Below are positions 1 to 64,000 of a stretch of 64,000 nt of DNA, one piece after another. A program made the position numbers and the translations under genes. The notes beneath the pieces are model-generated. The model was not told the DNA's origin. It saw only the letters and a list, made by a program, of their open reading frames with translations, and did no database searches. Origin of the DNA: Hydractinia symbiolongicarpus (lineage: Eukaryota > Cnidaria > Hydrozoa > Anthoathecata > Hydractiniidae); assembly GCF_029227915.1 (NCBI RefSeq), contig NC_079879.1, positions 23,454,501-23,518,500 on the forward strand, read 5' to 3'. The stretch's first letter is position 1. Each line of letters begins with the position of its first letter.

Positions 1-386
1 CCAAAGGTTACTAAGTTTCCCTTGAGTTGTGGCTATACAAAAGAAATATACCCTCGGTCGGAAACTTGATGCTAAACCGTAAAGGCGAATGATGTAAGAA
101 GAGAACAATTATCTAACGAAATATACTGGAAAGACAACGGCCCATTGGTGCTGCTTTCATTCGTTGTAAAAACAGCATCAGGAAAGAAATTTTTCTTTCT
201 TTTTCCAACCGCAACGCCTGTATTAGGAACCACAAATCGCAAGTCAAGTTTGTCTAAGCTATACGATTTCACGAAAAGCCAAACTGATACCAGCATTGTG
301 TATCACTCTTGCAAACTAAAATCTCGCAAATGGACTTTCCAGTCGATAGGAAATGCATTTTCCTATCGACTTGATATATCACGGGT

Positions 387-668
387 GAACTCTGTAACGA
401 TTTATGGTCTGAATATGGGGATGAGTTAGTCAATTACCTTGTAAAAACCTCATATCAAACAGCGAGATCAGGCAAGACTGAAATGGTCTACAAAAATAAG
501 GTGAAGCTTATTGGCAAAATATTTTTACCTGAACCTGGTCCCACAATCAGTGAGCATAGTCAAGGTGTCATATATGCATGTTGGAGATTGTTGGTGTTAG
601 GAAAAAAACAAGAAATAAGGTCAGGTATCAGTGCGCAGACGTCTAAGCAGAACGTTTTTCTTTCTTGA
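387..668 (+). other. Unidentified open reading frame fragment
   Basis: A single open frame of about 94 codons runs from about 387 to a TGA at 668. It includes the peptide DLWSEYGDELVNYLVKTS and, further on, KVKLIGKIFLPEPGPTISEH. I do not recognise a family. Bases 538-596 recur at 989-1048 with few differences, so the 3' half is a local or dispersed repeat rather than unique coding sequence. It could be a decayed transposon ORF or chance. No splice signal or start codon was found that makes it a convincing gene. Confidence 0.2.
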
Positions 669-1048
669 ATTTGTAAATACCATCCTCGCCCCCAGGGTTC
701 GTTGCCTATGCCAGGGTCGCTAGCGTTTACTTAACCGCTAAACATAATGCTTAGCTACCTTTAATCCTTATATCTACGCTATGATATAATTCCTTCCTTT
801 CCCTCAGCTATCAACTTTCCCAGCATGGTTTCCTAGAAGCAATATATACTGCGTTTAAGCAATAATATAATATGATCCGAAAATTCAAATTTCCCAACTG
901 TGTTGTTCAATAAAGGTACTAAGTGCCAAAAATAATTAGCTAAAAACTTACTGAATTATTTTTACCTGAACTGCGACGTAAGCCTGGTCCCCCAATCAGT
1001 GAGCATAGGGCTAGATGTCATATATGCATGTTGAAGATTGTTGGTAAA
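538..1048 (+). repeat. Direct repeat pair of about 60 bp
   Basis: Bases 538-596 (from GGTCCCACAATCAGTGAGCA) and 989-1048 (from GGTCCCCCAATCAGTGAGCA) are near-identical and in the same orientation, both ending GATTGTTGGT. The intervening 390 bases are AT-rich, with no gene seen. The pair indicates a local duplication or two copies of a short dispersed repeat. Confidence 0.6.
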
Positions 1049-1190
1049 GGTCACAGCCAAAATCTTTATGCCAATCATGTGGAAAGAATATATATCGCAT
1101 GCAGTTCTCCCGCAATCATAGGTAAAAAATTGTGAAAAAACTGTAATACTAAATATCTCCAAAAGTGAATTATGTTAAAAAAGAACCTAG

Positions 1191-1724
1191 AATGTTCTAA
1201 TCCATGCAGCGGTTAGTGGAGTAGAAACTTCTGCCATTCAGTTAGCGAAAGGTGTTGAAAATACAAGTGTCATAGCTACTGTTGGAACTGAGAGAAGTTA
1301 TCCTTTTCATAGTACATGTTTTACTTATGTTGCAAGAGCAATATCAGAAAACCTTGGGATGTTTTCGAAAGACAAAACATAAACGAATAAATATGGAATT
1401 AATATTGTTGTATTGTTTATTAAGTGGTAAATGTTTTTTTCCTATCAGTAATAGCATTTTCTATACCCTAACGAAAAAAGTATTAGTTTTAAAGAGTTGT
1501 CATTTTTTAATCAATAGTAGTTTAGGGCGAGGTAATATTGTCACATTGGATCCTGTTGGTGTAAACAACTGGGAAAGGAATACAAATAGTTTGGCTTTGG
1601 ATTCTTGATGGGTGTTGTATGGTCTGCTAGGTGGGGCTCGTATAGATGGAAGCTTACTGGGAAGACTTCTGGGAGAGCGAGCGCAGTTGGTGGGAACGAC
1701 ATTGAGAGAACACGATCGTTGGAG
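1191..1724 (+). pseudogene. Quinone oxidoreductase (zeta-crystallin/PIG3-like) pseudogene, two exons
   Basis: Two exon-like blocks match the NADPH-binding region of medium-chain quinone oxidoreductases. Block one follows a CCTAG acceptor at 1186-1190 and reads VLIHAAVSGVETSAIQLAK, the Rossmann glycine motif, where GxGxxA has become GVETSA. Block two (about 1526-1724) reads NNWERNTNSLALD, then an in-frame TGA at 1606-1608, then WVLYGLLGGARIDGSLLGR and AQLVGTTLR, ending at a GGAG|GTAATT donor. Retained intron borders mean an unprocessed gene copy, not a retrogene. A possible next exon after a TTGTTGCAG acceptor near 1793 has several stops. The stop, the altered glycine motif and the missing flanking exons point to a dead gene. 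It abuts the Polinton that starts near 1.9-2.1 kb. Confidence 0.6.
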
Positions 1725-2057
1725 GTAATTTTCAATGTTAAAAATATTTTTATTTATAAAAAGAAAGTTTTTGTCTGACGTTTTTGTTGCAGATTTAGCT
1801 AGAGCATAACAGCATTTTACGTTCCCCTAGCAATTCACAGCGTAAAAACTATAGTCAAAAGATGCGTAAGCAGCAATTGCCTTCTCAGCGTCTCGTACAC
1901 TATGCTTCTCTCACTACTTTGTCTATGCGTTCAGATACTCGATATACGGAAAACGAAGGCCTGAAAAATCCGACAGTGCTATCATGCGCAAGTAGAATAA
2001 AAAGGGAAATACCTACTCAAAGTTCTGTCCACTTCAGAAAAAATCCGAAAGTCCAAA

Positions 2058-5000
2058 ATGTGTATAAAACTAATAGAAATGAGTTGGTTCAAGAATGCAA
2101 TCAGCAAATTATACAGTACTGTATCAGCGCCAGTAGGAGCAACTGGCAACGCTCTTGCCGATCAATTACAGAGCGTGCGGGATACTGTTACTTTTTATTA
2201 TAATAGGGCAAAGGAACAACTTTCGAGAGGGAAAACACTTTACGATGAGGTGGAACAGGACGCACATGAAGAGTATCATACCGAAGACAACCGACAAAAA
2301 AAACTACACAGGTATTGAAGACATTAAACATCTGTTTCCACGAAAAAATAAGGAAGCCACAGGTATTGAAGATGTGCAGTAATTGTACGATGTTCTTGAC
2401 ATGCGCTTGCTAGAGGATGGTAGGCGAGTTAAGACATGCCGAATAACAAAGCATCTGAAATAATCACTGACAAATACTATCATGTGAAAAGCAACACCAG
2501 ACATCAACACGCGAACCAAGGTTGCTTACTGTTTTCAATGCAAGGTGCATCAAGGTGGTGGTGATGCTGCGAAACATCATAAAACTAAAGGGTCAACAGG
2601 AAAACTGACAAGTCTGAAAGAGGTGGAGGACTTTATCGAAGAATGCGAGAGAAAGCGACTTCACTTAGATGATCATGAGTTTTGATGTAAAGCTTATATG
2701 TCAGCTTCGAGAGTTATCGAAACACCGGGATGGAGGAAAGATTGTCTTCATGCATGTGCAAATGAAGCTTTTTTCAACAAATGAGCCTTTTTGGGATGCA
2801 GGCCATTACCCGATTGGCTGCACAAAAGCGGTGTATTTACGCTGTTGATGCTAAAAGTGAGCGCAGTGATGACTTGTGTGTTTGGCGTTGCCTGGCATTT
2901 AGACTCGTGGCATTGAGAGCAGAGAGACTGAGCATACGACAAAAGAGGCGCTAAAACTAGCAAGAGAATATTATGAAGATAGCAAGCTGAATTGTGAAAA
3001 TGTGCCAGCTACAAGAGTTATGGGCTTTGAGAAAATCGCGAAGAACTTCAACATCAACATCAGAGTGTATAAACCGAAGAGTAACTCAGAGAAAGCTCCA
3101 TAGATGCTGGTGTACGGTCAACGTCAATACAAAGAAAGTTTGGACACGATTAATCTTGGTACGCTTGGAGGTCATTGTTGCTATATCAAGAAGATGGATG
3201 TTTTGTGTCAAAAATAGGAATGCATGGCTTGTAAGGAAATTTTTACTCAAAGCACCCACTTGAATCGACACCTAACCGATGGTTCATGTAATGGTCGGCA
3301 ACCTAAGCTGATCTGCAATGGAAGGAAGTTTAAGCGCTTGTTAAACACTAGTGAGAAGGTGTGTAAGGATGCAAGCCTAACTTTCGCTATTCAGCATGTC
3401 AGTGGCTAGAAGCATAGTATGAAGAGACTGGTAAGCACATACACCACGCTTAATGCTGGCACGGAGGAGAACGTGTGATTTGAACTTGATCAAGCGATAT
3501 TTTGTAGCGAAAATTGTAAAGTCTGATGCCCCAGAACCCTGCCTGTTGATAGACGTTGAACTAGATCAGTTAGCAGCAGCAAAAGAGATACTTGTGGCGA
3601 AAGAAGATAACAATTACATGTTGTTGACGACAGACAAGTTTAAATTTCTTGATATTAGAAACTTTTTGGTTTGAGTTACGACGCATGGTGTAAATCTCTA
3701 CGGTGCAAACTGTAGAAAATGGTGCATCATTACGAATGGTTGACTAGCTATGGCAAATTAGGTCATTTTGGTCCCGTGAAGCGGCAAGAATTCTATAACA
3801 ACCTTACAAAGAGGGGGATTTCGTGACAAAAATATAGGCAGTTTCGGCGAGAGTTTTACAAGCGCGGATATGCAACGATGGTAACCTTGCTGAAGGAGTA
3901 CAACATAGCGGATGTAGAGCCATTCATCGAAGCTGTGGACAAGACCAGGAAGCAATACTATGATAAAGAGCTTGACATTTTAAAAGAAACAGTAAGTATA
4001 CCAGGTATCTCGCGAAAATATGTCTTAAACAAGGCGTTAAAAAAAATTGAATGTGAGCTTTATGCACCAGGAGAATCCTGTAAGCATAAATGTGAAAGTG
4101 GCTGCATGAAAAAAGCTTGCAAGGCTTGTAAAGAGGTTAAAAAAAGAGTGTAAGGAATGTGGAAAAAACGAGGCTTATGAACTACTACGGACAGGGATGG
4201 TAGGTGGGCCTGGAATTGTATTCACTAGGTACCATAAGCGTGAAAAGACAGGGATCAGAGGGCATGTATACTGTAGAAGCAGTAAGAAGTGCAAAACAAT
4301 CTTATGATACGATGAGAACGCCTTATATCTGTATTGCTCTGGTCAAGTCATGCCTTGTGGAAAGAAGCAGCTCGACAAAGTTATGTCACCAAGAAGTCGA
4401 CAAGGAGCCCAGAGGTTGAATGGAAAGGTTCTAAATGGGTTGTTGCGCGAGGTGATATCGAAGTGTCACGAGGGTTGTTAGAGACATTTAGTGAAATGGC
4501 TCGGCATTTTTTCATGGAAAGAATAATAGAAGACCCAGAGGATATGAAGACATCAGGAAGACACAGGGCGGAAGGAAGGCAAGAACTCGAGGAAACTATT
4601 GGGCGTTATGAAAGCTAAAAAGATCTTGCCTTATACATCATTATTAAAGTGGTACTTGGAGCATGGTTTGGGCTGTTAAAGATAAGGATAATAAGATCAC
4701 AGGTGATACTGCAAAGCTCAAAGGGAACAGCTTCTACGGAAAAATGATCGAAGATGTTGCTCATTGTTATGTTACTCAGTGTTACACAACATTTACAAAT
4801 AGTGATGAGAGAGTAGATATAGCACTGAGCTCACCATTTCGTGAAGATATTGACCCGAACGGTGATGCTCAAGAGAGGAAGAGAGGCGGAGATAACACGA
4901 CCGTATCAGTGTGGTATAGCGGTATACCAGTTGGCGAAGCTTCGCATGTTAGAGTTCTACTATGACTTTTTGAACAAGTATGTAGATAGAAAAAACTTTG

Positions 5001-5419
5001 AGCACATTTACATGGATACAGATTCAGCGTACTTTGCTATCAGCGGAGAGTGTCTAAGAGATGTTGTGAAACCAGAGATGCTTGAAGAATATGATAGAGA
5101 GGTTGTGAAATGGCTGGCAACTGACAAATATTCAGAAAGAACTCCAAGGATGTTTAAGTCTGAATTTATCGGATCAAAGATGGTTGCTCTGAGTGCAAAA
5201 TGTTACTTTGCTGAAGTTAAAAGTGGTACAAAGTATAGCTGCAAAGGTATGTCAAAAATTCAGACTGATCTCAACCGGAAAAGGTGCATGAATGTGTTAC
5301 AGGGTCCTCTTGATAAAGTTCGGAATACAGGCTTTCGAATACACAACCAAGGTGTTATAACATATGAGCAAAACAAGCTTGGTTTATCAGCGTATTACGA
5401 CAAAAGATATGTATTATAA
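2058..5419 (+). pseudogene. pPolB: Polinton (Maverick) protein-primed family-B DNA polymerase, degraded
   Basis: Pieces in all three plus frames line up in order as one large Polinton replication protein. An N-terminal region (GATGNALADQLQSVRDTV) is near 2130. A CxxC...HxxxH finger-like segment (ECMACKEIFTQSTHLNRHL) is near 3220. An exonuclease-side segment (NYMLLTTDKFKFLDIRNFLV) is near 3610. The palm follows, with KLKGNSFYGKMIEDV near 4697 and the catalytic YMDTDSAYFAI near 5009; the last frame ends LGLSAYYDKR. Many frameshifts and in-frame stops break it (TAG near 3100, 3215 and 3407, TGA in several pieces), so no working polymerase can be made. In Polintons this enzyme copies the element by protein priming. 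The best-preserved stretch is the palm, 4841-5419. Confidence 0.85.
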
Positions 5420-5761
5420 GATGGTATTCATACAAGACCACTAGCATCAATATTGTTACGTTGGTACCAGCAATTGTACCAACTTTAATTCTTACAATCA
5501 AGCTAAAGCTGTATATATATATATCCTGGCGAGGAAGAACAATTGAAAAGATTGCATTATTCCAACATGCAGCCTATGTGGGTTGCAAATAACCAAACGA
5601 TAAATCTCTGAGTAGTGAGAAAATATTGTAGTCTAGTGTGATTGATCAAACAAACTTTCAATAAATGGAATTTTGTTTATATATTGCGATAATTCTGCCA
5701 TATGTGATAGTACTACTTTTTTTTCTTTAAATTTCAACGTTTAATAAACAGAATAAACAAG

Positions 5762-6263
5762 CTTTGGGCAGCTTACTCAAATATATTTGATGAAGTAGAT
5801 ACCCCCGCGGAAGCGACGGCAAGTAAGGAAAAAGCTATCGGCACACGCCAAGTTTTGAAGGATGCAATACGCAAAGCCAAAGGGCATCTATTACCAAAAA
5901 TATGTACTGAAGGTTCCGTAGAAAAGGCGCCAAACGATGCGATCGAAAAGGCATATTCAGAATATGTTCAACGTAAAATTCATGAGAAAGAAAAAAAGAC
6001 AGCCAAGGCAGTCTTCTCATGCAATTAGCATGTACGCCAATGTTGTAAGGAACGTTTTTCAACTTGATAGTGCTGAAAAGTTAAATCAAAATATTGAGGA
6101 ACATCCAATTATTAGGGATTCCATTGCCGATTTAGGGATCCTCGTGTACTCTGCCTTTGGAAACTTTCTAGCACTACTATTGGTTGTTGCGCACACAGTG
6201 AATCATGTTGATGTTTTATTAAAACAAAACGGAACCGTCGAAGATCGAGAAGAAAAAGAGTGA
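5762..6263 (+). pseudogene. Polinton-associated ORF with membrane segment, frameshifted
   Basis: An open frame from about 5762 (FDEVDTPAEATASKEKAIG) ends at a TAG near 6028. An overlapping frame from 5937 to 6263 continues with HPIIRDSIADLGILVYSAFG and a hydrophobic stretch (FGNFLALLLVVAHTV), then a charged tail. The first is lysine-rich and helical, the second has one probable membrane helix. Their position directly downstream of the polymerase suggests small Polinton accessory or virion-type proteins, but I cannot name them. They may be one gene split by a frameshift. Confidence 0.4.
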
Positions 6264-6303
6264 AAGCCTACGTTATTTTATAAGTCTTGCGACTTATAAG
6301 AAA

Positions 6304-6704
6304 TGAGTGAGAACAAGCAAGTTTATACTAAGAAAAATGAGGGCCGTGTTGCTGCTAGCAATAAAAAAGCTGAATGGAATTGCAAGAAAAAGTGAAACTT
6401 GCGCAAGAACTCAGGTAAAAGTTCTTTATCAGTTAGCCAGCAACCTTCATCAAGTGGTCAAGTTCCGCACAAGTCAAATGATATCTACATCTACGGTGTA
6501 GGGGCAATTGCCACGCTTGCTTGCTTGACAGTTGGAGTCTATTAAAGTTTCTCACGTAAGCAGCAGCAGCAGCCTGATAAATCCTCAGAGCATGTTGGAG
6601 TGGCAGATCGTCTTGCGGCTCAACATGAGCGACAGCTTACGCACCGCGCTAGCAAAATAGTTCAGCCTCAGCCTCAACAAATTGACATTTTTGAAATGTA
6701 TTAA
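6304..6704 (+). pseudogene. Small Polinton-associated membrane ORF in three broken frames
   Basis: Starting at ATG 6304 (MSENKQVYTKKNEGRVAAS), the frame stops at a TGA. A second frame continues with SNDIYIYGVGAIATLACLTV, one hydrophobic helix, and a third frame (FSRKQQQQPDKSSEH to IDIFEMY) ends at TAA 6702-6704. Read together this is a small single-pass membrane protein with a polar, glutamine-rich tail, broken by two indels. Function unknown; inferred to belong to the decayed Polinton because of position. Confidence 0.35.
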
Positions 6705-6812
6705 ACCTTTAATAAATGACAAACATATCGCCGAAATTATCGACATGCTCTATGAAACTGTAGTATATCTCAGTTTCATCTTCGGATATGCCTTTCAGGT
6801 AAGAATTTTTTA

Positions 6813-6953
6813 GGGATCACACGACCCTTTGCCAAAATGGATATGAATGATGTGATGAAAAAGATAAGGTCCTTTGCAGCAGATAAAGCAAGTCGTGATA
6901 TGGATGTGAAAAAAGCTGGATCCCACCAAACATTATTCCCAAAAAATGAATAA
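6813..6953 (+). pseudogene. Short Polinton-region ORF remnant
   Basis: A 46-codon open frame (FAKMDMNDVMKKIRSFAADK to LFPKNE, stop at 6951-6953) with an internal ATG at 6837. It is charged and probably helical. Upstream bases 6711-6800 encode a different frame with a hydrophobic run (YETVVYLSFIFGYAF). No family recognised; grouped with the Polinton because of spacing and similar base composition. Confidence 0.25.
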
Positions 6954-6977
6954 TAAACAAACTGTCTAGCGAAACTT

Positions 6978-7190
6978 ATGTTTACATTCAAGGTAAACAC
7001 AAAACAACAGGAAGAGATTAAATGTACGTGCTCCCAACACTATCTTTCTTTGAACAATTTTAGGATCAAGGGGAACCTAGAACGGACAAAACAATGCATG
7101 AGATGTTTGAATGCAGACGAAGCGTCAAGGAAACGTAAAAATCGCCGTTATGGTAAACGGAGATCAACACCACCTCCGAATCATAACTAG
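6978..7190 (+). CDS. Small Cys-rich basic protein (Polinton/large-virus type CxC...CxxC)
   Basis: ATG 6978 to the stop at 7188-7190, 70 residues. It contains C-x-C-x-x-H-Y-L-S-L-x-x-F and, 24 residues later, RTKQCMRCLNADEASRKRKN, then a basic, proline-rich tail. This two-knuckle arrangement with a following Arg/Lys run is common in small proteins of Polintons and nucleocytoplasmic large DNA viruses and suggests nucleic-acid binding. The frame is intact, unlike its neighbours, so it may be the least decayed gene of the element. The exact role is not known to me. Confidence 0.5.
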   Translation: MFTFKVNTKQQEEIKCTCSQHYLSLNNFRIKGNLERTKQCMRCLNADEASRKRKNRRYGKRRSTPPPNHN

Positions 7191-7296
7191 GAAATAGGTT
7201 CACAATTTGCTCAAAATTATCTTTTGCAAGCATCGCATGCAAGTAGAGCTCATTAGGCTCGCCTTCGACAGTGATCGAGATTTTCTCAATGTTTGG

Positions 7297-8000
<704 letters not shown>

Positions 8001-8480
8001 CTACAGTTTCTTAGTCATTCTTTTCTCTAGTTTGACAAAATCCACATCAGTTCTCGTCAATAGTGCCGGATTGTAAAAAGTTGTTATTGGTGATCGTGCA
8101 AATTCTTTATAACCTTTCTTTGTATAATAGGATTTTAAATCTGCTTGGCAAGATACAATTTCAACTTGTGATACTGCTGCTAATGTCTCGGCATACTCAA
8201 GCAATTTCGACCCAATACCTTAATTCTGGTGTGATTGTGCAACAGCGATAGGACCAATTTTTACAGTATCATCTTCAACTTTGGCTTTAATACAACCTAC
8301 TATTACATCTTGAACAACATAAACAAACGTATGAACCATCTCGTCTCTAGTTTTTTCTTTCTCAATATTATATGACAATCTGTTTTCTTTCGTAAACTCT
8401 CTTTGTTTACTTTTATAAGCAGCGTTAACAAGATCATAAATGCTACCAATGTCTGCTTCATACTTTGCTTCTCTTATCAT
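8001..8480 (-). pseudogene. GNAT-family N-acetyltransferase, one in-frame nonsense codon
   Basis: From ATG at 8480 the minus strand encodes MIREAKYEADIGSIYDLVNA, the N-terminal strand-helix of GNAT enzymes, then VYVVQDVIVGCIKAKVEDD (beta strands 2-3) and KIGPIAVAQSHQN. A TAA at 8222-8220 interrupts exactly at acetyl-CoA motif A, after which the same frame continues GIGSKLLEYAE (the Q/RxxGxG/A pyrophosphate loop and helix) and SYYTKKGYKEF (motif B), ending at TAA 8001. Total about 159 codons, normal for a single-domain GNAT. No intron and no other lesion is visible, which suggests a recent nonsense change (CAA or AAA to TAA), stop readthrough or a sequence error. Substrate unknown. Confidence 0.75.
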
Positions 8481-8916
8481 GCTTATCTAGAATGAAATCT
8501 GAAAATGAAAATGAAAAGAAAAGTTTACATGTGAAAATGTCTACTGAAGTAAAAAGTAAAATGTCTGCAAAGTTCTCTTAGTCTGTTTTTAAGCATTTGT
8601 AATTATTTAACACATTCTGTGTGCGCTTTTGGTTTTAAAAATTACCTGTCGTTTTCGATATCTTTATCGCAAGCTGTTTCGTCATTAATTATTATTGATG
8701 CATTTAAGCATATATGGAAACTCTTGTATTTTAAGCACAAATACTGCGTCTGGCTCTTTTATTAATAATGTTTCATATCGCACCCCATTACCATTAGATA
8801 GTTGAATCTATTTTCTTTAAAGCCCTGACTAAACGAGTTAAACGAATTGGCTTTAACAGCTATCAGTAAAGGAGCTCGTACAAAAATAGTAGGTCCCATT
8901 TTTTTAAAGTTACGTC

Positions 8917-9062
8917 AGTTATTTTTCACAGCGCAGATACTAGGGACAACCTGAGACCAAAATTGGGTAAGTTTTCTGAACCTGGGTCCCCGAAACCGTT
9001 TCGCAATGGACGGGTTGATGACGTTATCAAAAAATTTAAACCACAATATCTCTGTAACCATT
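8917..9062 (+). mobile_element. Helitron fragment related to the 60.7-64 kb array (opposite orientation)
   Basis: Contains the complement of the block found in every unit at 60.7-64 kb: TGGGTAAGTTTTCTGAACCT, GGGTCCCCGAAACCG and GACGGGTTGATGACG. It lacks recognisable ends, so it is a fragment. Bases 8481-8916 before it show no gene. Confidence 0.75.
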
Positions 9063-9899
9063 CGTCAATAGCACATAATACTATAGATTCTTGATCATCG
9101 TAACAAGATGAACAAATAATAACTTGGTTTGAATCAAAACTTTCTAAAGTCAAGCGTTGGAAAGAATAAACAACCAAAATACATCTTCTTTGCCATGTGA
9201 AAAAGGAGGACTCGATCAAGTCGATTTTACTAGCCGAAGAAATTGTAACAGTAAGACAAATCATTTTACTGGTTTATTTTACTAATTTACTGGTTATGAA
9301 AAGCAGTCTGTACAAGGGTTTTGTTAGCAAACCAGTATAGAAAGTGTTGCGGAGAGGTTGCCAAGGCAAAGGCATTAAGGAAAGGGCACGGCAATATATT
9401 TAGCGTTGCACGGCAAAGGCAGGCAAGGAAACAGGAAAAGGAATCAGCAAGCCAGGGGTAGGCAAGACAGGGGTAGGCAAAAAAACCACGTGATCCATAT
9501 TGTCCAATCACAGTTAAAATTTTTCGTTTTTTATAAAAGTTCACGTGATCTATTTTGTCCAATCAAAGCAAAAAATGTTTGTTTTTGAAAAACTTAGTTC
9601 CCAGCGCTTTTTGTATTAGCAAATGCACTGTTTATTCCGGACGCAATATTTCACGTGCCAATGACATTACGTATTGTTTATAATCTAATGAATCAAAAAC
9701 TACTAAAATGTAAATAAACAGTATCCCGCGTCTGTTTTCTTACCAATAGGTTAAAGAAGTGTCGGTATGATATTTATTTATTTGAAAGGAATATTTTTTA
9801 CAGGATAGCCATTCAAAAGCTTGTATATTATATACCAAGTTTTTTCCATGGGTCCTGTTAGATTCCTAAGACAGAGAAAAAACAGAGAAAAACACAATG

Positions 9900-10165
9900 A
9901 ACTAAGAAATATAAAAGGAATACAGATATAGTTGATAGTTTTGTTCTCAACTTTTTTCAACTGGCTCTAATTTTGTTATTATTCAGCCAGAGGTCGACTT
10001 GCGAAGGTTCTAACTCGACCTGCGAGACAAGGGTATCCAAGTTTTTATGGGATGAAATAATTATTGTATTATCTGCATATAGGTGGTGGTGGTTTGAATT
10101 GATGACAGATTTTAAGTCATCAATATACAAAAGAAAAAGCAGGGGCCCAACACAGATCCCTGCGG
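9900..10165 (-). mobile_element. Non-LTR retrotransposon reverse-transcriptase fragment
   Basis: The minus strand encodes LPQGSVLGPLLFLLYIDDLK, then HHHLYADNTIIIS, i.e. RT motifs 4 and 5 with YADN in place of YADD, as in CR1/Jockey-type LINEs. Further on is KVENKTINYI, which matches NKTINYMG in the LINE 3' end at 33.1 kb, so both are probably the same family. It is truncated at both ends. A shorter copy lies at 19234-19345. Confidence 0.75.
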
Positions 10166-10288
10166 CAAAGGTAAAAAGTCAGGGTAAAAATCAGAATATA
10201 TATATATATACATCATAGTATACGGAATATAATATCCTTAATACTGCAATATATAGCTATATGTGCAACATAATTAATGTTTTTCCTA

Positions 10289-10356
10289 GCCCTGTCCAGG
10301 ATTCGAACTTGGATCTCTCATTTATAAGAGTGTCATAGCCATTAGACCAACAGGGC
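10289..10356 (-). ncRNA. tRNA-like pol III module, copy 1
   Basis: On the minus strand, a 7-bp acceptor stem GCCCTGT/ACAGGGC encloses a box-A-like TGGTCTAATGG and a box-B-like GTTCGAATCC. The anticodon arm is abnormal: only 19 nt separate the D stem and T stem, so no normal 7-nt anticodon loop can form. It is therefore a tRNA-derived module, not a functional tRNA. Seven copies occur in the array, all in one orientation. Confidence 0.7.
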
Positions 10357-12393
10357 ATGAATGCATATATACTTTTATAGTTGCACATTATAGCCACACA
10401 TGTACAGAAAGTCTGATATATAAGAACATCATTTAGTTTTCTTTATACAAGTGTCTCAGAACTGCAATATTAACCACAACAGCAAAAAACAAATCAAAAT
10501 ATAAAAATATATAACCAAAATGAGTCAAAACTTTGTACTCTCTGCACACCATATGTTACTTATGTTAACTTTTGAAGTTGTAGCTTCACGTCTGTCGTGG
10601 ACGACTGACGTCAGTCACTTTTTCCTCTTCTTCTACTTCATCTCTAGAGAGAGGAGGATGAGGGTTAGATCGAACTACAGTGACTATACTGTTTTCTGAG
10701 GCTTTATATATGGAGAAAAACACAGTCTATTCTGGACACAATATTCTATATGGGTCAGTGACACATTTTATTTAGAACAAAACAAATCAGAAGATGCTAC
10801 AAAACGTTACGAAGAATTTTTCTTATGCGAATTGGATGGCAAATTTGCAGGCGAAATGTATCTGAGCATGCACATTTTTATTTGTGTTATTTTGCTTCAA
10901 AAAGTTTGCTTAACTGAAAAGTAGAAACAAGGTTCTTTTTTCATGTAAATATACATCCTAACAAAGTTTTATCCTAACATAGAAAAAATAACAAAAGAAG
11001 TCTTAATTCAAAAAAAAAAGATGTATATATATACTCAATAAAATGCATAACTATAAATTCAAATAAAAGCTCAATGTTGTTCAATGTTTATATATATTTG
11101 AAGATTTTCTATGTTTCTATGTTAATTTTTCTGGACATGTTAATGATTGCACAAGAACCACTCCTTAGAAATTAAAAAAAATTGTTACTAGAAAATATGG
11201 ATGTTGGTGTTAATCCTGATATATATATAGAAATAATTTCAGTTTCTATAACATGACTCGCACTAGTGTATTAAATTAATTTGAAGACACATGATCCTGT
11301 TGCTGTATTAGCGAAAGAGTAGTCTGTTTGGAACGCCAAATAGTCTATGGGTCTACATTTTGTTTAGAATCCGACGACTACAAATTTACATGTTAAACAA
11401 AAATTGCATCCAGCACCGTGATGCCCCAGTGGTAGCTTAATATTTACTCCTCTGAGTGTTTGGTGATGCCTCTTAATTTCTAGATCATAACCTCCACTTC
11501 TTTCTTGAAAAATCTCATCATTTCGCTTCTAGCTGGCTGACTACGTTTAGCACCATCTTTAAAACACAACAAAAACTCCATCGCCGTGCTAAAAACACGT
11601 TGTCTCGCTCAATCAGATATTTACGAAAATTTACCAACAAATGACCAGATAAAATTACTGGGCAACACTGATAAAATGGCAGAATTTTTTATAAATTTGA
11701 TGTATAGGGACGAAATAGTATAGAAATCCTATATACTCTCCACCGTGCTTACTTTTTACTTATATTTGGCTTATTAATGAGGAAATGGGCTTCGACGCTC
11801 CGTGCGCTAGCGCGCACTCCGCTACTCTCCGCAATCAATATAGAAAGTGTTGCGGAGAGGTTGCCAAGGCAAAGGCATTAAGCACGGCAAGGAAAGGGCA
11901 AAGGCAGGCAAGGAAGTAGGAAGAGGAATCAGGAAGGCAGGGGTAGGCAAGGCATGGGAGCCACAGGTAAGGACATACTTTAAAGGAAGAAATTTTCGCG
12001 GAAGAAATTTTCGCGAGGCCAAAAAATCGCGAAATTTTTGGAATTTTCGCGAATAGCCTCTCCTAAGATTTTTCGCGGGAATATATTTTCGCGAATGAAC
12101 ACTTTCGAAATTTTTCGCGAGAAAAGATTTTCGCGAATGGCCTATTTTTAAAATATTTCGCGAGAATAAACTTTCGCGAACGAAGACATTTTTGATTTTT
12201 TTATACGTACCTAATTTATAAAAAACGTGTTTTTTATACAAAAAGCAGTTATATAAATGACAGCTGATTTGAGAATGTAAGTTTTTCTTTCGTTTGCACT
12301 TTTTCAAAACACAAAATAAACTATATATAAACAAGTTTTACAGGGTAAAGCTTTTCGTATTAACGAGTACCAAAAATATTTGTTTTAACAGTG

Positions 12394-12609
12394 TCATTGT
12401 TCATCTTCCATGCTTTCAAAAGCGTCAAAAGCAGATCTTTCCCACACAAAATCACAATCCTCATCTTCGTCGTCTTCACCGCTATCGTCATTTTCGTCGT
12501 CGTCGGCTCTTTCAGAGTATCCAATCTGCTTTTCTTCCAAGGTCAAACCACAAACCGATTGAAGCTGCTGGTTCTCCACTGGACTGCTTTCACATAACGG
12601 GTCGATCTC
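12394..12609 (-). pseudogene. In-frame acidic C-terminal extension of the pogo-type transposase
   Basis: Directly after the TAA at 12612-12610 the same frame continues for 71 codons. It begins EIDPLCESSPVENQQLQS, is followed by a strongly acidic stretch (DDDENDDSGEDDEDEDCDF) and ends at TAA 12394. The repeated motif IDPF-stop-EIDPL and the acidic tail typical of pogo-like transposases suggest that the ancestral protein ran through to 12394 and that the TAA is a later nonsense change (for example CAA to TAA), unless it is read through. Confidence 0.6.
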
Positions 12610-14138
12610 TTAAAATGGGTCGATTGGAGGGAGATTCTTGCTACCCAGCTGAATCGCATCAGTAATTCCCGCTGCTCTCCATCCACTTTCAATGATACTT
12701 TTTCCTTTGCTGGTAGTCATCTCATCATAAAAGTCGACAACCCATTGAGCATGTAGGGGTTTGAGAGTAGTTAAACGCAGCTTAACATCTACTTCATCAA
12801 TTTTGACCACATCATTAAGCTGCCTTGAAATTTGATCAGCGTACCAGGTGCTGAATTTATTTCTCAAGAAGCGCTTTGCATGTCCATTGACAGTTAAATC
12901 TAATGGTTGATAAAACTTGGTCATATTTGCTGGTACATTGACGACACATATGTGGTTTTCCTTGATCTTATTGAGGACTTCGCTCGTCATTTGGCCAGTA
13001 AATACATCCATGATAAGCAATCCTTTTTGATCAAGAGGTAGCTTGAGTGTTGCTCGTTCTTCTTTTAGGTAGGGCGAAATGATTTCTTCAATTATTTTGA
13101 TTGACTCTGTCGTGTTAGAGTAGTGAGTGGGGTTTGCACTCAAACTGAAGCCGTCTGGAAACTTGAAGCGAGGTAGACTCTGTTCCGTCTTTCCCCCGTA
13201 GATCAGCTGGATAGGCAAAAACTTATTTGTAAACGTTATTCCAAATGTTCCAGTAATCGATCGTTTGTCGCTAGCAGCTTCCATGACTACGGACGCTGAA
13301 CCACGTTTGGCTAGGGTGAAATTACCAGTTGGGACATATTTTAGGGGTGTTTGGTCAATGTTGACGATCATGGAGTGTGGTATGTTATGCTTTTCAATAA
13401 GGGTGACGATCTCATGGTGAAACAAAAATTCCATTTCTTTCCTGGCACCGTCAGGAATATTAACCTTCGAAGAAGTCTTCATCCGCCGAACGAAGCCCAT
13501 ACGCTTGAATAAGCTTTTTGCCCAACTTGATGAATCGACATCAATGTTTCCAACGGCGCCCGGATACCTTGACATTCCATCAATTTCTCCAAGTAGCAGT
13601 GGACGACCTACTGGCTTCGAGTATTTGGACACAGATTTCACAACTTCACGTTTTTCTTTCGAAGCGATTTTTATCTCCTTCACGACTTTCTCTTTGAACG
13701 ATCGAATTGTGCTCTCTGTGAGCCCAGGAAACTGCGACTTGAACTTCCGTAGCGCAGCACTGTTGCCATTTTTACGTGCGTAGTCGCCAATCGTAAATCG
13801 GTCTTTAGGTTGCCATTTTACGTAAGTCTTTCTTTCCTTCGCTTTTTCCGAGATTGCTTGCACATCAACTACACCGAGGCCATCGACTTCAGGCAAGGAT
13901 TTAGAGGTAGTACCTAAAAATAAAAATAAAGGATTTTGTAGAATAATTTTTTAAAATATACCCTGCAATAATTTCATGATAATTCATTTGGTACAAGAGC
14001 TTTTTGCTGGCAACGAAAAATATAACACTAACCTGCAGAAGGTTCCGGAGGAGCAATGTTCTTTTCTGCAGGACTGTTTTCTTTAAGCTTATCTTCTAAA
14101 GCTTTTTTAAGCTTTTGACTTATTCGAAGGAAAGACAT
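12610..14138 (-). CDS. Pogo/Tigger-like DDE transposase, two exons
   Basis: Exon 1 is 14138-14033 (ATG in a helical, lysine-rich leader, donor CTGCAG|GTTAGTG). A 119-bp intron follows, with a T-rich acceptor TTTTTAG|GTACTACC. Exon 2 is 13913-12610, in frame across the phase-1 junction, giving about 469 aa. After a helix-turn-helix-like N-terminal part (KFKSQFPGLTESTIRSFKEK) comes the DDE_1 catalytic domain: first Asp in IVNIDQTPLKYVP (about residue 222), second in GLLIMDVFTGQ (about 338), third in TKFYQPLDLTVNG (about 374). All three acidic residues are present. The segment between GEIDGM and SSSWAKSLFKRMGF looks shorter than in related transposases, possibly an internal deletion in the CENP-B-type DNA-binding region. 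It would cut and paste the 3.53-kb element around it. Confidence 0.88.
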
Positions 14139-14562
14139 GGTTGATCCTTCTCATCCAAAAAACTGTTTGTTTCCTTTTTCAAATCACACAGAAACAAAAC
14201 ACAACAAAAAAAATTATGTGAAATACTTTTTCGATTGCCTTTTGAAAATATAGTTTGCATCTCTTATCTTAATAAAAAAGAAGAAAAGCTCACAAAAACA
14301 TTTCGAAACTAAATTTAAAAAAAAAACATGTATTTTGGTAAAAAAAACGTCTTTGATGTTTATATTCTAAAGAATTAAGATTTAGAACAACATAACCCCC
14401 GGCATAAATTGACTTATCCTTGTGTGTATTCGAATACGCCTCTTCTTTTATGTTTGGATCGAATCAGTCTAGACGGTTTCGAATTTAGCAGACACCTCTT
14501 TTAGACAAAATCGAACGACAAATCATCTTTGTCATCACTTATGTGTACAACTTTCTTGCATC
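14139..14562. promoter_or_regulatory. Divergent promoter region of the transposon
   Basis: AT-rich 424 bp between the transposase start (14138, minus) and HIRAN start (14563, plus). It must hold both promoters if the element is self-sufficient. I see long A/T runs but no clear TATA plus initiator pair. Confidence 0.4.
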
Positions 14563-15177
14563 ATGTCTTCGACAGAAAAGATTTTAAAATTTTCTTCAGC
14601 TGTAAGAGGTTTTCATTATTATCAGAGATTATGGTTCCCAAGAGAAGAAGAAACACTTAATTGCTATTATGAACAAGACAACGCATTTGATCTGTTTGCT
14701 ATAAAAACCGAACAGTGCGATTCTGGAACAACAGTGGGACACTTACCCAGAGAAATTTCTAGGATAACAAAGCTTATTCTAGACAGGGGTGCAAGGATTA
14801 CGGCTACTCTAACGTCAAAAAATTATCGTCGATCTCCATTGGTTCAAGGAGGATTGGAAATCGCATGTGAAGTCACTGTGAGAATGCCAGCTACAATAAA
14901 AAACCACATGATTTTGGATCGTTATAAAGAATTGCTGAATGATTATTATATCGAACCAAAAGATAAAGAAATTCTCGGAAATTTTCTAGCACTTTCAACT
15001 AATAATGCTTCTCCACCAGAAAAAGAAACTGCTCCGAAAAGAAAGAAGAAAAAAACCACAACAAACGTCAATGAGAATATCCCGGACAAAAGGGTTATAT
15101 TCCGTCGCCAACAAAAAAATCACAATAAACAAAACAGGGACGACGCCAAAGCCGAAACAGTAATTGTAATAGATTAA
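14563..15177 (+). CDS. HIRAN-domain protein encoded inside the transposon
   Basis: ATG 14563 to TAA 15177, 204 aa, no intron. Residues about 12-107 form a HIRAN domain: VRGFHYYQRLWFPREEET, the acidic/asparagine motif YEQDNAFDLFAIK, then VGHLPREISRITKLILDRGA and a closing VQGGLEIACEV. HIRAN domains (HLTF/Rad5 family) bind DNA 3' ends or damaged forks. The C-terminal 60 residues are basic and low-complexity (PKRKKKKTTTNVNEN), a probable nuclear localisation signal. There is no ATPase or nuclease domain. It lies within the 39-bp inverted repeats, divergent from the transposase, so it moves with the element. It may process ends, assist target or fork choice, or be a captured passenger gene; this is inference. 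Confidence 0.82.
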   Translation: MSSTEKILKFSSAVRGFHYYQRLWFPREEETLNCYYEQDNAFDLFAIKTEQCDSGTTVGHLPREISRITKLILDRGARITATLTSKNYRRSPLVQGGLEIACEVTVRMPATIKNHMILDRYKELLNDYYIEPKDKEILGNFLALSTNNASPPEKETAPKRKKKKTTTNVNENIPDKRVIFRRQQKNHNKQNRDDAKAETVIVID

Positions 15178-16146
15178 ACAAAACAAAAAGAAAATTTTTA
15201 AAAGATATTGAATAACTGTTTACGTTATTACTTCCTAATGCTTTCATTTTTTAGAGTGAGAAGTGCCATAAATAAAACCTTGCACATTTTTCTCAAACTT
15301 TTCCCCAATAAGGTATTTGTTATGTTGCAAAAATAATTTTTTCGTGGGAATTTATTTTCGCGAATCAAGCATACTTGAAAATTTCGCGGGAATTTATTTT
15401 CGCGAACGACCCCTTTTGATTTTTTTCGCGGGACTTTATTTTCGCGATTTTTACCAATATTCGCGAAATCGCGAAAATTTCTTCCGCGAAAATTTCTTCC
15501 TTTAAAGTAGTAGGCAGGCACCAGAAAAGGCATAGGAAGGGTAGGCAAAGAAAGGCACGGTCAGTGCAGGCAAGGCAATGGAACGGCAAGGCAGGGGTGC
15601 ATGACTTTAATAGAAAATCTCCACCTTACAACTCAAAGATTGCGTATACTCAATATGTCTAAGTTAAGTATCATATTAGTCCAGGAGTATAGAAAATATT
15701 GAGGTGCAAATATTTCAAATTCAATATCTCAAAAAAAAGTCTCAAATTTATCTCAGGTCAATATACAGTGAATCATAGCAGAATTATGTGCCATTACAAG
15801 TATTTAAACAATCAGTCATAACGACATATCATTTTTTGATAAATCTGAGATTAACTTGGTTCCAATGACAACAACATTAAAAAGTCAAGATATAGAAATA
15901 ATCATAGAAGTCTTCGAGAAATGCAAAAAAATTATTAAAAAACGCCTTTTTTGGTTTCTTGTGCCTACCAGGTGTATCAACAAAAACTTTTTACCATAAA
16001 GTAGATCTATTACAAAAAACAAAGCACTTTTGGGCTCTATAAATGAAAGTGGTAAATGTATGCAACTCCCCCCCTTTACGACTCAAAGATTACCTATTAT
16101 ATGAAAACCTGGTTGTTGTAGGTGCAAGATAATTATGTTTTTTCTA

Positions 16147-16214
16147 GCCCTGTCCAGGATTTGAACCTGGATCTCTCATTTGCATGAGTGTCATAGCCAT
16201 TAGACCAGCAGGGC
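16147..16214 (-). ncRNA. tRNA-like pol III module, copy 2
   Basis: Same structure as the copy at 10289: 7-bp acceptor stem, box A and box B, short anticodon arm (GACACTCATGCAAATGAGAG). B box here is GTTCAAATCC. Lies in the right half of U2. Confidence 0.7.
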
Positions 16215-18195
16215 ATAAACATAAATATATATACAAGACTTTACAGGTGAATATTATATACACTTAGGAATTTGCAGCACACAGCCTAGATAAAATAAAC
16301 TTTTGAGAAATGCTGGTTAAGCCACAAGTAACTGTGTTACCTGGCATAAAACACTTGTTGAAACAATTAATACAAATTGTAAACTGTAGCACACATTCAG
16401 GTGGAGCGCCTTAGTACAGGTGTGCACTATATCATAAATCGAGTGAAACACCCAACATTTAAGGTGTGTTGGGTGTATAATTATATTTTTCAGATTCACA
16501 AAATATATATATATTTCCTTCAACTTTAGCTTGAATAAAAACACAATTTACATATTGTGCCATGTCATAACGAAAACTGTCAGCAAACCTTTTTTATTTT
16601 TCACAAAATGTTCCTGGTAAAACTTAAAATATATATGTACTTTAATCTGTGGTGCGCCATTAGTATAGGCAAACAAACCCTTTCAAAAACACTTTAGCAC
16701 AACTTCTGTTAAATAGAAACACGGGTAACAGCTTGTTGTTAACACTGGGCTGAGTGATTTGTGCAGGTATATATATATATATATGTGTTGCACATACTTT
16801 TCGGCATAATACCTATTTCCAAAAAACCTGTTGTTATCCTATGCAGCTAAACCAATCTATCTGTAGAATATATAGGTATGTACTTTTGCTGATTTCACTA
16901 AACATTTTAGTCCTTGATTTTTGATCTAAAATTGTCCCATACATATCTTGTCCCTGTGGCTAGAACAACAAGCTATGTAATGGACATTTCTAATCAGAGT
17001 AGAATTATCTCACTTACTGTGTCATGTCAAAAAAATTTATATGCTAGCTAAAGGAGCTAATTTTATGCCTGCTTAATTGGTAGTTTTATCCCAGCCAATT
17101 AGTTAATTTTATGCTAGCTTTGTAGCTAGTTTTATGCTATAGCCCTTTTTTTATAGCTAGCTAAACGGTTAAAGTAAGCTAGCTATATGTTATCTAAGTT
17201 CTGTTATTATGCCAGCTAAGTGGGCAGTTTTATACTAGCTAGCTTTAGGTGGCAGTAAGGATAAGAAGGGGTTCATCAATGTAAAGAAATAGTGATCTAC
17301 TAGCTGTACATACCCTTTCTTCGTTTTCCTCAAAATACCCTTCTACCCTATCATCAAGCTATCATCAACTAAATTTTCGTTTCAAGCGCTATGTATCTGA
17401 GGAAATGTCATGTGATATTAGTAAGAGTAACTAATGAATCACGTGGCTAATGCTGTATGCCGACCTGATCTTAACTGAAAACGGCGTGTCTCGACCAACC
17501 GGATTTTCACGGAAGAAATGACCATAAAAAATATTTGGGTAAGTGGGTCAAAAATCGGACGTTTTAAAATTTATTGTACTAGGAGAAAACGCGGAAATTC
17601 GTTACGCTCTAATATATTTATGGGAACGAGGAAAATAGCTCCGTTCGAGCAATGGCTCTCTCTCCGCAACCAGTATAGAAAGTGTTGCGGAGAGGTTGCC
17701 AAGGCAAAGGCATTAAGGAAAGGGCACGGCAATATATTTAGCGTTGCACGGCAAAGGCAGGCAAGGAAACAGGGAGAGGAATCAGCAAGGCAGGGGTAGG
17801 CAAGACAGGGGTAGGCAAGGCATGGGAGGCACAGGCAAGGGCATAGCAGGCAGGCACCAGAAAAGGCATAGGAAAGGAAGGGATTTATTAAGAACGGCAA
17901 GGAAAGGGAGCGACAAAGGCAGGCAAGAAAACAGGAAGAGGAATCAGCAAGGCAGGGGTAGGCAAGGCATGGGAGGCACAGACAAGGGCATAGTAAGCAG
18001 GCAACAGAAAAGACATAGAAAGGGAACGGCAAGAAAGGAACGGCAAGGCAGGGCCAGGCATTTAAATATACACTCCTTCCCCTTCTACAACTCGAAGATT
18101 ACGTATATTTAATTAAGGTATTATAAGGTCAATATACAGAATTTTATCAATATAATACAACGGGGTTGTTGTAGGTGCAAGATAATGTTTTTCAT

Positions 18196-18261
18196 GCCCT
18201 GTCCAGGATTCGAACCTGGATCTCTCGTTTACGAGTGTCATAGCCATTAGACTAACAAGGC
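18196..18261 (-). ncRNA. tRNA-like pol III module, copy 3 (canonical B box)
   Basis: Best B box of the series: GGTTCGAATCC on the minus strand, with a perfect 5-bp T stem (CCAGG/CCTGG). The anticodon region CTCGT-AA-ACGAG folds into a 5-bp hairpin with no room for an anticodon loop. The acceptor stem carries one mismatch. Confidence 0.7.
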
Positions 18262-19233
18262 GTAATAATTATGTAATTTTGTTAATTAAATATACTTAAA
18301 TATTTACACTTGTGTCTAATAAAGTAAGTAATATTGATCATTATCCATCAGTTTTTGACCTTTCGTATTAAAGGATCGTGTGTTTCAGGCTTAATCCCGA
18401 AGTTTGAGGTGAAACTAAGTAAGTTTATTGAAAAAATTTTCCAGCATGCAAAGGAACGAATATTATCAGAACAAACTACCACTTTATTCTTTATTATTCC
18501 ATGAAATTAACGAGTCAAGAAATTAACGCAAATTACATTTAATTAACGCGAATTTGAGAATATGCTACATCACACGGAGCGAAAATTACAGTAACAGGCG
18601 ATTTTATTTATTGTAAAAAAAGTCGGCAATTTACAGTATTTTAATCAACAAGTCATGAAATTAAAAGTCTTTAAATTAACACGAATTTTGAAAAACCGGT
18701 TTACACGCTTTTTTTATAAGAATATTGTTTTTTCGTTTCAGCCTCAGTATCCTTAGCTTTTTGACAAATCTCAGCCTCAAATATTCTTAAAAATATTCTT
18801 CACCGGAAAGTATGATTACCCTTAATATGCTTAAAGATGGTTAAAAAAATGGTGGAAAGTCAATAAACAAAGTGAAAACGACAGGTGATCCGACAAGAAA
18901 ATAAACGTACAGTATAAGAAATAAACCTCTAATCAAAATCTGCGCATCACACAAATTTTCATATCTAAAACAAGAAGTTGAGCCTGGGTATATTCTTAGT
19001 ATATTTTTAATTTTAACCCATTTCTCAGCCTCGATATTCTTATAATTATATTCTTATAAAAAAGCGTTTAAAATCATAACTGGGTAATTTTATGGAATAA
19101 GGTAATTACGCACATTATATGCAGAATCTGGAACAAAAACGCAAGACACAAATAATATGACAAAACGCAAATTGTTTTATAATAGCTTAATAAAGAATTT
19201 TATAACCTAAAGTTATGCTTGCAAGACACAAAT

Positions 19234-19345
19234 ATAGGTGGTGGTGGTTTGAATTGATTTCAGATTTTAAGTCATCAATATACAAAAGAAAAAGCAGGGG
19301 CCCAACACAGATCCCTGCGGCAAAGGTAAAAAGTCAGGGTAAAAA
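19234..19345 (-). mobile_element. LINE reverse-transcriptase scrap, copy of 10078-10165
   Basis: Encodes the PQGSVLGPLLFLLYIDDLKS motif on the minus strand, truncated just before the YADN motif. It was duplicated together with the surrounding Helitron-like sequence, not inserted independently. Confidence 0.7.
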
Positions 19346-19443
19346 TCAGAATATATATATATATACATCATAGTATACGGAATATAATATCCTTAATACT
19401 GCAATGTATAGCTATATGTGCAACATAATTAATGTTTTTCCTA

Positions 19444-19511
19444 GCCCTGTCCAGGATTCGAACTTGGATCTCTCATTTATAAGAGTGTCATAGCCATTAG
19501 ACCAACAGGGC
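19444..19511 (-). ncRNA. tRNA-like pol III module, copy 4
   Basis: Duplicate of copy 1 within the U1/U3 shared block; same box A, box B and short anticodon arm. Confidence 0.7.
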
Positions 19512-21587
19512 ATGAATGCATATATACTTTTATAGTTGCACATTATAGCCACACATGTACAGAAAGTCTGATATATAAGAACATCATTTAGTTTTCTTTA
19601 TACAAGTGTCTCAGAACTGCAATATTAACCACAACAGCAAAAAACAAATCAAAATATAAAAATATATAACCAAAATGAGTCAAAACTTTGTACTCTCTGC
19701 ACACCATATGTTACTTATGTTAACTTTTGAAGTTGTAGCTTCACGCCTGTCGTGGACGACTGACGTCAGTCACTTTTTCCTCTTCTTCTACTTCATCTCT
19801 AGAGAGAGGAGGATGAGGGTTAGATCGAACTACAGTGACTATACTGTTTTCTGAGGCTTTATATATGGAGAATTTTTACTCACAAATTTTTATATGTCAT
19901 GGGGCTTCTTTATTAGCAAAAACACAGTCTATTCTGGACACAATATTCTATATGGGTCAGTGACACATTTTATTTAGAACAAAACAAATCAGAAGATGCT
20001 ACAAAACGTTACGAAGAATTTTTCTTATGCGAATTGGATGGCAAATTTGCAGGCGAAATGTATCTGAGCATGCACATTTTTATTTGTGTTATTTTGCTTC
20101 AAAAAGTTTGCTTAACTGAAAAGTAGAAACAAGGTTCTTTTTTCATGTAAATATACATCCTAACAAAGTTTTATCCTAACATAGAAAAAATAACAAAAGA
20201 AGTCTTAATTCAAAAAAAAAGATGTATATATATACTCAATAAAATGCATAATATAAATTCAAATAAAAGCTCAATGTTGTTCAATGTTTATAAATATTTG
20301 AAGATTTTCTATGTTTCTATGTTATTTTTTCTGTTATTATATAGATGTTTGAAGATTTTCAGGACATGTTAATGATTGCACAAGAACCACTCCTTAGAAA
20401 TTAAAAAAAATTGTTACTAGAAAATATGGATGTTGGTGTTAATCCTGATATATATATATATAGAAATAATTTCAGTTTCTATAACATGACTCGCACTAGT
20501 GTATAAAATTAATTTGAAGACACATGATCCTGTTGCTGTATTAGCGAAAGAGTAGTCTGTTTGGAACGCCAAATAGTCTATGGGTCTACGTTTTGTTTAG
20601 AATCCGACGACTACAAATTTACATGTTAAACAAAAATTGCATCCAGCACCGTGATGCCCCAGCGGTAGCTAAATATTTACTCCTCTGGGTGTTTGGTGAT
20701 GCCTCTTAATTTCTAGCTAGCTCCACAATCATATGACTCTCCTCCCCCTGCCCTCTCCCCAACACTTCTCTGTCATCCAATCTTGAAAAAAATTACCTTT
20801 GGTGTCGGTAACATGTGACCATGTCAATGTCTATATAAATATTGACAGGAAGTATTATATGTGGAAAAATTAGCGATGTTCTTTTGTTGATTTTGCTAAG
20901 TTTTTTTAGTCATTCTTTATATACATTTAAAAAATTTGTCAAGAGCCAACACATTTTGTGGAGCTGGATAAAACTACAAAGTAGTTATGTGATGGACATC
21001 ACTCACTGTGTGCAGTAGCAGCTAGCTAGCTCAAAAATCCGTCCTAAAGTCTTAGGACGGATTTTTGAGAATTCTCTTATGATGCTATCTTCTAATCATC
21101 TAACATAAGAGAAAACTTAATAGGCATTTTTATGCTAGTTAAATTGGTAGTTTTATGCTAGCTTAGCTGCTACTGTTGTGCTAGATAGCTTTAGATGTAT
21201 GTAAGGGGTTTTCACAACCTTTAAAAAACAGTGATCATAACCTCCACTTCTTTCTTGAAAAATCTCATCATTTCGCTTCTAGCTGGCTGACTACGTTTAG
21301 CACCATCTTTAAGACACAACAAAAACTCCATCGCCGTGCTAAAAACACGTTCTCTCGCTCAATCAGATATTTACGAAAATTTACCAACAAATGACCAGAT
21401 AAAATTACTGGGCAACACTGATAAAATGGCAGAATTTTTTATAAATTTGATGTATAGGGACGAAATAGTATAGAAATCCTATATACTCTCCACCGTGCTT
21501 ACTTTTCACTTCTATTTGGCTTATTTAATGAGGAAATGGGCTTCGCTACGCTCCGTGCGCTAGCGCGCACTCCGCTACTCTCCGCAA

Positions 21588-22840
21588 CTAGTATAGAAAG
21601 TGTTGCGGAGCGTGGGACTGAGTCCCCTAGGTTCGCAAGCAAAAAATTTTAGATGCCCCTCTCAATTGAATCGTATAATGAATCGTATAAAAAACAAAGT
21701 TTCCACGTGCTTCATGGTAATCGATCAAACGGTTTCATCTTCGATTTGATGAAACATTTCCTGGACATGCGTACAATATATATATAACTACAATCATCCA
21801 CAAAAATATGGCTCTACATTCCCCTCATGTTTAACACTGACCTTTGTGGCTCAGCAAGGTAAACGATTACACGTGACATACCTTTATGAACGTACTATCT
21901 GCAAAATATCTAGCTAGCTAGCTATGTTCTTTTTTTGCTGACTTTCTAAACTTTTTAGTTCTTGGTTTTTGGAATAAAATTGCCAGCAGAGACAAGAAAT
22001 TTTGTGGATGATTGTAGCTAGAACAAGCTATGTGATGGGACATTCCTACAGAGTAGAATTATCTCACTCACTGTGTAGTATATGTATAGTTAGAAAATCT
22101 GTCCAAAAGAATTTTTCTATGCTGCTATTATGTAGCTAGCTGATTTTATGCTAGCAAAAATAGCTAATTTTATGTTAGCTATATACATTGGTAGATTTAT
22201 CCCAGTTAAGTAGTTAATTCTATGCTAGCTTTGTAGCTAGTGTATTATGGTAGCTATATGGCACTGTTTGCTCTTTTTTATGCTAGCTAGTAAGCATAAA
22301 AATGAGCAAACAAGAAGTAGCTAGGTAGCTATAGCTATATGCTATCTAAGTTCTATTATTCCAGCTAAGTCGGCAGTTTTATGTTAGCTAGCTTTAGGTG
22401 TGAGAAAGGCGAAGAAGGGATCATTACATGTAAAAAAATAGTGATATATTAGCTAGCTAAACATACCCTTTCTTCGTTTCTTGGAAATGCCCTTCCGTCC
22501 ATTATGACCAACAAGCCAATATGGCCATATCAACGTAATTTTCATTTCAAGCGCTATGTATCTGGAGAAATGTCACGTGATATTAGTAAGAGTGACCGTG
22601 GCTAAAGCTCTGTGCCGACCTAATCTCAACTGAAAACGGCGTGTCTCGATCAACCAGATTTTCACGAAAGAAATGACCAAAAAATATTTGGGTAAGTGGG
22701 TCAAAAATCGGACATTTTCAAAATTTGATGTACTAGGGGAAAACGCGGAAATTCGTCACGCTCTAATATATTTATGGGAACGAGGAAAATAGCTCCGCTG
22801 CGCTCGGCTCGCTGGCGCTCCCCTTCACTCCGCTCCGCAA
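21588..22840 (-). mobile_element. Helitron-like unit U4, uninterrupted (1,253 bp)
   Basis: A clean unit: left end CTAG-TATAGAAAGTG-TTGCGGAG, then the hairpin GGGACTGAGTCCC, and right end CTCCGCTCCGCAA. It lacks the GGCAAGG block and tRNA-like module, and instead carries TAGCTAGC-rich DNA and the common right-hand block (near 22.5-22.8 kb) ending in GC-rich sequence. It serves as the reference for its subfamily with U6. Confidence 0.75.
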
Positions 22841-23782
22841 CTAGTATAGAAAGTGTTGCGGAGCGTGGGACTGAGTCCCCTAGGTTTGCAAGCGAAAAAT
22901 TTTAGATGCCCCTTGCGGTTGAATTGTATAACGAATCGTATAAAAAACAAAGTTCCCACGTGCTCCATGGTAATCGATCAAACTGTTTCATCTTCGCCTT
23001 GATGAAACATTTCCTGGGGTTTCCGCATTAGCAGTATATACCGTAGTGTGTTCCGGACGCAATATTACTTGCACCAGGGACATATTTTCTTTAGAACCTG
23101 ATGTATCGAAAATGCTAAAAAAGGTTAAACGGAACAAGAATGGTGTTCGGCTCAAGTTACAAAAACGGAAAATATTTCTTTATCGTGAAATTATTTTCTG
23201 GTTTAAAAAATTATGAGATTTCCCGAACAGGAAATTTTTTCATTTTTCTGAAATTTGTTTTGATTGAACCCAAAAAATGAATTATATATATATATATTTG
23301 AAGATTTTCAGTAGGCGTTGATGATTGCCATGAGAACCGCTTGTCAGAATTTAAAACGCCTCAGTAATAACAAATGTATATACATGTTGAAAAAGTTTCC
23401 CCGATACATATTTATTGAAATAATTTCCGTTTCTGTAACTTGAGCCGCACTGGTGTAAGCTCGAGCTAGCTAACTATTCTTAAAGTAGTTAGCTAGCTAT
23501 AGCTACAGTACAGTCCAGATGTAAGCGTACGTGTACGCTCAACTTGCAAAAATAATTGCTTTCATTAAAAAAACAATGGTATAGCGAGTTCCTTTCAAAT
23601 TGCGCGAAAATAATTGCTTCGTGTTAAAAACAAAAGCATAGCGAGAAACATTGTTTAAAAACAATACTCTGCTCGAGAATAAATTAAACGCGACGGCCAT
23701 TGAATTTTAATTTTTTTTAACAACGAAACTAATTATAGTAACGCGATTTTAATCTGATATATTTAAAATCACAAGCTCTTAC

Positions 23783-24224
23783 TTTCAAAATGCGATCTAA
23801 AAAACATTTCTATTGCAGTTTTTCGTTTTTAATCTTTTAAAATGCGATCTAAAAAAAAATTTCTATCGCCGTTTTTCGTTTTAAAACTTTTAAAATGCGA
23901 TCTAAAAAAATATCTATCGCCATTTTCCGTTTTAAAACTTTTAAAATGCGATTTAAAAAAACATTTCTATCGCCGTTTTTCGTTTTTAAACTTTTAAAAT
24001 GCATTCTAAAAAACATTTCTATCGCCGTTTTCCGTTTTTAAACTTTTAAAATGCATTCTAAAAAACATTTCTATCGCCGTTTTTCGTTTTTAAACTTTTA
24101 AAATGCGATCTGAAAAAAAATTTCTATCGCTGTTTTTCGTTTTAAAACTTTTAAAATGCGATCTAAAAAAACATTTCTATCGCCGTTTTTCGTTTTTAAA
24201 GTTTTAAAATGCAATCTAAAAATC
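23783..24224 (+). repeat. Minisatellite of 52-54 bp, about 8.3 copies
   Basis: Head-to-tail repeats of a unit that begins TTTTAAAATGCGATCTAAAA and contains CATTTCTATCGCCGTTTTTC. Copies differ by a few bases (GCGATC or GCATTC). The repeats lie inside the TA-flanked element and end in a truncated copy. Confidence 0.92.
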
Positions 24225-24342
24225 TTTGTTAAAATAATTTCTATCGCGTAAAGGCTTTATTTAACCCGTGCAACCAACAATGCCTTCTCGCTAGTCTATT
24301 TAGTTTCCACGCAAAACCTTTGTTTAATAAAAATATTAAACA

Positions 24343-24447
24343 ATGGCTCTTCGTGTCACATTGATAGAGTTGATAACATTTGCAATTATGCTATTGGGAA
24401 TAGTTATGTTAACACTATTTAACAATAGTTACGCGCAGTTGTAATAA
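24343..24447 (+). CDS. Possible micro-ORF, single membrane helix
   Basis: ATG GCT CTT opens a roughly 34-codon frame whose residues 5-26 are hydrophobic (LIELITFAIMLLGIVMLTLF) and which stops at TAA near 24445. It lies between the minisatellite and the right inverted repeat. It may be chance in AT-rich DNA; nothing else supports expression. Confidence 0.2.
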
Positions 24448-25058
24448 GCTATTTTTTCTTCAATAATCTTTTGTTTATTACGCGCAAGTTAATGACTTAC
24501 AAGACTCGCAAGATAATTAATAAGAACAAAAGACAAACAACTACCGCCTCCGAGAAAAAGGTGTGAAACTTGAGCGTACGCGTACGCTTACATCTGGACT
24601 GTACTGTATATATGCTATCTAAGTTTTAATATTATCCCAGCTAAGTCGGCAGTTTTATACTAGCTAGCTTTAGGTGCGAGTGAGGCTAGAAAGGGGCTCA
24701 TTACATGTAAAAAATAGTGATATACTAGCTAACATACCCTTTCTTCGTTTTCTTGAAAATGCCCTTCCGTCTATTACGTCCAACAAGCCAATATGGCCAT
24801 CAACGCAATTTTCATTTCAAGCGCTATGTATGTGAGACAATGTCACGTGATATTAGTAAGAGTGACCGTGGCTAAAGCCGTATGCCGACCTGATCTCAAC
24901 TGGAAACGGCATGGTCTCGACGAACCAGATTTTCACGGAAGAAATGACCATAAAAAATATTTGGGTAAGTGGGTTAAAAATTGGACGTTTTGAAATTTGA
25001 TGTACTAGGAGAAAACGCGGAAATCCGATACGCTCTAATATATTTATGGGAACGAGGA

Positions 25059-27471
25059 CTAGTATAGAAAGTGTTGCGGAGCGTGGGACTGAGTCCCCTA
25101 GGTTTGCAAGCAAAAAATTTTAGATGCCCCTCTCAATTGAATCATATAATGAATTGTATAAAAAACAAAGTTCCCACGTGCTTCATGGTAATCGATCAAA
25201 CGGTTTCATCTTCGATTTGATGAAACATTTCCTGGATGTGCGTACAATATATATATAACTACAATCATCCACAAAAATATGGCTCTACATTCCCCCTCAT
25301 GTTTAACACTGACCTTTGTGGCTCAGCAAGGTAAACAATTACACGTGACATACCTTTATGAACGTACTATCTGCAAAATATCTAGCTAGCTAGCTATGTT
25401 CTTTTTTTGCTGACTTTCTAAACTTTTTAATTCTTGGTTTTTCGAATAAAATTGCCAGCAGAGACAAGAAATTTTGTGGATGATTGTAGCTAGAACAAGC
25501 TATGTGATGGGACATTCCTACAGAGTAGAATTATCTCACTCACTGTGTAGTATATGTATAGTTAGAAAATCTGTCCAAAAGAATTTTTCTATGCTGCTAT
25601 TATGTAGCTGATTTTATGCTAGCAAAAATAGCTAATTTTATGTTAGCTATATACATTGGTAGATTTATCCCAGTTAAGTAGTTAATTCTATGCTAGCTTT
25701 GTAGCTAGTGTATTATGGTAGCTATATGGCACTGTTTGCTCTTTTTTATGCTAGCTAGTTAGCATAAAAATGAGCAAACAAGAAGTAGCTAGGTAGCTAT
25801 ATAGCTATATGCTATCTAAGTTCTATTATTATTCCAGCTAAGTCAGCAGTTTTATGCTAGCTAGCTTTAGGTGTGAGAAAGGCGAAGAAGGGATCATTAC
25901 ATGTAAAAAATAGTGATATATTAGCTAGCTAAACATACCCTTTCTTCGTTTCTTGGAAATGCCCTTCCGTCCATTACGACCAACAAGCCAATATGGCCAT
26001 ATCAACGCAATTTTCATTTCAAGCGCTATGTATCTGGAGAAATGTCACGTGATATTAGTAAGAGTGACCGTGGCTAAAACTCTGTGCCGACCTGATCTCA
26101 ACTGAAAACGGCGTGTCTCGATCAACCAGATTTTCACGGAAGAAATGACCAAAAAAAATATTTGGGTAAGTGGGTCAAAAATCGGACATTTTCAAAATTT
26201 GATGTACTAGGGGATCAATATAGAAAGTGTTGCGGAGCGTGGAACTGAGTTCCCTAGGTTCGCAAGCGAAAAATTTTAGATGCCACTTTCGGTTGAATTG
26301 TACAATGAATCGTATAAAAAACAAAGTTCCCACGTGCCTCATGGTAATCGATCAAACTGTTTCATCTTCGCCTTGATGAAACATTTCCTGGGGTTTCCGC
26401 ATTAGCAGTATATACCGTAGTGTGTTCCGGACGCAATATTACTTGCACCAGGGACATATTTTCTTTAGAACCTGATGTATCGAAAATGCTAAAAAAGGTT
26501 AAACGGAACAAGAATGGTGTTCGGCTCAAGTTACAAAAACGGAAAATATTTCTTTATCGTGAAATTATTTTCTGGTTTAAAAAATTATGAGATTTCCTGA
26601 ACAGGAAATTTTTTCATTTTTCTGAAATTTGTTTTGATTGAACCCAAAAAATGAATTATATATATATATATTTGAAGATTTTCAGTAGGCGTTGATGATT
26701 GCATGAGAACCGCTTGTCAGAATTTAAAACGCCTCAGTAATAACAAATGTATATACATGTTGAAAAAGTTTCCCCGATACATATTTATTGAAATAATTTC
26801 CGTTTCTGTAACTTGAGCCGCACTGGTGTAAGCTCGAGCTAGCTAACTAGTTAGCTAGCTATAGCTATATATGCTATCTAAGTTTTAATATTATCCCAGC
26901 TAAGTCGGCAGTTTTATACTAGCTAGCTTTAGGTGCGAGTGAGGCTAGAAAGGGGCTCATTACATGTAAAAAATAGTGATATACTAGCTAACATACCCTT
27001 TCTTCGTTTTCTTGAAAATGCCCTTCCGTCTATTACGTCCAACAAGCCAATATGGCCATCAACGCAATTTTCATTTCAAGCGCTATGTATGTGAGACAAT
27101 GTCACGTGATATTAGTAAGAGTGACCGTGGCTAAAGCCGTATGCCGACCTGATCTTAACTGGAAACGGCATGGTCTCGACGAACCAGATTTTCACGGAAG
27201 AAATGACCATAAAAAATATTTGGGTAAGTGGGTCAAAAATCGGACGTTTTGAAATTTGATGTACTAGGAGAAAACGCGGAAATTCGATACGCTCTAATAT
27301 ATTTATGGGAACGAGGAAAATAGCTTCGCTGCGCTCGGCTTGCTGGCGCTCCCCTTCACTACGCTCCGCAAAAACACGGAAATTCGTCACGCTCTAATAT
27401 ATTTATGGGAACGAGGAAAATAGCTCCGCTGCGCTCGGCTCGCTGGCGCTCCCCTTCACTCCGCTCCGCAA
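25059..27471 (-). mobile_element. Helitron-like unit U6, split by nested unit U7
   Basis: Left part 25059-26214 matches U4. The right part resumes at 27372 with AAACACGGAAATTCG and ends CTCCGCTCCGCAA at 27471. Removing U7 restores the continuous U4-like sequence GATGTACTAGGGGAAAAC. Confidence 0.75.
26215..27371 (-). mobile_element. Helitron-like unit U7, nested in U6
   Basis: Starts TCAA-TATAGAAAGTG-TTGCGGAG and ends ACGCTCCGCAA (1,157 bp). It lacks the 1.1-kb element of its sister U5 and so provides the empty site. It is inserted into U6 without a visible target duplication. Confidence 0.78.
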
Positions 27472-29649
27472 TCAATATAGAAAGTGTTGCGGAGAGGTTG
27501 CCAAGGCAAAGGCATTAAGCACGGCAAGAAAAGGGCAAAGGCAGGCAAGGAAATAGGAAGAGGAATCAGGAAGGCAGGGGTAGGCAAGGCATGGGAGGCA
27601 CAGGCAAGGACATAGTAGGCAGGCACCAGAAAAGGGATAGGAAGGGTAGGCAAAGAAAGGCACGGTCAGTGCTGGCAAGTCAATGGAACGGCAAGGCATG
27701 GGTGCATGACTTTAATAGAAAATCTCCACCTTACAACTCAAAGATTGTGTATACTCAATATATCTAAATTAAGTATCATATTAGTCCAGGAGTATAGAAA
27801 ATATTGAGGTGCAAATATTTCAAATTCAATATCTCAAAAAAAGTCTCAAATTTATATCAAGTCAATACACAGTGAATCGTGTTAGCAGAATTGTGTGCCA
27901 TTACAAGTATTTTAACAATCGGTCATAACGACATATCATTTTTTGATAAATCTGAGATTAACTTGGTTCCAATGACAACAACATTAAAAAATCAAGATAT
28001 AGAAATAATCAGAGAAGTCCACAAAAAAGGCAATACTTTTACCTGATTGTTGTAGGTGCAAGATAATTATGTTTTTCCTAGCCCTGTCCAGGATTTGAAC
28101 CTGGATCTCTCATTTGCATGAGTGTCATAGCCATTAGACCAACAGGGCATGAATATATATATATATATATATGTATATATATGAAAAACTTTACATGTGT
28201 ATCTTATATATATATGCTCACATAGCCTTTTTTCTTACTAGGCAGGGGGACCTGGCGTTGATTATGTCTGGTTTAGTCACAAGTAACTATAACACCTGGC
28301 GCGATTTATACGTTTTGTAAACTGTGCCACACATTCATGTGGAGCGCTTTAGTACATGCAGTATATATATGATAAATTATGTGAAGCACACATAACAGTA
28401 AGATGTCTCAGGTGTAATATATTTTTTAAATAATAACTTTTTTGCAAAAATACAGTTTATATGTTGTGCCCATCTTAGCGAATTTTTTCAAAATGTTTCT
28501 GGCAAAACTTAAAAAGTGAATTTCAATCCAGGGTGAGTGCTTAGTACAGGTATGTTGCACATCCATATAGGTTAAATACCATTTCAAACAAAAGATTAGC
28601 TTAAACTTCTGTTAAATAGAAACACAGGTAACAGCTTGTTGTTAACACAGGGCTGAGTGATTTGTACAGGTATACTGTTTCGCACATACGTTTCGGCACA
28701 ATACCCATTTCTAAAAAACTATCCTAACTTCAGTTCAAACAAACAGACAGTTAACAACCTGTTCTTATCCTACGCAGCTAAAACAATTTTATATACTTTG
28801 TGGAAAATTTTGTAACATTTAAAAATAAAAATACAGTTTATAACCTGTTTTTACCTTCTCTAAGCAAAAAACCCCCACAATATTTAATGGAAAAAGTTTC
28901 TGTTAAAGATTAAAAATTAAACACGGCACTATGATTGAGTGTATTATCTCACTCACTGTGTAGTATATGTAGAGCTATAGCTAGCTATAGCCAGAAAATC
29001 TATTTATTTGTAGCTAGCTAGTTTTATACTAGCCATTATGATATTGTTTGATCTCTTTTAATGCTATTAGCTAGCTAGCTCTTCAATTCCAGTAGCTCTA
29101 GCTAGCTATTTAAGTTCTATTATTATTCCAGCTCAGTCAGTAGTTTTATGCTAGCTAGCCTTAGGTGTGAGTGAGAATAAGAAAGGGTTCATTACATACC
29201 CTTTCTTTCTTCGCTTTCTTGAACATAACAAGCCCTTCCGTCAGTTGCGATATGGCTTAGATTGAGTTTGAGGCGCTATGTGTCCGAGAAAATGTCATGT
29301 GATGTTAGTAAAAGTGATTTATGTTACACGTGCCTAAAAAGTGTAGGCAGATTTAACCTAAACTGGAAACGGCACCATTTACGCTTGGTACCATATTTAA
29401 AAAACAACAAAAACTCCATCGCCGTGCTAAAAACATGTTGTCTCGCTCACTAGAAAAATGTACTTAAAAATGACCATATGAAATCGCTGGGAGACTGGGC
29501 CCCAAAACGACAGATTTTTGATATTTTTGATGTATAGGGGGACGGGGCGCGGAAATCGTATAGAAATCCTATATACTCTCCACCGTGCTTACTTTTTCTT
29601 TTATATTTGGCATATTTAATGAGGAAATGGGCTCCGCTTCTCTCCGCAA
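27472..29649 (-). mobile_element. Helitron-like unit U8
   Basis: Starts TCAA-TATAGAAAGTG-TTGCGGAG, followed by a GGCAAGG block, a tRNA-like module (28081-28148), a conserved CACAAGTAACTATAACACCT block and TAGCTAGC-rich DNA; ends CTTCTCTCCGCAA. It holds the empty sites for the pogo-type transposon (27613) and for nested unit U10 (near 28010). Confidence 0.75.
28081..28148 (-). ncRNA. tRNA-like pol III module, copy 5
   Basis: Same 68-nt structure as copy 2, perfect 7-bp acceptor stem, box A TGGTCTAATGG, B box GTTCAAATCC. Confidence 0.7.
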
Positions 29650-30183
29650 TCAATATAGAAAGTGTTGCGGAGAGGTTGCCAAGGCAAAGGCATTAAGCAC
29701 GGCAAGGAAAGGGCAAAGGCAGGCAAGGAAATAGGAAGAGGAATCAGGAAGGCAGGGGTAGGCAAGGCATGGGAGCCACAGGCAAGGACATAGTAGGCAG
29801 GCACCAGAAAAGGCATAGGAAGGGTAGGCAAAGAAAGGCACGGTCAGTGCTGGCAAAGCAATGGAACGGCAAGGCAGGGGTGCATGACTTTAGTAGAAAA
29901 TCTCCACCTTACAACTCAAAGATTGCGTATATTCAATATGTCTAAGTTAAGTATCATATTAGTCCAGGAGTATAGAAAATATTGAGGTGCAAATGTTTCA
30001 AATTCAATATCTCAAAAAAAAAAGTCTCAAATTTATCTCAGGTCAATACACAGTGAATCATAGCAGAATTATGTGCCATTACAAGTATTTAAACAATCGG
30101 TCATAACGACATATCATTTTTTCATAAATCTGAGATTAACTTGGTTCCAATGACAACAACATTAAAAAGTCAAGATATAGAAA

Positions 30184-32268
30184 CTAGTATAGAAAGTGTT
30201 GCAGAGAGGTTGCCAAGGAAAAGGCATTAAGCACGGCAAAGGCACGGCAAAGGCAGCCAAGGAAAGAGGAAGAGGAATCAGCAAGGCAGGGGTAGGCGAG
30301 GCATGGGAGGCACAGGCAAGGGCATAGTAGGCAGGCACCAGAAAAGGCATGGGAAGGGTAGGCAAAGGCATTAAGCACAACAAGAAAAGGGCACAGCAAT
30401 GCACAGCAAAGCAGGCAAGGAAACAGGAAGAGGAATCAGCAAGGCAGGGGTAGGCAAGGCATGGGACGCACAGGCAAGGCCATAGAAGGCAGGCAACAGA
30501 AAAGGCATAGGAAGGGTAGGCAATGGCAAGGGGACGGCAAGGCAGGGGCAGGCACGTTAATAGAAACTCTCTCCCCCTACAACTCAAAGATATACTCAAT
30601 GTAAAGTATTACATTTATATAAGGTCAATATACAGTGAATCATCTTAGCAGAATTATGTGCCAGTATAATACAACCTGGTTGTTGTAGGTGCAAGATAAT
30701 TATGTTTTTCCTAGCCCTGTCCAGGATTTGAACCTGGATCTTTCATTTGCATGAGTGTCATAGCCATTAGACCAACAGGGCATGAATATATATATATATA
30801 TATATGAAAAACTTTACATGTGTATCTTATGTATGCTCACATAGCCTTTTTACTAACTAGGCAGGGGGACCTGGTGTTGATTATGTCTGGTTTAGTCACA
30901 AGTAACTATAACACCTGGCGCGATTTATACGTTTTGTAAACTGTGCCACACATTCATGTGGAGCGCTTTAGTACATGCAGTATATATATGATAAATTATG
31001 TGAAGCACACTTAACAGTAAGATGTCTCAGGTGCAATATATTTTTTAAATAACTTTTTTTGCAAAAATACAGTTTATATATATGTTGTGCCCATCTTAGC
31101 GAATTTTTTCAAAATGTTTCTGGCAAAACTTAAAAAGTGAATTTCAATCCAGGGTGAGTGCTTAGTACAGGTATGTTGCACATCCATATAGGTTTAATAC
31201 CATTTCAAACAAAAGATTAGCTTAAACTTCTGTTAAATAGAAACACAGGTAACAGCTTGTTGTTAACACAGGGCTGAGTGATTTGTACAGGTATACTGTT
31301 TCGCACATACGTTTCGGTACAATACCCATTTCTAAAAAACTATCCTAACTTCAGTTCAAACAAACAGACAGTTAACAACCTGTTCTTATCCTACGCAGCT
31401 AAAACAATTAATTTTGTAACATTTAAAAATAAAAATACAGTTTATAACCTGTTTTTACCTTCTCTAAGCAAAATTTAATGGAAAAAGTTTCTGTTAAGAT
31501 TAAAAATTAAACACGGCACTATGATTGGGTGTATTATCTCACTCACTGTGTAGTATATGTAGAGCTATAGCTATCTATAGCCAGAAAATCTATTTCTTTG
31601 TAGCTAGCTAGTTTTATACTAGCCATTATGATATTGTTTGATCTTTTTTATGCTATTAGCTAGCTAGCTCTTCAATTCAAGTAGCTCTAGCTAGCTATTT
31701 AAGTTCTATTATTATTCCAGCTCAGTCAGTAGTTTTATGCTAGCTAGCCTTAGGTGTTAGTGAGAATAAGAAAGGGTTCATTACATACCCTTTCTTTCTT
31801 CGCTTTCTTGAACATAACAAGCCCTTCCGTCAGTTGCGATATGGCTTAGATTGAGTTTGAGGCGCTATGTGTCCGAGAAAATGTCATGTCATGTTAGTAA
31901 AAGTGATTTATGTATCACGTGGCGAAAAAGTGTAGGCAGATTTAACCTAAACTGGAAACGGCACCATTTACGCTTGGTACCATATTTAAAAAACAACAAA
32001 AACTCCATCGCCGTGCTAAAAACATGTTGTCTCGCTCACTAGAAAAATGTACTTAAGAATGACCATATTAAATCGCTGGGAAACTGACTCAAAAAACGGC
32101 CGAATTTTGGATATTTTTGATGTATAGGGGGACGAGGCACGGAAATCGTATAGAAATTCTATATACTCTCCACCGTACTTTCTTTTTCTTTTATATTTGG
32201 CTTATTTAATGAGGAAATGGGCTCCGCTACGCTCCGGGCGCTGACGCGCCCTCCGCTTCTCTCCGCAA
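30184..32268 (-). mobile_element. Helitron-like unit U10, precise insertion between A and T
   Basis: Starts CTAG-TATAGAAAGTG-TTGCAGAG and ends CTTCTCTCCGCAA (2,085 bp). The flanks GATATAGAAA and TAATCAGAG join to the sequence found uninterrupted in U8 (28003-28016) and U2 (15890-15903), with no target duplication. It contains GGCAAGG repeats and a tRNA-like module at 30714-30781. Confidence 0.88.
30714..30781 (-). ncRNA. tRNA-like pol III module, copy 6
   Basis: Same structure as the other copies, within nested unit U10. Confidence 0.7.
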
Positions 32269-32350
32269 TAATCAGAGAAGTCCTACTCAAAGGTTACCTA
32301 TTATATGAAAACCTGGTTGTTGTAGGTGCAAGATAATTATGTTTTTCCTA

Positions 32351-32418
32351 GCCCTGTCCAGGATTTGAACCTGGATCTCTCATTAGCACGAGTGTCATAG
32401 CCATTAGACCAGCAGGGC
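32351..32418 (-). ncRNA. tRNA-like pol III module, copy 7
   Basis: Same structure, within the right part of U9; one change in the anticodon arm (CTCGTGCTAATGAGAG on the minus strand). Confidence 0.7.
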
Positions 32419-33099
32419 ATAAACATAAATATATATACAAAACTTTACAGGTGAGTATTATATACACTTAGGAATTTACGCTGGTTAAGCCACAAGTAAC
32501 TGTGTTACCCGGCGTTAAACGCTTGATGGAACAATTAATACAAATTTTAAACTGTACCACACATTCAGGTGGCTGGCTTTAGTACAGGTGTGCAGTATAT
32601 CATAAATCGAGTGAAACACACAACATTAAAGGTGTGTCGGGTGTGTAATTATATTTTTCAGATTCACAAAATATATATTTCCTTCAACTTTAGCTTGAAT
32701 AGAAACACAATTTACATATTGTGCCATGTCATAGCGAAAACTGTTTCACAAAATGTTCCCGGTAAAACTTAAAATATATATGTACTTTAATCTGTGGCGC
32801 GCCATTAGTATAGGTAAACAAACCCTTTCAAAAAAACTTTAGCACAACTTCTGTTAAATAGAAACACAGGTAATAGCTTGTCGTTAACACTAGGCTGAGT
32901 GATTAGTACAAATATACTGTGGCGCACATCCGAAAAACTTTGGTTCAAATAAACAGACAGTAAACACCCTGTTGTTATCCTACACAGCTAAAACAATCAT
33001 GCAGCACTTTTATTTTGCGGAAAAGTTTTTGTAACATTTAAAAATAAAAACACTGCTCAAAACCTGTTTTTATGCTCCTAAAGAATCCTGCAATATTTT

Positions 33100-33933
33100 A
33101 TGGGAAAAGTTTGAGAACAAAACTATCAACTATATGGGTATTCCTTTGAAGAGGAGCGAAAAAGTTAAATATCTTGGGGTAACATTTGATCAAAAAATGC
33201 AATGGGAAAAGCACATTAATGACATAAATAAAAAATACTAATTAAATATTTTAAAATTAGAACCATTGCATCCTGTTTAACACCTCACACAAAAAACCTT
33301 TTAATTAATGCACTTGTCATGCCATATTTCAACTACTGCTCCTCGGCATGGGCTTGTGCCACCCAAGGTAGATTGGGAAAACTAGAAAAACGATTAAAAT
33401 GTGTCCGTACCTTTCTTGGGAAAGAGAGGGAATATTCAATGAATAATTTACTCATCAAAAACGATGCCATATTAGTTTTCAAAGCCATGAATCACATTGC
33501 TCCTGATTACATGCGCTCAAAATTCCTTTTGACAAAAAACTGTCATAATCATCAAACAGGAGCTTCAAAAAACAGGTTCACACTTCCCTTGGTCAACACG
33601 GAATTTGGCAAAAAAGCCTTCCCATTTAGAGCTGCAAAAGTGTGGAATAATCTTCCAGACCAAGTGACCTGTGATGGAAGTCTGCTTTCGTTTAAGACTT
33701 CCATCTCTAATGTATTTGGCAAATTCTAATGGAGATCACTTTTTAATTTTTTAATTTTTGTTTTTTATTCTTTTTCTTTTCAATTTTCACAGATTATAAA
33801 TGTTACTATGTTTGATTGAGCTGAGGCAGTCTAAGGTTTATCATTTTTTGTTTCTTTTTTGTTCTAGTGGCCCCCAGTGGAAACAATCCACTAACTATAG
33901 GTTTTTGTGATTTTCTGGGCTAGCCACTTTAAA

Positions 33934-33967
<34 letters not shown>
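33100..33967 (+). mobile_element. CR1/Jockey-type LINE 3' end with (TTA)n tail
   Basis: Broken frames encode the post-catalytic part of a non-LTR reverse transcriptase: KRSEKVKYLGVTFDQKMQWE with HINDINKK following, then stops. An intact 136-codon frame (33319-33729) follows with MPYFNYCSSAWACATQGRLG, FRAAKVWNNLPDQV and a closing SNVFGKF. Only the C-terminal third is present, and the 3' UTR ends in an ATT/TTA microsatellite (33938-33967), as in 5'-truncated CR1-like insertions. It is inserted in Helitron-like unit U9. Confidence 0.85.
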
Positions 33968-33970
<3 letters not shown>

Positions 33971-34947
33971 AACATTTACTATCTGCAAAATACCTAGCTG
34001 GCTATGTATGGCCATTTTGTGGACGATTGTAGCTAGAACAAGCTGTATGATGGGACATTCCTACAGAGTAGAATTATCTCACTCACTCTGTAGTATATAG
34101 CTATGTATAATAGCTAGCTAGATAGAGGATAGGTAGAAAATCAGTCTCAAACAATTTTTCTATGCTAGCTATGTTGCTGATTTTATGCCAGCAAAAATAG
34201 CAATTTATTGCTAGCTACATGGGTAGTTCTATCCTAGCTAAGTAGTTAATTTTATGCTAGCCTTGTAGCTAGTTTGATGCTAGCTATATTGCATTGTTTG
34301 TTTGTTTTTATGCTAGCTAACTCTAACAGTGTAGCTAGCTAGCTAAATGCTATCTAATTTCTATTATTATTCTATTTAAATCGGCAGTTTTAAGCTAGCT
34401 AGCTTTAGGTGTGAGTGAGAATAATAATGGGTTCACAACATGCAAAAAATAGTGATATACCAACGAGCTAAACATAGCCTTTCTTCGTTTTCTTGAACAA
34501 GCCCTTCCTCTGTCAGCTGCGATATAGCTTAGATAAACAAAAGTTTGAGTTTAAGGCGCTATGTTATCCGAGAAAATGTCACGTGATATTAGTACAAATG
34601 ACCCATGGATCACGTGCCTAAAACTATACACTGAGTTGCTCTCAACCGGATTCACTGCTAGGCCATATTTAAAAAACAACAAAAACTCCATCGCCGCGCT
34701 AAAAACACGTTGTCTCGCTCAATTAGATATTTACGAAAATTTACCAACAAATGACCAGATAAAATTACTGGGCAACACTGATAAAATGGCAGAATTTTTT
34801 ATAAATTTGATGTATAGGGACGAAATCGTATAGAAATCCTATATACTCTCCACCGTGCTTACTTTTCACTTATATTTGGCTTATTTAATGAGGAAATGGG
34901 CTTCGCTACGCTCCGTGCGCTAGCGCGCACTCCGCTACTCTCCGCAA

Positions 34948-36697
34948 AAATACAACAAAGTCATTTATCAGTTTAAGGCTACCTTTATATATTTAAAACT
35001 TTCTTAATTTTCCTAATCCATGAGGTTGAATTCTTGTGGTTAGTAGATCAAGTATTACACATATAATGTTAAAGAGTACTGTCTAGCTCAACTGGCCCAA
35101 TATTTTATTGCATTGAAACAACGTCTATTTATAATTACTTAATTAGAATACATAATTACAAAAAAAACTGTCATTTTTTAATAGAATAGATAAACTTGGT
35201 AAGTCAAGGAGTATAATTTTTAAAAAACAAGTCTAAAGGTTACTTATGAGTAAGTATGCTTTCACCTTGGATAACTGAATTGCTCTTATGACATTTTGTT
35301 AAAGTTATAACAAGATCAATATTCAACCTAATATACCACCAACACAACATGCTCAGGATAGCCAATTCATAATTACAGATGTTTTAAAAAGTAAAGGATA
35401 TCCCATAACAAAAAATAAAGCGTATATGTCACCTACACGGGTTAACGCTCTAACGACACAGGTTAAAGTTTCAACTACACAGGTTCAAGCTCTAAATAGC
35501 TGGTAGTAACCAATGCTAGTGTTGTAGCTAAATATTTAAATCCAAATCAATCAACTTAGCTAGCTGAAAACCATATTTTTTTATATAAATTTTCTACATG
35601 AAAAAAGTGTTGTTTTAAGTACATGTCAAAATTATACACGCAACATTTTGTGAAGTGTCTTTTCGGTGTAAAGTTTGGAATCGCGAAAGTTTTTTTATTA
35701 AAGTGTTACAATTTTTGCATGATATTTCATAATGCTTAAATGTGCATATTTTATGTAGCAGATTTTAGTGGTCTTATTGTTTAACAATAGAGAAAAAAGA
35801 AAAATGACCATGATCGGTGTTCTTCTAAAATGTGTACGTATTTAAACAAGAAAAAACTAGAAACACTTTACGACTAGTGTTTAGTGAGAAAACAAGCATG
35901 TTCTTACCAAATCGCGTGCACGCATGTAAACAATGCAATCGAAAAAATGTCAGCTGATGTTTTTAACTTAAGCTGCCAATAAATTAATTTAACGTGCAGC
36001 TAGAATCCATTGACCACTTGAATCATGAAGTATGTCTAAGATACAGTACACCGTTGATTTCCATAGCTAATAATGTTTTGAAAGATTATCAGCAAAGAAT
36101 AAAAAGCTGTTTCAATGTGTAATTTGAGACTTAAAGTTTCTAAAGTGCTGCACGACAGAGCTTTTTTCAGAAATGAATGTTTGAGATTTGTTTTATGAGA
36201 GTCGAACTAACTTTCTTGCTAAAATCTAAAAAAAAGGTTATAAAGCAAGTTCTAAAAATTAGACATTCTAATAAATTTGATGAAAAATGAGATGAGAGAG
36301 TAATAAAAGTTTGTGTGTTCAACTGAGATTTCCAAAGATTGGTTTAGTACGCAGTTAAAAGCCACTTTAAAAATATAATAACAATAACAATGAGAATATT
36401 TGTCTGTGTGTAATTTGACACTTACTTCGTGTGTAATTCGAAACTTATTGCACAAATGAAGCTCTTGTATATAGTTTAAAGCATTTTCTTTTCCATACAA
36501 CACATAATATTTCGTAGGTAAGATAGAATTTCTAAAAGTCTACTACAAGAAAAATCTGCCTTTCTTTCTTATTTCACAGTGTATTAGAATATTTTTAAAT
36601 TAAAAATTAAAAATTAAAATAATGGGAAGTTGTAAAACTGTCATTTGAAGAATGAATATTCACGATGAAATAATCAAGTTGTGTGTGTTTTCATTTT
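34948..36697. other. No gene seen
   Basis: About 1.7 kb of AT-rich DNA outside the Helitron array. It holds short open frames only, none with splice signals or a recognisable domain. A plus-strand acceptor-like CTTTCTTTCTTATTTCACAG lies near 36577, without a partner donor that I can support. Confidence 0.4.
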
Positions 36698-36959
36698 TTA
36701 TCGTCCACTTCTTCTCCTGCAAAAAGAACCGAAAACTGTAGAATATTTACATCTTCTTCTCCTTTGATACGATCTTCTTCTTTGCATCAAACGTTTTGTT
36801 TCCTTCACTTTGCAAATTGAACATAATGATTTATCTAAAATTATTTACCTTTAATTGAAAAAAACAAGGAGTTATTTATCGCAAAAACTGTCAAGACTGG
36901 TATAGCTAATGCTAAAGATATTAACAAAATTGTAAGAACCTTTTTCTTTCCAATATTCT
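36698..36959 (-). CDS. Candidate exons of a fourth secreted-precursor locus (partial)
   Basis: A 111-nt exon candidate (36959-36849) has a good acceptor (TTATTCCCAACAG), a donor AAAG|GTAAAT and phase 1 at both ends. It encodes a hydrophobic helix, KKKVLTILLISLALAIPVLT plus VFAINNS. Two alternative last exons follow. With acceptor GCAAAG|TG (36807-36698) it reads KETKRLMQRRRSYQRRRR then CKYSTVFGSFCRRRSGR-stop, two cysteines framed by basic clusters. With the stronger acceptor TCTTTTTGCAG at 36717 it reads only GEEVDDKK-stop. The phases match the three genes upstream, but no start codon exon was found. It may be a fragment, or part of the adjacent gene. Confidence 0.3.
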
Positions 36960-37011
36960 CTGTTGGGAATAAACAAACAGATATGCAATGATAAAAAATG
37001 ACCTATATACA

Positions 37012-37735
37012 TTAAGGGCACAAATTTTTGCGATCTTCGTGATTTTAGCGCCTTTTCGCGAAAACTTCTGCCCGGTGAGAAATAACCTGAAATTCGCTAA
37101 AGTTATTTTCGCGAAAAATCAACTTTTTCAAGTTTATTCCAAGTTTTAAAAGCCGAAAACTCCTAAATAACGAGGGCTCCGAGGACAAGGGTAAAAGTAA
37201 TAGAAAATAGAATCACAACGAAAAATAATCAGCCCGAAAAACTCTAACTTAAAAATGGCTCCAAAGCCCGACTCAATGTGGGAAAATCAGCTAAAAATCG
37301 AAAAACGGAAGGGTTTAAATATCTTCCTATCGGAAATTTCAAATTTTAAGACAAAAAAAGAACAGTGAGACAATAATTTGGTGAATTTTTTCTATATAAT
37401 ATTTCATTGTTTTCCTATATCAAGAATTACTCGATAACAATACAATTTTCTTGCTAGAGTCTATCCCATTTCCAGAATCTTGATCCGAAGTTGACTTTTT
37501 CTTTCTTTTGTTTTTCATCAATATATATCCAGTAGCATTGTTAGTTCATTGCGAAAGATTTAAAATCATTCTTTTTTTCATTGAAATTCACCGTCAAAGA
37601 TTTTGGATAATTCGCGAAAGTTTTTACTGTGAACTTTCTTTCAGAAGTAAAATTCGCGAAAATTAACTTCGCGAAATTTTTCCGCGTTTTTTTTATCCTC
37701 GCAAAAATTTCTGCCTGCGAAAATTTCTGCCTTAT
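37012..37735. mobile_element. TTCGCGAA-type non-autonomous element
   Basis: Both ends carry clustered TTCGCGAAAA motifs (37055-37135 and 37605-37730) similar to the subterminal repeats of the 3.53-kb pogo-type transposon. The outer ends are only loosely inverted (ACAAATTTTTGCGATC and the complement of GCAAAAATTTCTGCC). No coding capacity. Probably a decayed relative or deletion derivative of that element. Confidence 0.45.
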
Positions 37736-37769
37736 ATACACATCATCCGGATATCTGAGTTCGTCACTA

Positions 37770-37905
37770 ACATATTGCTGCACGTAGTGTAGTGTGTTCG
37801 TCTGCGCCTCCCAGTTCTGGGGACCGCTGATCAAATCCCGCTCACTGCAAGGCAGTATGTTAGTGATGCGCAAAATAGATTCTCTTCAATTTAACTTTTT
37901 CCTTG
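37770..37905 (+). mobile_element. tRNA-derived SINE fragment, type 1
   Basis: Contains GTAGTGTGTTCGTCTGCG, then GGGGACCGCTGATCAAATCC (B-box-like) and CGCTCACTGCAAGGCAGTAT. A second copy lies at 46850-46960. The last exon of the secreted-protein gene A overlaps its downstream part. Confidence 0.55.
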
Positions 37906-38147
37906 CTTGCTGCAACACAATTTTTAAAAAGAAAAACTCACCTTTCTGACAATATATTTTGATGCAATTAAGCCGCCATTTCTTGAAGTCTAAAAATTAA
38001 AAAAAAACATTTAGCAGTAATATGCGAGCTTAAAACGCCATATTACCTATTTATTGTCCTTATCAGCAAATTTAGTGCAAGTTATCAAAAGTTCGTCTGC
38101 TCTCAGTTTGCGAATTGTTTACCTTTCGTATCCTTGTTATCACTTTT

Positions 38148-38178
<31 letters not shown>

Positions 38179-38217
38179 TCGCCATCATCGTCATCAACAG
38201 CATTATTCTCATAATCT

Positions 38218-38248
<31 letters not shown>

Positions 38249-38672
38249 CATTATCGTCAACAGCAGCATTATCAACGTAGAATGCGTCGTCAACTTCGTT
38301 TTCAAAGTTCTTATCAATTTCATTTTCGCCTTGGTCAAACTGAGAACATACTATTAGACAAAAAGCAACATTATTTTGCAATTTCTGCAACGAAAAGTAA
38401 AGCTTTTAGAAACATACGAACAAGTTGTTACTTGGGGTAAAGGATATTAACTTAATATGACTCAAATAGCATAAAATAGTAAATAAAAATGGTCAATGTT
38501 AATTACATACGTAAAGGATCCCAGTTGTAACATGCTAACATATACTTGTATAACCCCTTTGTATAACCCCCTGGGTATAACATAACTTACAAATAATAAT
38601 GACCTCATTACCTGGATTGCAAAATAGAGCAAGCATAAAAACAAACAGTGCCATCCATTTTATTTTCATCAT
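37860..38672 (-). CDS. Secreted acidic precursor, paralogue A (4 exons)
   Basis: Exons: 38672-38612, 38350-38123, 37989-37942, 37909-37860, all joined in phase 1 with GT-AG borders (donors CAG|GTAATG, AAAG|GTAAAC, AAAG|GTGAGT; last acceptor GTGTTGCAG). Predicted product 128 aa. Exon 1 is a signal peptide (hydrophobic WMALFVFMLALFC). Exon 2 is extremely acidic, built from GAT-repeat DNA (DDNDDDDDDGDDDEDYE). Exon 3 has C-x4-C (NCIKIYCQK). Exon 4 is short and basic (KEKVKLKR) and ends IYFAHH, its stop lying in SINE sequence. Same architecture as genes B and C upstream. The missing four-cysteine tail suggests that the SINE truncated or rewrote the 3' end, so it may be degenerate. Function unknown. 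Confidence 0.6.
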
Positions 38673-39479
38673 TTTTACGAGCGAACCAATTTACCGTTGC
38701 TTCTTTTAAAATCCTGAACCACACTGAAGACAATATACAAAAGAGTTTATTTATATCACATCTATGAAAATATTTTTATTTACAAGAGTTGGTTGCATGT
38801 TGTTTAATCCGGCATCTACTTACTACCAAAACAATCTGGTTTAAAAGAAACGTAATGATTGGCTTAGAATTTAAAATCGAGTTTTTTAATTGGTTGAAAA
38901 TATCAATGCATTTTCGTTAACACTTGAATATCACACAAATAGTTAGAGTCCTTGTCTGTTCCCTAACTAATTTTGGGAGAACACGAACATTCATTATTGA
39001 TCAAACTTTTGTGTATAATTTATCAACAAGCTCGTCAGTTTTTTTTAGAAAAATGTAAAATCAGCCTGCTTCCGCTGCATATAAAATATTAGGACTTGCA
39101 GCTCCTCTATGTTCAAAGCAACACCTATATTATTTTTTATTAAAGCGGGCTGATCCAGCTCTTCGTTGCCTTTTTGGTTGTAGTCATGCCAGAGACTACA
39201 AATGTGCGATCGGTTGAAAAAGTAAGAAGCAGCCTGCGTGGTTACTCAAATCGTGATGCAAGTTTTATCATTTTATTTGCGAAAAATGTGTGGAAAAGAC
39301 AAACGCTCAAATGCTTTATCAAAATTCATTGTTCTTGAAAAATAAGGCATGTTTCATAAAATACTACTCCCAATCTTGTTTGTATTTTTAAGCACCACTT
39401 CCGTGTATAAATAAAAACAAGCTGTTTTAAAAATTTAGAATTAATTGTTGTCCCTACAAACTCAAGGGTACCTCAATCG
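38673..39479. other. Intergenic, partial SINE at 39140-39250
   Basis: AT-rich spacer between gene A and a TTCGCGAA element. The segment with GTCATGCCAGAGACTACAAA resembles the body of the SINE at 54374 (GTCATGTCAGAGACTATAAA). No gene seen. Confidence 0.5.
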
Positions 39480-40205
39480 ATTAATTTTCGCGAAGATTAA
39501 TTTCCGCGATTTTCGGTAAAATTCGCGAAAATAAGTACTCGCAAAAAGTTTAGAGAAGATCAATTCGTGAAAATTAATTCTCGTGAAAATTTTGAAAAGG
39601 GTTCATTCGCGAAAAAAAAACCTCGCGAAAATTTTGAGAACGACATTTTTTTCTTCATCTTTTTTTTTCTTTTTTCATAGATTTCTCTAAGTCATGTAGA
39701 AGTTCTGTTCTTTTTTGTTTTTACCTCGTGCTTGCACTATACTTAAATCAATACTTACAGTCTCTGAAAGAAGGTTTTAATGTCTTTTCATTCTTTGGGT
39801 TTTTAAACAGGATCCGTTTTCCTTTTTGCTTTTGGCTGTATATCAAATTGAACGTTGGCGCATTAGCATTCTTCTCAACAAAACTATCCGTTATTACTTC
39901 ATCTTTCGGTTTACAATAGAGTTCTTGTACCATTTCTTCATAGCGTTACAACACCAAATGGCCTTTAAACTAGCTGGAATGGTGACCGTCACTTCACACG
40001 CAATTTATTTATTTGATTCCTCTTTTTGTTGATAGTGAAGCGAATCTGTGATGACATATAGATCTTTGTAACTTTGCTACTACAGCGAAGACATAGTTTC
40101 TTTACCCCACACTCGTTAAAAATTATTTAACAAAAATTAATCCTCACAAAATGTTTTTTTTGACCTTGCGAAAATTAGTCCTCGCGAAATTTTATCCACT
40201 CGAAG
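39480..40205. mobile_element. TTCGCGAA-type non-autonomous element, second copy
   Basis: The left part (39480-39630) has several TTCGCGAAAATTAAT-like repeats and the right part (40125-40200) the complementary set (AAAATTAGTCCTCGCGAAAT). About 730 bp, no coding capacity. Related in motif to the elements at 37012 and 11978, but the exact ends are unclear. Confidence 0.45.
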
Positions 40206-40639
40206 TAGTAAAAAGCAATGATATAAGTGATCGTTCCCTAAAATATCTGACCCCACCCCTAACCCCTCCTTTTTCCATTTACGAAGCATATTCTATGATG
40301 GTAACAGAGATGTGACTTAGGCTAAAGATGACGACTTGTTCTTATTCAATGGAAATTAAACACAGACTTTATTTCTCAATCTTGTTTCTTGTATCATGCT
40401 ATATATAGAAATACAAGTTGTTGACCTGAAGGAATTCCCGAACATATTTTGTATATTTTTTTCTATGTAGTGATTTACTCTGGGGCGCTCAGCGACAACA
40501 GCTGACTGTAACATAAGCATTATTAGCATACACACAGGCGATGGCTATTATTATGGAGAGGCCAACGTATGAAGCTATCTAGTAAGCTACCTGATAATGC
40601 TTTCTTAAAATTTTACACGCTGTCCCTATTTACTGTGCA

Positions 40640-40670
40640 AAAGATTTTATTTTTTATTTATTTATATTAA
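40640..40670 (-). terminator. Poly(A) signals of paralogue B
   Basis: About 60 bp past the stop codon the minus strand has overlapping AATAAA motifs (AATAAATAAAAAATAAAATC), appropriate for 3' end formation of gene B. Confidence 0.5.
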
Positions 40671-40722
40671 ACAAGAACAATAACTGTACTTTCATATTTA
40701 AATACACTTATTCTTCGTCTCT

Positions 40723-41434
40723 CTACTTCACATTTACAAGGCTTTTACATCTGAATTTTCCAAACATAGTGTGCGCACTTGAACATTCTGGATCCTCATA
40801 GCTGCCGATATTCCTGCATAGTCTACTGTCCCGCAGTCGTTTATTTTCACATAATATTCTCCAGTTAGTATTATGTCCGTTTACTTTCCATTGCAATACT
40901 GGTATATTGGCTCTTCTGGTGCTGTAATCTAAGATAAACAAAAATAGATAAACACCGCCGATGTGACTAGTTTTCAGCTGAAAATAATGTGTTTTACCTC
41001 GCTGGCTTAGGCAAGAACCATATTCACACTCCTTGTCAAAGTCTTCTTCTAGCACGTCTGAAAGAAACAAATAAAAGCTCACGCTCGAAATACAAATTTT
41101 ACGCCAAAGCATCGTTACTCATATGATATTTTTTGTGCCCCCTGCCCCACCTCTGCTAAGCCACTTTTTTACCTTCTAAAAGATCACGGTCATTGTTATA
41201 GTCATCATCATCATCATAGCCCTCGTCGCTGTCATCGTAAGAGAGGTCCTTATCTTCATCCTCATAATCTTCAAAGTATCTTGAGCTTACTAAAGATACA
41301 CAAATGAAATGGGTGAATATACTTGTTTATTTTGTCAAGAGAGGTTATAAAAGAAAAATATTAAAAGTACCTGGTGTCCAGCACACAGACAAAATAAAAA
41401 CAAAAATAATAAACTTCGTTATTCCAGCCATCAT
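40723..41434 (-). CDS. Secreted acidic precursor with four-Cys tail, paralogue B (4 exons)
   Basis: Exons: 41434-41371, 41289-41173, 41057-40998, 40928-40723; all junctions phase 1, GT-AG (donors CCAG|GTACTT, GAAG|GTAAAA, CGAG|GTAAAA; acceptors ATCTTTAG, GTTTCTTTCAG, TTTATCTTAG). 148 aa, every frame open to TAG at 40725-40723. Signal peptide (TKFIIFVFILSVCWTP), then an acidic exon (EDYEDEDKD, YDDDDDY), a small exon with C-x4-C (ECEYGSCLSQR), and a last exon beginning after a dibasic STRR. Its cationic tail has four cysteines spaced C-x10-C-x10-C-x11-C and a FGKFRC motif. This looks like a prepro-protein whose acidic part masks or escorts a basic disulfide peptide. It could be a hormone, antimicrobial or venom-type peptide; I do not recognise the fold. 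Confidence 0.75.
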
Positions 41435-42909
41435 CAATCCCTGTGTACTATTTTTTCTTTTACCTCTTATATAGCACTGAGATTGAAAATAAAGTAATGT
41501 TTGTTTTTGTTGCTTTTATATGAGCTTAGATATTGAAAACGTATGTTATTCTTTCACAGAGTTATTGTCTTAAAGTAGTCAACAAAAATAGCGTGTCGGA
41601 TTTTAAAGAAACTTTGCTTGTCAAGCACATTTTTCAGGCTTTAGGACAGTTTTAATACAACATAACTTCGCTATGACTATATCTATTTCGCTGTTGTTTT
41701 TTTAAATATAAAAGGTTTAATGAAAAAGAAACAACTTTTTGCTCATGGCTATGAGTAAGGCATGGTATGGTATTACTTGCAGTATGTCATTTCTCTAAAA
41801 CATTAACTAGAAAACTGTTGCAAAAGAGCTTAACGGGCAGGGTTGAGAACACACACACAGAGAAATTATTACATTGTTTTTTAATTTTACTTACATGTAC
41901 ATCCTTTTTCTTGCTAATTATTAAGCTATGAACACCAAAAATCGTAAAGGCAAACTAAAGTAGACTCATTTCACAAAAAAGGTTTTTCCAGGTGAATCTT
42001 CGTAATTCACATTCTTAGTCTTCCTACTTTAGCAGCAGCTGGCCTATTACTTCCAGTGGGATGGGGTAGGCGGTGGGGATAGTGGGTCCAATTTACATGG
42101 ACCAAGTTCAAATACTGAAAACCAGAACAATTAACGAATAGTAATGCTTATTGTGAATGAATTGTGATATTGATAGTGTTTTGTTAAAATATTTTTTATG
42201 TGGGCACAGGAAATACGTTAGTGACAATTTTCTTACTTCGTCGACAGCTAAAAATACTAAGTGGCTATATGTATATTGTTTTTTGAGATGTGCGGTTAAT
42301 CATGGCTCCACCGTCATTTTTAAGTGAGACTGATCGTGACGGCAAGTGTAATCAGTGTCATAAGAAGTGACCAGTACTGCATTGTACATCGTTCAAGCAT
42401 TGCTTTTAAGAAATAAGAATTCCATTCACTGTTGCGAGACCTGTCATCGGCAAAAAATCCACTCACATGTATCGGTTGACACCTCGATGTACACTTCACT
42501 TGGAAGAGCTTTATTTTTGGTGTTCCTACAGTTACTTCAAATTGATAAAAACTCGCAAAAGATTTATTTCGAGAAAGTTTGTACTTCTAAAGCATCAGAA
42601 GTTTTTTCATAAGAAGGAAAAGAGTAATTTCCCCTGGACCAAGAAGGTTGAGTACCCTACCTTCAAACTCCACCTGCTTTTACGAAGCCACATCACTTCT
42701 TTTTCACATCAACAACAACGTATTTATCTGCTGTCATTGTATTTTAGGAATATTTGTATAAAAGAAAGTACAAAATATAAAAAACACAACAAAGTAGTAA
42801 GAATATAAGGAAATACATGTTTTTGTGTGTGTGATAAGACATACATAGCAGCAAACGTGTTCCTAATTATGTAAATAATAAGGATAATAATAAAAGGCAG
42901 AAGTTTCCT
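41435..42909. other. Intergenic, unidentified open frame at about 42.3-42.8 kb
   Basis: Between paralogues B and C. A plus-strand stretch from 42302 (APPSFLSETDRDGKCNQCHK, then stop) and a 113-codon frame at 42467-42808 have scattered cysteines but stops between them and no recognised domain. Otherwise no gene seen. Confidence 0.35.
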
Positions 42910-43681
42910 TCAATCAATGCATCTCCCTTTAAAGAATGTTTGACTTGATGTGCATTTTTCATCTCCATATTTAGCTTTCTTTTTCACGCAAACAACGGTA
43001 CCATCGTCTAAGTAATAACACCGTACCCTTTTCCTTTTCCCTTTGTTAGCTAATAATGATTGAAGTCTTGGCAAATAGTCCTCTAAAAATAAATTTTTTT
43101 TAACAAGTATGATCAGTACACTACAGCCTTGTGTTAATTCAATAAAATACACGGTAAATGTTAGGATTAAGTAAATTTTTACTCACCGCTCACGTCTTCA
43201 CTTAAATCAAAAATTTCATTCAGTATTTCTAGAATAAAATTATAATATTATTTAGTCATTTTATTTTTACTCATTTAGTCATTTTACTTCAAATTTACGC
43301 ATGCTTTTTGATTTCTTCCTTCACAATTTTAAGGCCTTTATGAGCAATGTGAATACCATCCTTGCATTGGGCAAAAAAAGGCCGAGATACACAAAACTGG
43401 AACCAACACGAAACCATTTGTAAGGCCGCTATGAAACAACAAAATGCTTACCTTTCGGGGAAAGCTGATTGATGTCTTCATCCTGGATAACATCTTCTAG
43501 CTGTAGCAGTAGATCGTTTTCCTGTTCATAATAGGGTCTTGCGTATGCTATTGAAGAATTTTTTGTCACATGTTTTAAAAGAAATAATTTAATTTTTTAT
43601 TTTGTGGTATAAATTATTACCTGTTGAGCAACATATAAAAATAAGCACAAAACTTGATATCATCCTGTATGCATCAGTCAT
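42910..43681 (-). CDS. Secreted precursor with KRKR site and four-Cys tail, paralogue C (4 exons)
   Basis: Exons: 43681-43621, 43547-43452, 43228-43187, 43082-42910; all junctions phase 1, GT-AG (donors ACAG|GTAATA, AAAG|GTAAGC, AGCG|GTGAGT). 123 aa, open to TGA at 42912-42910. Signal peptide (MISSFVLIFICCSTA at the join), then two acidic pro-region exons (QLEDVIQDEDINQLSP and EILNEIFDLSEDVS). In the last exon KGKRKR is a strong furin/prohormone-convertase-like site directly before a basic tail (RCYYLDDGTVVC) with cysteines spaced C-x9-C-x11-C-x10-C and a closing FFKGRC. Spacing and closing motif match paralogue B. Mature peptide would be about 38 residues. Receptor or target unknown. Confidence 0.75.
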
Positions 43682-43699
43682 TATCTATCAATGCTTTTT

Positions 43700-44164
43700 T
43701 AGCTCTCACTCTGCTTAAAACAGTCTTAAAAACTGGAAGAATCACATAAACGTATTATTTTAATTGAGATGACAGAAACTGTCTTTTTGTCCTTTAATAC
43801 TGAGTAAAAATAACAATGAAACAAAATCTTGTGAACAAGCTGCTGTCAGAGGATGAAAGTACTTCCTTTCTTGTATCAGATTTTACTGTGCAATGAAAGA
43901 GAATTAGGCTGAGTTTCGCTTTAACAAATTTTTCACTTTGTTACGGATTCATTTTTGCAGAAATAAAAGTTGTTATTTCAAAATACAAAAGAGCACGGGC
44001 CCTTTTACGGAAACGTTACCAGAAGCGTTTCCATTTTAAAAGAAGTTACACCTGACACATTCCCAGCAATCAGTACTGATATTACAAATAATCTGAGACT
44101 TGCAACGTAAGTTTATAAGAACAATTGAGGTTCAATTTCTTGAAAGGTATGTGTGCTCTTCAGG
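43700..44164. other. No gene seen; probable upstream region of paralogue C
   Basis: AT-rich, no open frame of note. It should contain the promoter of the minus-strand gene C; I see no definite TATA/initiator pair. Confidence 0.35.
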
Positions 44165-44640
44165 TAGGCAGCCAACGTCAAAACGCCGGATCAAGTCACA
44201 AGTAACTGTGTGACCCGGCGTTGAACGATCGGGGAGTGCTTAAGAAGGGCCGTAAACTGTGCCAAACATTCAGGTGGAACGCTTTAGTACAGATATGCAA
44301 TGTGTCGTAAATCGAATGAAGCGCACATGGCATTAGTGTTTACCACTTTCCGCAACTTTTGCTGAAATAAAAAAAGGCATATTTTTATTTTTTATTTTAC
44401 GGAATGTGTTTTTAAAAAAGCTTAAAAATTAATCGTGACACCAGAGGGAGCGTTTAGTACTGGTAAACCCTGTCGCATATGGCGTAGCTCGATCATAGCA
44501 TGTTTCCTCCGTCATCATGTTGAGGCCGCGATGAACTGGGATTGTTTATTAGTGAAAATGGAGCCTCGTGATTGGTCTATTACGCGTGAGCAGTCAAAAC
44601 AAATCCGGGGCAGCTGGAATTCTCCGCTAGTCTAGCTACT
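44165..44640 (-). mobile_element. Fragment of the 9-35 kb Helitron-like family
   Basis: Contains AAGTCACAAGTAACTGTGTG and AACATTCAGGTGGAACGCTT, blocks that follow the tRNA-like module in U2, U8, U9 and U10. The termini and the tRNA-like module itself are absent. Confidence 0.65.
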
Positions 44641-45586
44641 TGCGGCACTATTTTGTGTAATAGACAGGCAGACGTATACTGGTATTCTTTACTGTATACT
44701 AGATTCTTTTTTCTTAACTTTTAGTTCTATGTGTATTGCGCGCATTTTTTCCACTGTGCGCGCTGACAGTTACGAGGGGTCTCTATGTGTTTCAGTTGTT
44801 TTTTTATTTTAATCAGTCCCTTTCCATAAGTTTCTGTGTGCGTTGTTAGTTTTTTTCTTTTAATTGCCTACGTATCTATCCTGGTGTTTTGTATCTCTTT
44901 AGCCTATGTCTATGTTGAACACAGAGTAAATCGAGTGTGTGGTTGTTTCTGTTCCTCGTTTAAACGTTCTATATACGGATATTTTTACGACGATCCGTTG
45001 TAAAGCCTTTTAGTTGCTTATAGCTAGAAATGTATTCCCGTTTATTTATATTTTCGTTCATTTAATCATTCATTTTCTCATTCGTTTATTCGTTTATTCG
45101 TGCATTTATTCATCCTTCTTGTTTCTTCATCTTGGAGTGTGATATAACTACGCGGTGCATCCTTGTGTTTGTTTTTGAAAGCAACGTTTTTGCTATAGAA
45201 CGTGACGCAGTACACTGATAAATAACATCAAACTCATATAGACCGAAGAAAAAATTGCAAAAAAGTGTAAAAAAGTGCATATTCTCTCAAACCAGATAAA
45301 TTTCTTATCAAATATTATTATTAGTGTCATTAGTAAACTGACAAAGCGTAAATACATATCAAACACCTTTCAAATTGCCGACTCTACAGGAATTTAAAGC
45401 TTAAAACAGAGATAAAAATAACATCAAAACAATGACTTGGTTTTGCTTTGGAAAGTCTAGCTCCAAATTTTTATCAAAATTTGTATTTCCTATTTCTCCG
45501 TTTTACTATTTCATGTATATGTATTCTGAAAATATCTAAAGAGATAACTTTGAAGCAAGAAACACACACCATTTGAGAGCTATGTA
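44641..45586. other. No gene seen; TTCATT-rich simple sequence near 45.05 kb
   Basis: Unique-looking AT-rich DNA. Bases about 45030-45125 are a degenerate TTCATT/TTTATTCG tandem repeat. No coding frame supported. Confidence 0.5.
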
Positions 45587-46124
45587 CAGTAGACGTCCGT
45601 TGATTTGAATATCGCTTAATTCCAACTTTCCGTTATTTCAAACAAATTTCCAAATCCCTTGAGTTTGGTTTAATAAAGTCTTATATTTTAAGCTGCTTAA
45701 TTCGAATTTCGCTAATTCGAACATTTCGCTAATTCAAACAATTTTTAATCCCAAGGCTGCATTATGCTCGTTAATGCGAAATTTTGTGCATCGATAAATA
45801 AAATCTTATGGAAAAATAAAAAATGGTCTATTCATTTTTATTGCATCAATGGTGGCAAAATTTCTTTCAATTTATCAATTAAATTGGCATTTCCAATAAA
45901 ATGAAGTTTGCAAGGAATTTGGAGGCCTTTCCTTTCGCTAAGCTAACAACGTTACAAATTTTTTTTAAAAGTTGTAGTAAAGTTGTAATAAAGTTATATT
46001 AGCATAAAACCTTTAAACGTTTATTAAAATTCTTGTTTTTTCTGAACTTCCGATAATCTGAACATTCGTTAATTCGAACATATAATTTAGTCCCTTGCGT
46101 GTTCGAATTCACGGACGTCTACTG
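45587..46124. mobile_element. Pogo/Tigger-type MITE, 538 bp, TA target
   Basis: Flanked by TA (45585-45586 and 46125-46126). The ends are inverted: CAGTAGACGTCCGTTGATTT at the left and the complement ACGGACGTCTACTG at the right. The interior has repeated TTCGAA/AATTCGAAC blocks. The CAGTA start with TA target is typical of pogo/Tigger elements. No transposase. Confidence 0.85.
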
Positions 46125-46376
46125 TATGTCCAAAACATTGATAATTTAGTTTTGTCTCCGTATTCACAAATCCATGTACGTTTTATCCTAAAACGTAGAT
46201 ATGTATCGTGTAAACTATTTTTGAGATATCGAGTTCAAACTTTTAAAAAACAATTAAATCTTGTCGTAAGTAAAAAAATATTCGTTGTTATATATTTTCC
46301 ATTCTTCATTTTTCAATTTTATATATATATATTTTCTTTACTTAAAAATTTTGTAACATAGTAAATGTATTGTATG

Positions 46377-46536
46377 TGTAGACGTCCGTTAATTCGAATG
46401 CCGCTTATTTCGAACTTTCCGTTATTTCGAACAAATTGGCAAGTCCCTTGAGTTTGATTTAATAATAATCCGAATATTCGTCAATTCAAACAAATAATTT
46501 AGTCCCTTGCGGGATCGATTTAACGGACGTCTACTG
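46377..46536. mobile_element. Internally deleted copy of the same pogo-type MITE
   Basis: GTAGACGTCCGTTAATTCGA at the left and GGACGTCTACTG at the right, flanked by TA at 46537-46538. About 160 bp; the interior retains only end-proximal blocks of the 538-bp copy. Confidence 0.8.
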
Positions 46537-46849
46537 TACATGGATATGGCAAAATCTTTAACCAACAACATGTATCATTGTACATTTACACGTTTGATTT
46601 CTTGATAAAATCTCTTGTAGTTAATTAAAGTGTAAAACAACAACAACAAAAAACTTTTAGCGTTGCTGACACAACAGCCTAGGCATTAATAGATACATTC
46701 AGCTAGAAGATATTTTTATTAGATGTACAAAACCTCTTATTAGAGATTTAGGATTCCAGTAAAATGTAGTAGAAAGAAACTTTTTAACGACAATCAAGTT
46801 TTTGCGAGGACATTAGGAGATAAATAACACGATAAATAAATAAATTGAG

Positions 46850-46960
46850 GTAGACGTATACTCCATGTAACCGTGGTGACCGCGGATTGAATCCCGCTCA
46901 CTGCCAGGCACTATGCTAGTGATGAACAAAGTAGCTTTATTTTCAATATGAGATTGATTT
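46850..46960 (+). mobile_element. tRNA-derived SINE fragment, type 1, second copy
   Basis: GTGACCGCGGATTGAATCCC and GCTCACTGCCAGGCACTATG match the copy at 37770-37905. 5' part missing. Confidence 0.55.
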
Positions 46961-47639
46961 TTATTCGTTTGTTATATATGTTTTGAACAAGTCATGCATT
47001 GCGCTTGCTTTGGTGCAGAACACCATCCGTTTTTATTGCTTTGGAATTGCTTCTTTAAAATGTTTTCGCACTTCCTGGGAAACCAATTGCTGCATGCAAA
47101 ACACCTAGGTTTTACATTCAACTATGTGCAAATCAGGTTAACGCGATGCTAACCCGATTTAAAATGGCAAGTGCAGAATACAGACAGTCTCTTAAACTTG
47201 CTTTTCCCTGGTATTACTTTTATAGTAATTGACAGTGTCTGGTCGACCTCCTACAGTTGATATCAACACCCAAGGAAAATGAACATTGGGCAAAATTTGT
47301 ACGCCTGTGTGTCGCCTTAATTTTTTAACATAAATCTCCGACCACGAGCATATCTTAACCATATCTATTGTCAAAAAAAAAGCAAATAAAATAGAATTAA
47401 CAGTACTTTTTTTAAGGTGGCAGTAACCCTTTAAAAAATCGGACTTTTTTTTTTACATAATTAGTTACGAAAGGTTATTTTCAGACTATATATCCATATT
47501 TTTCTGTTACAACACACTTGTCATGATTTTATGGCTAGAATACTATTATCTTTCACTAAAAATATTGAGCCTCCACAATTCCTCTTTAAAATAAAGTTCG
47601 TGAATTATTAATTAGTTCTGCTGAATATAGTTTAAAGGG
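46961..47639. other. No gene established; exon-like ORF 47364-47192 (minus)
   Basis: On the minus strand a T-rich acceptor TTTTGACAATAG opens a phase-1 frame of 57 codons (VKICSWSEIYVKKLRR to NTREKQV-stop). It resembles the last exons of genes A-C in phase and has a basic cluster, but only one cysteine and no identified upstream exon. The rest is featureless. Confidence 0.2.
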
Positions 47640-47800
47640 GGATTTTCACGAAGCGAATTGAACGGCGAATTCGACTACGAATTGGCGAATTGTATCTGAG
47701 CATGCGCAGTTTTGTTATGATTTTGCATCAAAATATTCGCTTCGCTGAAAAGTAGAAATAGTTCCTACTTTTTGAACGAAACGAAATTGTACAGAAAGAA
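47640..47800 (+). repeat. Short dispersed repeat shared with 10831 and 20029
   Basis: GCGAATTG...GTATCTGAGCATGC and CTGAAAAGTAGAAA recur, diverged, at 10831-10930 and 20029-20130. Class unknown, probably a MITE. Confidence 0.5.
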
Positions 47801-48480
47801 ATGACGTAATTATTAAAGACGTTCATAACAACAAAGCTGTTGAATGTCGTAAATGAAACTTCTTTGAATGCGTTATCGCACGCTAATCCTTCCAAGATAA
47901 ACTCCATTGTTAATTCTTCTCGATTGAGATGATCTTCGTTGCACATTGATATAGTTAGGCATGGATTTATCGAAGATTCCTTAATGCGTAAGTTTCAATA
48001 ATGACAGCTTGATTCGTTGCTGCACTGGTAGCCAATCCAAGTCTATGACATCAACTGTGTTGCACCATTTATTCAAGACGTAAAACGCAGCACAGTTTTG
48101 AACTTTTTAAAGTCTCTTTACTTGGTAATTTGGTACATTAGTTTTAGTTTACAAATTTTTCTTGTTCTAAAAGATGGACATCCCTTAGTGGATGATCAAT
48201 GCGCATAAGATAAGCAGCAATCGAGCCTTTAAAACAGAAAAACCTATCCTGCATTGAGCCAACTGCTGTTTTGCTTATAAGCGTTATATGTCATATTATT
48301 TTATTCTTATAAAACTGTTTATTTATATATATGATAGAAATATAAATTTTATCTTAAATACTTCATCATCGTTTTTTTAACCCTCTTCTTGTTTTGCTTT
48401 GTCACACCTCTTTCAGAATTAAAAATAAAATCCTAATATGCATACGCTTAAATTATCTAAATCAGGCCTGCCTTTACAGT
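47801..48480. other. No gene seen
   Basis: AT-rich. The minus-strand frame ending at 47728 (HLNREELTMEFILEGLACDN) has no recognised domain and partly overlaps the dispersed repeat. Confidence 0.35.
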
Positions 48481-48639
48481 ATGACGTTTGAAAGAGACTA
48501 AAGAAAGACGTCTTTAAGTCGTTTTGGTACCTACAAGAACGTCTCTAAAACGTCTTTAATACGTCACTTTTTCCGTCTGTTAAAGACCTCTTTAGGCGTT
48601 ACGCGTTTAGATAGGTCAGAGACGTCTCAGAGAACTCTT

Positions 48640-49370
48640 ATCTGGTGTTTAAAAGACGTGTTTAAGAAGTCTCGTACTTTCTGGGATCTGAACCAAATAG
48701 GAACAATTTTTTTGTCACTCTCGGTTACAGGTGTGTTGTTTGATTTGTTCAATAATTTAAGTATGATGGAATTAGAAACATGTTTTGGAAAACCATTCCA
48801 TGATGCGAACTTTTTGATTATAAAAATCTCACTCGATAGTTTTGTTGGGCAGCAGATCTTGATAGCTCGGTTTACAAGGCTACTAATCCAAGCAGTTCGA
48901 AAATTCCATGAAACATAAGTTGTGTAGTTGATCTTTTCGATAAATAGCAGGTCTATCCAGATTCAGTTCGAAGTCCAGAAAGTGTGGAACGACATCTGTG
49001 AATAGACCAACTGGGAATACTAAGTTTTCATTAAATTCGTTTGAACAATGCATGTATGCGTGATATATCTTCTGGTTTAATTACAAGGAGGGTATCGTCA
49101 ACATATCTGCCATAGAATTTTATAGTACCATCAGTCACAAGGTTTCTTATATTAGTTTCTTCCATTTTTGTCATGATAATGTTGGCTAGGACAGGGCCTA
49201 AGGAAAAACACATGCAAACACACCGTCAATTTGATCATAAAGTTCATTGTTTGCCATGAATGCTGTTTTTGTACACGTATCCATTATTAGTTTTCTCAAC
49301 GACTTTTCTTGGAGCTTGGTAGAAATCAATTTATCACAATAAATTCGTAAATTCATCTTACATTTTTCAT
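48640..49370 (-). mobile_element. Penelope-like retroelement relic
   Basis: Minus-strand pieces encode TKTAFMANNELYDQIDGVFA, then SLGPVLANIIMTKMEE and KFYGRYVDDTLLVIKPEDIS, the last holding the catalytic YVDD. This order and wording fit Penelope-like RTs (GSxLGPxLANI, RYVDDT). Downstream broken frames include FSNCLDYLVNRAIKICCPTK. Frameshifts and stops show it is dead; no GIY-YIG domain is recognisable. Confidence 0.7.
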
Positions 49371-49429
49371 AATGACATCCATCATAATGACAATGACTTG
49401 AACTATAGTCGAAATATTAGAAACTACAA

Positions 49430-51337
49430 ATTTTTTTTTTTTTTTTTTTTTACGATCTGGCTAACGTGATTTAAATAAAATGAACTTATGCGGACTTTCT
49501 TTTTTACTTTACCCAGTATAGAGCCTTGGGGCACTCCAAAGACAACTTAAGATATGCTAGATCTGTTATTATTTACTCGTACATACTGTTCTCAAGCAGA
49601 AAAAAACTTACCATCATAAATATTGCAGGTTTTGATGAACCTATTTGATAAAGCTTTCCTATTATTGTGTCATAGTTAAAAGTGTAAAATGCTTTTAAGA
49701 AGTCTGTCATGACAACCAATGTAACATCACTTTTGTTCATTGCTTCAACAATCCCTTTAGTTTTAATAACAGGGTAACAGTTGAATGATTTTTCTAAAAA
49801 CTGGATATAGATTTACCGTATATCGATTTGTTGTCAATATACTCTAATAACTGCTTGCATGATACATTTTCAAAAAACTTTTGGGAACAGCGGGAGAATT
49901 GCAATTGGTCTAAAATCTTTGTAAGACATTGGTTGATCAACCTTCAGTATGGAAACCACTCTACCAATCTTCTATTGCTTAGGAAAGTGTTGATTTTCGA
50001 TACAACACTTAATTATATGCGTTGAAGGCCATGCAAGGTGCTCTATCACAGGTTTTATGAGTCATATCGATATTTCATCATCACCAGTAGAACAGTCGTT
50101 TCTTAATGATCGTAGTACGTCAACAACTTCAATGTATTTAACTTCGTGAAAATGAAAACTTTCCTCACTAAAGCCAAAAGATTTAAATGTTTCCATTATC
50201 TCTTCCTTGTGTTTCAGTGATTTATCAAAAGCCGTTCTGCAGTGGTACTATAGTGGTTATTCAAAGCATCGATGTCCTTGATGTCATTCATAGAAGAGGA
50301 TGGTTTTAATTTTTTTTTATTACTTTCCAGACTTCAGTCGGATGTTTTGAGCTTAATGCAGTTGTGGGAAAGGACTTTTTTGCAGATTTGAAAGCAGAGA
50401 CAAGTCTATTTCTACAACTGAAATACTTATATTTCAACACTTGTATCTATCTACTTTTTGGCTCGTTTCGAACGCAGTTTTATTGGAGTTCCTCTGTTGT
50501 TTTAACTCTTGGAAAGCAGGGTTACGCATCCAAGGTGCTGTATTTTGGTGATTTTGGTTCGAATAAGTGGAGCATGTCTGTCAATACACTCTTTCGTTAA
50601 ATCGTTAAAAATGGAGAATTTTTTCTAAAGCGTAGACGACATTAAATGTTAATATTTGGAACCCTTTTGCGTACATATTTACATCAAATATTTAAAGATT
50701 ACGGATAAACTTATGGCATTTTTTAAACCGGTCTGGTTTAACGTTACTACGCTGATATACGATGCATCGTCGTCGCTCACTTCGTCTGTTGGCAGCACGT
50801 CTTTGCTAGGATTATTTGTCCACATCAGTCCATGCACGCTTTTTGTCTCGTAGTTTTCGTTATATGTTGATGTAAACCGACTGCAGTGAATCCAAGTACA
50901 GACAAAGACGAAAGGGTGATCATGAAGTGAACTGCTAAAACAATCAAAAGTCGACACCATACTCTGCGTGTTCAAATGCATGACCTTAAGTAAGTTACCA
51001 TGATCATTAAAAATCAGTCTGTGATGATTAATTTCAGTTTCAGCAGGATCAGAGACACTAGTTTCGTTCATTGGTTGCTGTAAACAATCTTGTATGTGGT
51101 TGCTTAGTAACTTCGAGTTGAAGAATGGTAATTCAATATGTAAACAAGTGTGACATATGTACAAAGAATACGAGATTTAACGATTAGGTGTTCTTTGTTT
51201 AAACATTTCACGTATCTCAGACTGAGACACTTGTCACATATCACACGTGTTTGGTTAGATTTCACAGTTTTGCGGTACTCTTTACACTTCGGCGCGTGAG
51301 TTCCAGGTCCAGGGTTACGCTCTATATCTCCTGACAA
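49430..51337 (-). mobile_element. LINE relic with zinc-finger, endonuclease and RT remnants and poly(A) tail
   Basis: The minus strand begins SGDIERNPGP, then a cysteine-rich knuckle region (VICDKCLSLRYVKCLNK), the apurinic-type endonuclease start LLKVMHLNTQSMVSTFD, and after internal loss the RT motif VFGVPQGSILG near 49520. It ends in 20 A on the minus strand (49432-49451 as T). The GDIExNPGP opening is typical of cnidarian and other aquatic-animal LINEs of the CR1/L2 group. Multiple stops and deletions. Confidence 0.7.
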
Positions 51338-51610
51338 AATTAAATTAAATACTCTTGCCTGGTTTCAACCTATTCAAAAGAATAAAATACATGTAATTAT
51401 AACAAAACGTATCGTTGTTAACAGCATGGTTTCTATATGAGCAACTGTAAGAAAAATAGAGCATTTGTTTCGACTTTTGAAAACATAAACTTTCAAAGTT
51501 GCAATTCTCCAAAAATTACCCAAAAGTACCCCGATAAGTAAAGATCAAACTTTTTTATAATTTGGAATACGTAATGATCCACCAGTAACTTTTTTATGAT
51601 ATTCATCACT

Positions 51611-51974
51611 GTTTACAACCTCGATCCCAGGGCCTGTAGCGTTCTTTGATACGAGGCACTGGAATCGGGATCAAATATGCCGATAAGCATTACGAAGATT
51701 TTGGTTACTTGTTTATGAAGAAAATATTTATATTCACGTTATTTTTTACTTCCTTGCATTGTTTACAAATTTATCGAAGCTGTTCAAAATTTTTAAACAT
51801 CACTTTTGTTTTCTCGCTTAAAAAAGGCAGCGGACAACTCAAAAGGAATGGTGCGACGAACATCCTGTCCTGCGAACGATCTTTTTTTGGGACAATACTT
51901 ATATTTTTAAAAAACTGAAAATTTTATTTATCGTATCAAAAAATGCTACAGGCTCTGGGTTCGAGGTTGCAAAC
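51611..51974. mobile_element. MITE, 364 bp
   Basis: Imperfect inverted repeats of about 43 bp: GTTTACAACCTCGATCCCAG...CTTTGATAC at the left and GTATCAAAAAATGCTACAGG...GGTTGCAAAC at the right. Internal open frames are not gene-like. Confidence 0.75.
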
Positions 51975-52263
51975 GTATGTACCTTGGTGCCAACCTATGT
52001 TCCTTTGCACCTTGCATGATGGGAGGTGAATAAGTAGCGACAGCAGTGGCCAGGCAGCTTTTTATGGTTTGTACATGTTGTTTATATGTCTGTGTGTATG
52101 TATTGTTTGATTTATTTATGCACGAAATTTGATATCACTTTTGAACTACAAGTAACGACGGGTCGAACGAAGTTAACGATTTCGAACAACGTTCGGTATT
52201 TTAATCAAAAAAATTGTAGACCGGGTATATGTATTGTGACGTTAGTAGCCATGGTACAGGTCA

Positions 52264-53028
52264 ATATATTACGATGGCCCCTGTGGCTCACGTTTCTTTT
52301 AATTTAAAAACACTTCTCTTCTATGATCCAAACAATTCTCTTCTGCATTTTGACACTTCTCTTCTGCACTTAACACTTCTCTGCATGTGGCCCCAAACTT
52401 TCTCTTCGCAAGTAATTTTAAAAATCTGGTCCGCAATTTTACACCCATGGTCTGTATAATTTTTTTCACTTTTCGCAAGAAGATACTTGGCTCGTGCTCA
52501 ATTTACGAATATATATGTTATTATTAAAATATTGTAGCAGGTCCCGAAGCATATGCATGAATAAAATAACATCACGAATCAATTCAGATCAGTAGCAAAG
52601 TAATTAATTTTATTTATGAAGAGACAATAAATCGCAAAATAAATGGCTGTCTAGAACAATAGAGAAATAATGGCCAGCCTGGTTAAAATTTTGGTATTCT
52701 TATAAAAAAGATAAACGAATGCCTTAAACGGATACGTTATTTATTCACTCTCGTCTCCGTTATGAAAAACGCAAAAAACCTGGAGGTGACGGGTCGGTCT
52801 TTTATTTAAAAAACGTAAGTTAGAGAAATCTAGCTTAATCAATATTCCGGACCGGAATTGGGTCTGGGAATTCTTTGAGTTCATGGAAGAGAAGTGTTTT
52901 TCACTTTGGAAGAGAAGTGTTTCGAACGGAAGAGAAGATTTCAGAAGAAAGAAGAGAAGTGTTTTGACTAAGAAGAGAAGTGTTTTTATCAAGAAGAGAA
53001 GTGACCCATAGGGGCCATCGTAATATAT
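52264..53028. mobile_element. Inverted-repeat element with ACACTTCTCTTC subterminal repeats
   Basis: The left end ATATATTACGATGGCCCCTG is matched in inverse at the right (GGGGCCATCGTAATATAT). Inside the left end ACTTCTCTTCT occurs about four times (52310-52385); inside the right end its complement AGAAGAGAAGTGT occurs about five times (52885-53000). No coding capacity. Confidence 0.8.
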
Positions 53029-54373
53029 ATGTCACATTATCAACGTAATTTAAATAGTATAATCTGAGTATATAAGAAATGACCCTGGGCCACACACTGG
53101 TCAGTTCCGAGATCTGATTGGTTTCTCAAGTTTCCGTTAATTCTGAAGATAAATTAATTTATGCGTAAAAATTGAATAATAACAGAAAAACCATAATGGC
53201 GGCCAAGTTTATGTGCGAAAGGGACGCTGGAATGTTTATGTTCTGCTGGACTGAATTTATTTTTGTGAAAAATAAAATATTTGGCATTGTTAGTATAGCT
53301 TAACGTGCAAACAAAATTAAATAGCTTTAAGTTGTACTCAGAGGCTGTTAAAGTAAGCTTCTGTTTTTTTTGCAGTGCAGTTGAGGAGGTAGCTACTAGA
53401 CTAGAAAGCTAGCTATGCTAGGTTTTGTGCACAGAGTGTAGTAAAAAACACAATGAAGGTTTCTTTGAAGACATGTTTAGCAGCTATCTAGCTAGCTTAA
53501 ATACAACACAAGGTATATACAGGTATACACAACTAATCCTATTTCTCCTGAACAGACCTTCTTTTACACTTTAGCTAATATATTCTTTCGAGGCAGAATA
53601 TATAAACAAAAAAAAATCATATGCTGTTGATTTGGTTGAAAAAGATTAAAAAACTGGATTAAGAAGTTCATACCATTTAATTAACTAAATAGTTATACAC
53701 TTAATTAAATCGATTTTACAGATTAAATAATAATTTTCTCTGACTGCATGAAATGCAACATCCTATGTTTTATGACTTTTAATCTCTTAGTAAAGCAACA
53801 TAAATTTATTGAAAAAAGTCAATTGGTTTGACCATAGTGGCCATTTAGTTGTAAATGTGTTTCCAGGAACGCGTTTCGTGAAAACCGAAACTGTAATATG
53901 ATAAAAAAGAAGGATGAAAAAGAAAGATATTGAGTTGAAACTTGTTAGGAGATCCTTTTAGGCTGGTCTGATGGGATTAGCATAAAAAATGATTCTGTAA
54001 TAGCTAGTTTAGGCATTTAAAGCAGGGAGATAAGATTTAAAGACAATTATAAATTTTGACCTAACAATTGTAAAATTTTTTAGACAATACAATTTTATTT
54101 AGGTGTATATGCACGTTACGACAATAACAGACAAAAGGAGCCAGTTATTATATACATCAAAACGTATATATCTGATATGTATCTGACTGACACATGGTTA
54201 CGTTGAAGACTCAATACTAGTATAATATATAGCTACACCACGGCACTATAATGTCGGCGTGATAAAGCCTCAACTTAGGTTTATAGAGATTCACGTTAGC
54301 AATAAGTCGCCCGCGAGACAAAAATAGAATTAGAAAGACTGCATGTGTCTAAAAAAATGCTAAAAACTTAACT
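53029..54373. other. No gene seen
   Basis: AT-rich, with scattered TAGCTAGC and intron-like pyrimidine tracts (CTTCTGTTTTTTTTGCAG near 53374). No coding frame supported. Confidence 0.4.
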
Positions 54374-54676
54374 AGCTAGCCTTGTGGTAGAGCGTTCGCT
54401 TGGAGTGTGGAAGGTCTTGGGTTCAAACACAGCCAAGTCATGTCAGAGACTATAAAAGTGTGAATCTATCCTTTTTGCTTAGCGTTCAGCATGAGAATAG
54501 GATTGATATCTTAGGTGGTTGTCTAGTTGAGTGATTGCTGTGCTTGCAAGACTTTCGTAGCTCAAATGGCTTTAAATGCGCTAGGACCCCCTTCGCAGGA
54601 CCCTTGTTGATAGCAATACCAACAGGAACTGAAGAGGCTATCCTGGCTAAATAATTTTAATAATAAAATAATAATA
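54374..54676 (+). mobile_element. tRNA-derived SINE with microsatellite tail
   Basis: Head TAGCCTTGTGGTAGAGCG (box A) and GGGTTCAAACACAGCC (B-box-like), body with GTCATGTCAGAGACTATAAA and CGCAGGACCCTTGTTGATAG, and an AATAATAATAATA-rich tail. About 300 bp and apparently complete. A body fragment lies at 39140-39250. Confidence 0.75.
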
Positions 54677-55138
54677 GGCATCTTCAGTAATTCAAATCAC
54701 AAAACCCTCTGAGAATTCTGTGGCTTGGAAGCTAGCTAAAAGTGCTTTCACTTTTAACTATAATATGAAGTAAAGATAGCTAAAAATCATAATTAAAAAA
54801 GTGTATAGCTAGCTACCTTGGTTAGCACAACCTTTGTAGCTACAAAGTACGTCTTGGACCTTTGCTAGCTAGCTATAGATGGCTGAAAACTTTAAAATAA
54901 ATATATATTTAAAATTTGTATGTAGCCAAAAAAGCGAAGGCAACACTGCAATCATGTTTTCTCGAAGCAAAAACTCAAAACACTAAAACTAACTTGTTTC
55001 TAATTAAAAATAAAACTCTATCCATGATTTCGATTAAAGATTGTTTTGCATAAGTTATAGCAATACGGTGTTCTCGGCGGTCCGCATTCTTAACAAAATG
55101 ACCAAATTTTGAATAAATTAAAAATTACCACGAATCGT
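54677..55138. other. No gene seen
   Basis: AT-rich flank between the SINE and the P-type transposon; TAGCTAGC motifs only. Confidence 0.4.
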
Positions 55139-55335
55139 GCTGATTTAAACATAGTCATAAGAAAAAGAGATAGTCTGGTGAATCGCGCGGCTCTATTGTT
55201 ATGCTTTTGTTAGCGGAATATACCTCGTACCCAGTGCTTTGACTGCACGCTCGTGTTGAAAAATGGCGCATTTAAGTGGTTAGTTACTGTAAACAACATA
55301 GGATTAACAAACATTTAAACAGAATTATTTTCAAC

Positions 55336-57443
55336 ATGCCTGGCGAAAATCGTAACCACTCTAGCAGAACCACACTTGTTCCCGGTGCTATCCCCACAAT
55401 AAACCTTCCTATCAAAAGTTTTCCTTCATCCTCCACATCTTCTAAGCCTCGTCAATCAGCACAATCAATTTTGCAGAAAAAAATTGAACCAGTGGAAAAT
55501 GTCATTACTGATCAGTACAAGTCATTTACAGATTTTATTTCTAAAACTCAGTTATTGAAATTAGTCGGTTGGAGTTTTACCTATACAAGTGATTGTGCTT
55601 CTTTTGCCTGTCATGATGCTATCCACTCAGTTCCAAAGTATGAGATATATGTTGATAATAATCTTGTTTTTACTGTTCGTGTTTTATTATGGTCTGTTCC
55701 TGCTAAACACGACATTTATTCTCAATCACTAAAATTTATTACAATCACATATTTAACAAGATTAATTATGGATTTGAAATTATGCCCAGGTTTGACAGAC
55801 CACTTTGTTGGTAGCTGTCTTGAGCACTGTGTTCCAAAAGTATTTAACATCAAGGATAGTACTAGTGCACCTCTTCATCAAAGCAAATGGTATCGATCTC
55901 CAAATTGCATAGTTCTTATTCCACCTTCTTCTGAAAAATGCTTGGAATGTGTTAGGTCGGAGTCAAAAGAAAGCCTAAGTTTGAAAAAGAAAAGGGACAA
56001 TTTAATTTCACCTGCCAAACTTAAAGCACCAATTTCCATGACTTCTCCAGACCGAATCATAAAAACCCTTCAAAATCACCGGTTGGAAAATAAAGAATTA
56101 AAGGAAGAGTTAAAGAAAATGCAAGATGAAATTTCCACTTGTGCAGTTCCAGTCCAAAAAAGTCTTGGTGATGATTTCATAAAAATTATGTCAACAACTA
56201 ATCGCAAGATACCACCATTCATGAAATTTTTTTGGGAAGAGCAGCAGAAATATTTATCATCATCGAAAACTGGTGTTCGCTATCATCCTATGATCATTCC
56301 TGCTTGGGTTTAGCTGCAAAATCCCCCGCCTTTTATGATGAGATTCGTGTTGACGATAAGAAAGACAGTGGTTTCTTGGTACTCCCTAGTAGACGTCGTT
56401 TAAGGGACTATAAGAACTATATTCGTCCAAAGCAAGGTTTTAACAAAGACGTTATCCAGGAATTGTGTATTATGGTCTCCAAATTCCAACCACATGAGAA
56501 ATATGCAATATTATTAATGGATGAAATGAAAATTCAAGAAAGTCTTGTGTGGGACAAGCATAATGGTGATCTTATCGGTTTTGTTGACCTTGGTGATATT
56601 GATCTAAATTATGTTGCGTTGAAAAAGGTTGATGAAATTGCATCTCATGTCTTAGTTTTTCTTGTGAGAAGCATTGTAAATCCTTTAAAATTTTCATTTG
56701 CAAATTTTGCTACTACCAATGTCACATCAATTCAATTGTTTCCTCTCTTTTGGAAAGCGGTTGGCATACTGGAGGAAAAATGTGGCATAAAAGTTGTTGG
56801 TGTCACAAGTGATGGAGCATCTCCAAACCGACGAATGTACCATATGCACCTAAACATGACCCGTGTAGCTGACATTAATGCGGGAGTGGACGTAACATAC
56901 CGCACTTTGAATGTTATGGCGGATGAGAAACGGTACATCTACTTCATCTCAGATCCACCACACTTAATTAAAACAGCCCGCAATTGCCTGAGTAATTCTC
57001 TTGCAGGAAAATGTACCAGAAGTATGTGGAATGATGGAAGTTATATCACCTGGAACCATATTTCAAAGTTATTCCTTGATGACTTAGACTGTGGATTACA
57101 TCTTGTTCCTAAAATAACAAATGACCACATCAAGCTCACACCATATTCAGTAATGAATGTACGTCTGGCAGCACAAGTGTTAAGCGAATCTGTCTTTAAC
57201 GCTCTTCAATTGTATGGACCACCAGAAGCTAATGCAACTGCCAAATATTGTAATATGTTCGACCAATTTTTTGACTGTCTTAACGACAAGAATACCAAAG
57301 AAGCAGCATTTAAACGTAAACCATTTCTTAAACCGTACACATCTGTTGATGATGAAAGATTCTTATGGTTGACCGAAACATTTCTAGGATATTTCAAAAC
57401 ATGGAAGGATTCAATTGCTGATAGGCCTGGTAATTACGGATAA
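55336..57443 (+). pseudogene. P-element/THAP9-like transposase, frameshifted and lacking THAP domain
   Basis: Frame 1 (ATG 55336, or 55276) opens with TTLVPGAIPTINLP, the linker that normally follows a THAP domain, but no C2CH finger precedes it. Next come a cysteine-containing region and a coiled coil (RLENKELKEELKKMQDE). Near 56300 the frame shifts: PMIIPAWV-stop in frame 1, CLGLAAKSPAFYDEIRVDDK in the next. Frame 2 holds the RNase H-like core: AILLMDEMKIQESLVWDKHN (first catalytic Asp), GVTSDGASPNRRMY, and YFISDPPHLIKTARN. It stops at 57443 after TETFLGYFKTWKDSIAD, short of the usual C-terminus. Decoded as one protein it would be nearly 700 aa; as it stands the frameshift and truncation should make it inactive. 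Confidence 0.82.
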
Positions 57444-57461
57444 TGTTCATATTCATATTTA

Positions 57462-58262
57462 CTAATCAGAATTTTTATCGTCTTCCACAAGACATGACTT
57501 TCCAGCTAATAAGATGTCCAAACTTTGAACTCCAAGCATACTTCTTGATTTTTTTGATCTCCTAATGCGACGATATAGGGTACTAAATACATAACCACTT
57601 AGATATTGATTTATGTTTCTTTCTTTGGGTGAAAAATTCACATGGGAAGAAAATTCTACAGTGTTTTCTTTTACAGTTGAATTAGTGAGATGAGCAAGTA
57701 CGTGATTAGCCACTTCAAAACCAAGGAGAATAGAGCTTCGATTTGATAAATTTCTGAAAACAATATTTTCAGACACAGATTTATAGAAGGCCGGATAAAA
57801 CTTTTCAGCATCGCCTTTAAAACTACCAATCACATCTCTGACAAAACTATAGGAAAAGTTTGTATCGTCGTTTGTAATAACATAATTGACAAATTCATTT
57901 CTGGTCTTCTCACTATAGCATTCATCTTTAGAAAGTTTACTTGCACTTAATTGGGTGTACTTCTTAAAGTATAACGGATGGAGCTTGGTTTCAGCAGTAG
58001 TGAGGCTGTCGTCATTTAACTGGTTTTGTGGCTGACGATGTTTCGCATTTCGGTGTCTTGTGAGTCCCCGTTGTGTTTTGCATGTTTTGGAGCATATATC
58101 ACAGGAAAAACAGCTTTCAGAAGGGTCGTCAACTATTTCTTCAACAATTTCGGATAATTCTTTAGTTAAATCACGATTTTTCTCTAATAAATCTTCATCA
58201 ATAACAGCCAAGATTGCATCAAAATCATCTTCACCAAAGAAATCCTCCCCATGGGCAGCCAT
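57462..58262 (-). CDS. C2H2 zinc-finger partner protein of the P-type transposon
   Basis: ATG 58262 to TGA/TAG-side stop at 57462, 266 aa, uninterrupted. An acidic N-terminus (FFGEDDFDAILAVIDEDLLE) is followed by one C2H2 finger (CDICSKTCKTQRGLTRHRNA-KH) and then a helical domain (YPAFYKSVSENIVFRNLSNR to INQYLSGYVFSTLYRRIRRS). I recall similar finger-plus-helical proteins in aquatic-animal genomes near P-type transposases but cannot name a family. Its position inside the inverted repeats, convergent with the transposase, suggests an accessory protein. It could supply DNA binding in place of the lost THAP domain; that is inference. Confidence 0.7.
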   Translation of the reverse strand: MAAHGEDFFGEDDFDAILAVIDEDLLEKNRDLTKELSEIVEEIVDDPSESCFSCDICSKTCKTQRGLTRHRNAKHRQPQNQLNDDSLTTAETKLHPLYFKKYTQLSASKLSKDECYSEKTRNEFVNYVITNDDTNFSYSFVRDVIGSFKGDAEKFYPAFYKSVSENIVFRNLSNRSSILLGFEVANHVLAHLTNSTVKENTVEFSSHVNFSPKERNINQYLSGYVFSTLYRRIRRSKKSRSMLGVQSLDILLAGKSCLVEDDKNSD

Positions 58263-58739
58263 TATTGATAATTCCGTGCAGTCTTAAACTGGCCACCCCG
58301 ATTTAAGAAACATATCTACTTGTGAACAATAGGAACACATTATGGACGGCCCGGAATTACCAGACTATCTCTTTTCTTATGACTATGATTTAAACCAGCC
58401 TGGCCCAGAGTCAATTCTTCGCGCCGTCTCGGCTATCAAAAAAGCGAAAAATTGCCCTGGGAACGAGGTTGATGCTTCAACTAATTGTAATTGTCCTAAA
58501 TACACCTTGTGCCGATTTTGAAAAAGTAATGCGCGCGCATTATAAAGAGGCAATATTTAAAGGGTCATATTTTCAAAATGGCAGTTTTGGTAGGTAAACA
58601 AACTAAAACCGTAAATAGCTGTATGTACAGTTTTGTCCCGTTTATGAGGGGAATTGATATATATTATATCATTACAAGGGTATTTAAAGAAAAAATAGAA
58701 TTAAAGCTATTAGTTTTTAATATCTTACTCAAAATAAAT

Positions 58740-59758
58740 CCTTCTTATATGAACAAATCAAAACAAACTTGGAACCGATTGCGCTCCCAAGCTTCGCTAC
58801 CATCTATGTTTGCCAGAACATATGGGAGCAAATTAAATATTCAGTCTTGTTTATGTATATTCTGCAATTTAAACCCCACGGGCGACGCGGGCGTCGCGAA
58901 TTGTAAACAAACATCTCCATCTTTTTACCATGGATGAAAATAATAACATACTTGTCATTTGAAAAATTTAAAATATGGAGTGTCAACGCTCCGAAAACCT
59001 TTTTACACATCCGGGGAAAGATTACTGAGGGTGGAATTGATGATTTAGAAGCAAGGTATACATTTGTTAAAGAGTTTTAAAAATGTGACTGTTGTGGAAA
59101 AGGTTTATTAGAAGTCAAATCACCTTTTCGATCAAAGGAGAACAACTAACTGCATGTAATTTACCCTACTTGGAACAAACTCTTAGCGATAAGAATGAAA
59201 AGATAACAACATTAAAAACAGACTGCAGTTACTATTTTTAGGTGCAAGGACAATTATCTGTATCAGGTAGAAACTACTGTGATTTTTTGGTGTATACAAC
59301 AGCTGGCTATCATTTAGAAAGAATATTTTTTAAACAAAAATTATGGGAGGAAATGCAAATAGAACTTGATTGTTTTTGGTCAAACATTTTATGCCCAGAA
59401 TTGTTTAATGGGCAAATTAAGAATCAGCTAAATAACAATAGAACAAACAACGAAAACAAACAAAAATCGGTTAGAAAATCTCAACAAAAACCACCTATTG
59501 TAGACGCACCTCCAGCCAAGATCCAGAAAACAAAAAATAAAGTTAAAACAACAAAGAATCCAATGATTGAAATTTATCTGTGTGGAGTATGTCAAAAACC
59601 GCTATCTACAAAACCAACAAAATATGAAGATTTTAGTGTAGGGTGTGATAAATGCCCACTTTGGTATCACTTCACATGTGCAGAAATTCCTTGGGGGTAG
59701 ACGCTAGCAATTTCGATCAATGGATTTGTGAATGGTGCCGAAACATCACAAGTATATA
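58740..59758 (+). pseudogene. YqaJ-type nuclease fused to PHD finger, broken
   Basis: Broken frames give CDCCGKGLLEVKSPF (about 59083), the conserved LLEVK-P core of YqaJ/lambda-exonuclease-like recombinases, then after a TAG or possible acceptor VQGQLSVSGRNYCDFLVYTT and YHLERIFF, followed by CPELFNGQ. A basic linker leads to a PHD finger: CGVCQKPLS, VGCDKCPLWYHFTCAE, then after a one-base frameshift near 59690 WICEWC, completing C4HC3. YqaJ-PHD proteins occur as second genes of some eukaryotic DNA transposons (ISL2EU, as far as I recall). Stops and the frameshift make it non-functional. Confidence 0.65.
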
Positions 59759-59760
59759 AC

Positions 59761-60625
59761 CTATACAATAATACACACACTTAAATAACATGTTTTATAT
59801 ATTGGAAGTTGTAAGTTTGTTAGGGCAGCACATATTATAATAAGGTCATCAATATGATGAGTAATTTTTTTTGGTGATTTTTTATATTTACGAACAATAG
59901 CTGTCTTGACAGAAGCCCCTCTCCACTTTCGCCGGATGTAATTAAATAGCTTGTCAAACAAGTTTTTTGATTATAAACCAGTAAAAAAAAGTATACATAC
60001 AATCTTTTTCCAACTTTTCGATTTTGTTGTTTAAGTATTTCAGTTTACTTGCCAACTGTTTGATTACTTTTAACCAAAGTTTTTATTATAATATCTTTGT
60101 GATTGTTATATTTGGCACAGTGATGATATAACAAAATACTTAAACTAAATTTTACAATGTTCACTAACATAAAGAAAAATGTAAAAATTGAATAGGAAGT
60201 AAATACTGCAAGAGATGTATCATCGTATGCTGAAGATTGATATGCATTTTCCCCCATCAAAATATCATTTACAGTGGCTGCATTATCATAATTATCAATG
60301 GGCAGTTCACTATCATTCACTAATGGTAATTCAGATGCTTGTATATCATTAGTAGCTACGATGTGTTGTGATGATGACGATGCAGCATCAATAGCTTTCT
60401 TTCCCTTTGATCTTTTGGGTGGAAGAGCCTGTTTCGTTAAAACACATCTTTTACTGCCAACTAAGTTTTCAACTTTTCCTGCTGATTGGGATATCTTTCA
60501 GATGGAAAGGGATTTTCCTTTGTTGGGTATCCATCAATGAAATGATCCGAACAAACTCTTGAATGTTTGCCTGGAACCCAGCAGTTGTTAGTGGGAAGAT
60601 GCTTTATCCAAAATGCGATTCCGTG
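59761..60625 (-). pseudogene. THAP/DDE transposase relic (ISL2EU- or Harbinger-like)
   Basis: The minus strand from about 60618 reads FWIKHLPTNNCWVPGKHSRV then CSDHFIDGYPTKENP, the C-terminal half of a THAP finger (second Cys-His pair). A shifted frame gives KRCVLTKQALPPKRSKGKK, then a hydrophobic stretch (FTSYSIFTFFFMLVNIV). Near 59961-59761 is YIRRKWRGASVKTAIV with DDLIIICAALTNLQLPIY, the typical end of a DDE_Tnp_4 transposase. The catalytic centre is deleted. The 5' end is cut by the Helitron array starting at 60655. It converges on the YqaJ-PHD gene, the two-gene layout expected of an ISL2EU-like element. Confidence 0.6.
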
Positions 60626-60654
60626 GTTTTAAATTTAAATTATTATTAGAATAA

Positions 60655-61333
60655 ACTAGTCGATAAAGACCCGTGGAGAAATCCACTTCGGCAATAGGAC
60701 ATTGAAAATGTTGGTTTGCTGTCGTCGGCATTGCAAATCCAAAAAAAAAAAAAAAAAAATTGGCGAAATTTAGTTTATTCGTTGCCTGTAACGTGTAGAG
60801 GTTGAAACGCTGATCAAAATAATATAGGATCATAACTTTTCTACGAACAACAAAAGACATAAAAGGGTTTTCAGAAATTTATATTCCTGTTACCTTCATC
60901 GTATAGACCTTGAAACGATGATTAAGAAAATGTATAGGATCATATATCTTTGACAAACGGTTGCAGAGATATTAGGGTTTAAAGATTTTTTGATGACGTC
61001 ATCAACCCGTCCATTCCAAAACGGATTCGGGGACCCAGGTTTGGGAAACTTACCCAAATTGGTCCAAGGTGGTCCCTAGTTACCCACGCGGTGAAAAATC
61101 ATTGACGTCACCAACTCGTTTCCAAGTTATTTAGCCTCAAAGTTTTAGGTGCACTGTAATGGCTTCATTATATTAATATATGATATTGACGTTAAAGTGG
61201 TGTTATTGACGTCGCGCCGTAATGTCTGAATATTTACCATATTAGACATGCATTTTTCGGCAATATCAAAGGAAAATAAAGACATCCACTTTGCCTGTCA
61301 CAGAGACACGGAACTGGCGTATTATTATATAGA
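60655..61333 (-). mobile_element. Non-autonomous Helitron, array 2 unit 1
   Basis: On the minus strand begins TCTATATAATAATACGCCAG (61333) and ends, after the hairpin GTGGATTTCTCCAC, with ...TTATCGACTAG at 60655, followed by T: canonical TC...CTAG-T Helitron ends with a 3' hairpin about 12 nt upstream. Contains a 19-bp poly-A stretch and TGACGTCA motifs. No Rep/helicase gene. Confidence 0.82.
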
Positions 61334-62075
61334 CTAGTGGATAAGGCCCGTGGAAATATCCACTTAGGCAGAAGGACAATGGAAAAGTAGGTTGTTTTAG
61401 ATTTTTTGCTGACGTCAGCAGTGCAATTACAAAAATATTTGGCGAAATTTAGTTTATTCGTTGCCTGTACTATGCAGATGTTAAAACGCTGACCAAGAAA
61501 ATGTATATGATCATATCTTTTTGATAAGCAGTTAATGAGACATAAGGGTTTTAACATTTTGCTGATGTCAGCAATGGCCAGTCAAACCCCCCAAATTTTT
61601 TTTTAGAAATTTGTATATACCTGCTGCCTTCATTGTATAGGTCTTGAAACGCTTATCAAGAAAATGTATAGGATCGCGTTTTTTTGACAAACGGTTGCAG
61701 AGATATTAGGATTTGAAGGTTTTTCGATGACGTCATCAACCCGTCCATTCCGAAACGGATTCGGGGACCCAGGTTTGGGAAAATTACCCAAATTGGTCCT
61801 AGTTGATCCCTAGTTACCCACGCAATGAAAAATCATTGACGTCACCACCTCGTTTCCAAGTTATTTGGCCTCAAAGTTTTAGGTGCACTGTAATGGCTTC
61901 ATTAATTTAATATAGGATATTGACGTTAAAGTAGTGTTATTTTCGTCGCGTCGTAACGTCAGAAAATTTAACATATTAGACATGCATTTTTCGGCAACAT
62001 CAAAGGAAAATGAAGACATCCACTTTGCCTGTCACAGACACACAGACAGACACACCTAGCGTATTATTATAGAGA
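61334..62075 (-). mobile_element. Non-autonomous Helitron, array 2 unit 2
   Basis: Same ends as unit 1 and directly abutting it. Contains GCTGACGTCAGCA near 61408 and GATGACGTCATC near 61727, and the conserved GATTCGGGGACCCAGGTTTG block. Confidence 0.82.
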
Positions 62076-62663
62076 CTAGTCGATAAATCCCGTGGAGTAA
62101 TCCACTTAGGCAGAAGGACAATGGAAAAATAGGTTGTTTTAATTTTTTGCTGACGTCAGCAGTGCAAATACAAAATAAATATAATTTTTTAGAAATTTGT
62201 ATACGTGTTGCCTTCATCGTATAGATCTTGAAATGCTGATCAAGAAAATGTATATGATCATGTATCTTTGACAAACGGCTGCAGAGATATCAAGGTTTAA
62301 AGGTTTTTTGATGACGTCATCAAACCGTCCATTCCGAAACGGATTCGGGGACCCAGGTTTGGAAAACTTACCCAAATTGGTCCCAGGTTGTCCCTAGTTA
62401 CCCACGCGGTGAAAAAACATTGACGTCACCACCTCGTTTCCGAGTTATTTGGCCTCAAAGTTTTAAGTGCATTGTAATGGCTTCACTAATCTTAATTAAC
62501 TTTCCTTTGACGTCAATACTATTTTATCGGTAAAGTTTGGTAAATTACAGAACAATTTTATAGGCGATGTTTTATAGAATTTGTTAAAGAAAATTTTGAA
62601 GAATGTAATCCACTTTGCAAAAGTGACAGACAGACACACGGAACTGGCGTATTATTATATAGA
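62076..62663 (-). mobile_element. Non-autonomous Helitron, array 2 unit 3
   Basis: 588 bp, same ends; internally shorter than units 2 and 5. Retains the TGACGTCA pairs and the GGGGACCCAGG block; its 5' part (minus) diverges. Confidence 0.8.
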
Positions 62664-62826
62664 CTAGTCGTTAGCCCGTGGAAAAATCCACGGGTTTGCC
62701 TGTCCTTTAAATTTACCCGTTGCAACAAAGTGGATAAAAATATATCGCATTTGATATTCGTGCACATTTTAAAAATTTCGTGTTTCCGTTACGGGAGGCG
62801 GCTTTCGCGGACAGACAGACAAAATA
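62664..62826 (-). mobile_element. Minimal Helitron derivative, array 2 unit 4 (163 bp)
   Basis: Ends CTAG at 62664 with the best hairpin of the array, CCCGTGGAAAAATCCACGGG (8 bp stem, perfect). The other end is an altered TATTTTGTCTGTCTG (minus strand) in place of TCTATATAATAATACG. No TGACGTCA motif. Confidence 0.65.
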
Positions 62827-63576
62827 CTAGTCGATAAGGCCCGTGGAGAAATCCACTTAGACAGGAGGACAATGTAAAAAGTGGTTATTTTAGACCTTTT
62901 GCTGATGTCAACAGTGCATATACAAAAGGAAAATTGGCGAAATTTAGTCATTTGTTGTCTGTAATGTGTAGAGGTTGAAACGCTGATCAAAATAATGTAT
63001 AGTATCGTAGGTCTTTGACAATCGCCTAAGGAGATATAAGGGTGTAAAAGTTTTGCTGACGTCAGCAAAGTCCCTACCAAAAGTTGCAAAAAACATTTCT
63101 TTACAAATTCGTTGCATTCATCATATAGATCTTGAAATGCTGATCAACAAAATGTATAGGAACATGAACTTTTGACAAACGGTTGCAGAGATATTGGGGT
63201 TTGTAGGTTTTGTGATGACGTCATCAACCCGTCCATTCCGAAACGAATTCGGGGACCCAGGTTTGGAAAACTTACCCAAATTTGTCCCATGTGGTCCCTA
63301 GTTACCCACGCGGTGAAAAATCATTGACGTCAGCACCTCGTTTCCAAGTTTTTTGGCCTCAAAGTTTTAGGTGCACTGTAACGGATTCATTATTTTAATA
63401 TAGGATATTGACGTTTAAGTAGTGTTATTGACGTCGCGCCGTAACGTCAGAAAATTTAACATATTAGACATGCATTTTTCGGTTACTTCAAAGAAAATTT
63501 CGGTAAGATCAAAGGAAAATAAACAAATCCACTTTGCCTGTTACAGACACACAGAACTGGCGTATTATTATATAGA
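62827..63576 (-). mobile_element. Non-autonomous Helitron, array 2 unit 5
   Basis: 750 bp, full-length type, canonical ends; contains GATGACGTCATC near 63215 and duplicates of the TTTTTCGGTTACTTCAAAG segment near its 5' end. Confidence 0.82.
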
Positions 63577-64000
63577 CTAGTCGATAAGGCCCGTGGAAAA
63601 ATCCACTTAGGCAGGATAACAGAGAAAAACAACCGTCATTTAAATTTTGATGACGTCAGCAGAGACATGTCAGAACACAAAATGTTTTTTTCAGAAATGT
63701 GTATGTCTGTTGCCTTCATCGTATAGATCTTGAAACGCTGAGCAAGAAAATGTATAGGATCATATACTTTTGACAAACGGTTGCAGAGATATTAGGGTTT
63801 AAAGGTTTTTTAATGACGTCATCAACCCGTCCATTCCGAAACGGATTCGGGGACCCAGGTTTGGGAAAATTACCCCAATTGGTCCTAGGTGGTCCCTAGT
63901 TACCCACGCGGTGAAAAATCATTGACGTCACCACCTCGTTTCCAAGTTATTTGGCCTCAAAGTTTTAGGTGCACTTTAATGGCTTCATTAATTTAATATA
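63577..64000 (-). mobile_element. Non-autonomous Helitron, array 2 unit 6 (cut by window end)
   Basis: 3' end CTAG at 63577 with hairpin GTGGAAAAATCCAC; continues past the window, so the array is longer than seen here. Confidence 0.8.

Follow-up and report, generated by a model that had tools for sequence, protein, structure and literature searches.

Three adjoining genes with one exon structure

The window, a 64,000 nt stretch of the Hydractinia symbiolongicarpus genome (contig NC_079879.1, positions 23,454,501 to 23,518,500), contains three adjoining genes on the minus strand, here called C (43681-42910), B (41434-40723) and A (38672-36698), with B located between the other two. Each consists of four exons, which range from 42 to 228 nt in length. 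Their common architecture comprises a signal-peptide-like exon 1, called by eye from its hydrophobicity and without a predictor, followed by one or more acidic exons and a basic tail with four cysteines. The protein of gene C is identical, letter for letter, to NCBI LOC130646299 (123 aa), and the translation of gene A, when rebuilt from the window, is likewise identical to LOC130646298 (157 aa). By these exact matches, A and C are real genes; both are listed as uncharacterized proteins, and the earlier note was mistaken in stating that they escape gene calling.

In gene C, exon 1 (43621..43681, minus strand, as are all features below) is covered by the NCBI protein match and is followed by the acidic exons 2 (43452..43547, net charge -6) and 3 (43187..43228, net -5), the latter beginning with EILNEIFD. 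Exon 4 (42910..43082, net +7) contains KGKRKR and then the four-cysteine basic tail (C-x9-C-x11-C-x10-C) with its terminal loop CTSSQTFFKGRC (42919..42954). Exon 1 has a net charge of 0, all charges of this gene being computed from the second in-frame Met, and the peptide downstream of KGKRKR is net only +3. An AATAAA occurs 343 nt after the stop codon.

Gene B follows the same plan, with a signal-peptide-like exon 1 (41371..41434, net +1), an acidic exon 2 (41173..41289, net -16), an exon 3 (40998..41057, net -5) that begins with the C-like DVLEEDFD and has a C-x4-C as in gene A, and an exon 4 (40723..40928, net +7) in which STRR precedes the four-cysteine basic tail (C-x10-C-x10-C-x11-C) and its terminal loop CSSAHTMFGKFRC (40747..40785).

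Gene A has a signal-peptide-like exon 1 (38612..38672, net +2), an Asp-rich exon 2 (38123..38350, net -35) and an exon 3 (37942..37989, DFKKWRLNCIKIYCQK, net +4) with a C-x4-C, all three covered by the NCBI protein match, and a 1107-nt intron precedes exon 4 (36698..36834). This last exon, annotated in the NCBI model, encodes the four-cysteine, Arg-rich tail (+15 in 45 aa), and its terminal loop CKYSTVFGSFC (36719..36751) is flanked by RRRR and RRR. Every exon 4 thus has four cysteines, and exon 3 of A and B adds two more. Neither AATAAA nor ATTAAA was found within 600 nt after the stop codon of gene A.

The overall outline drawn in the earlier note, tandem genes of uniform structure that encode secreted acidic precursors and end in a cysteine-containing cationic part, agrees with the charges, intron phases and cysteines and fails for the last exon of gene A. 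That exon had been placed at 37909-37860, which is absent from the NCBI model; the true exon (36834-36698) lies outside the span then given to the gene. Candidates for exon 4 starting at 37844 and 37909 were discarded because the exon starting at 36834 yields the NCBI protein. The remaining structural claims were confirmed: three minus-strand genes with a hydrophobic first, an acidic second and a basic last exon (by the per-exon charges), nine of nine introns with GT-AG borders and in phase 1 (including gene A with the corrected exon 4), and four-cysteine tails of the proposed spacing ranges after STRR in B and KGKRKR in C.

Opposite charges within one chain, for example in gene A with its very Asp-rich exon 2 (-35 versus +19 in exons 3-4), could also characterize a structural secreted protein of a cuticle, egg coat, mucus or adhesive, in which the acidic and basic halves would form complexes by charge and no proteolytic release would occur. 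The small size of the proteins, their C-terminal cysteine pattern and the presence, in the tail or immediately ahead of it, of basic sites of the cleavage type argue against such a role, which we regard as very unlikely.

A homologue of gene A, P0003, is encoded on a contig no longer than 1170 nt and is 83% identical. It reads without interruption across the positions of all three gene A junctions, as would be expected of a spliced transcript, and keeps the six cysteines. Splicing and conservation of the cysteines were the points on which the earlier note had staked its gene models, and for gene A, the only one of the three where they could be checked, the outcome was favourable. In the tail, 40 of 45 aligned residues are identical; P0003 has an 11-residue insertion there. 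SGR is the C-terminus of both gene A and P0003, and neither B nor C ends in it.

Relationship among the three genes

Exon number, intron phases and charge layout all agree with A, B and C forming one family. The homology of B and C is supported by sequence similarity beyond chance. For exon 4, 25 and 14 of 10,000 free shuffles attained the B/C local alignment score of 42, as did 90 and 70 of 10,000 when the cysteines were kept fixed. For exon 3, the anchored B/C score was reached by 71 of 20,000 shuffles; the free local alignment was modest (274 and 104 of 5,000). Plain alignments of gene A were weak against B (exon 4, 263 and 411 of 10,000) or at chance against C (exon 4, 5146 and 6012 of 10,000), and the A/B alignment of exon 3 was no better than chance (1474 and 1968 of 5,000). 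The same held for exon 4 of P0003 against B (3927 and 4245 of 10,000) and C (7559 and 8292 of 10,000). In exon 1, A and B showed modest similarity (62 and 43 of 5,000), the remaining pairs being at chance. Comparison of the three genes at the DNA level returned short matches only, mostly GAT-repeat and A/T-rich.

All three tails have in common the terminal loop motif Y-x4,5-C-x3,4-T-x-F-x3,4-C, which was derived by inspecting these same tails. In six frames of 264 kb, this motif matched three times, once per gene, with no match in reversed sequence; two looser versions showed no enrichment over the reversed control (16 vs 22 and 7 vs 8). Among 20,000 triples shuffled with fixed cysteines, 18 had any pair of residues in common within the last loop, a count that allows for residue choice, and five shared a last-loop residue pair together with an upstream residue. 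With the loop motif shared, gene A is likely homologous to B and C as well. In P0003, the T of the motif is replaced by P. The pattern C-x9,10-C-x9,11-C-x9,11-C matched nine times in the same six frames, and the two matches with exactly four cysteines were B and C. A search for cysteine-rich tails before stop codons in the 264 kb gave 251 candidates; A and B were among those with a charge of at least +3, gene C fell outside this filter, and no further family member was seen by eye in the filtered set. LOC130646298 and LOC130646299 are here joined into one putative family, with B as a third gene between them.

As the element common to all three tails, bracketed by basic runs in A (RRRR-CKYSTVFGSFC-RRR), the terminal loop might instead be excised as a cyclic hormone that acts on a receptor. 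Cyclic neuropeptides have been predicted in cnidarians (CTGQMCWFRamide, PMC6402141), and the FRamide preprohormones resemble the present proteins in being secreted precursors with a short cysteine loop near basic residues. As far as the sections of PMC6402141 and PMC9545775 available to us describe them, however, cnidarian preprohormones, the FRamide precursors included (PMC6402141), are multi-copy and amidated, whereas A, B and C each have a single terminal loop, and a Gly-Arg C-terminus exists only in A among the three genes. Moreover, the loop residues vary among the paralogues and between A and P0003, which is unusual for a receptor ligand, and we consider a signalling function quite unlikely.

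Searches for relatives

A search of 5.8 billion proteins, which needs shared 5-residue words and for which residues 1-52 alone served as the query for A, returned nothing beyond the two Hydractinia LOC proteins and P0003. An E value of 10 was reached by one of three candidates for C, both candidates for A and none of 16 for B. Gene B, the only one of the three for which no database protein was found, could therefore be a decaying or unexpressed copy, with only A and C functional, a situation that would be compatible with any function proposed here. However, B keeps an intact reading frame, GT-AG splice sites and an AATAAA 61 nt past the stop codon, and its tail is the most similar to that of C, so that we view this reading as doubtful.

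In the 481-Mb genome, the tails of C and A recovered only themselves, and the B tail gave two additional weak matches, one on C13 (E 0.47) and one on C5 (E 1.08); the initial pass scored 1, 1 and 3 candidates for C, A and B, respectively, and distant paralogues may escape such a search. The C13 and C5 matches were taken as chance because they are without the loop motif and their neighbouring frames resemble ordinary cellular genes. Within these protein and genome searches, no relative turned up beyond Hydractinia-like sequences, in agreement with the suggestion of the earlier note that the family may be lineage-specific.

No Pfam family reached its cut-off for these proteins, nor did any toxin or defensin family, and matches below the cut-off (best YL1, E 0.0013, and CDC45, E 0.004) were dismissed as they track acidic runs. 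The PDB search gave no credible solved relative for the three tails; those of A and B had no match at all, and the matches to C (PIT54, E 0.11; a proteinase inhibitor, E 0.49) were dismissed as chance. Fold models were poor (pLDDT 49 and 63).

Cnidarians are venomous, and acidic pro-pieces together with fast-evolving disulfide-rich peptides are also typical of venom precursors. The tail could accordingly be a toxin-like venom or nematocyst component that is stored together with its acidic pro-piece and discharged from stinging or gland cells. The absence of matches to toxin families at the Pfam cut-off and to solved toxins speaks against this, yet a new scaffold would also give none. Arg-rich cationic tails such as that of A (+15 in 45 aa) are more typical of membrane-active antimicrobial peptides, and we judge a venom function to be unlikely.

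The literature searched contained no mention of LOC130646299 or LOC130646298, and term searches in the accessible text of the Hydractinia cell atlas (PMC11876637) and genome paper (PMC11067881) gave nothing on these genes. According to an excerpt of PMC11820242, a thesis reports antibacterial activity for four synthetic peptides that had been predicted from the H. symbiolongicarpus transcriptome.

Discussion

We consider that the three genes may represent a small tandem family of secreted, antimicrobial-type prepropeptides, lineage-restricted as far as the searches reach, a reading to which we give about an even chance. Exon 1 would, by its sequence character, direct the protein into the secretory pathway, and the acidic exons would give rise to a negatively charged pro-piece that balances the cationic tail, and probably masks it, within the secreting cell. 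Cleavage at the basic sites KGKRKR (C), STRR (B) and RRRR together with further basic runs (A) would release a cationic, disulfide-looped peptide. By analogy with Hydra, this peptide would most likely target microbial membranes, either on the surface of the colony or within its gastric cavity. In this view each protein, with its very acidic front half and its basic, disulfide-looped tail, would probably keep a defensive peptide in inactive form. The family may have originated by tandem duplication, followed by fast divergence that retained the exon phases, charge layout and terminal cysteine loop.

In vertebrate defensin precursors, an acidic pro-piece offsets the cationic disulfide peptide in a similar charge layout; the Hydractinia genes match no Pfam defensin at its cut-off. 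Arminins, which are not known to contain cysteines, are another case of such a layout. According to the available portion of PMC10945409, Hydra antimicrobial peptides, among them the arminins, derive from precursors of bipartite charge with tandem or clustered paralogues confined to one genus, and a complex cysteine pattern is given for these peptides as a group; homologues were sought in Hydractinia with none reported. The arminins are described as alpha-helical, whereas the Hydractinia tails carry four cysteines. The closest parallel is found in the Hydra periculins, which, according to the available parts of PMC10945409 and PMC11767717, are likewise small secreted precursors with an anionic N-terminal and a cationic, cysteine-containing C-terminal region, encoded by tandem paralogues of one exon structure in a single lineage. 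In contrast, the cationic region of periculins has eight cysteines versus four in C and, with exon 3 counted along with exon 4, six in A and B, and Hydra vulgaris possesses 28 paralogues versus the three genes found here. No homology to periculins was detected in the searches of 5.8 billion proteins, which rely on shared 5-residue words.

More tentatively, it is possible that Hydractinia evolved its own bipartite antimicrobial-type family independently of Hydra, on a new disulfide scaffold with the terminal loop as its conserved core. An Arg-rich looped effector would then be kept neutral by a hyper-acidic pro-piece, and the peptides would influence the microbiome of the colony or be directed against competing colonies. 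As Hydractinia is a laboratory model, this idea is directly testable. A Hydractinia family with Hydra-like logic but without sequence kinship would point to repeated, lineage-specific invention of such precursors among hydrozoans.

Gene models of the three loci

In this stretch of Hydractinia symbiolongicarpus DNA, the three neighbouring minus-strand genes A, B and C each comprise four exons, located at 38672-38612, 38350-38123, 37989-37942 and 36834-36698 in A, at 41434-41371, 41289-41173, 41057-40998 and 40928-40723 in B, which lies between the other two, and at 43681-43621, 43547-43452, 43228-43187 and 43082-42910 in C. All nine introns are GT-AG and phase 1, and each donor site agrees with the 9-position consensus at 6 to 9 places. 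The rebuilt protein of A equals NCBI LOC130646298 in every letter and that of C is identical to the uncharacterized Hydractinia symbiolongicarpus protein LOC130646299; the observation in the earlier note is real, except that the last exon of A had been misplaced. The stretch then chosen, 37909-37860, is an open frame preceded by a GT-AG phase-1 intron; it differs from the annotated exon and lacks the Cys tail. Gene B appears to be unannotated, since none of 16 word-sharing candidates for its protein reached E 10 (5.8 billion proteins, visible lengths 0.55 to 1.75 times the query). As NCBI generally retains orphan gene models on transcript evidence, transcript support for C is indirect.

A homologue of the A protein, P0003 (156 aa, 83% identity overall), was found on two contigs, the longest of 1170 nt. 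The most plausible source is a spliced mRNA from a related animal, because the 156-codon frame of P0003 is uninterrupted on the 1170-nt contig and the coding span of A occupies 1975 nt in the genome. Identities over aligned residues of exons 1 to 4 are 17/20, 53/64, 11/16 and 40/45, with 1, 11, 0 and 11 gap columns, and all six Cys that A carries in its third and fourth exons are kept.

Charge layout and family membership

Net charges of exons 1 to 4 are +2/-35/+4/+15 in A, +1/-16/-5/+7 in B and, counted from the second Met, 0/-6/-5/+7 in C. Exon 4 encodes four Cys in each gene; A and B reach six through an additional C-x4-C pair in their third exons. The predicted layout is that of a prepropeptide, with an export signal, an acidic pro-piece, basic cleavage-type sites and a cationic, Cys-looped tail.

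The exon 4 alignment of B and C scored 42, a value reached by 25 and 14 of 10,000 free shuffles and by 90 and 70 of 10,000 with the Cys fixed. Their third exons start alike (DVLEEDFD in B, EILNEIFD in C); the anchored score was reached in 71 of 20,000 shuffles, but the free local score in 274 and 104 of 5,000. The fourth exons of A and B show weak similarity (score reached by 263 and 411 of 10,000 shuffles), and the exon 4 alignments of A with C and of P0003 with B or C are at chance level in the shuffle test, as is the A/B alignment of exon 3, Cys pair aside.

All three tails end in Y-x4,5-C-x3,4-T-x-F-x3,4-C, with the T replaced by P in P0003, whose tail also carries an 11-residue insertion. 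The exact motif matched three times in six frames of 264 kb, once per gene, and never in the reversed sequence, a count to be read with caution as the motif was derived by inspecting these tails. Two looser forms, with 16 and 7 matches, were not enriched over the reversed control (22 and 8); discrimination is thus limited to the exact motif. When any residue pair was allowed in the last loop, 18 of 20,000 Cys-fixed shuffled triples shared one, and 5 of 20,000 shared a pair plus an upstream residue. The common loop motif, together with agreement in adjacency, strand, exon number and intron phases, argues for a tandem family, of which B and C are firmly members and A is a likely one.

Searches of the whole 480.9-Mb genome with the three tails, a coarse first look, gave no convincing further members. 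No Pfam family reached its cut-off, the PDB held no credible relative of any tail, and fold models of the B and C tails were too poor for use.

Other features of the window

Palindromic TTCGCGAAAATTAATTTTCGCG-like repeats occur at 12157-12180, 15383-15406, 39487-39510 and 39564-39587, two of them between A and B (8 matches at ≤3 mismatches, four places on both strands, versus a mean of 0.00 expected from 100 shuffles). A tandem array at 23781-24222 has 8.4 copies of a 53-nt unit with 90% matches. Three tRNA matches on one strand within ~9 kb (10288-10356, 18195-18261 and 19443-19511, minus) are perhaps repeat copies, because two score equally at 46 bits.

In a 428-codon ORF (12610-13896, minus), Pfam recognises a transposase domain, DDE_1 (E 5e-09). 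The 403-codon ORF at 56232-57443 (plus), with TNP-like RNase H and GTP-binding domains, is presumably part of a P-element/THAP9-type transposase; ORF 55276-56313 lies directly upstream and overlaps it in a different frame. Further plus-strand ORFs encode a PHD finger (59242-59700, E 8.2e-07), a HIRAN-like domain slightly below the Pfam cut-off (14563-15177, 204 codons, 23.9 versus 24.7 bits) and, at 4841-5419 and lacking a Pfam match, a YMDTDS stretch reminiscent of family B DNA polymerases.

Possible function

The earlier reading of the genes as tandem secreted acidic precursors that release a disulfide-rich peptide is broadly right, if unproven. Precursors of Hydra antimicrobial peptides have a similar layout and are marked by bipartite charge, a complex Cys pattern, clustered paralogues and restriction to one genus; the authors of that work report no homologues of the Hydra families from Hydractinia (PMC10945409). 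Because this layout marks antimicrobial peptides in Hydra, we favour, at roughly even chances, the view that A, B and C encode an antimicrobial-type peptide. The cnidarian neuropeptide precursors covered by two reports are multi-copy and amidated (PMC6402141, PMC9545775), unlike A, B and C; a venom role or a structural role may apply instead. The three genes form a new family, one that belongs to an already known kind rather than being a new kind of system.
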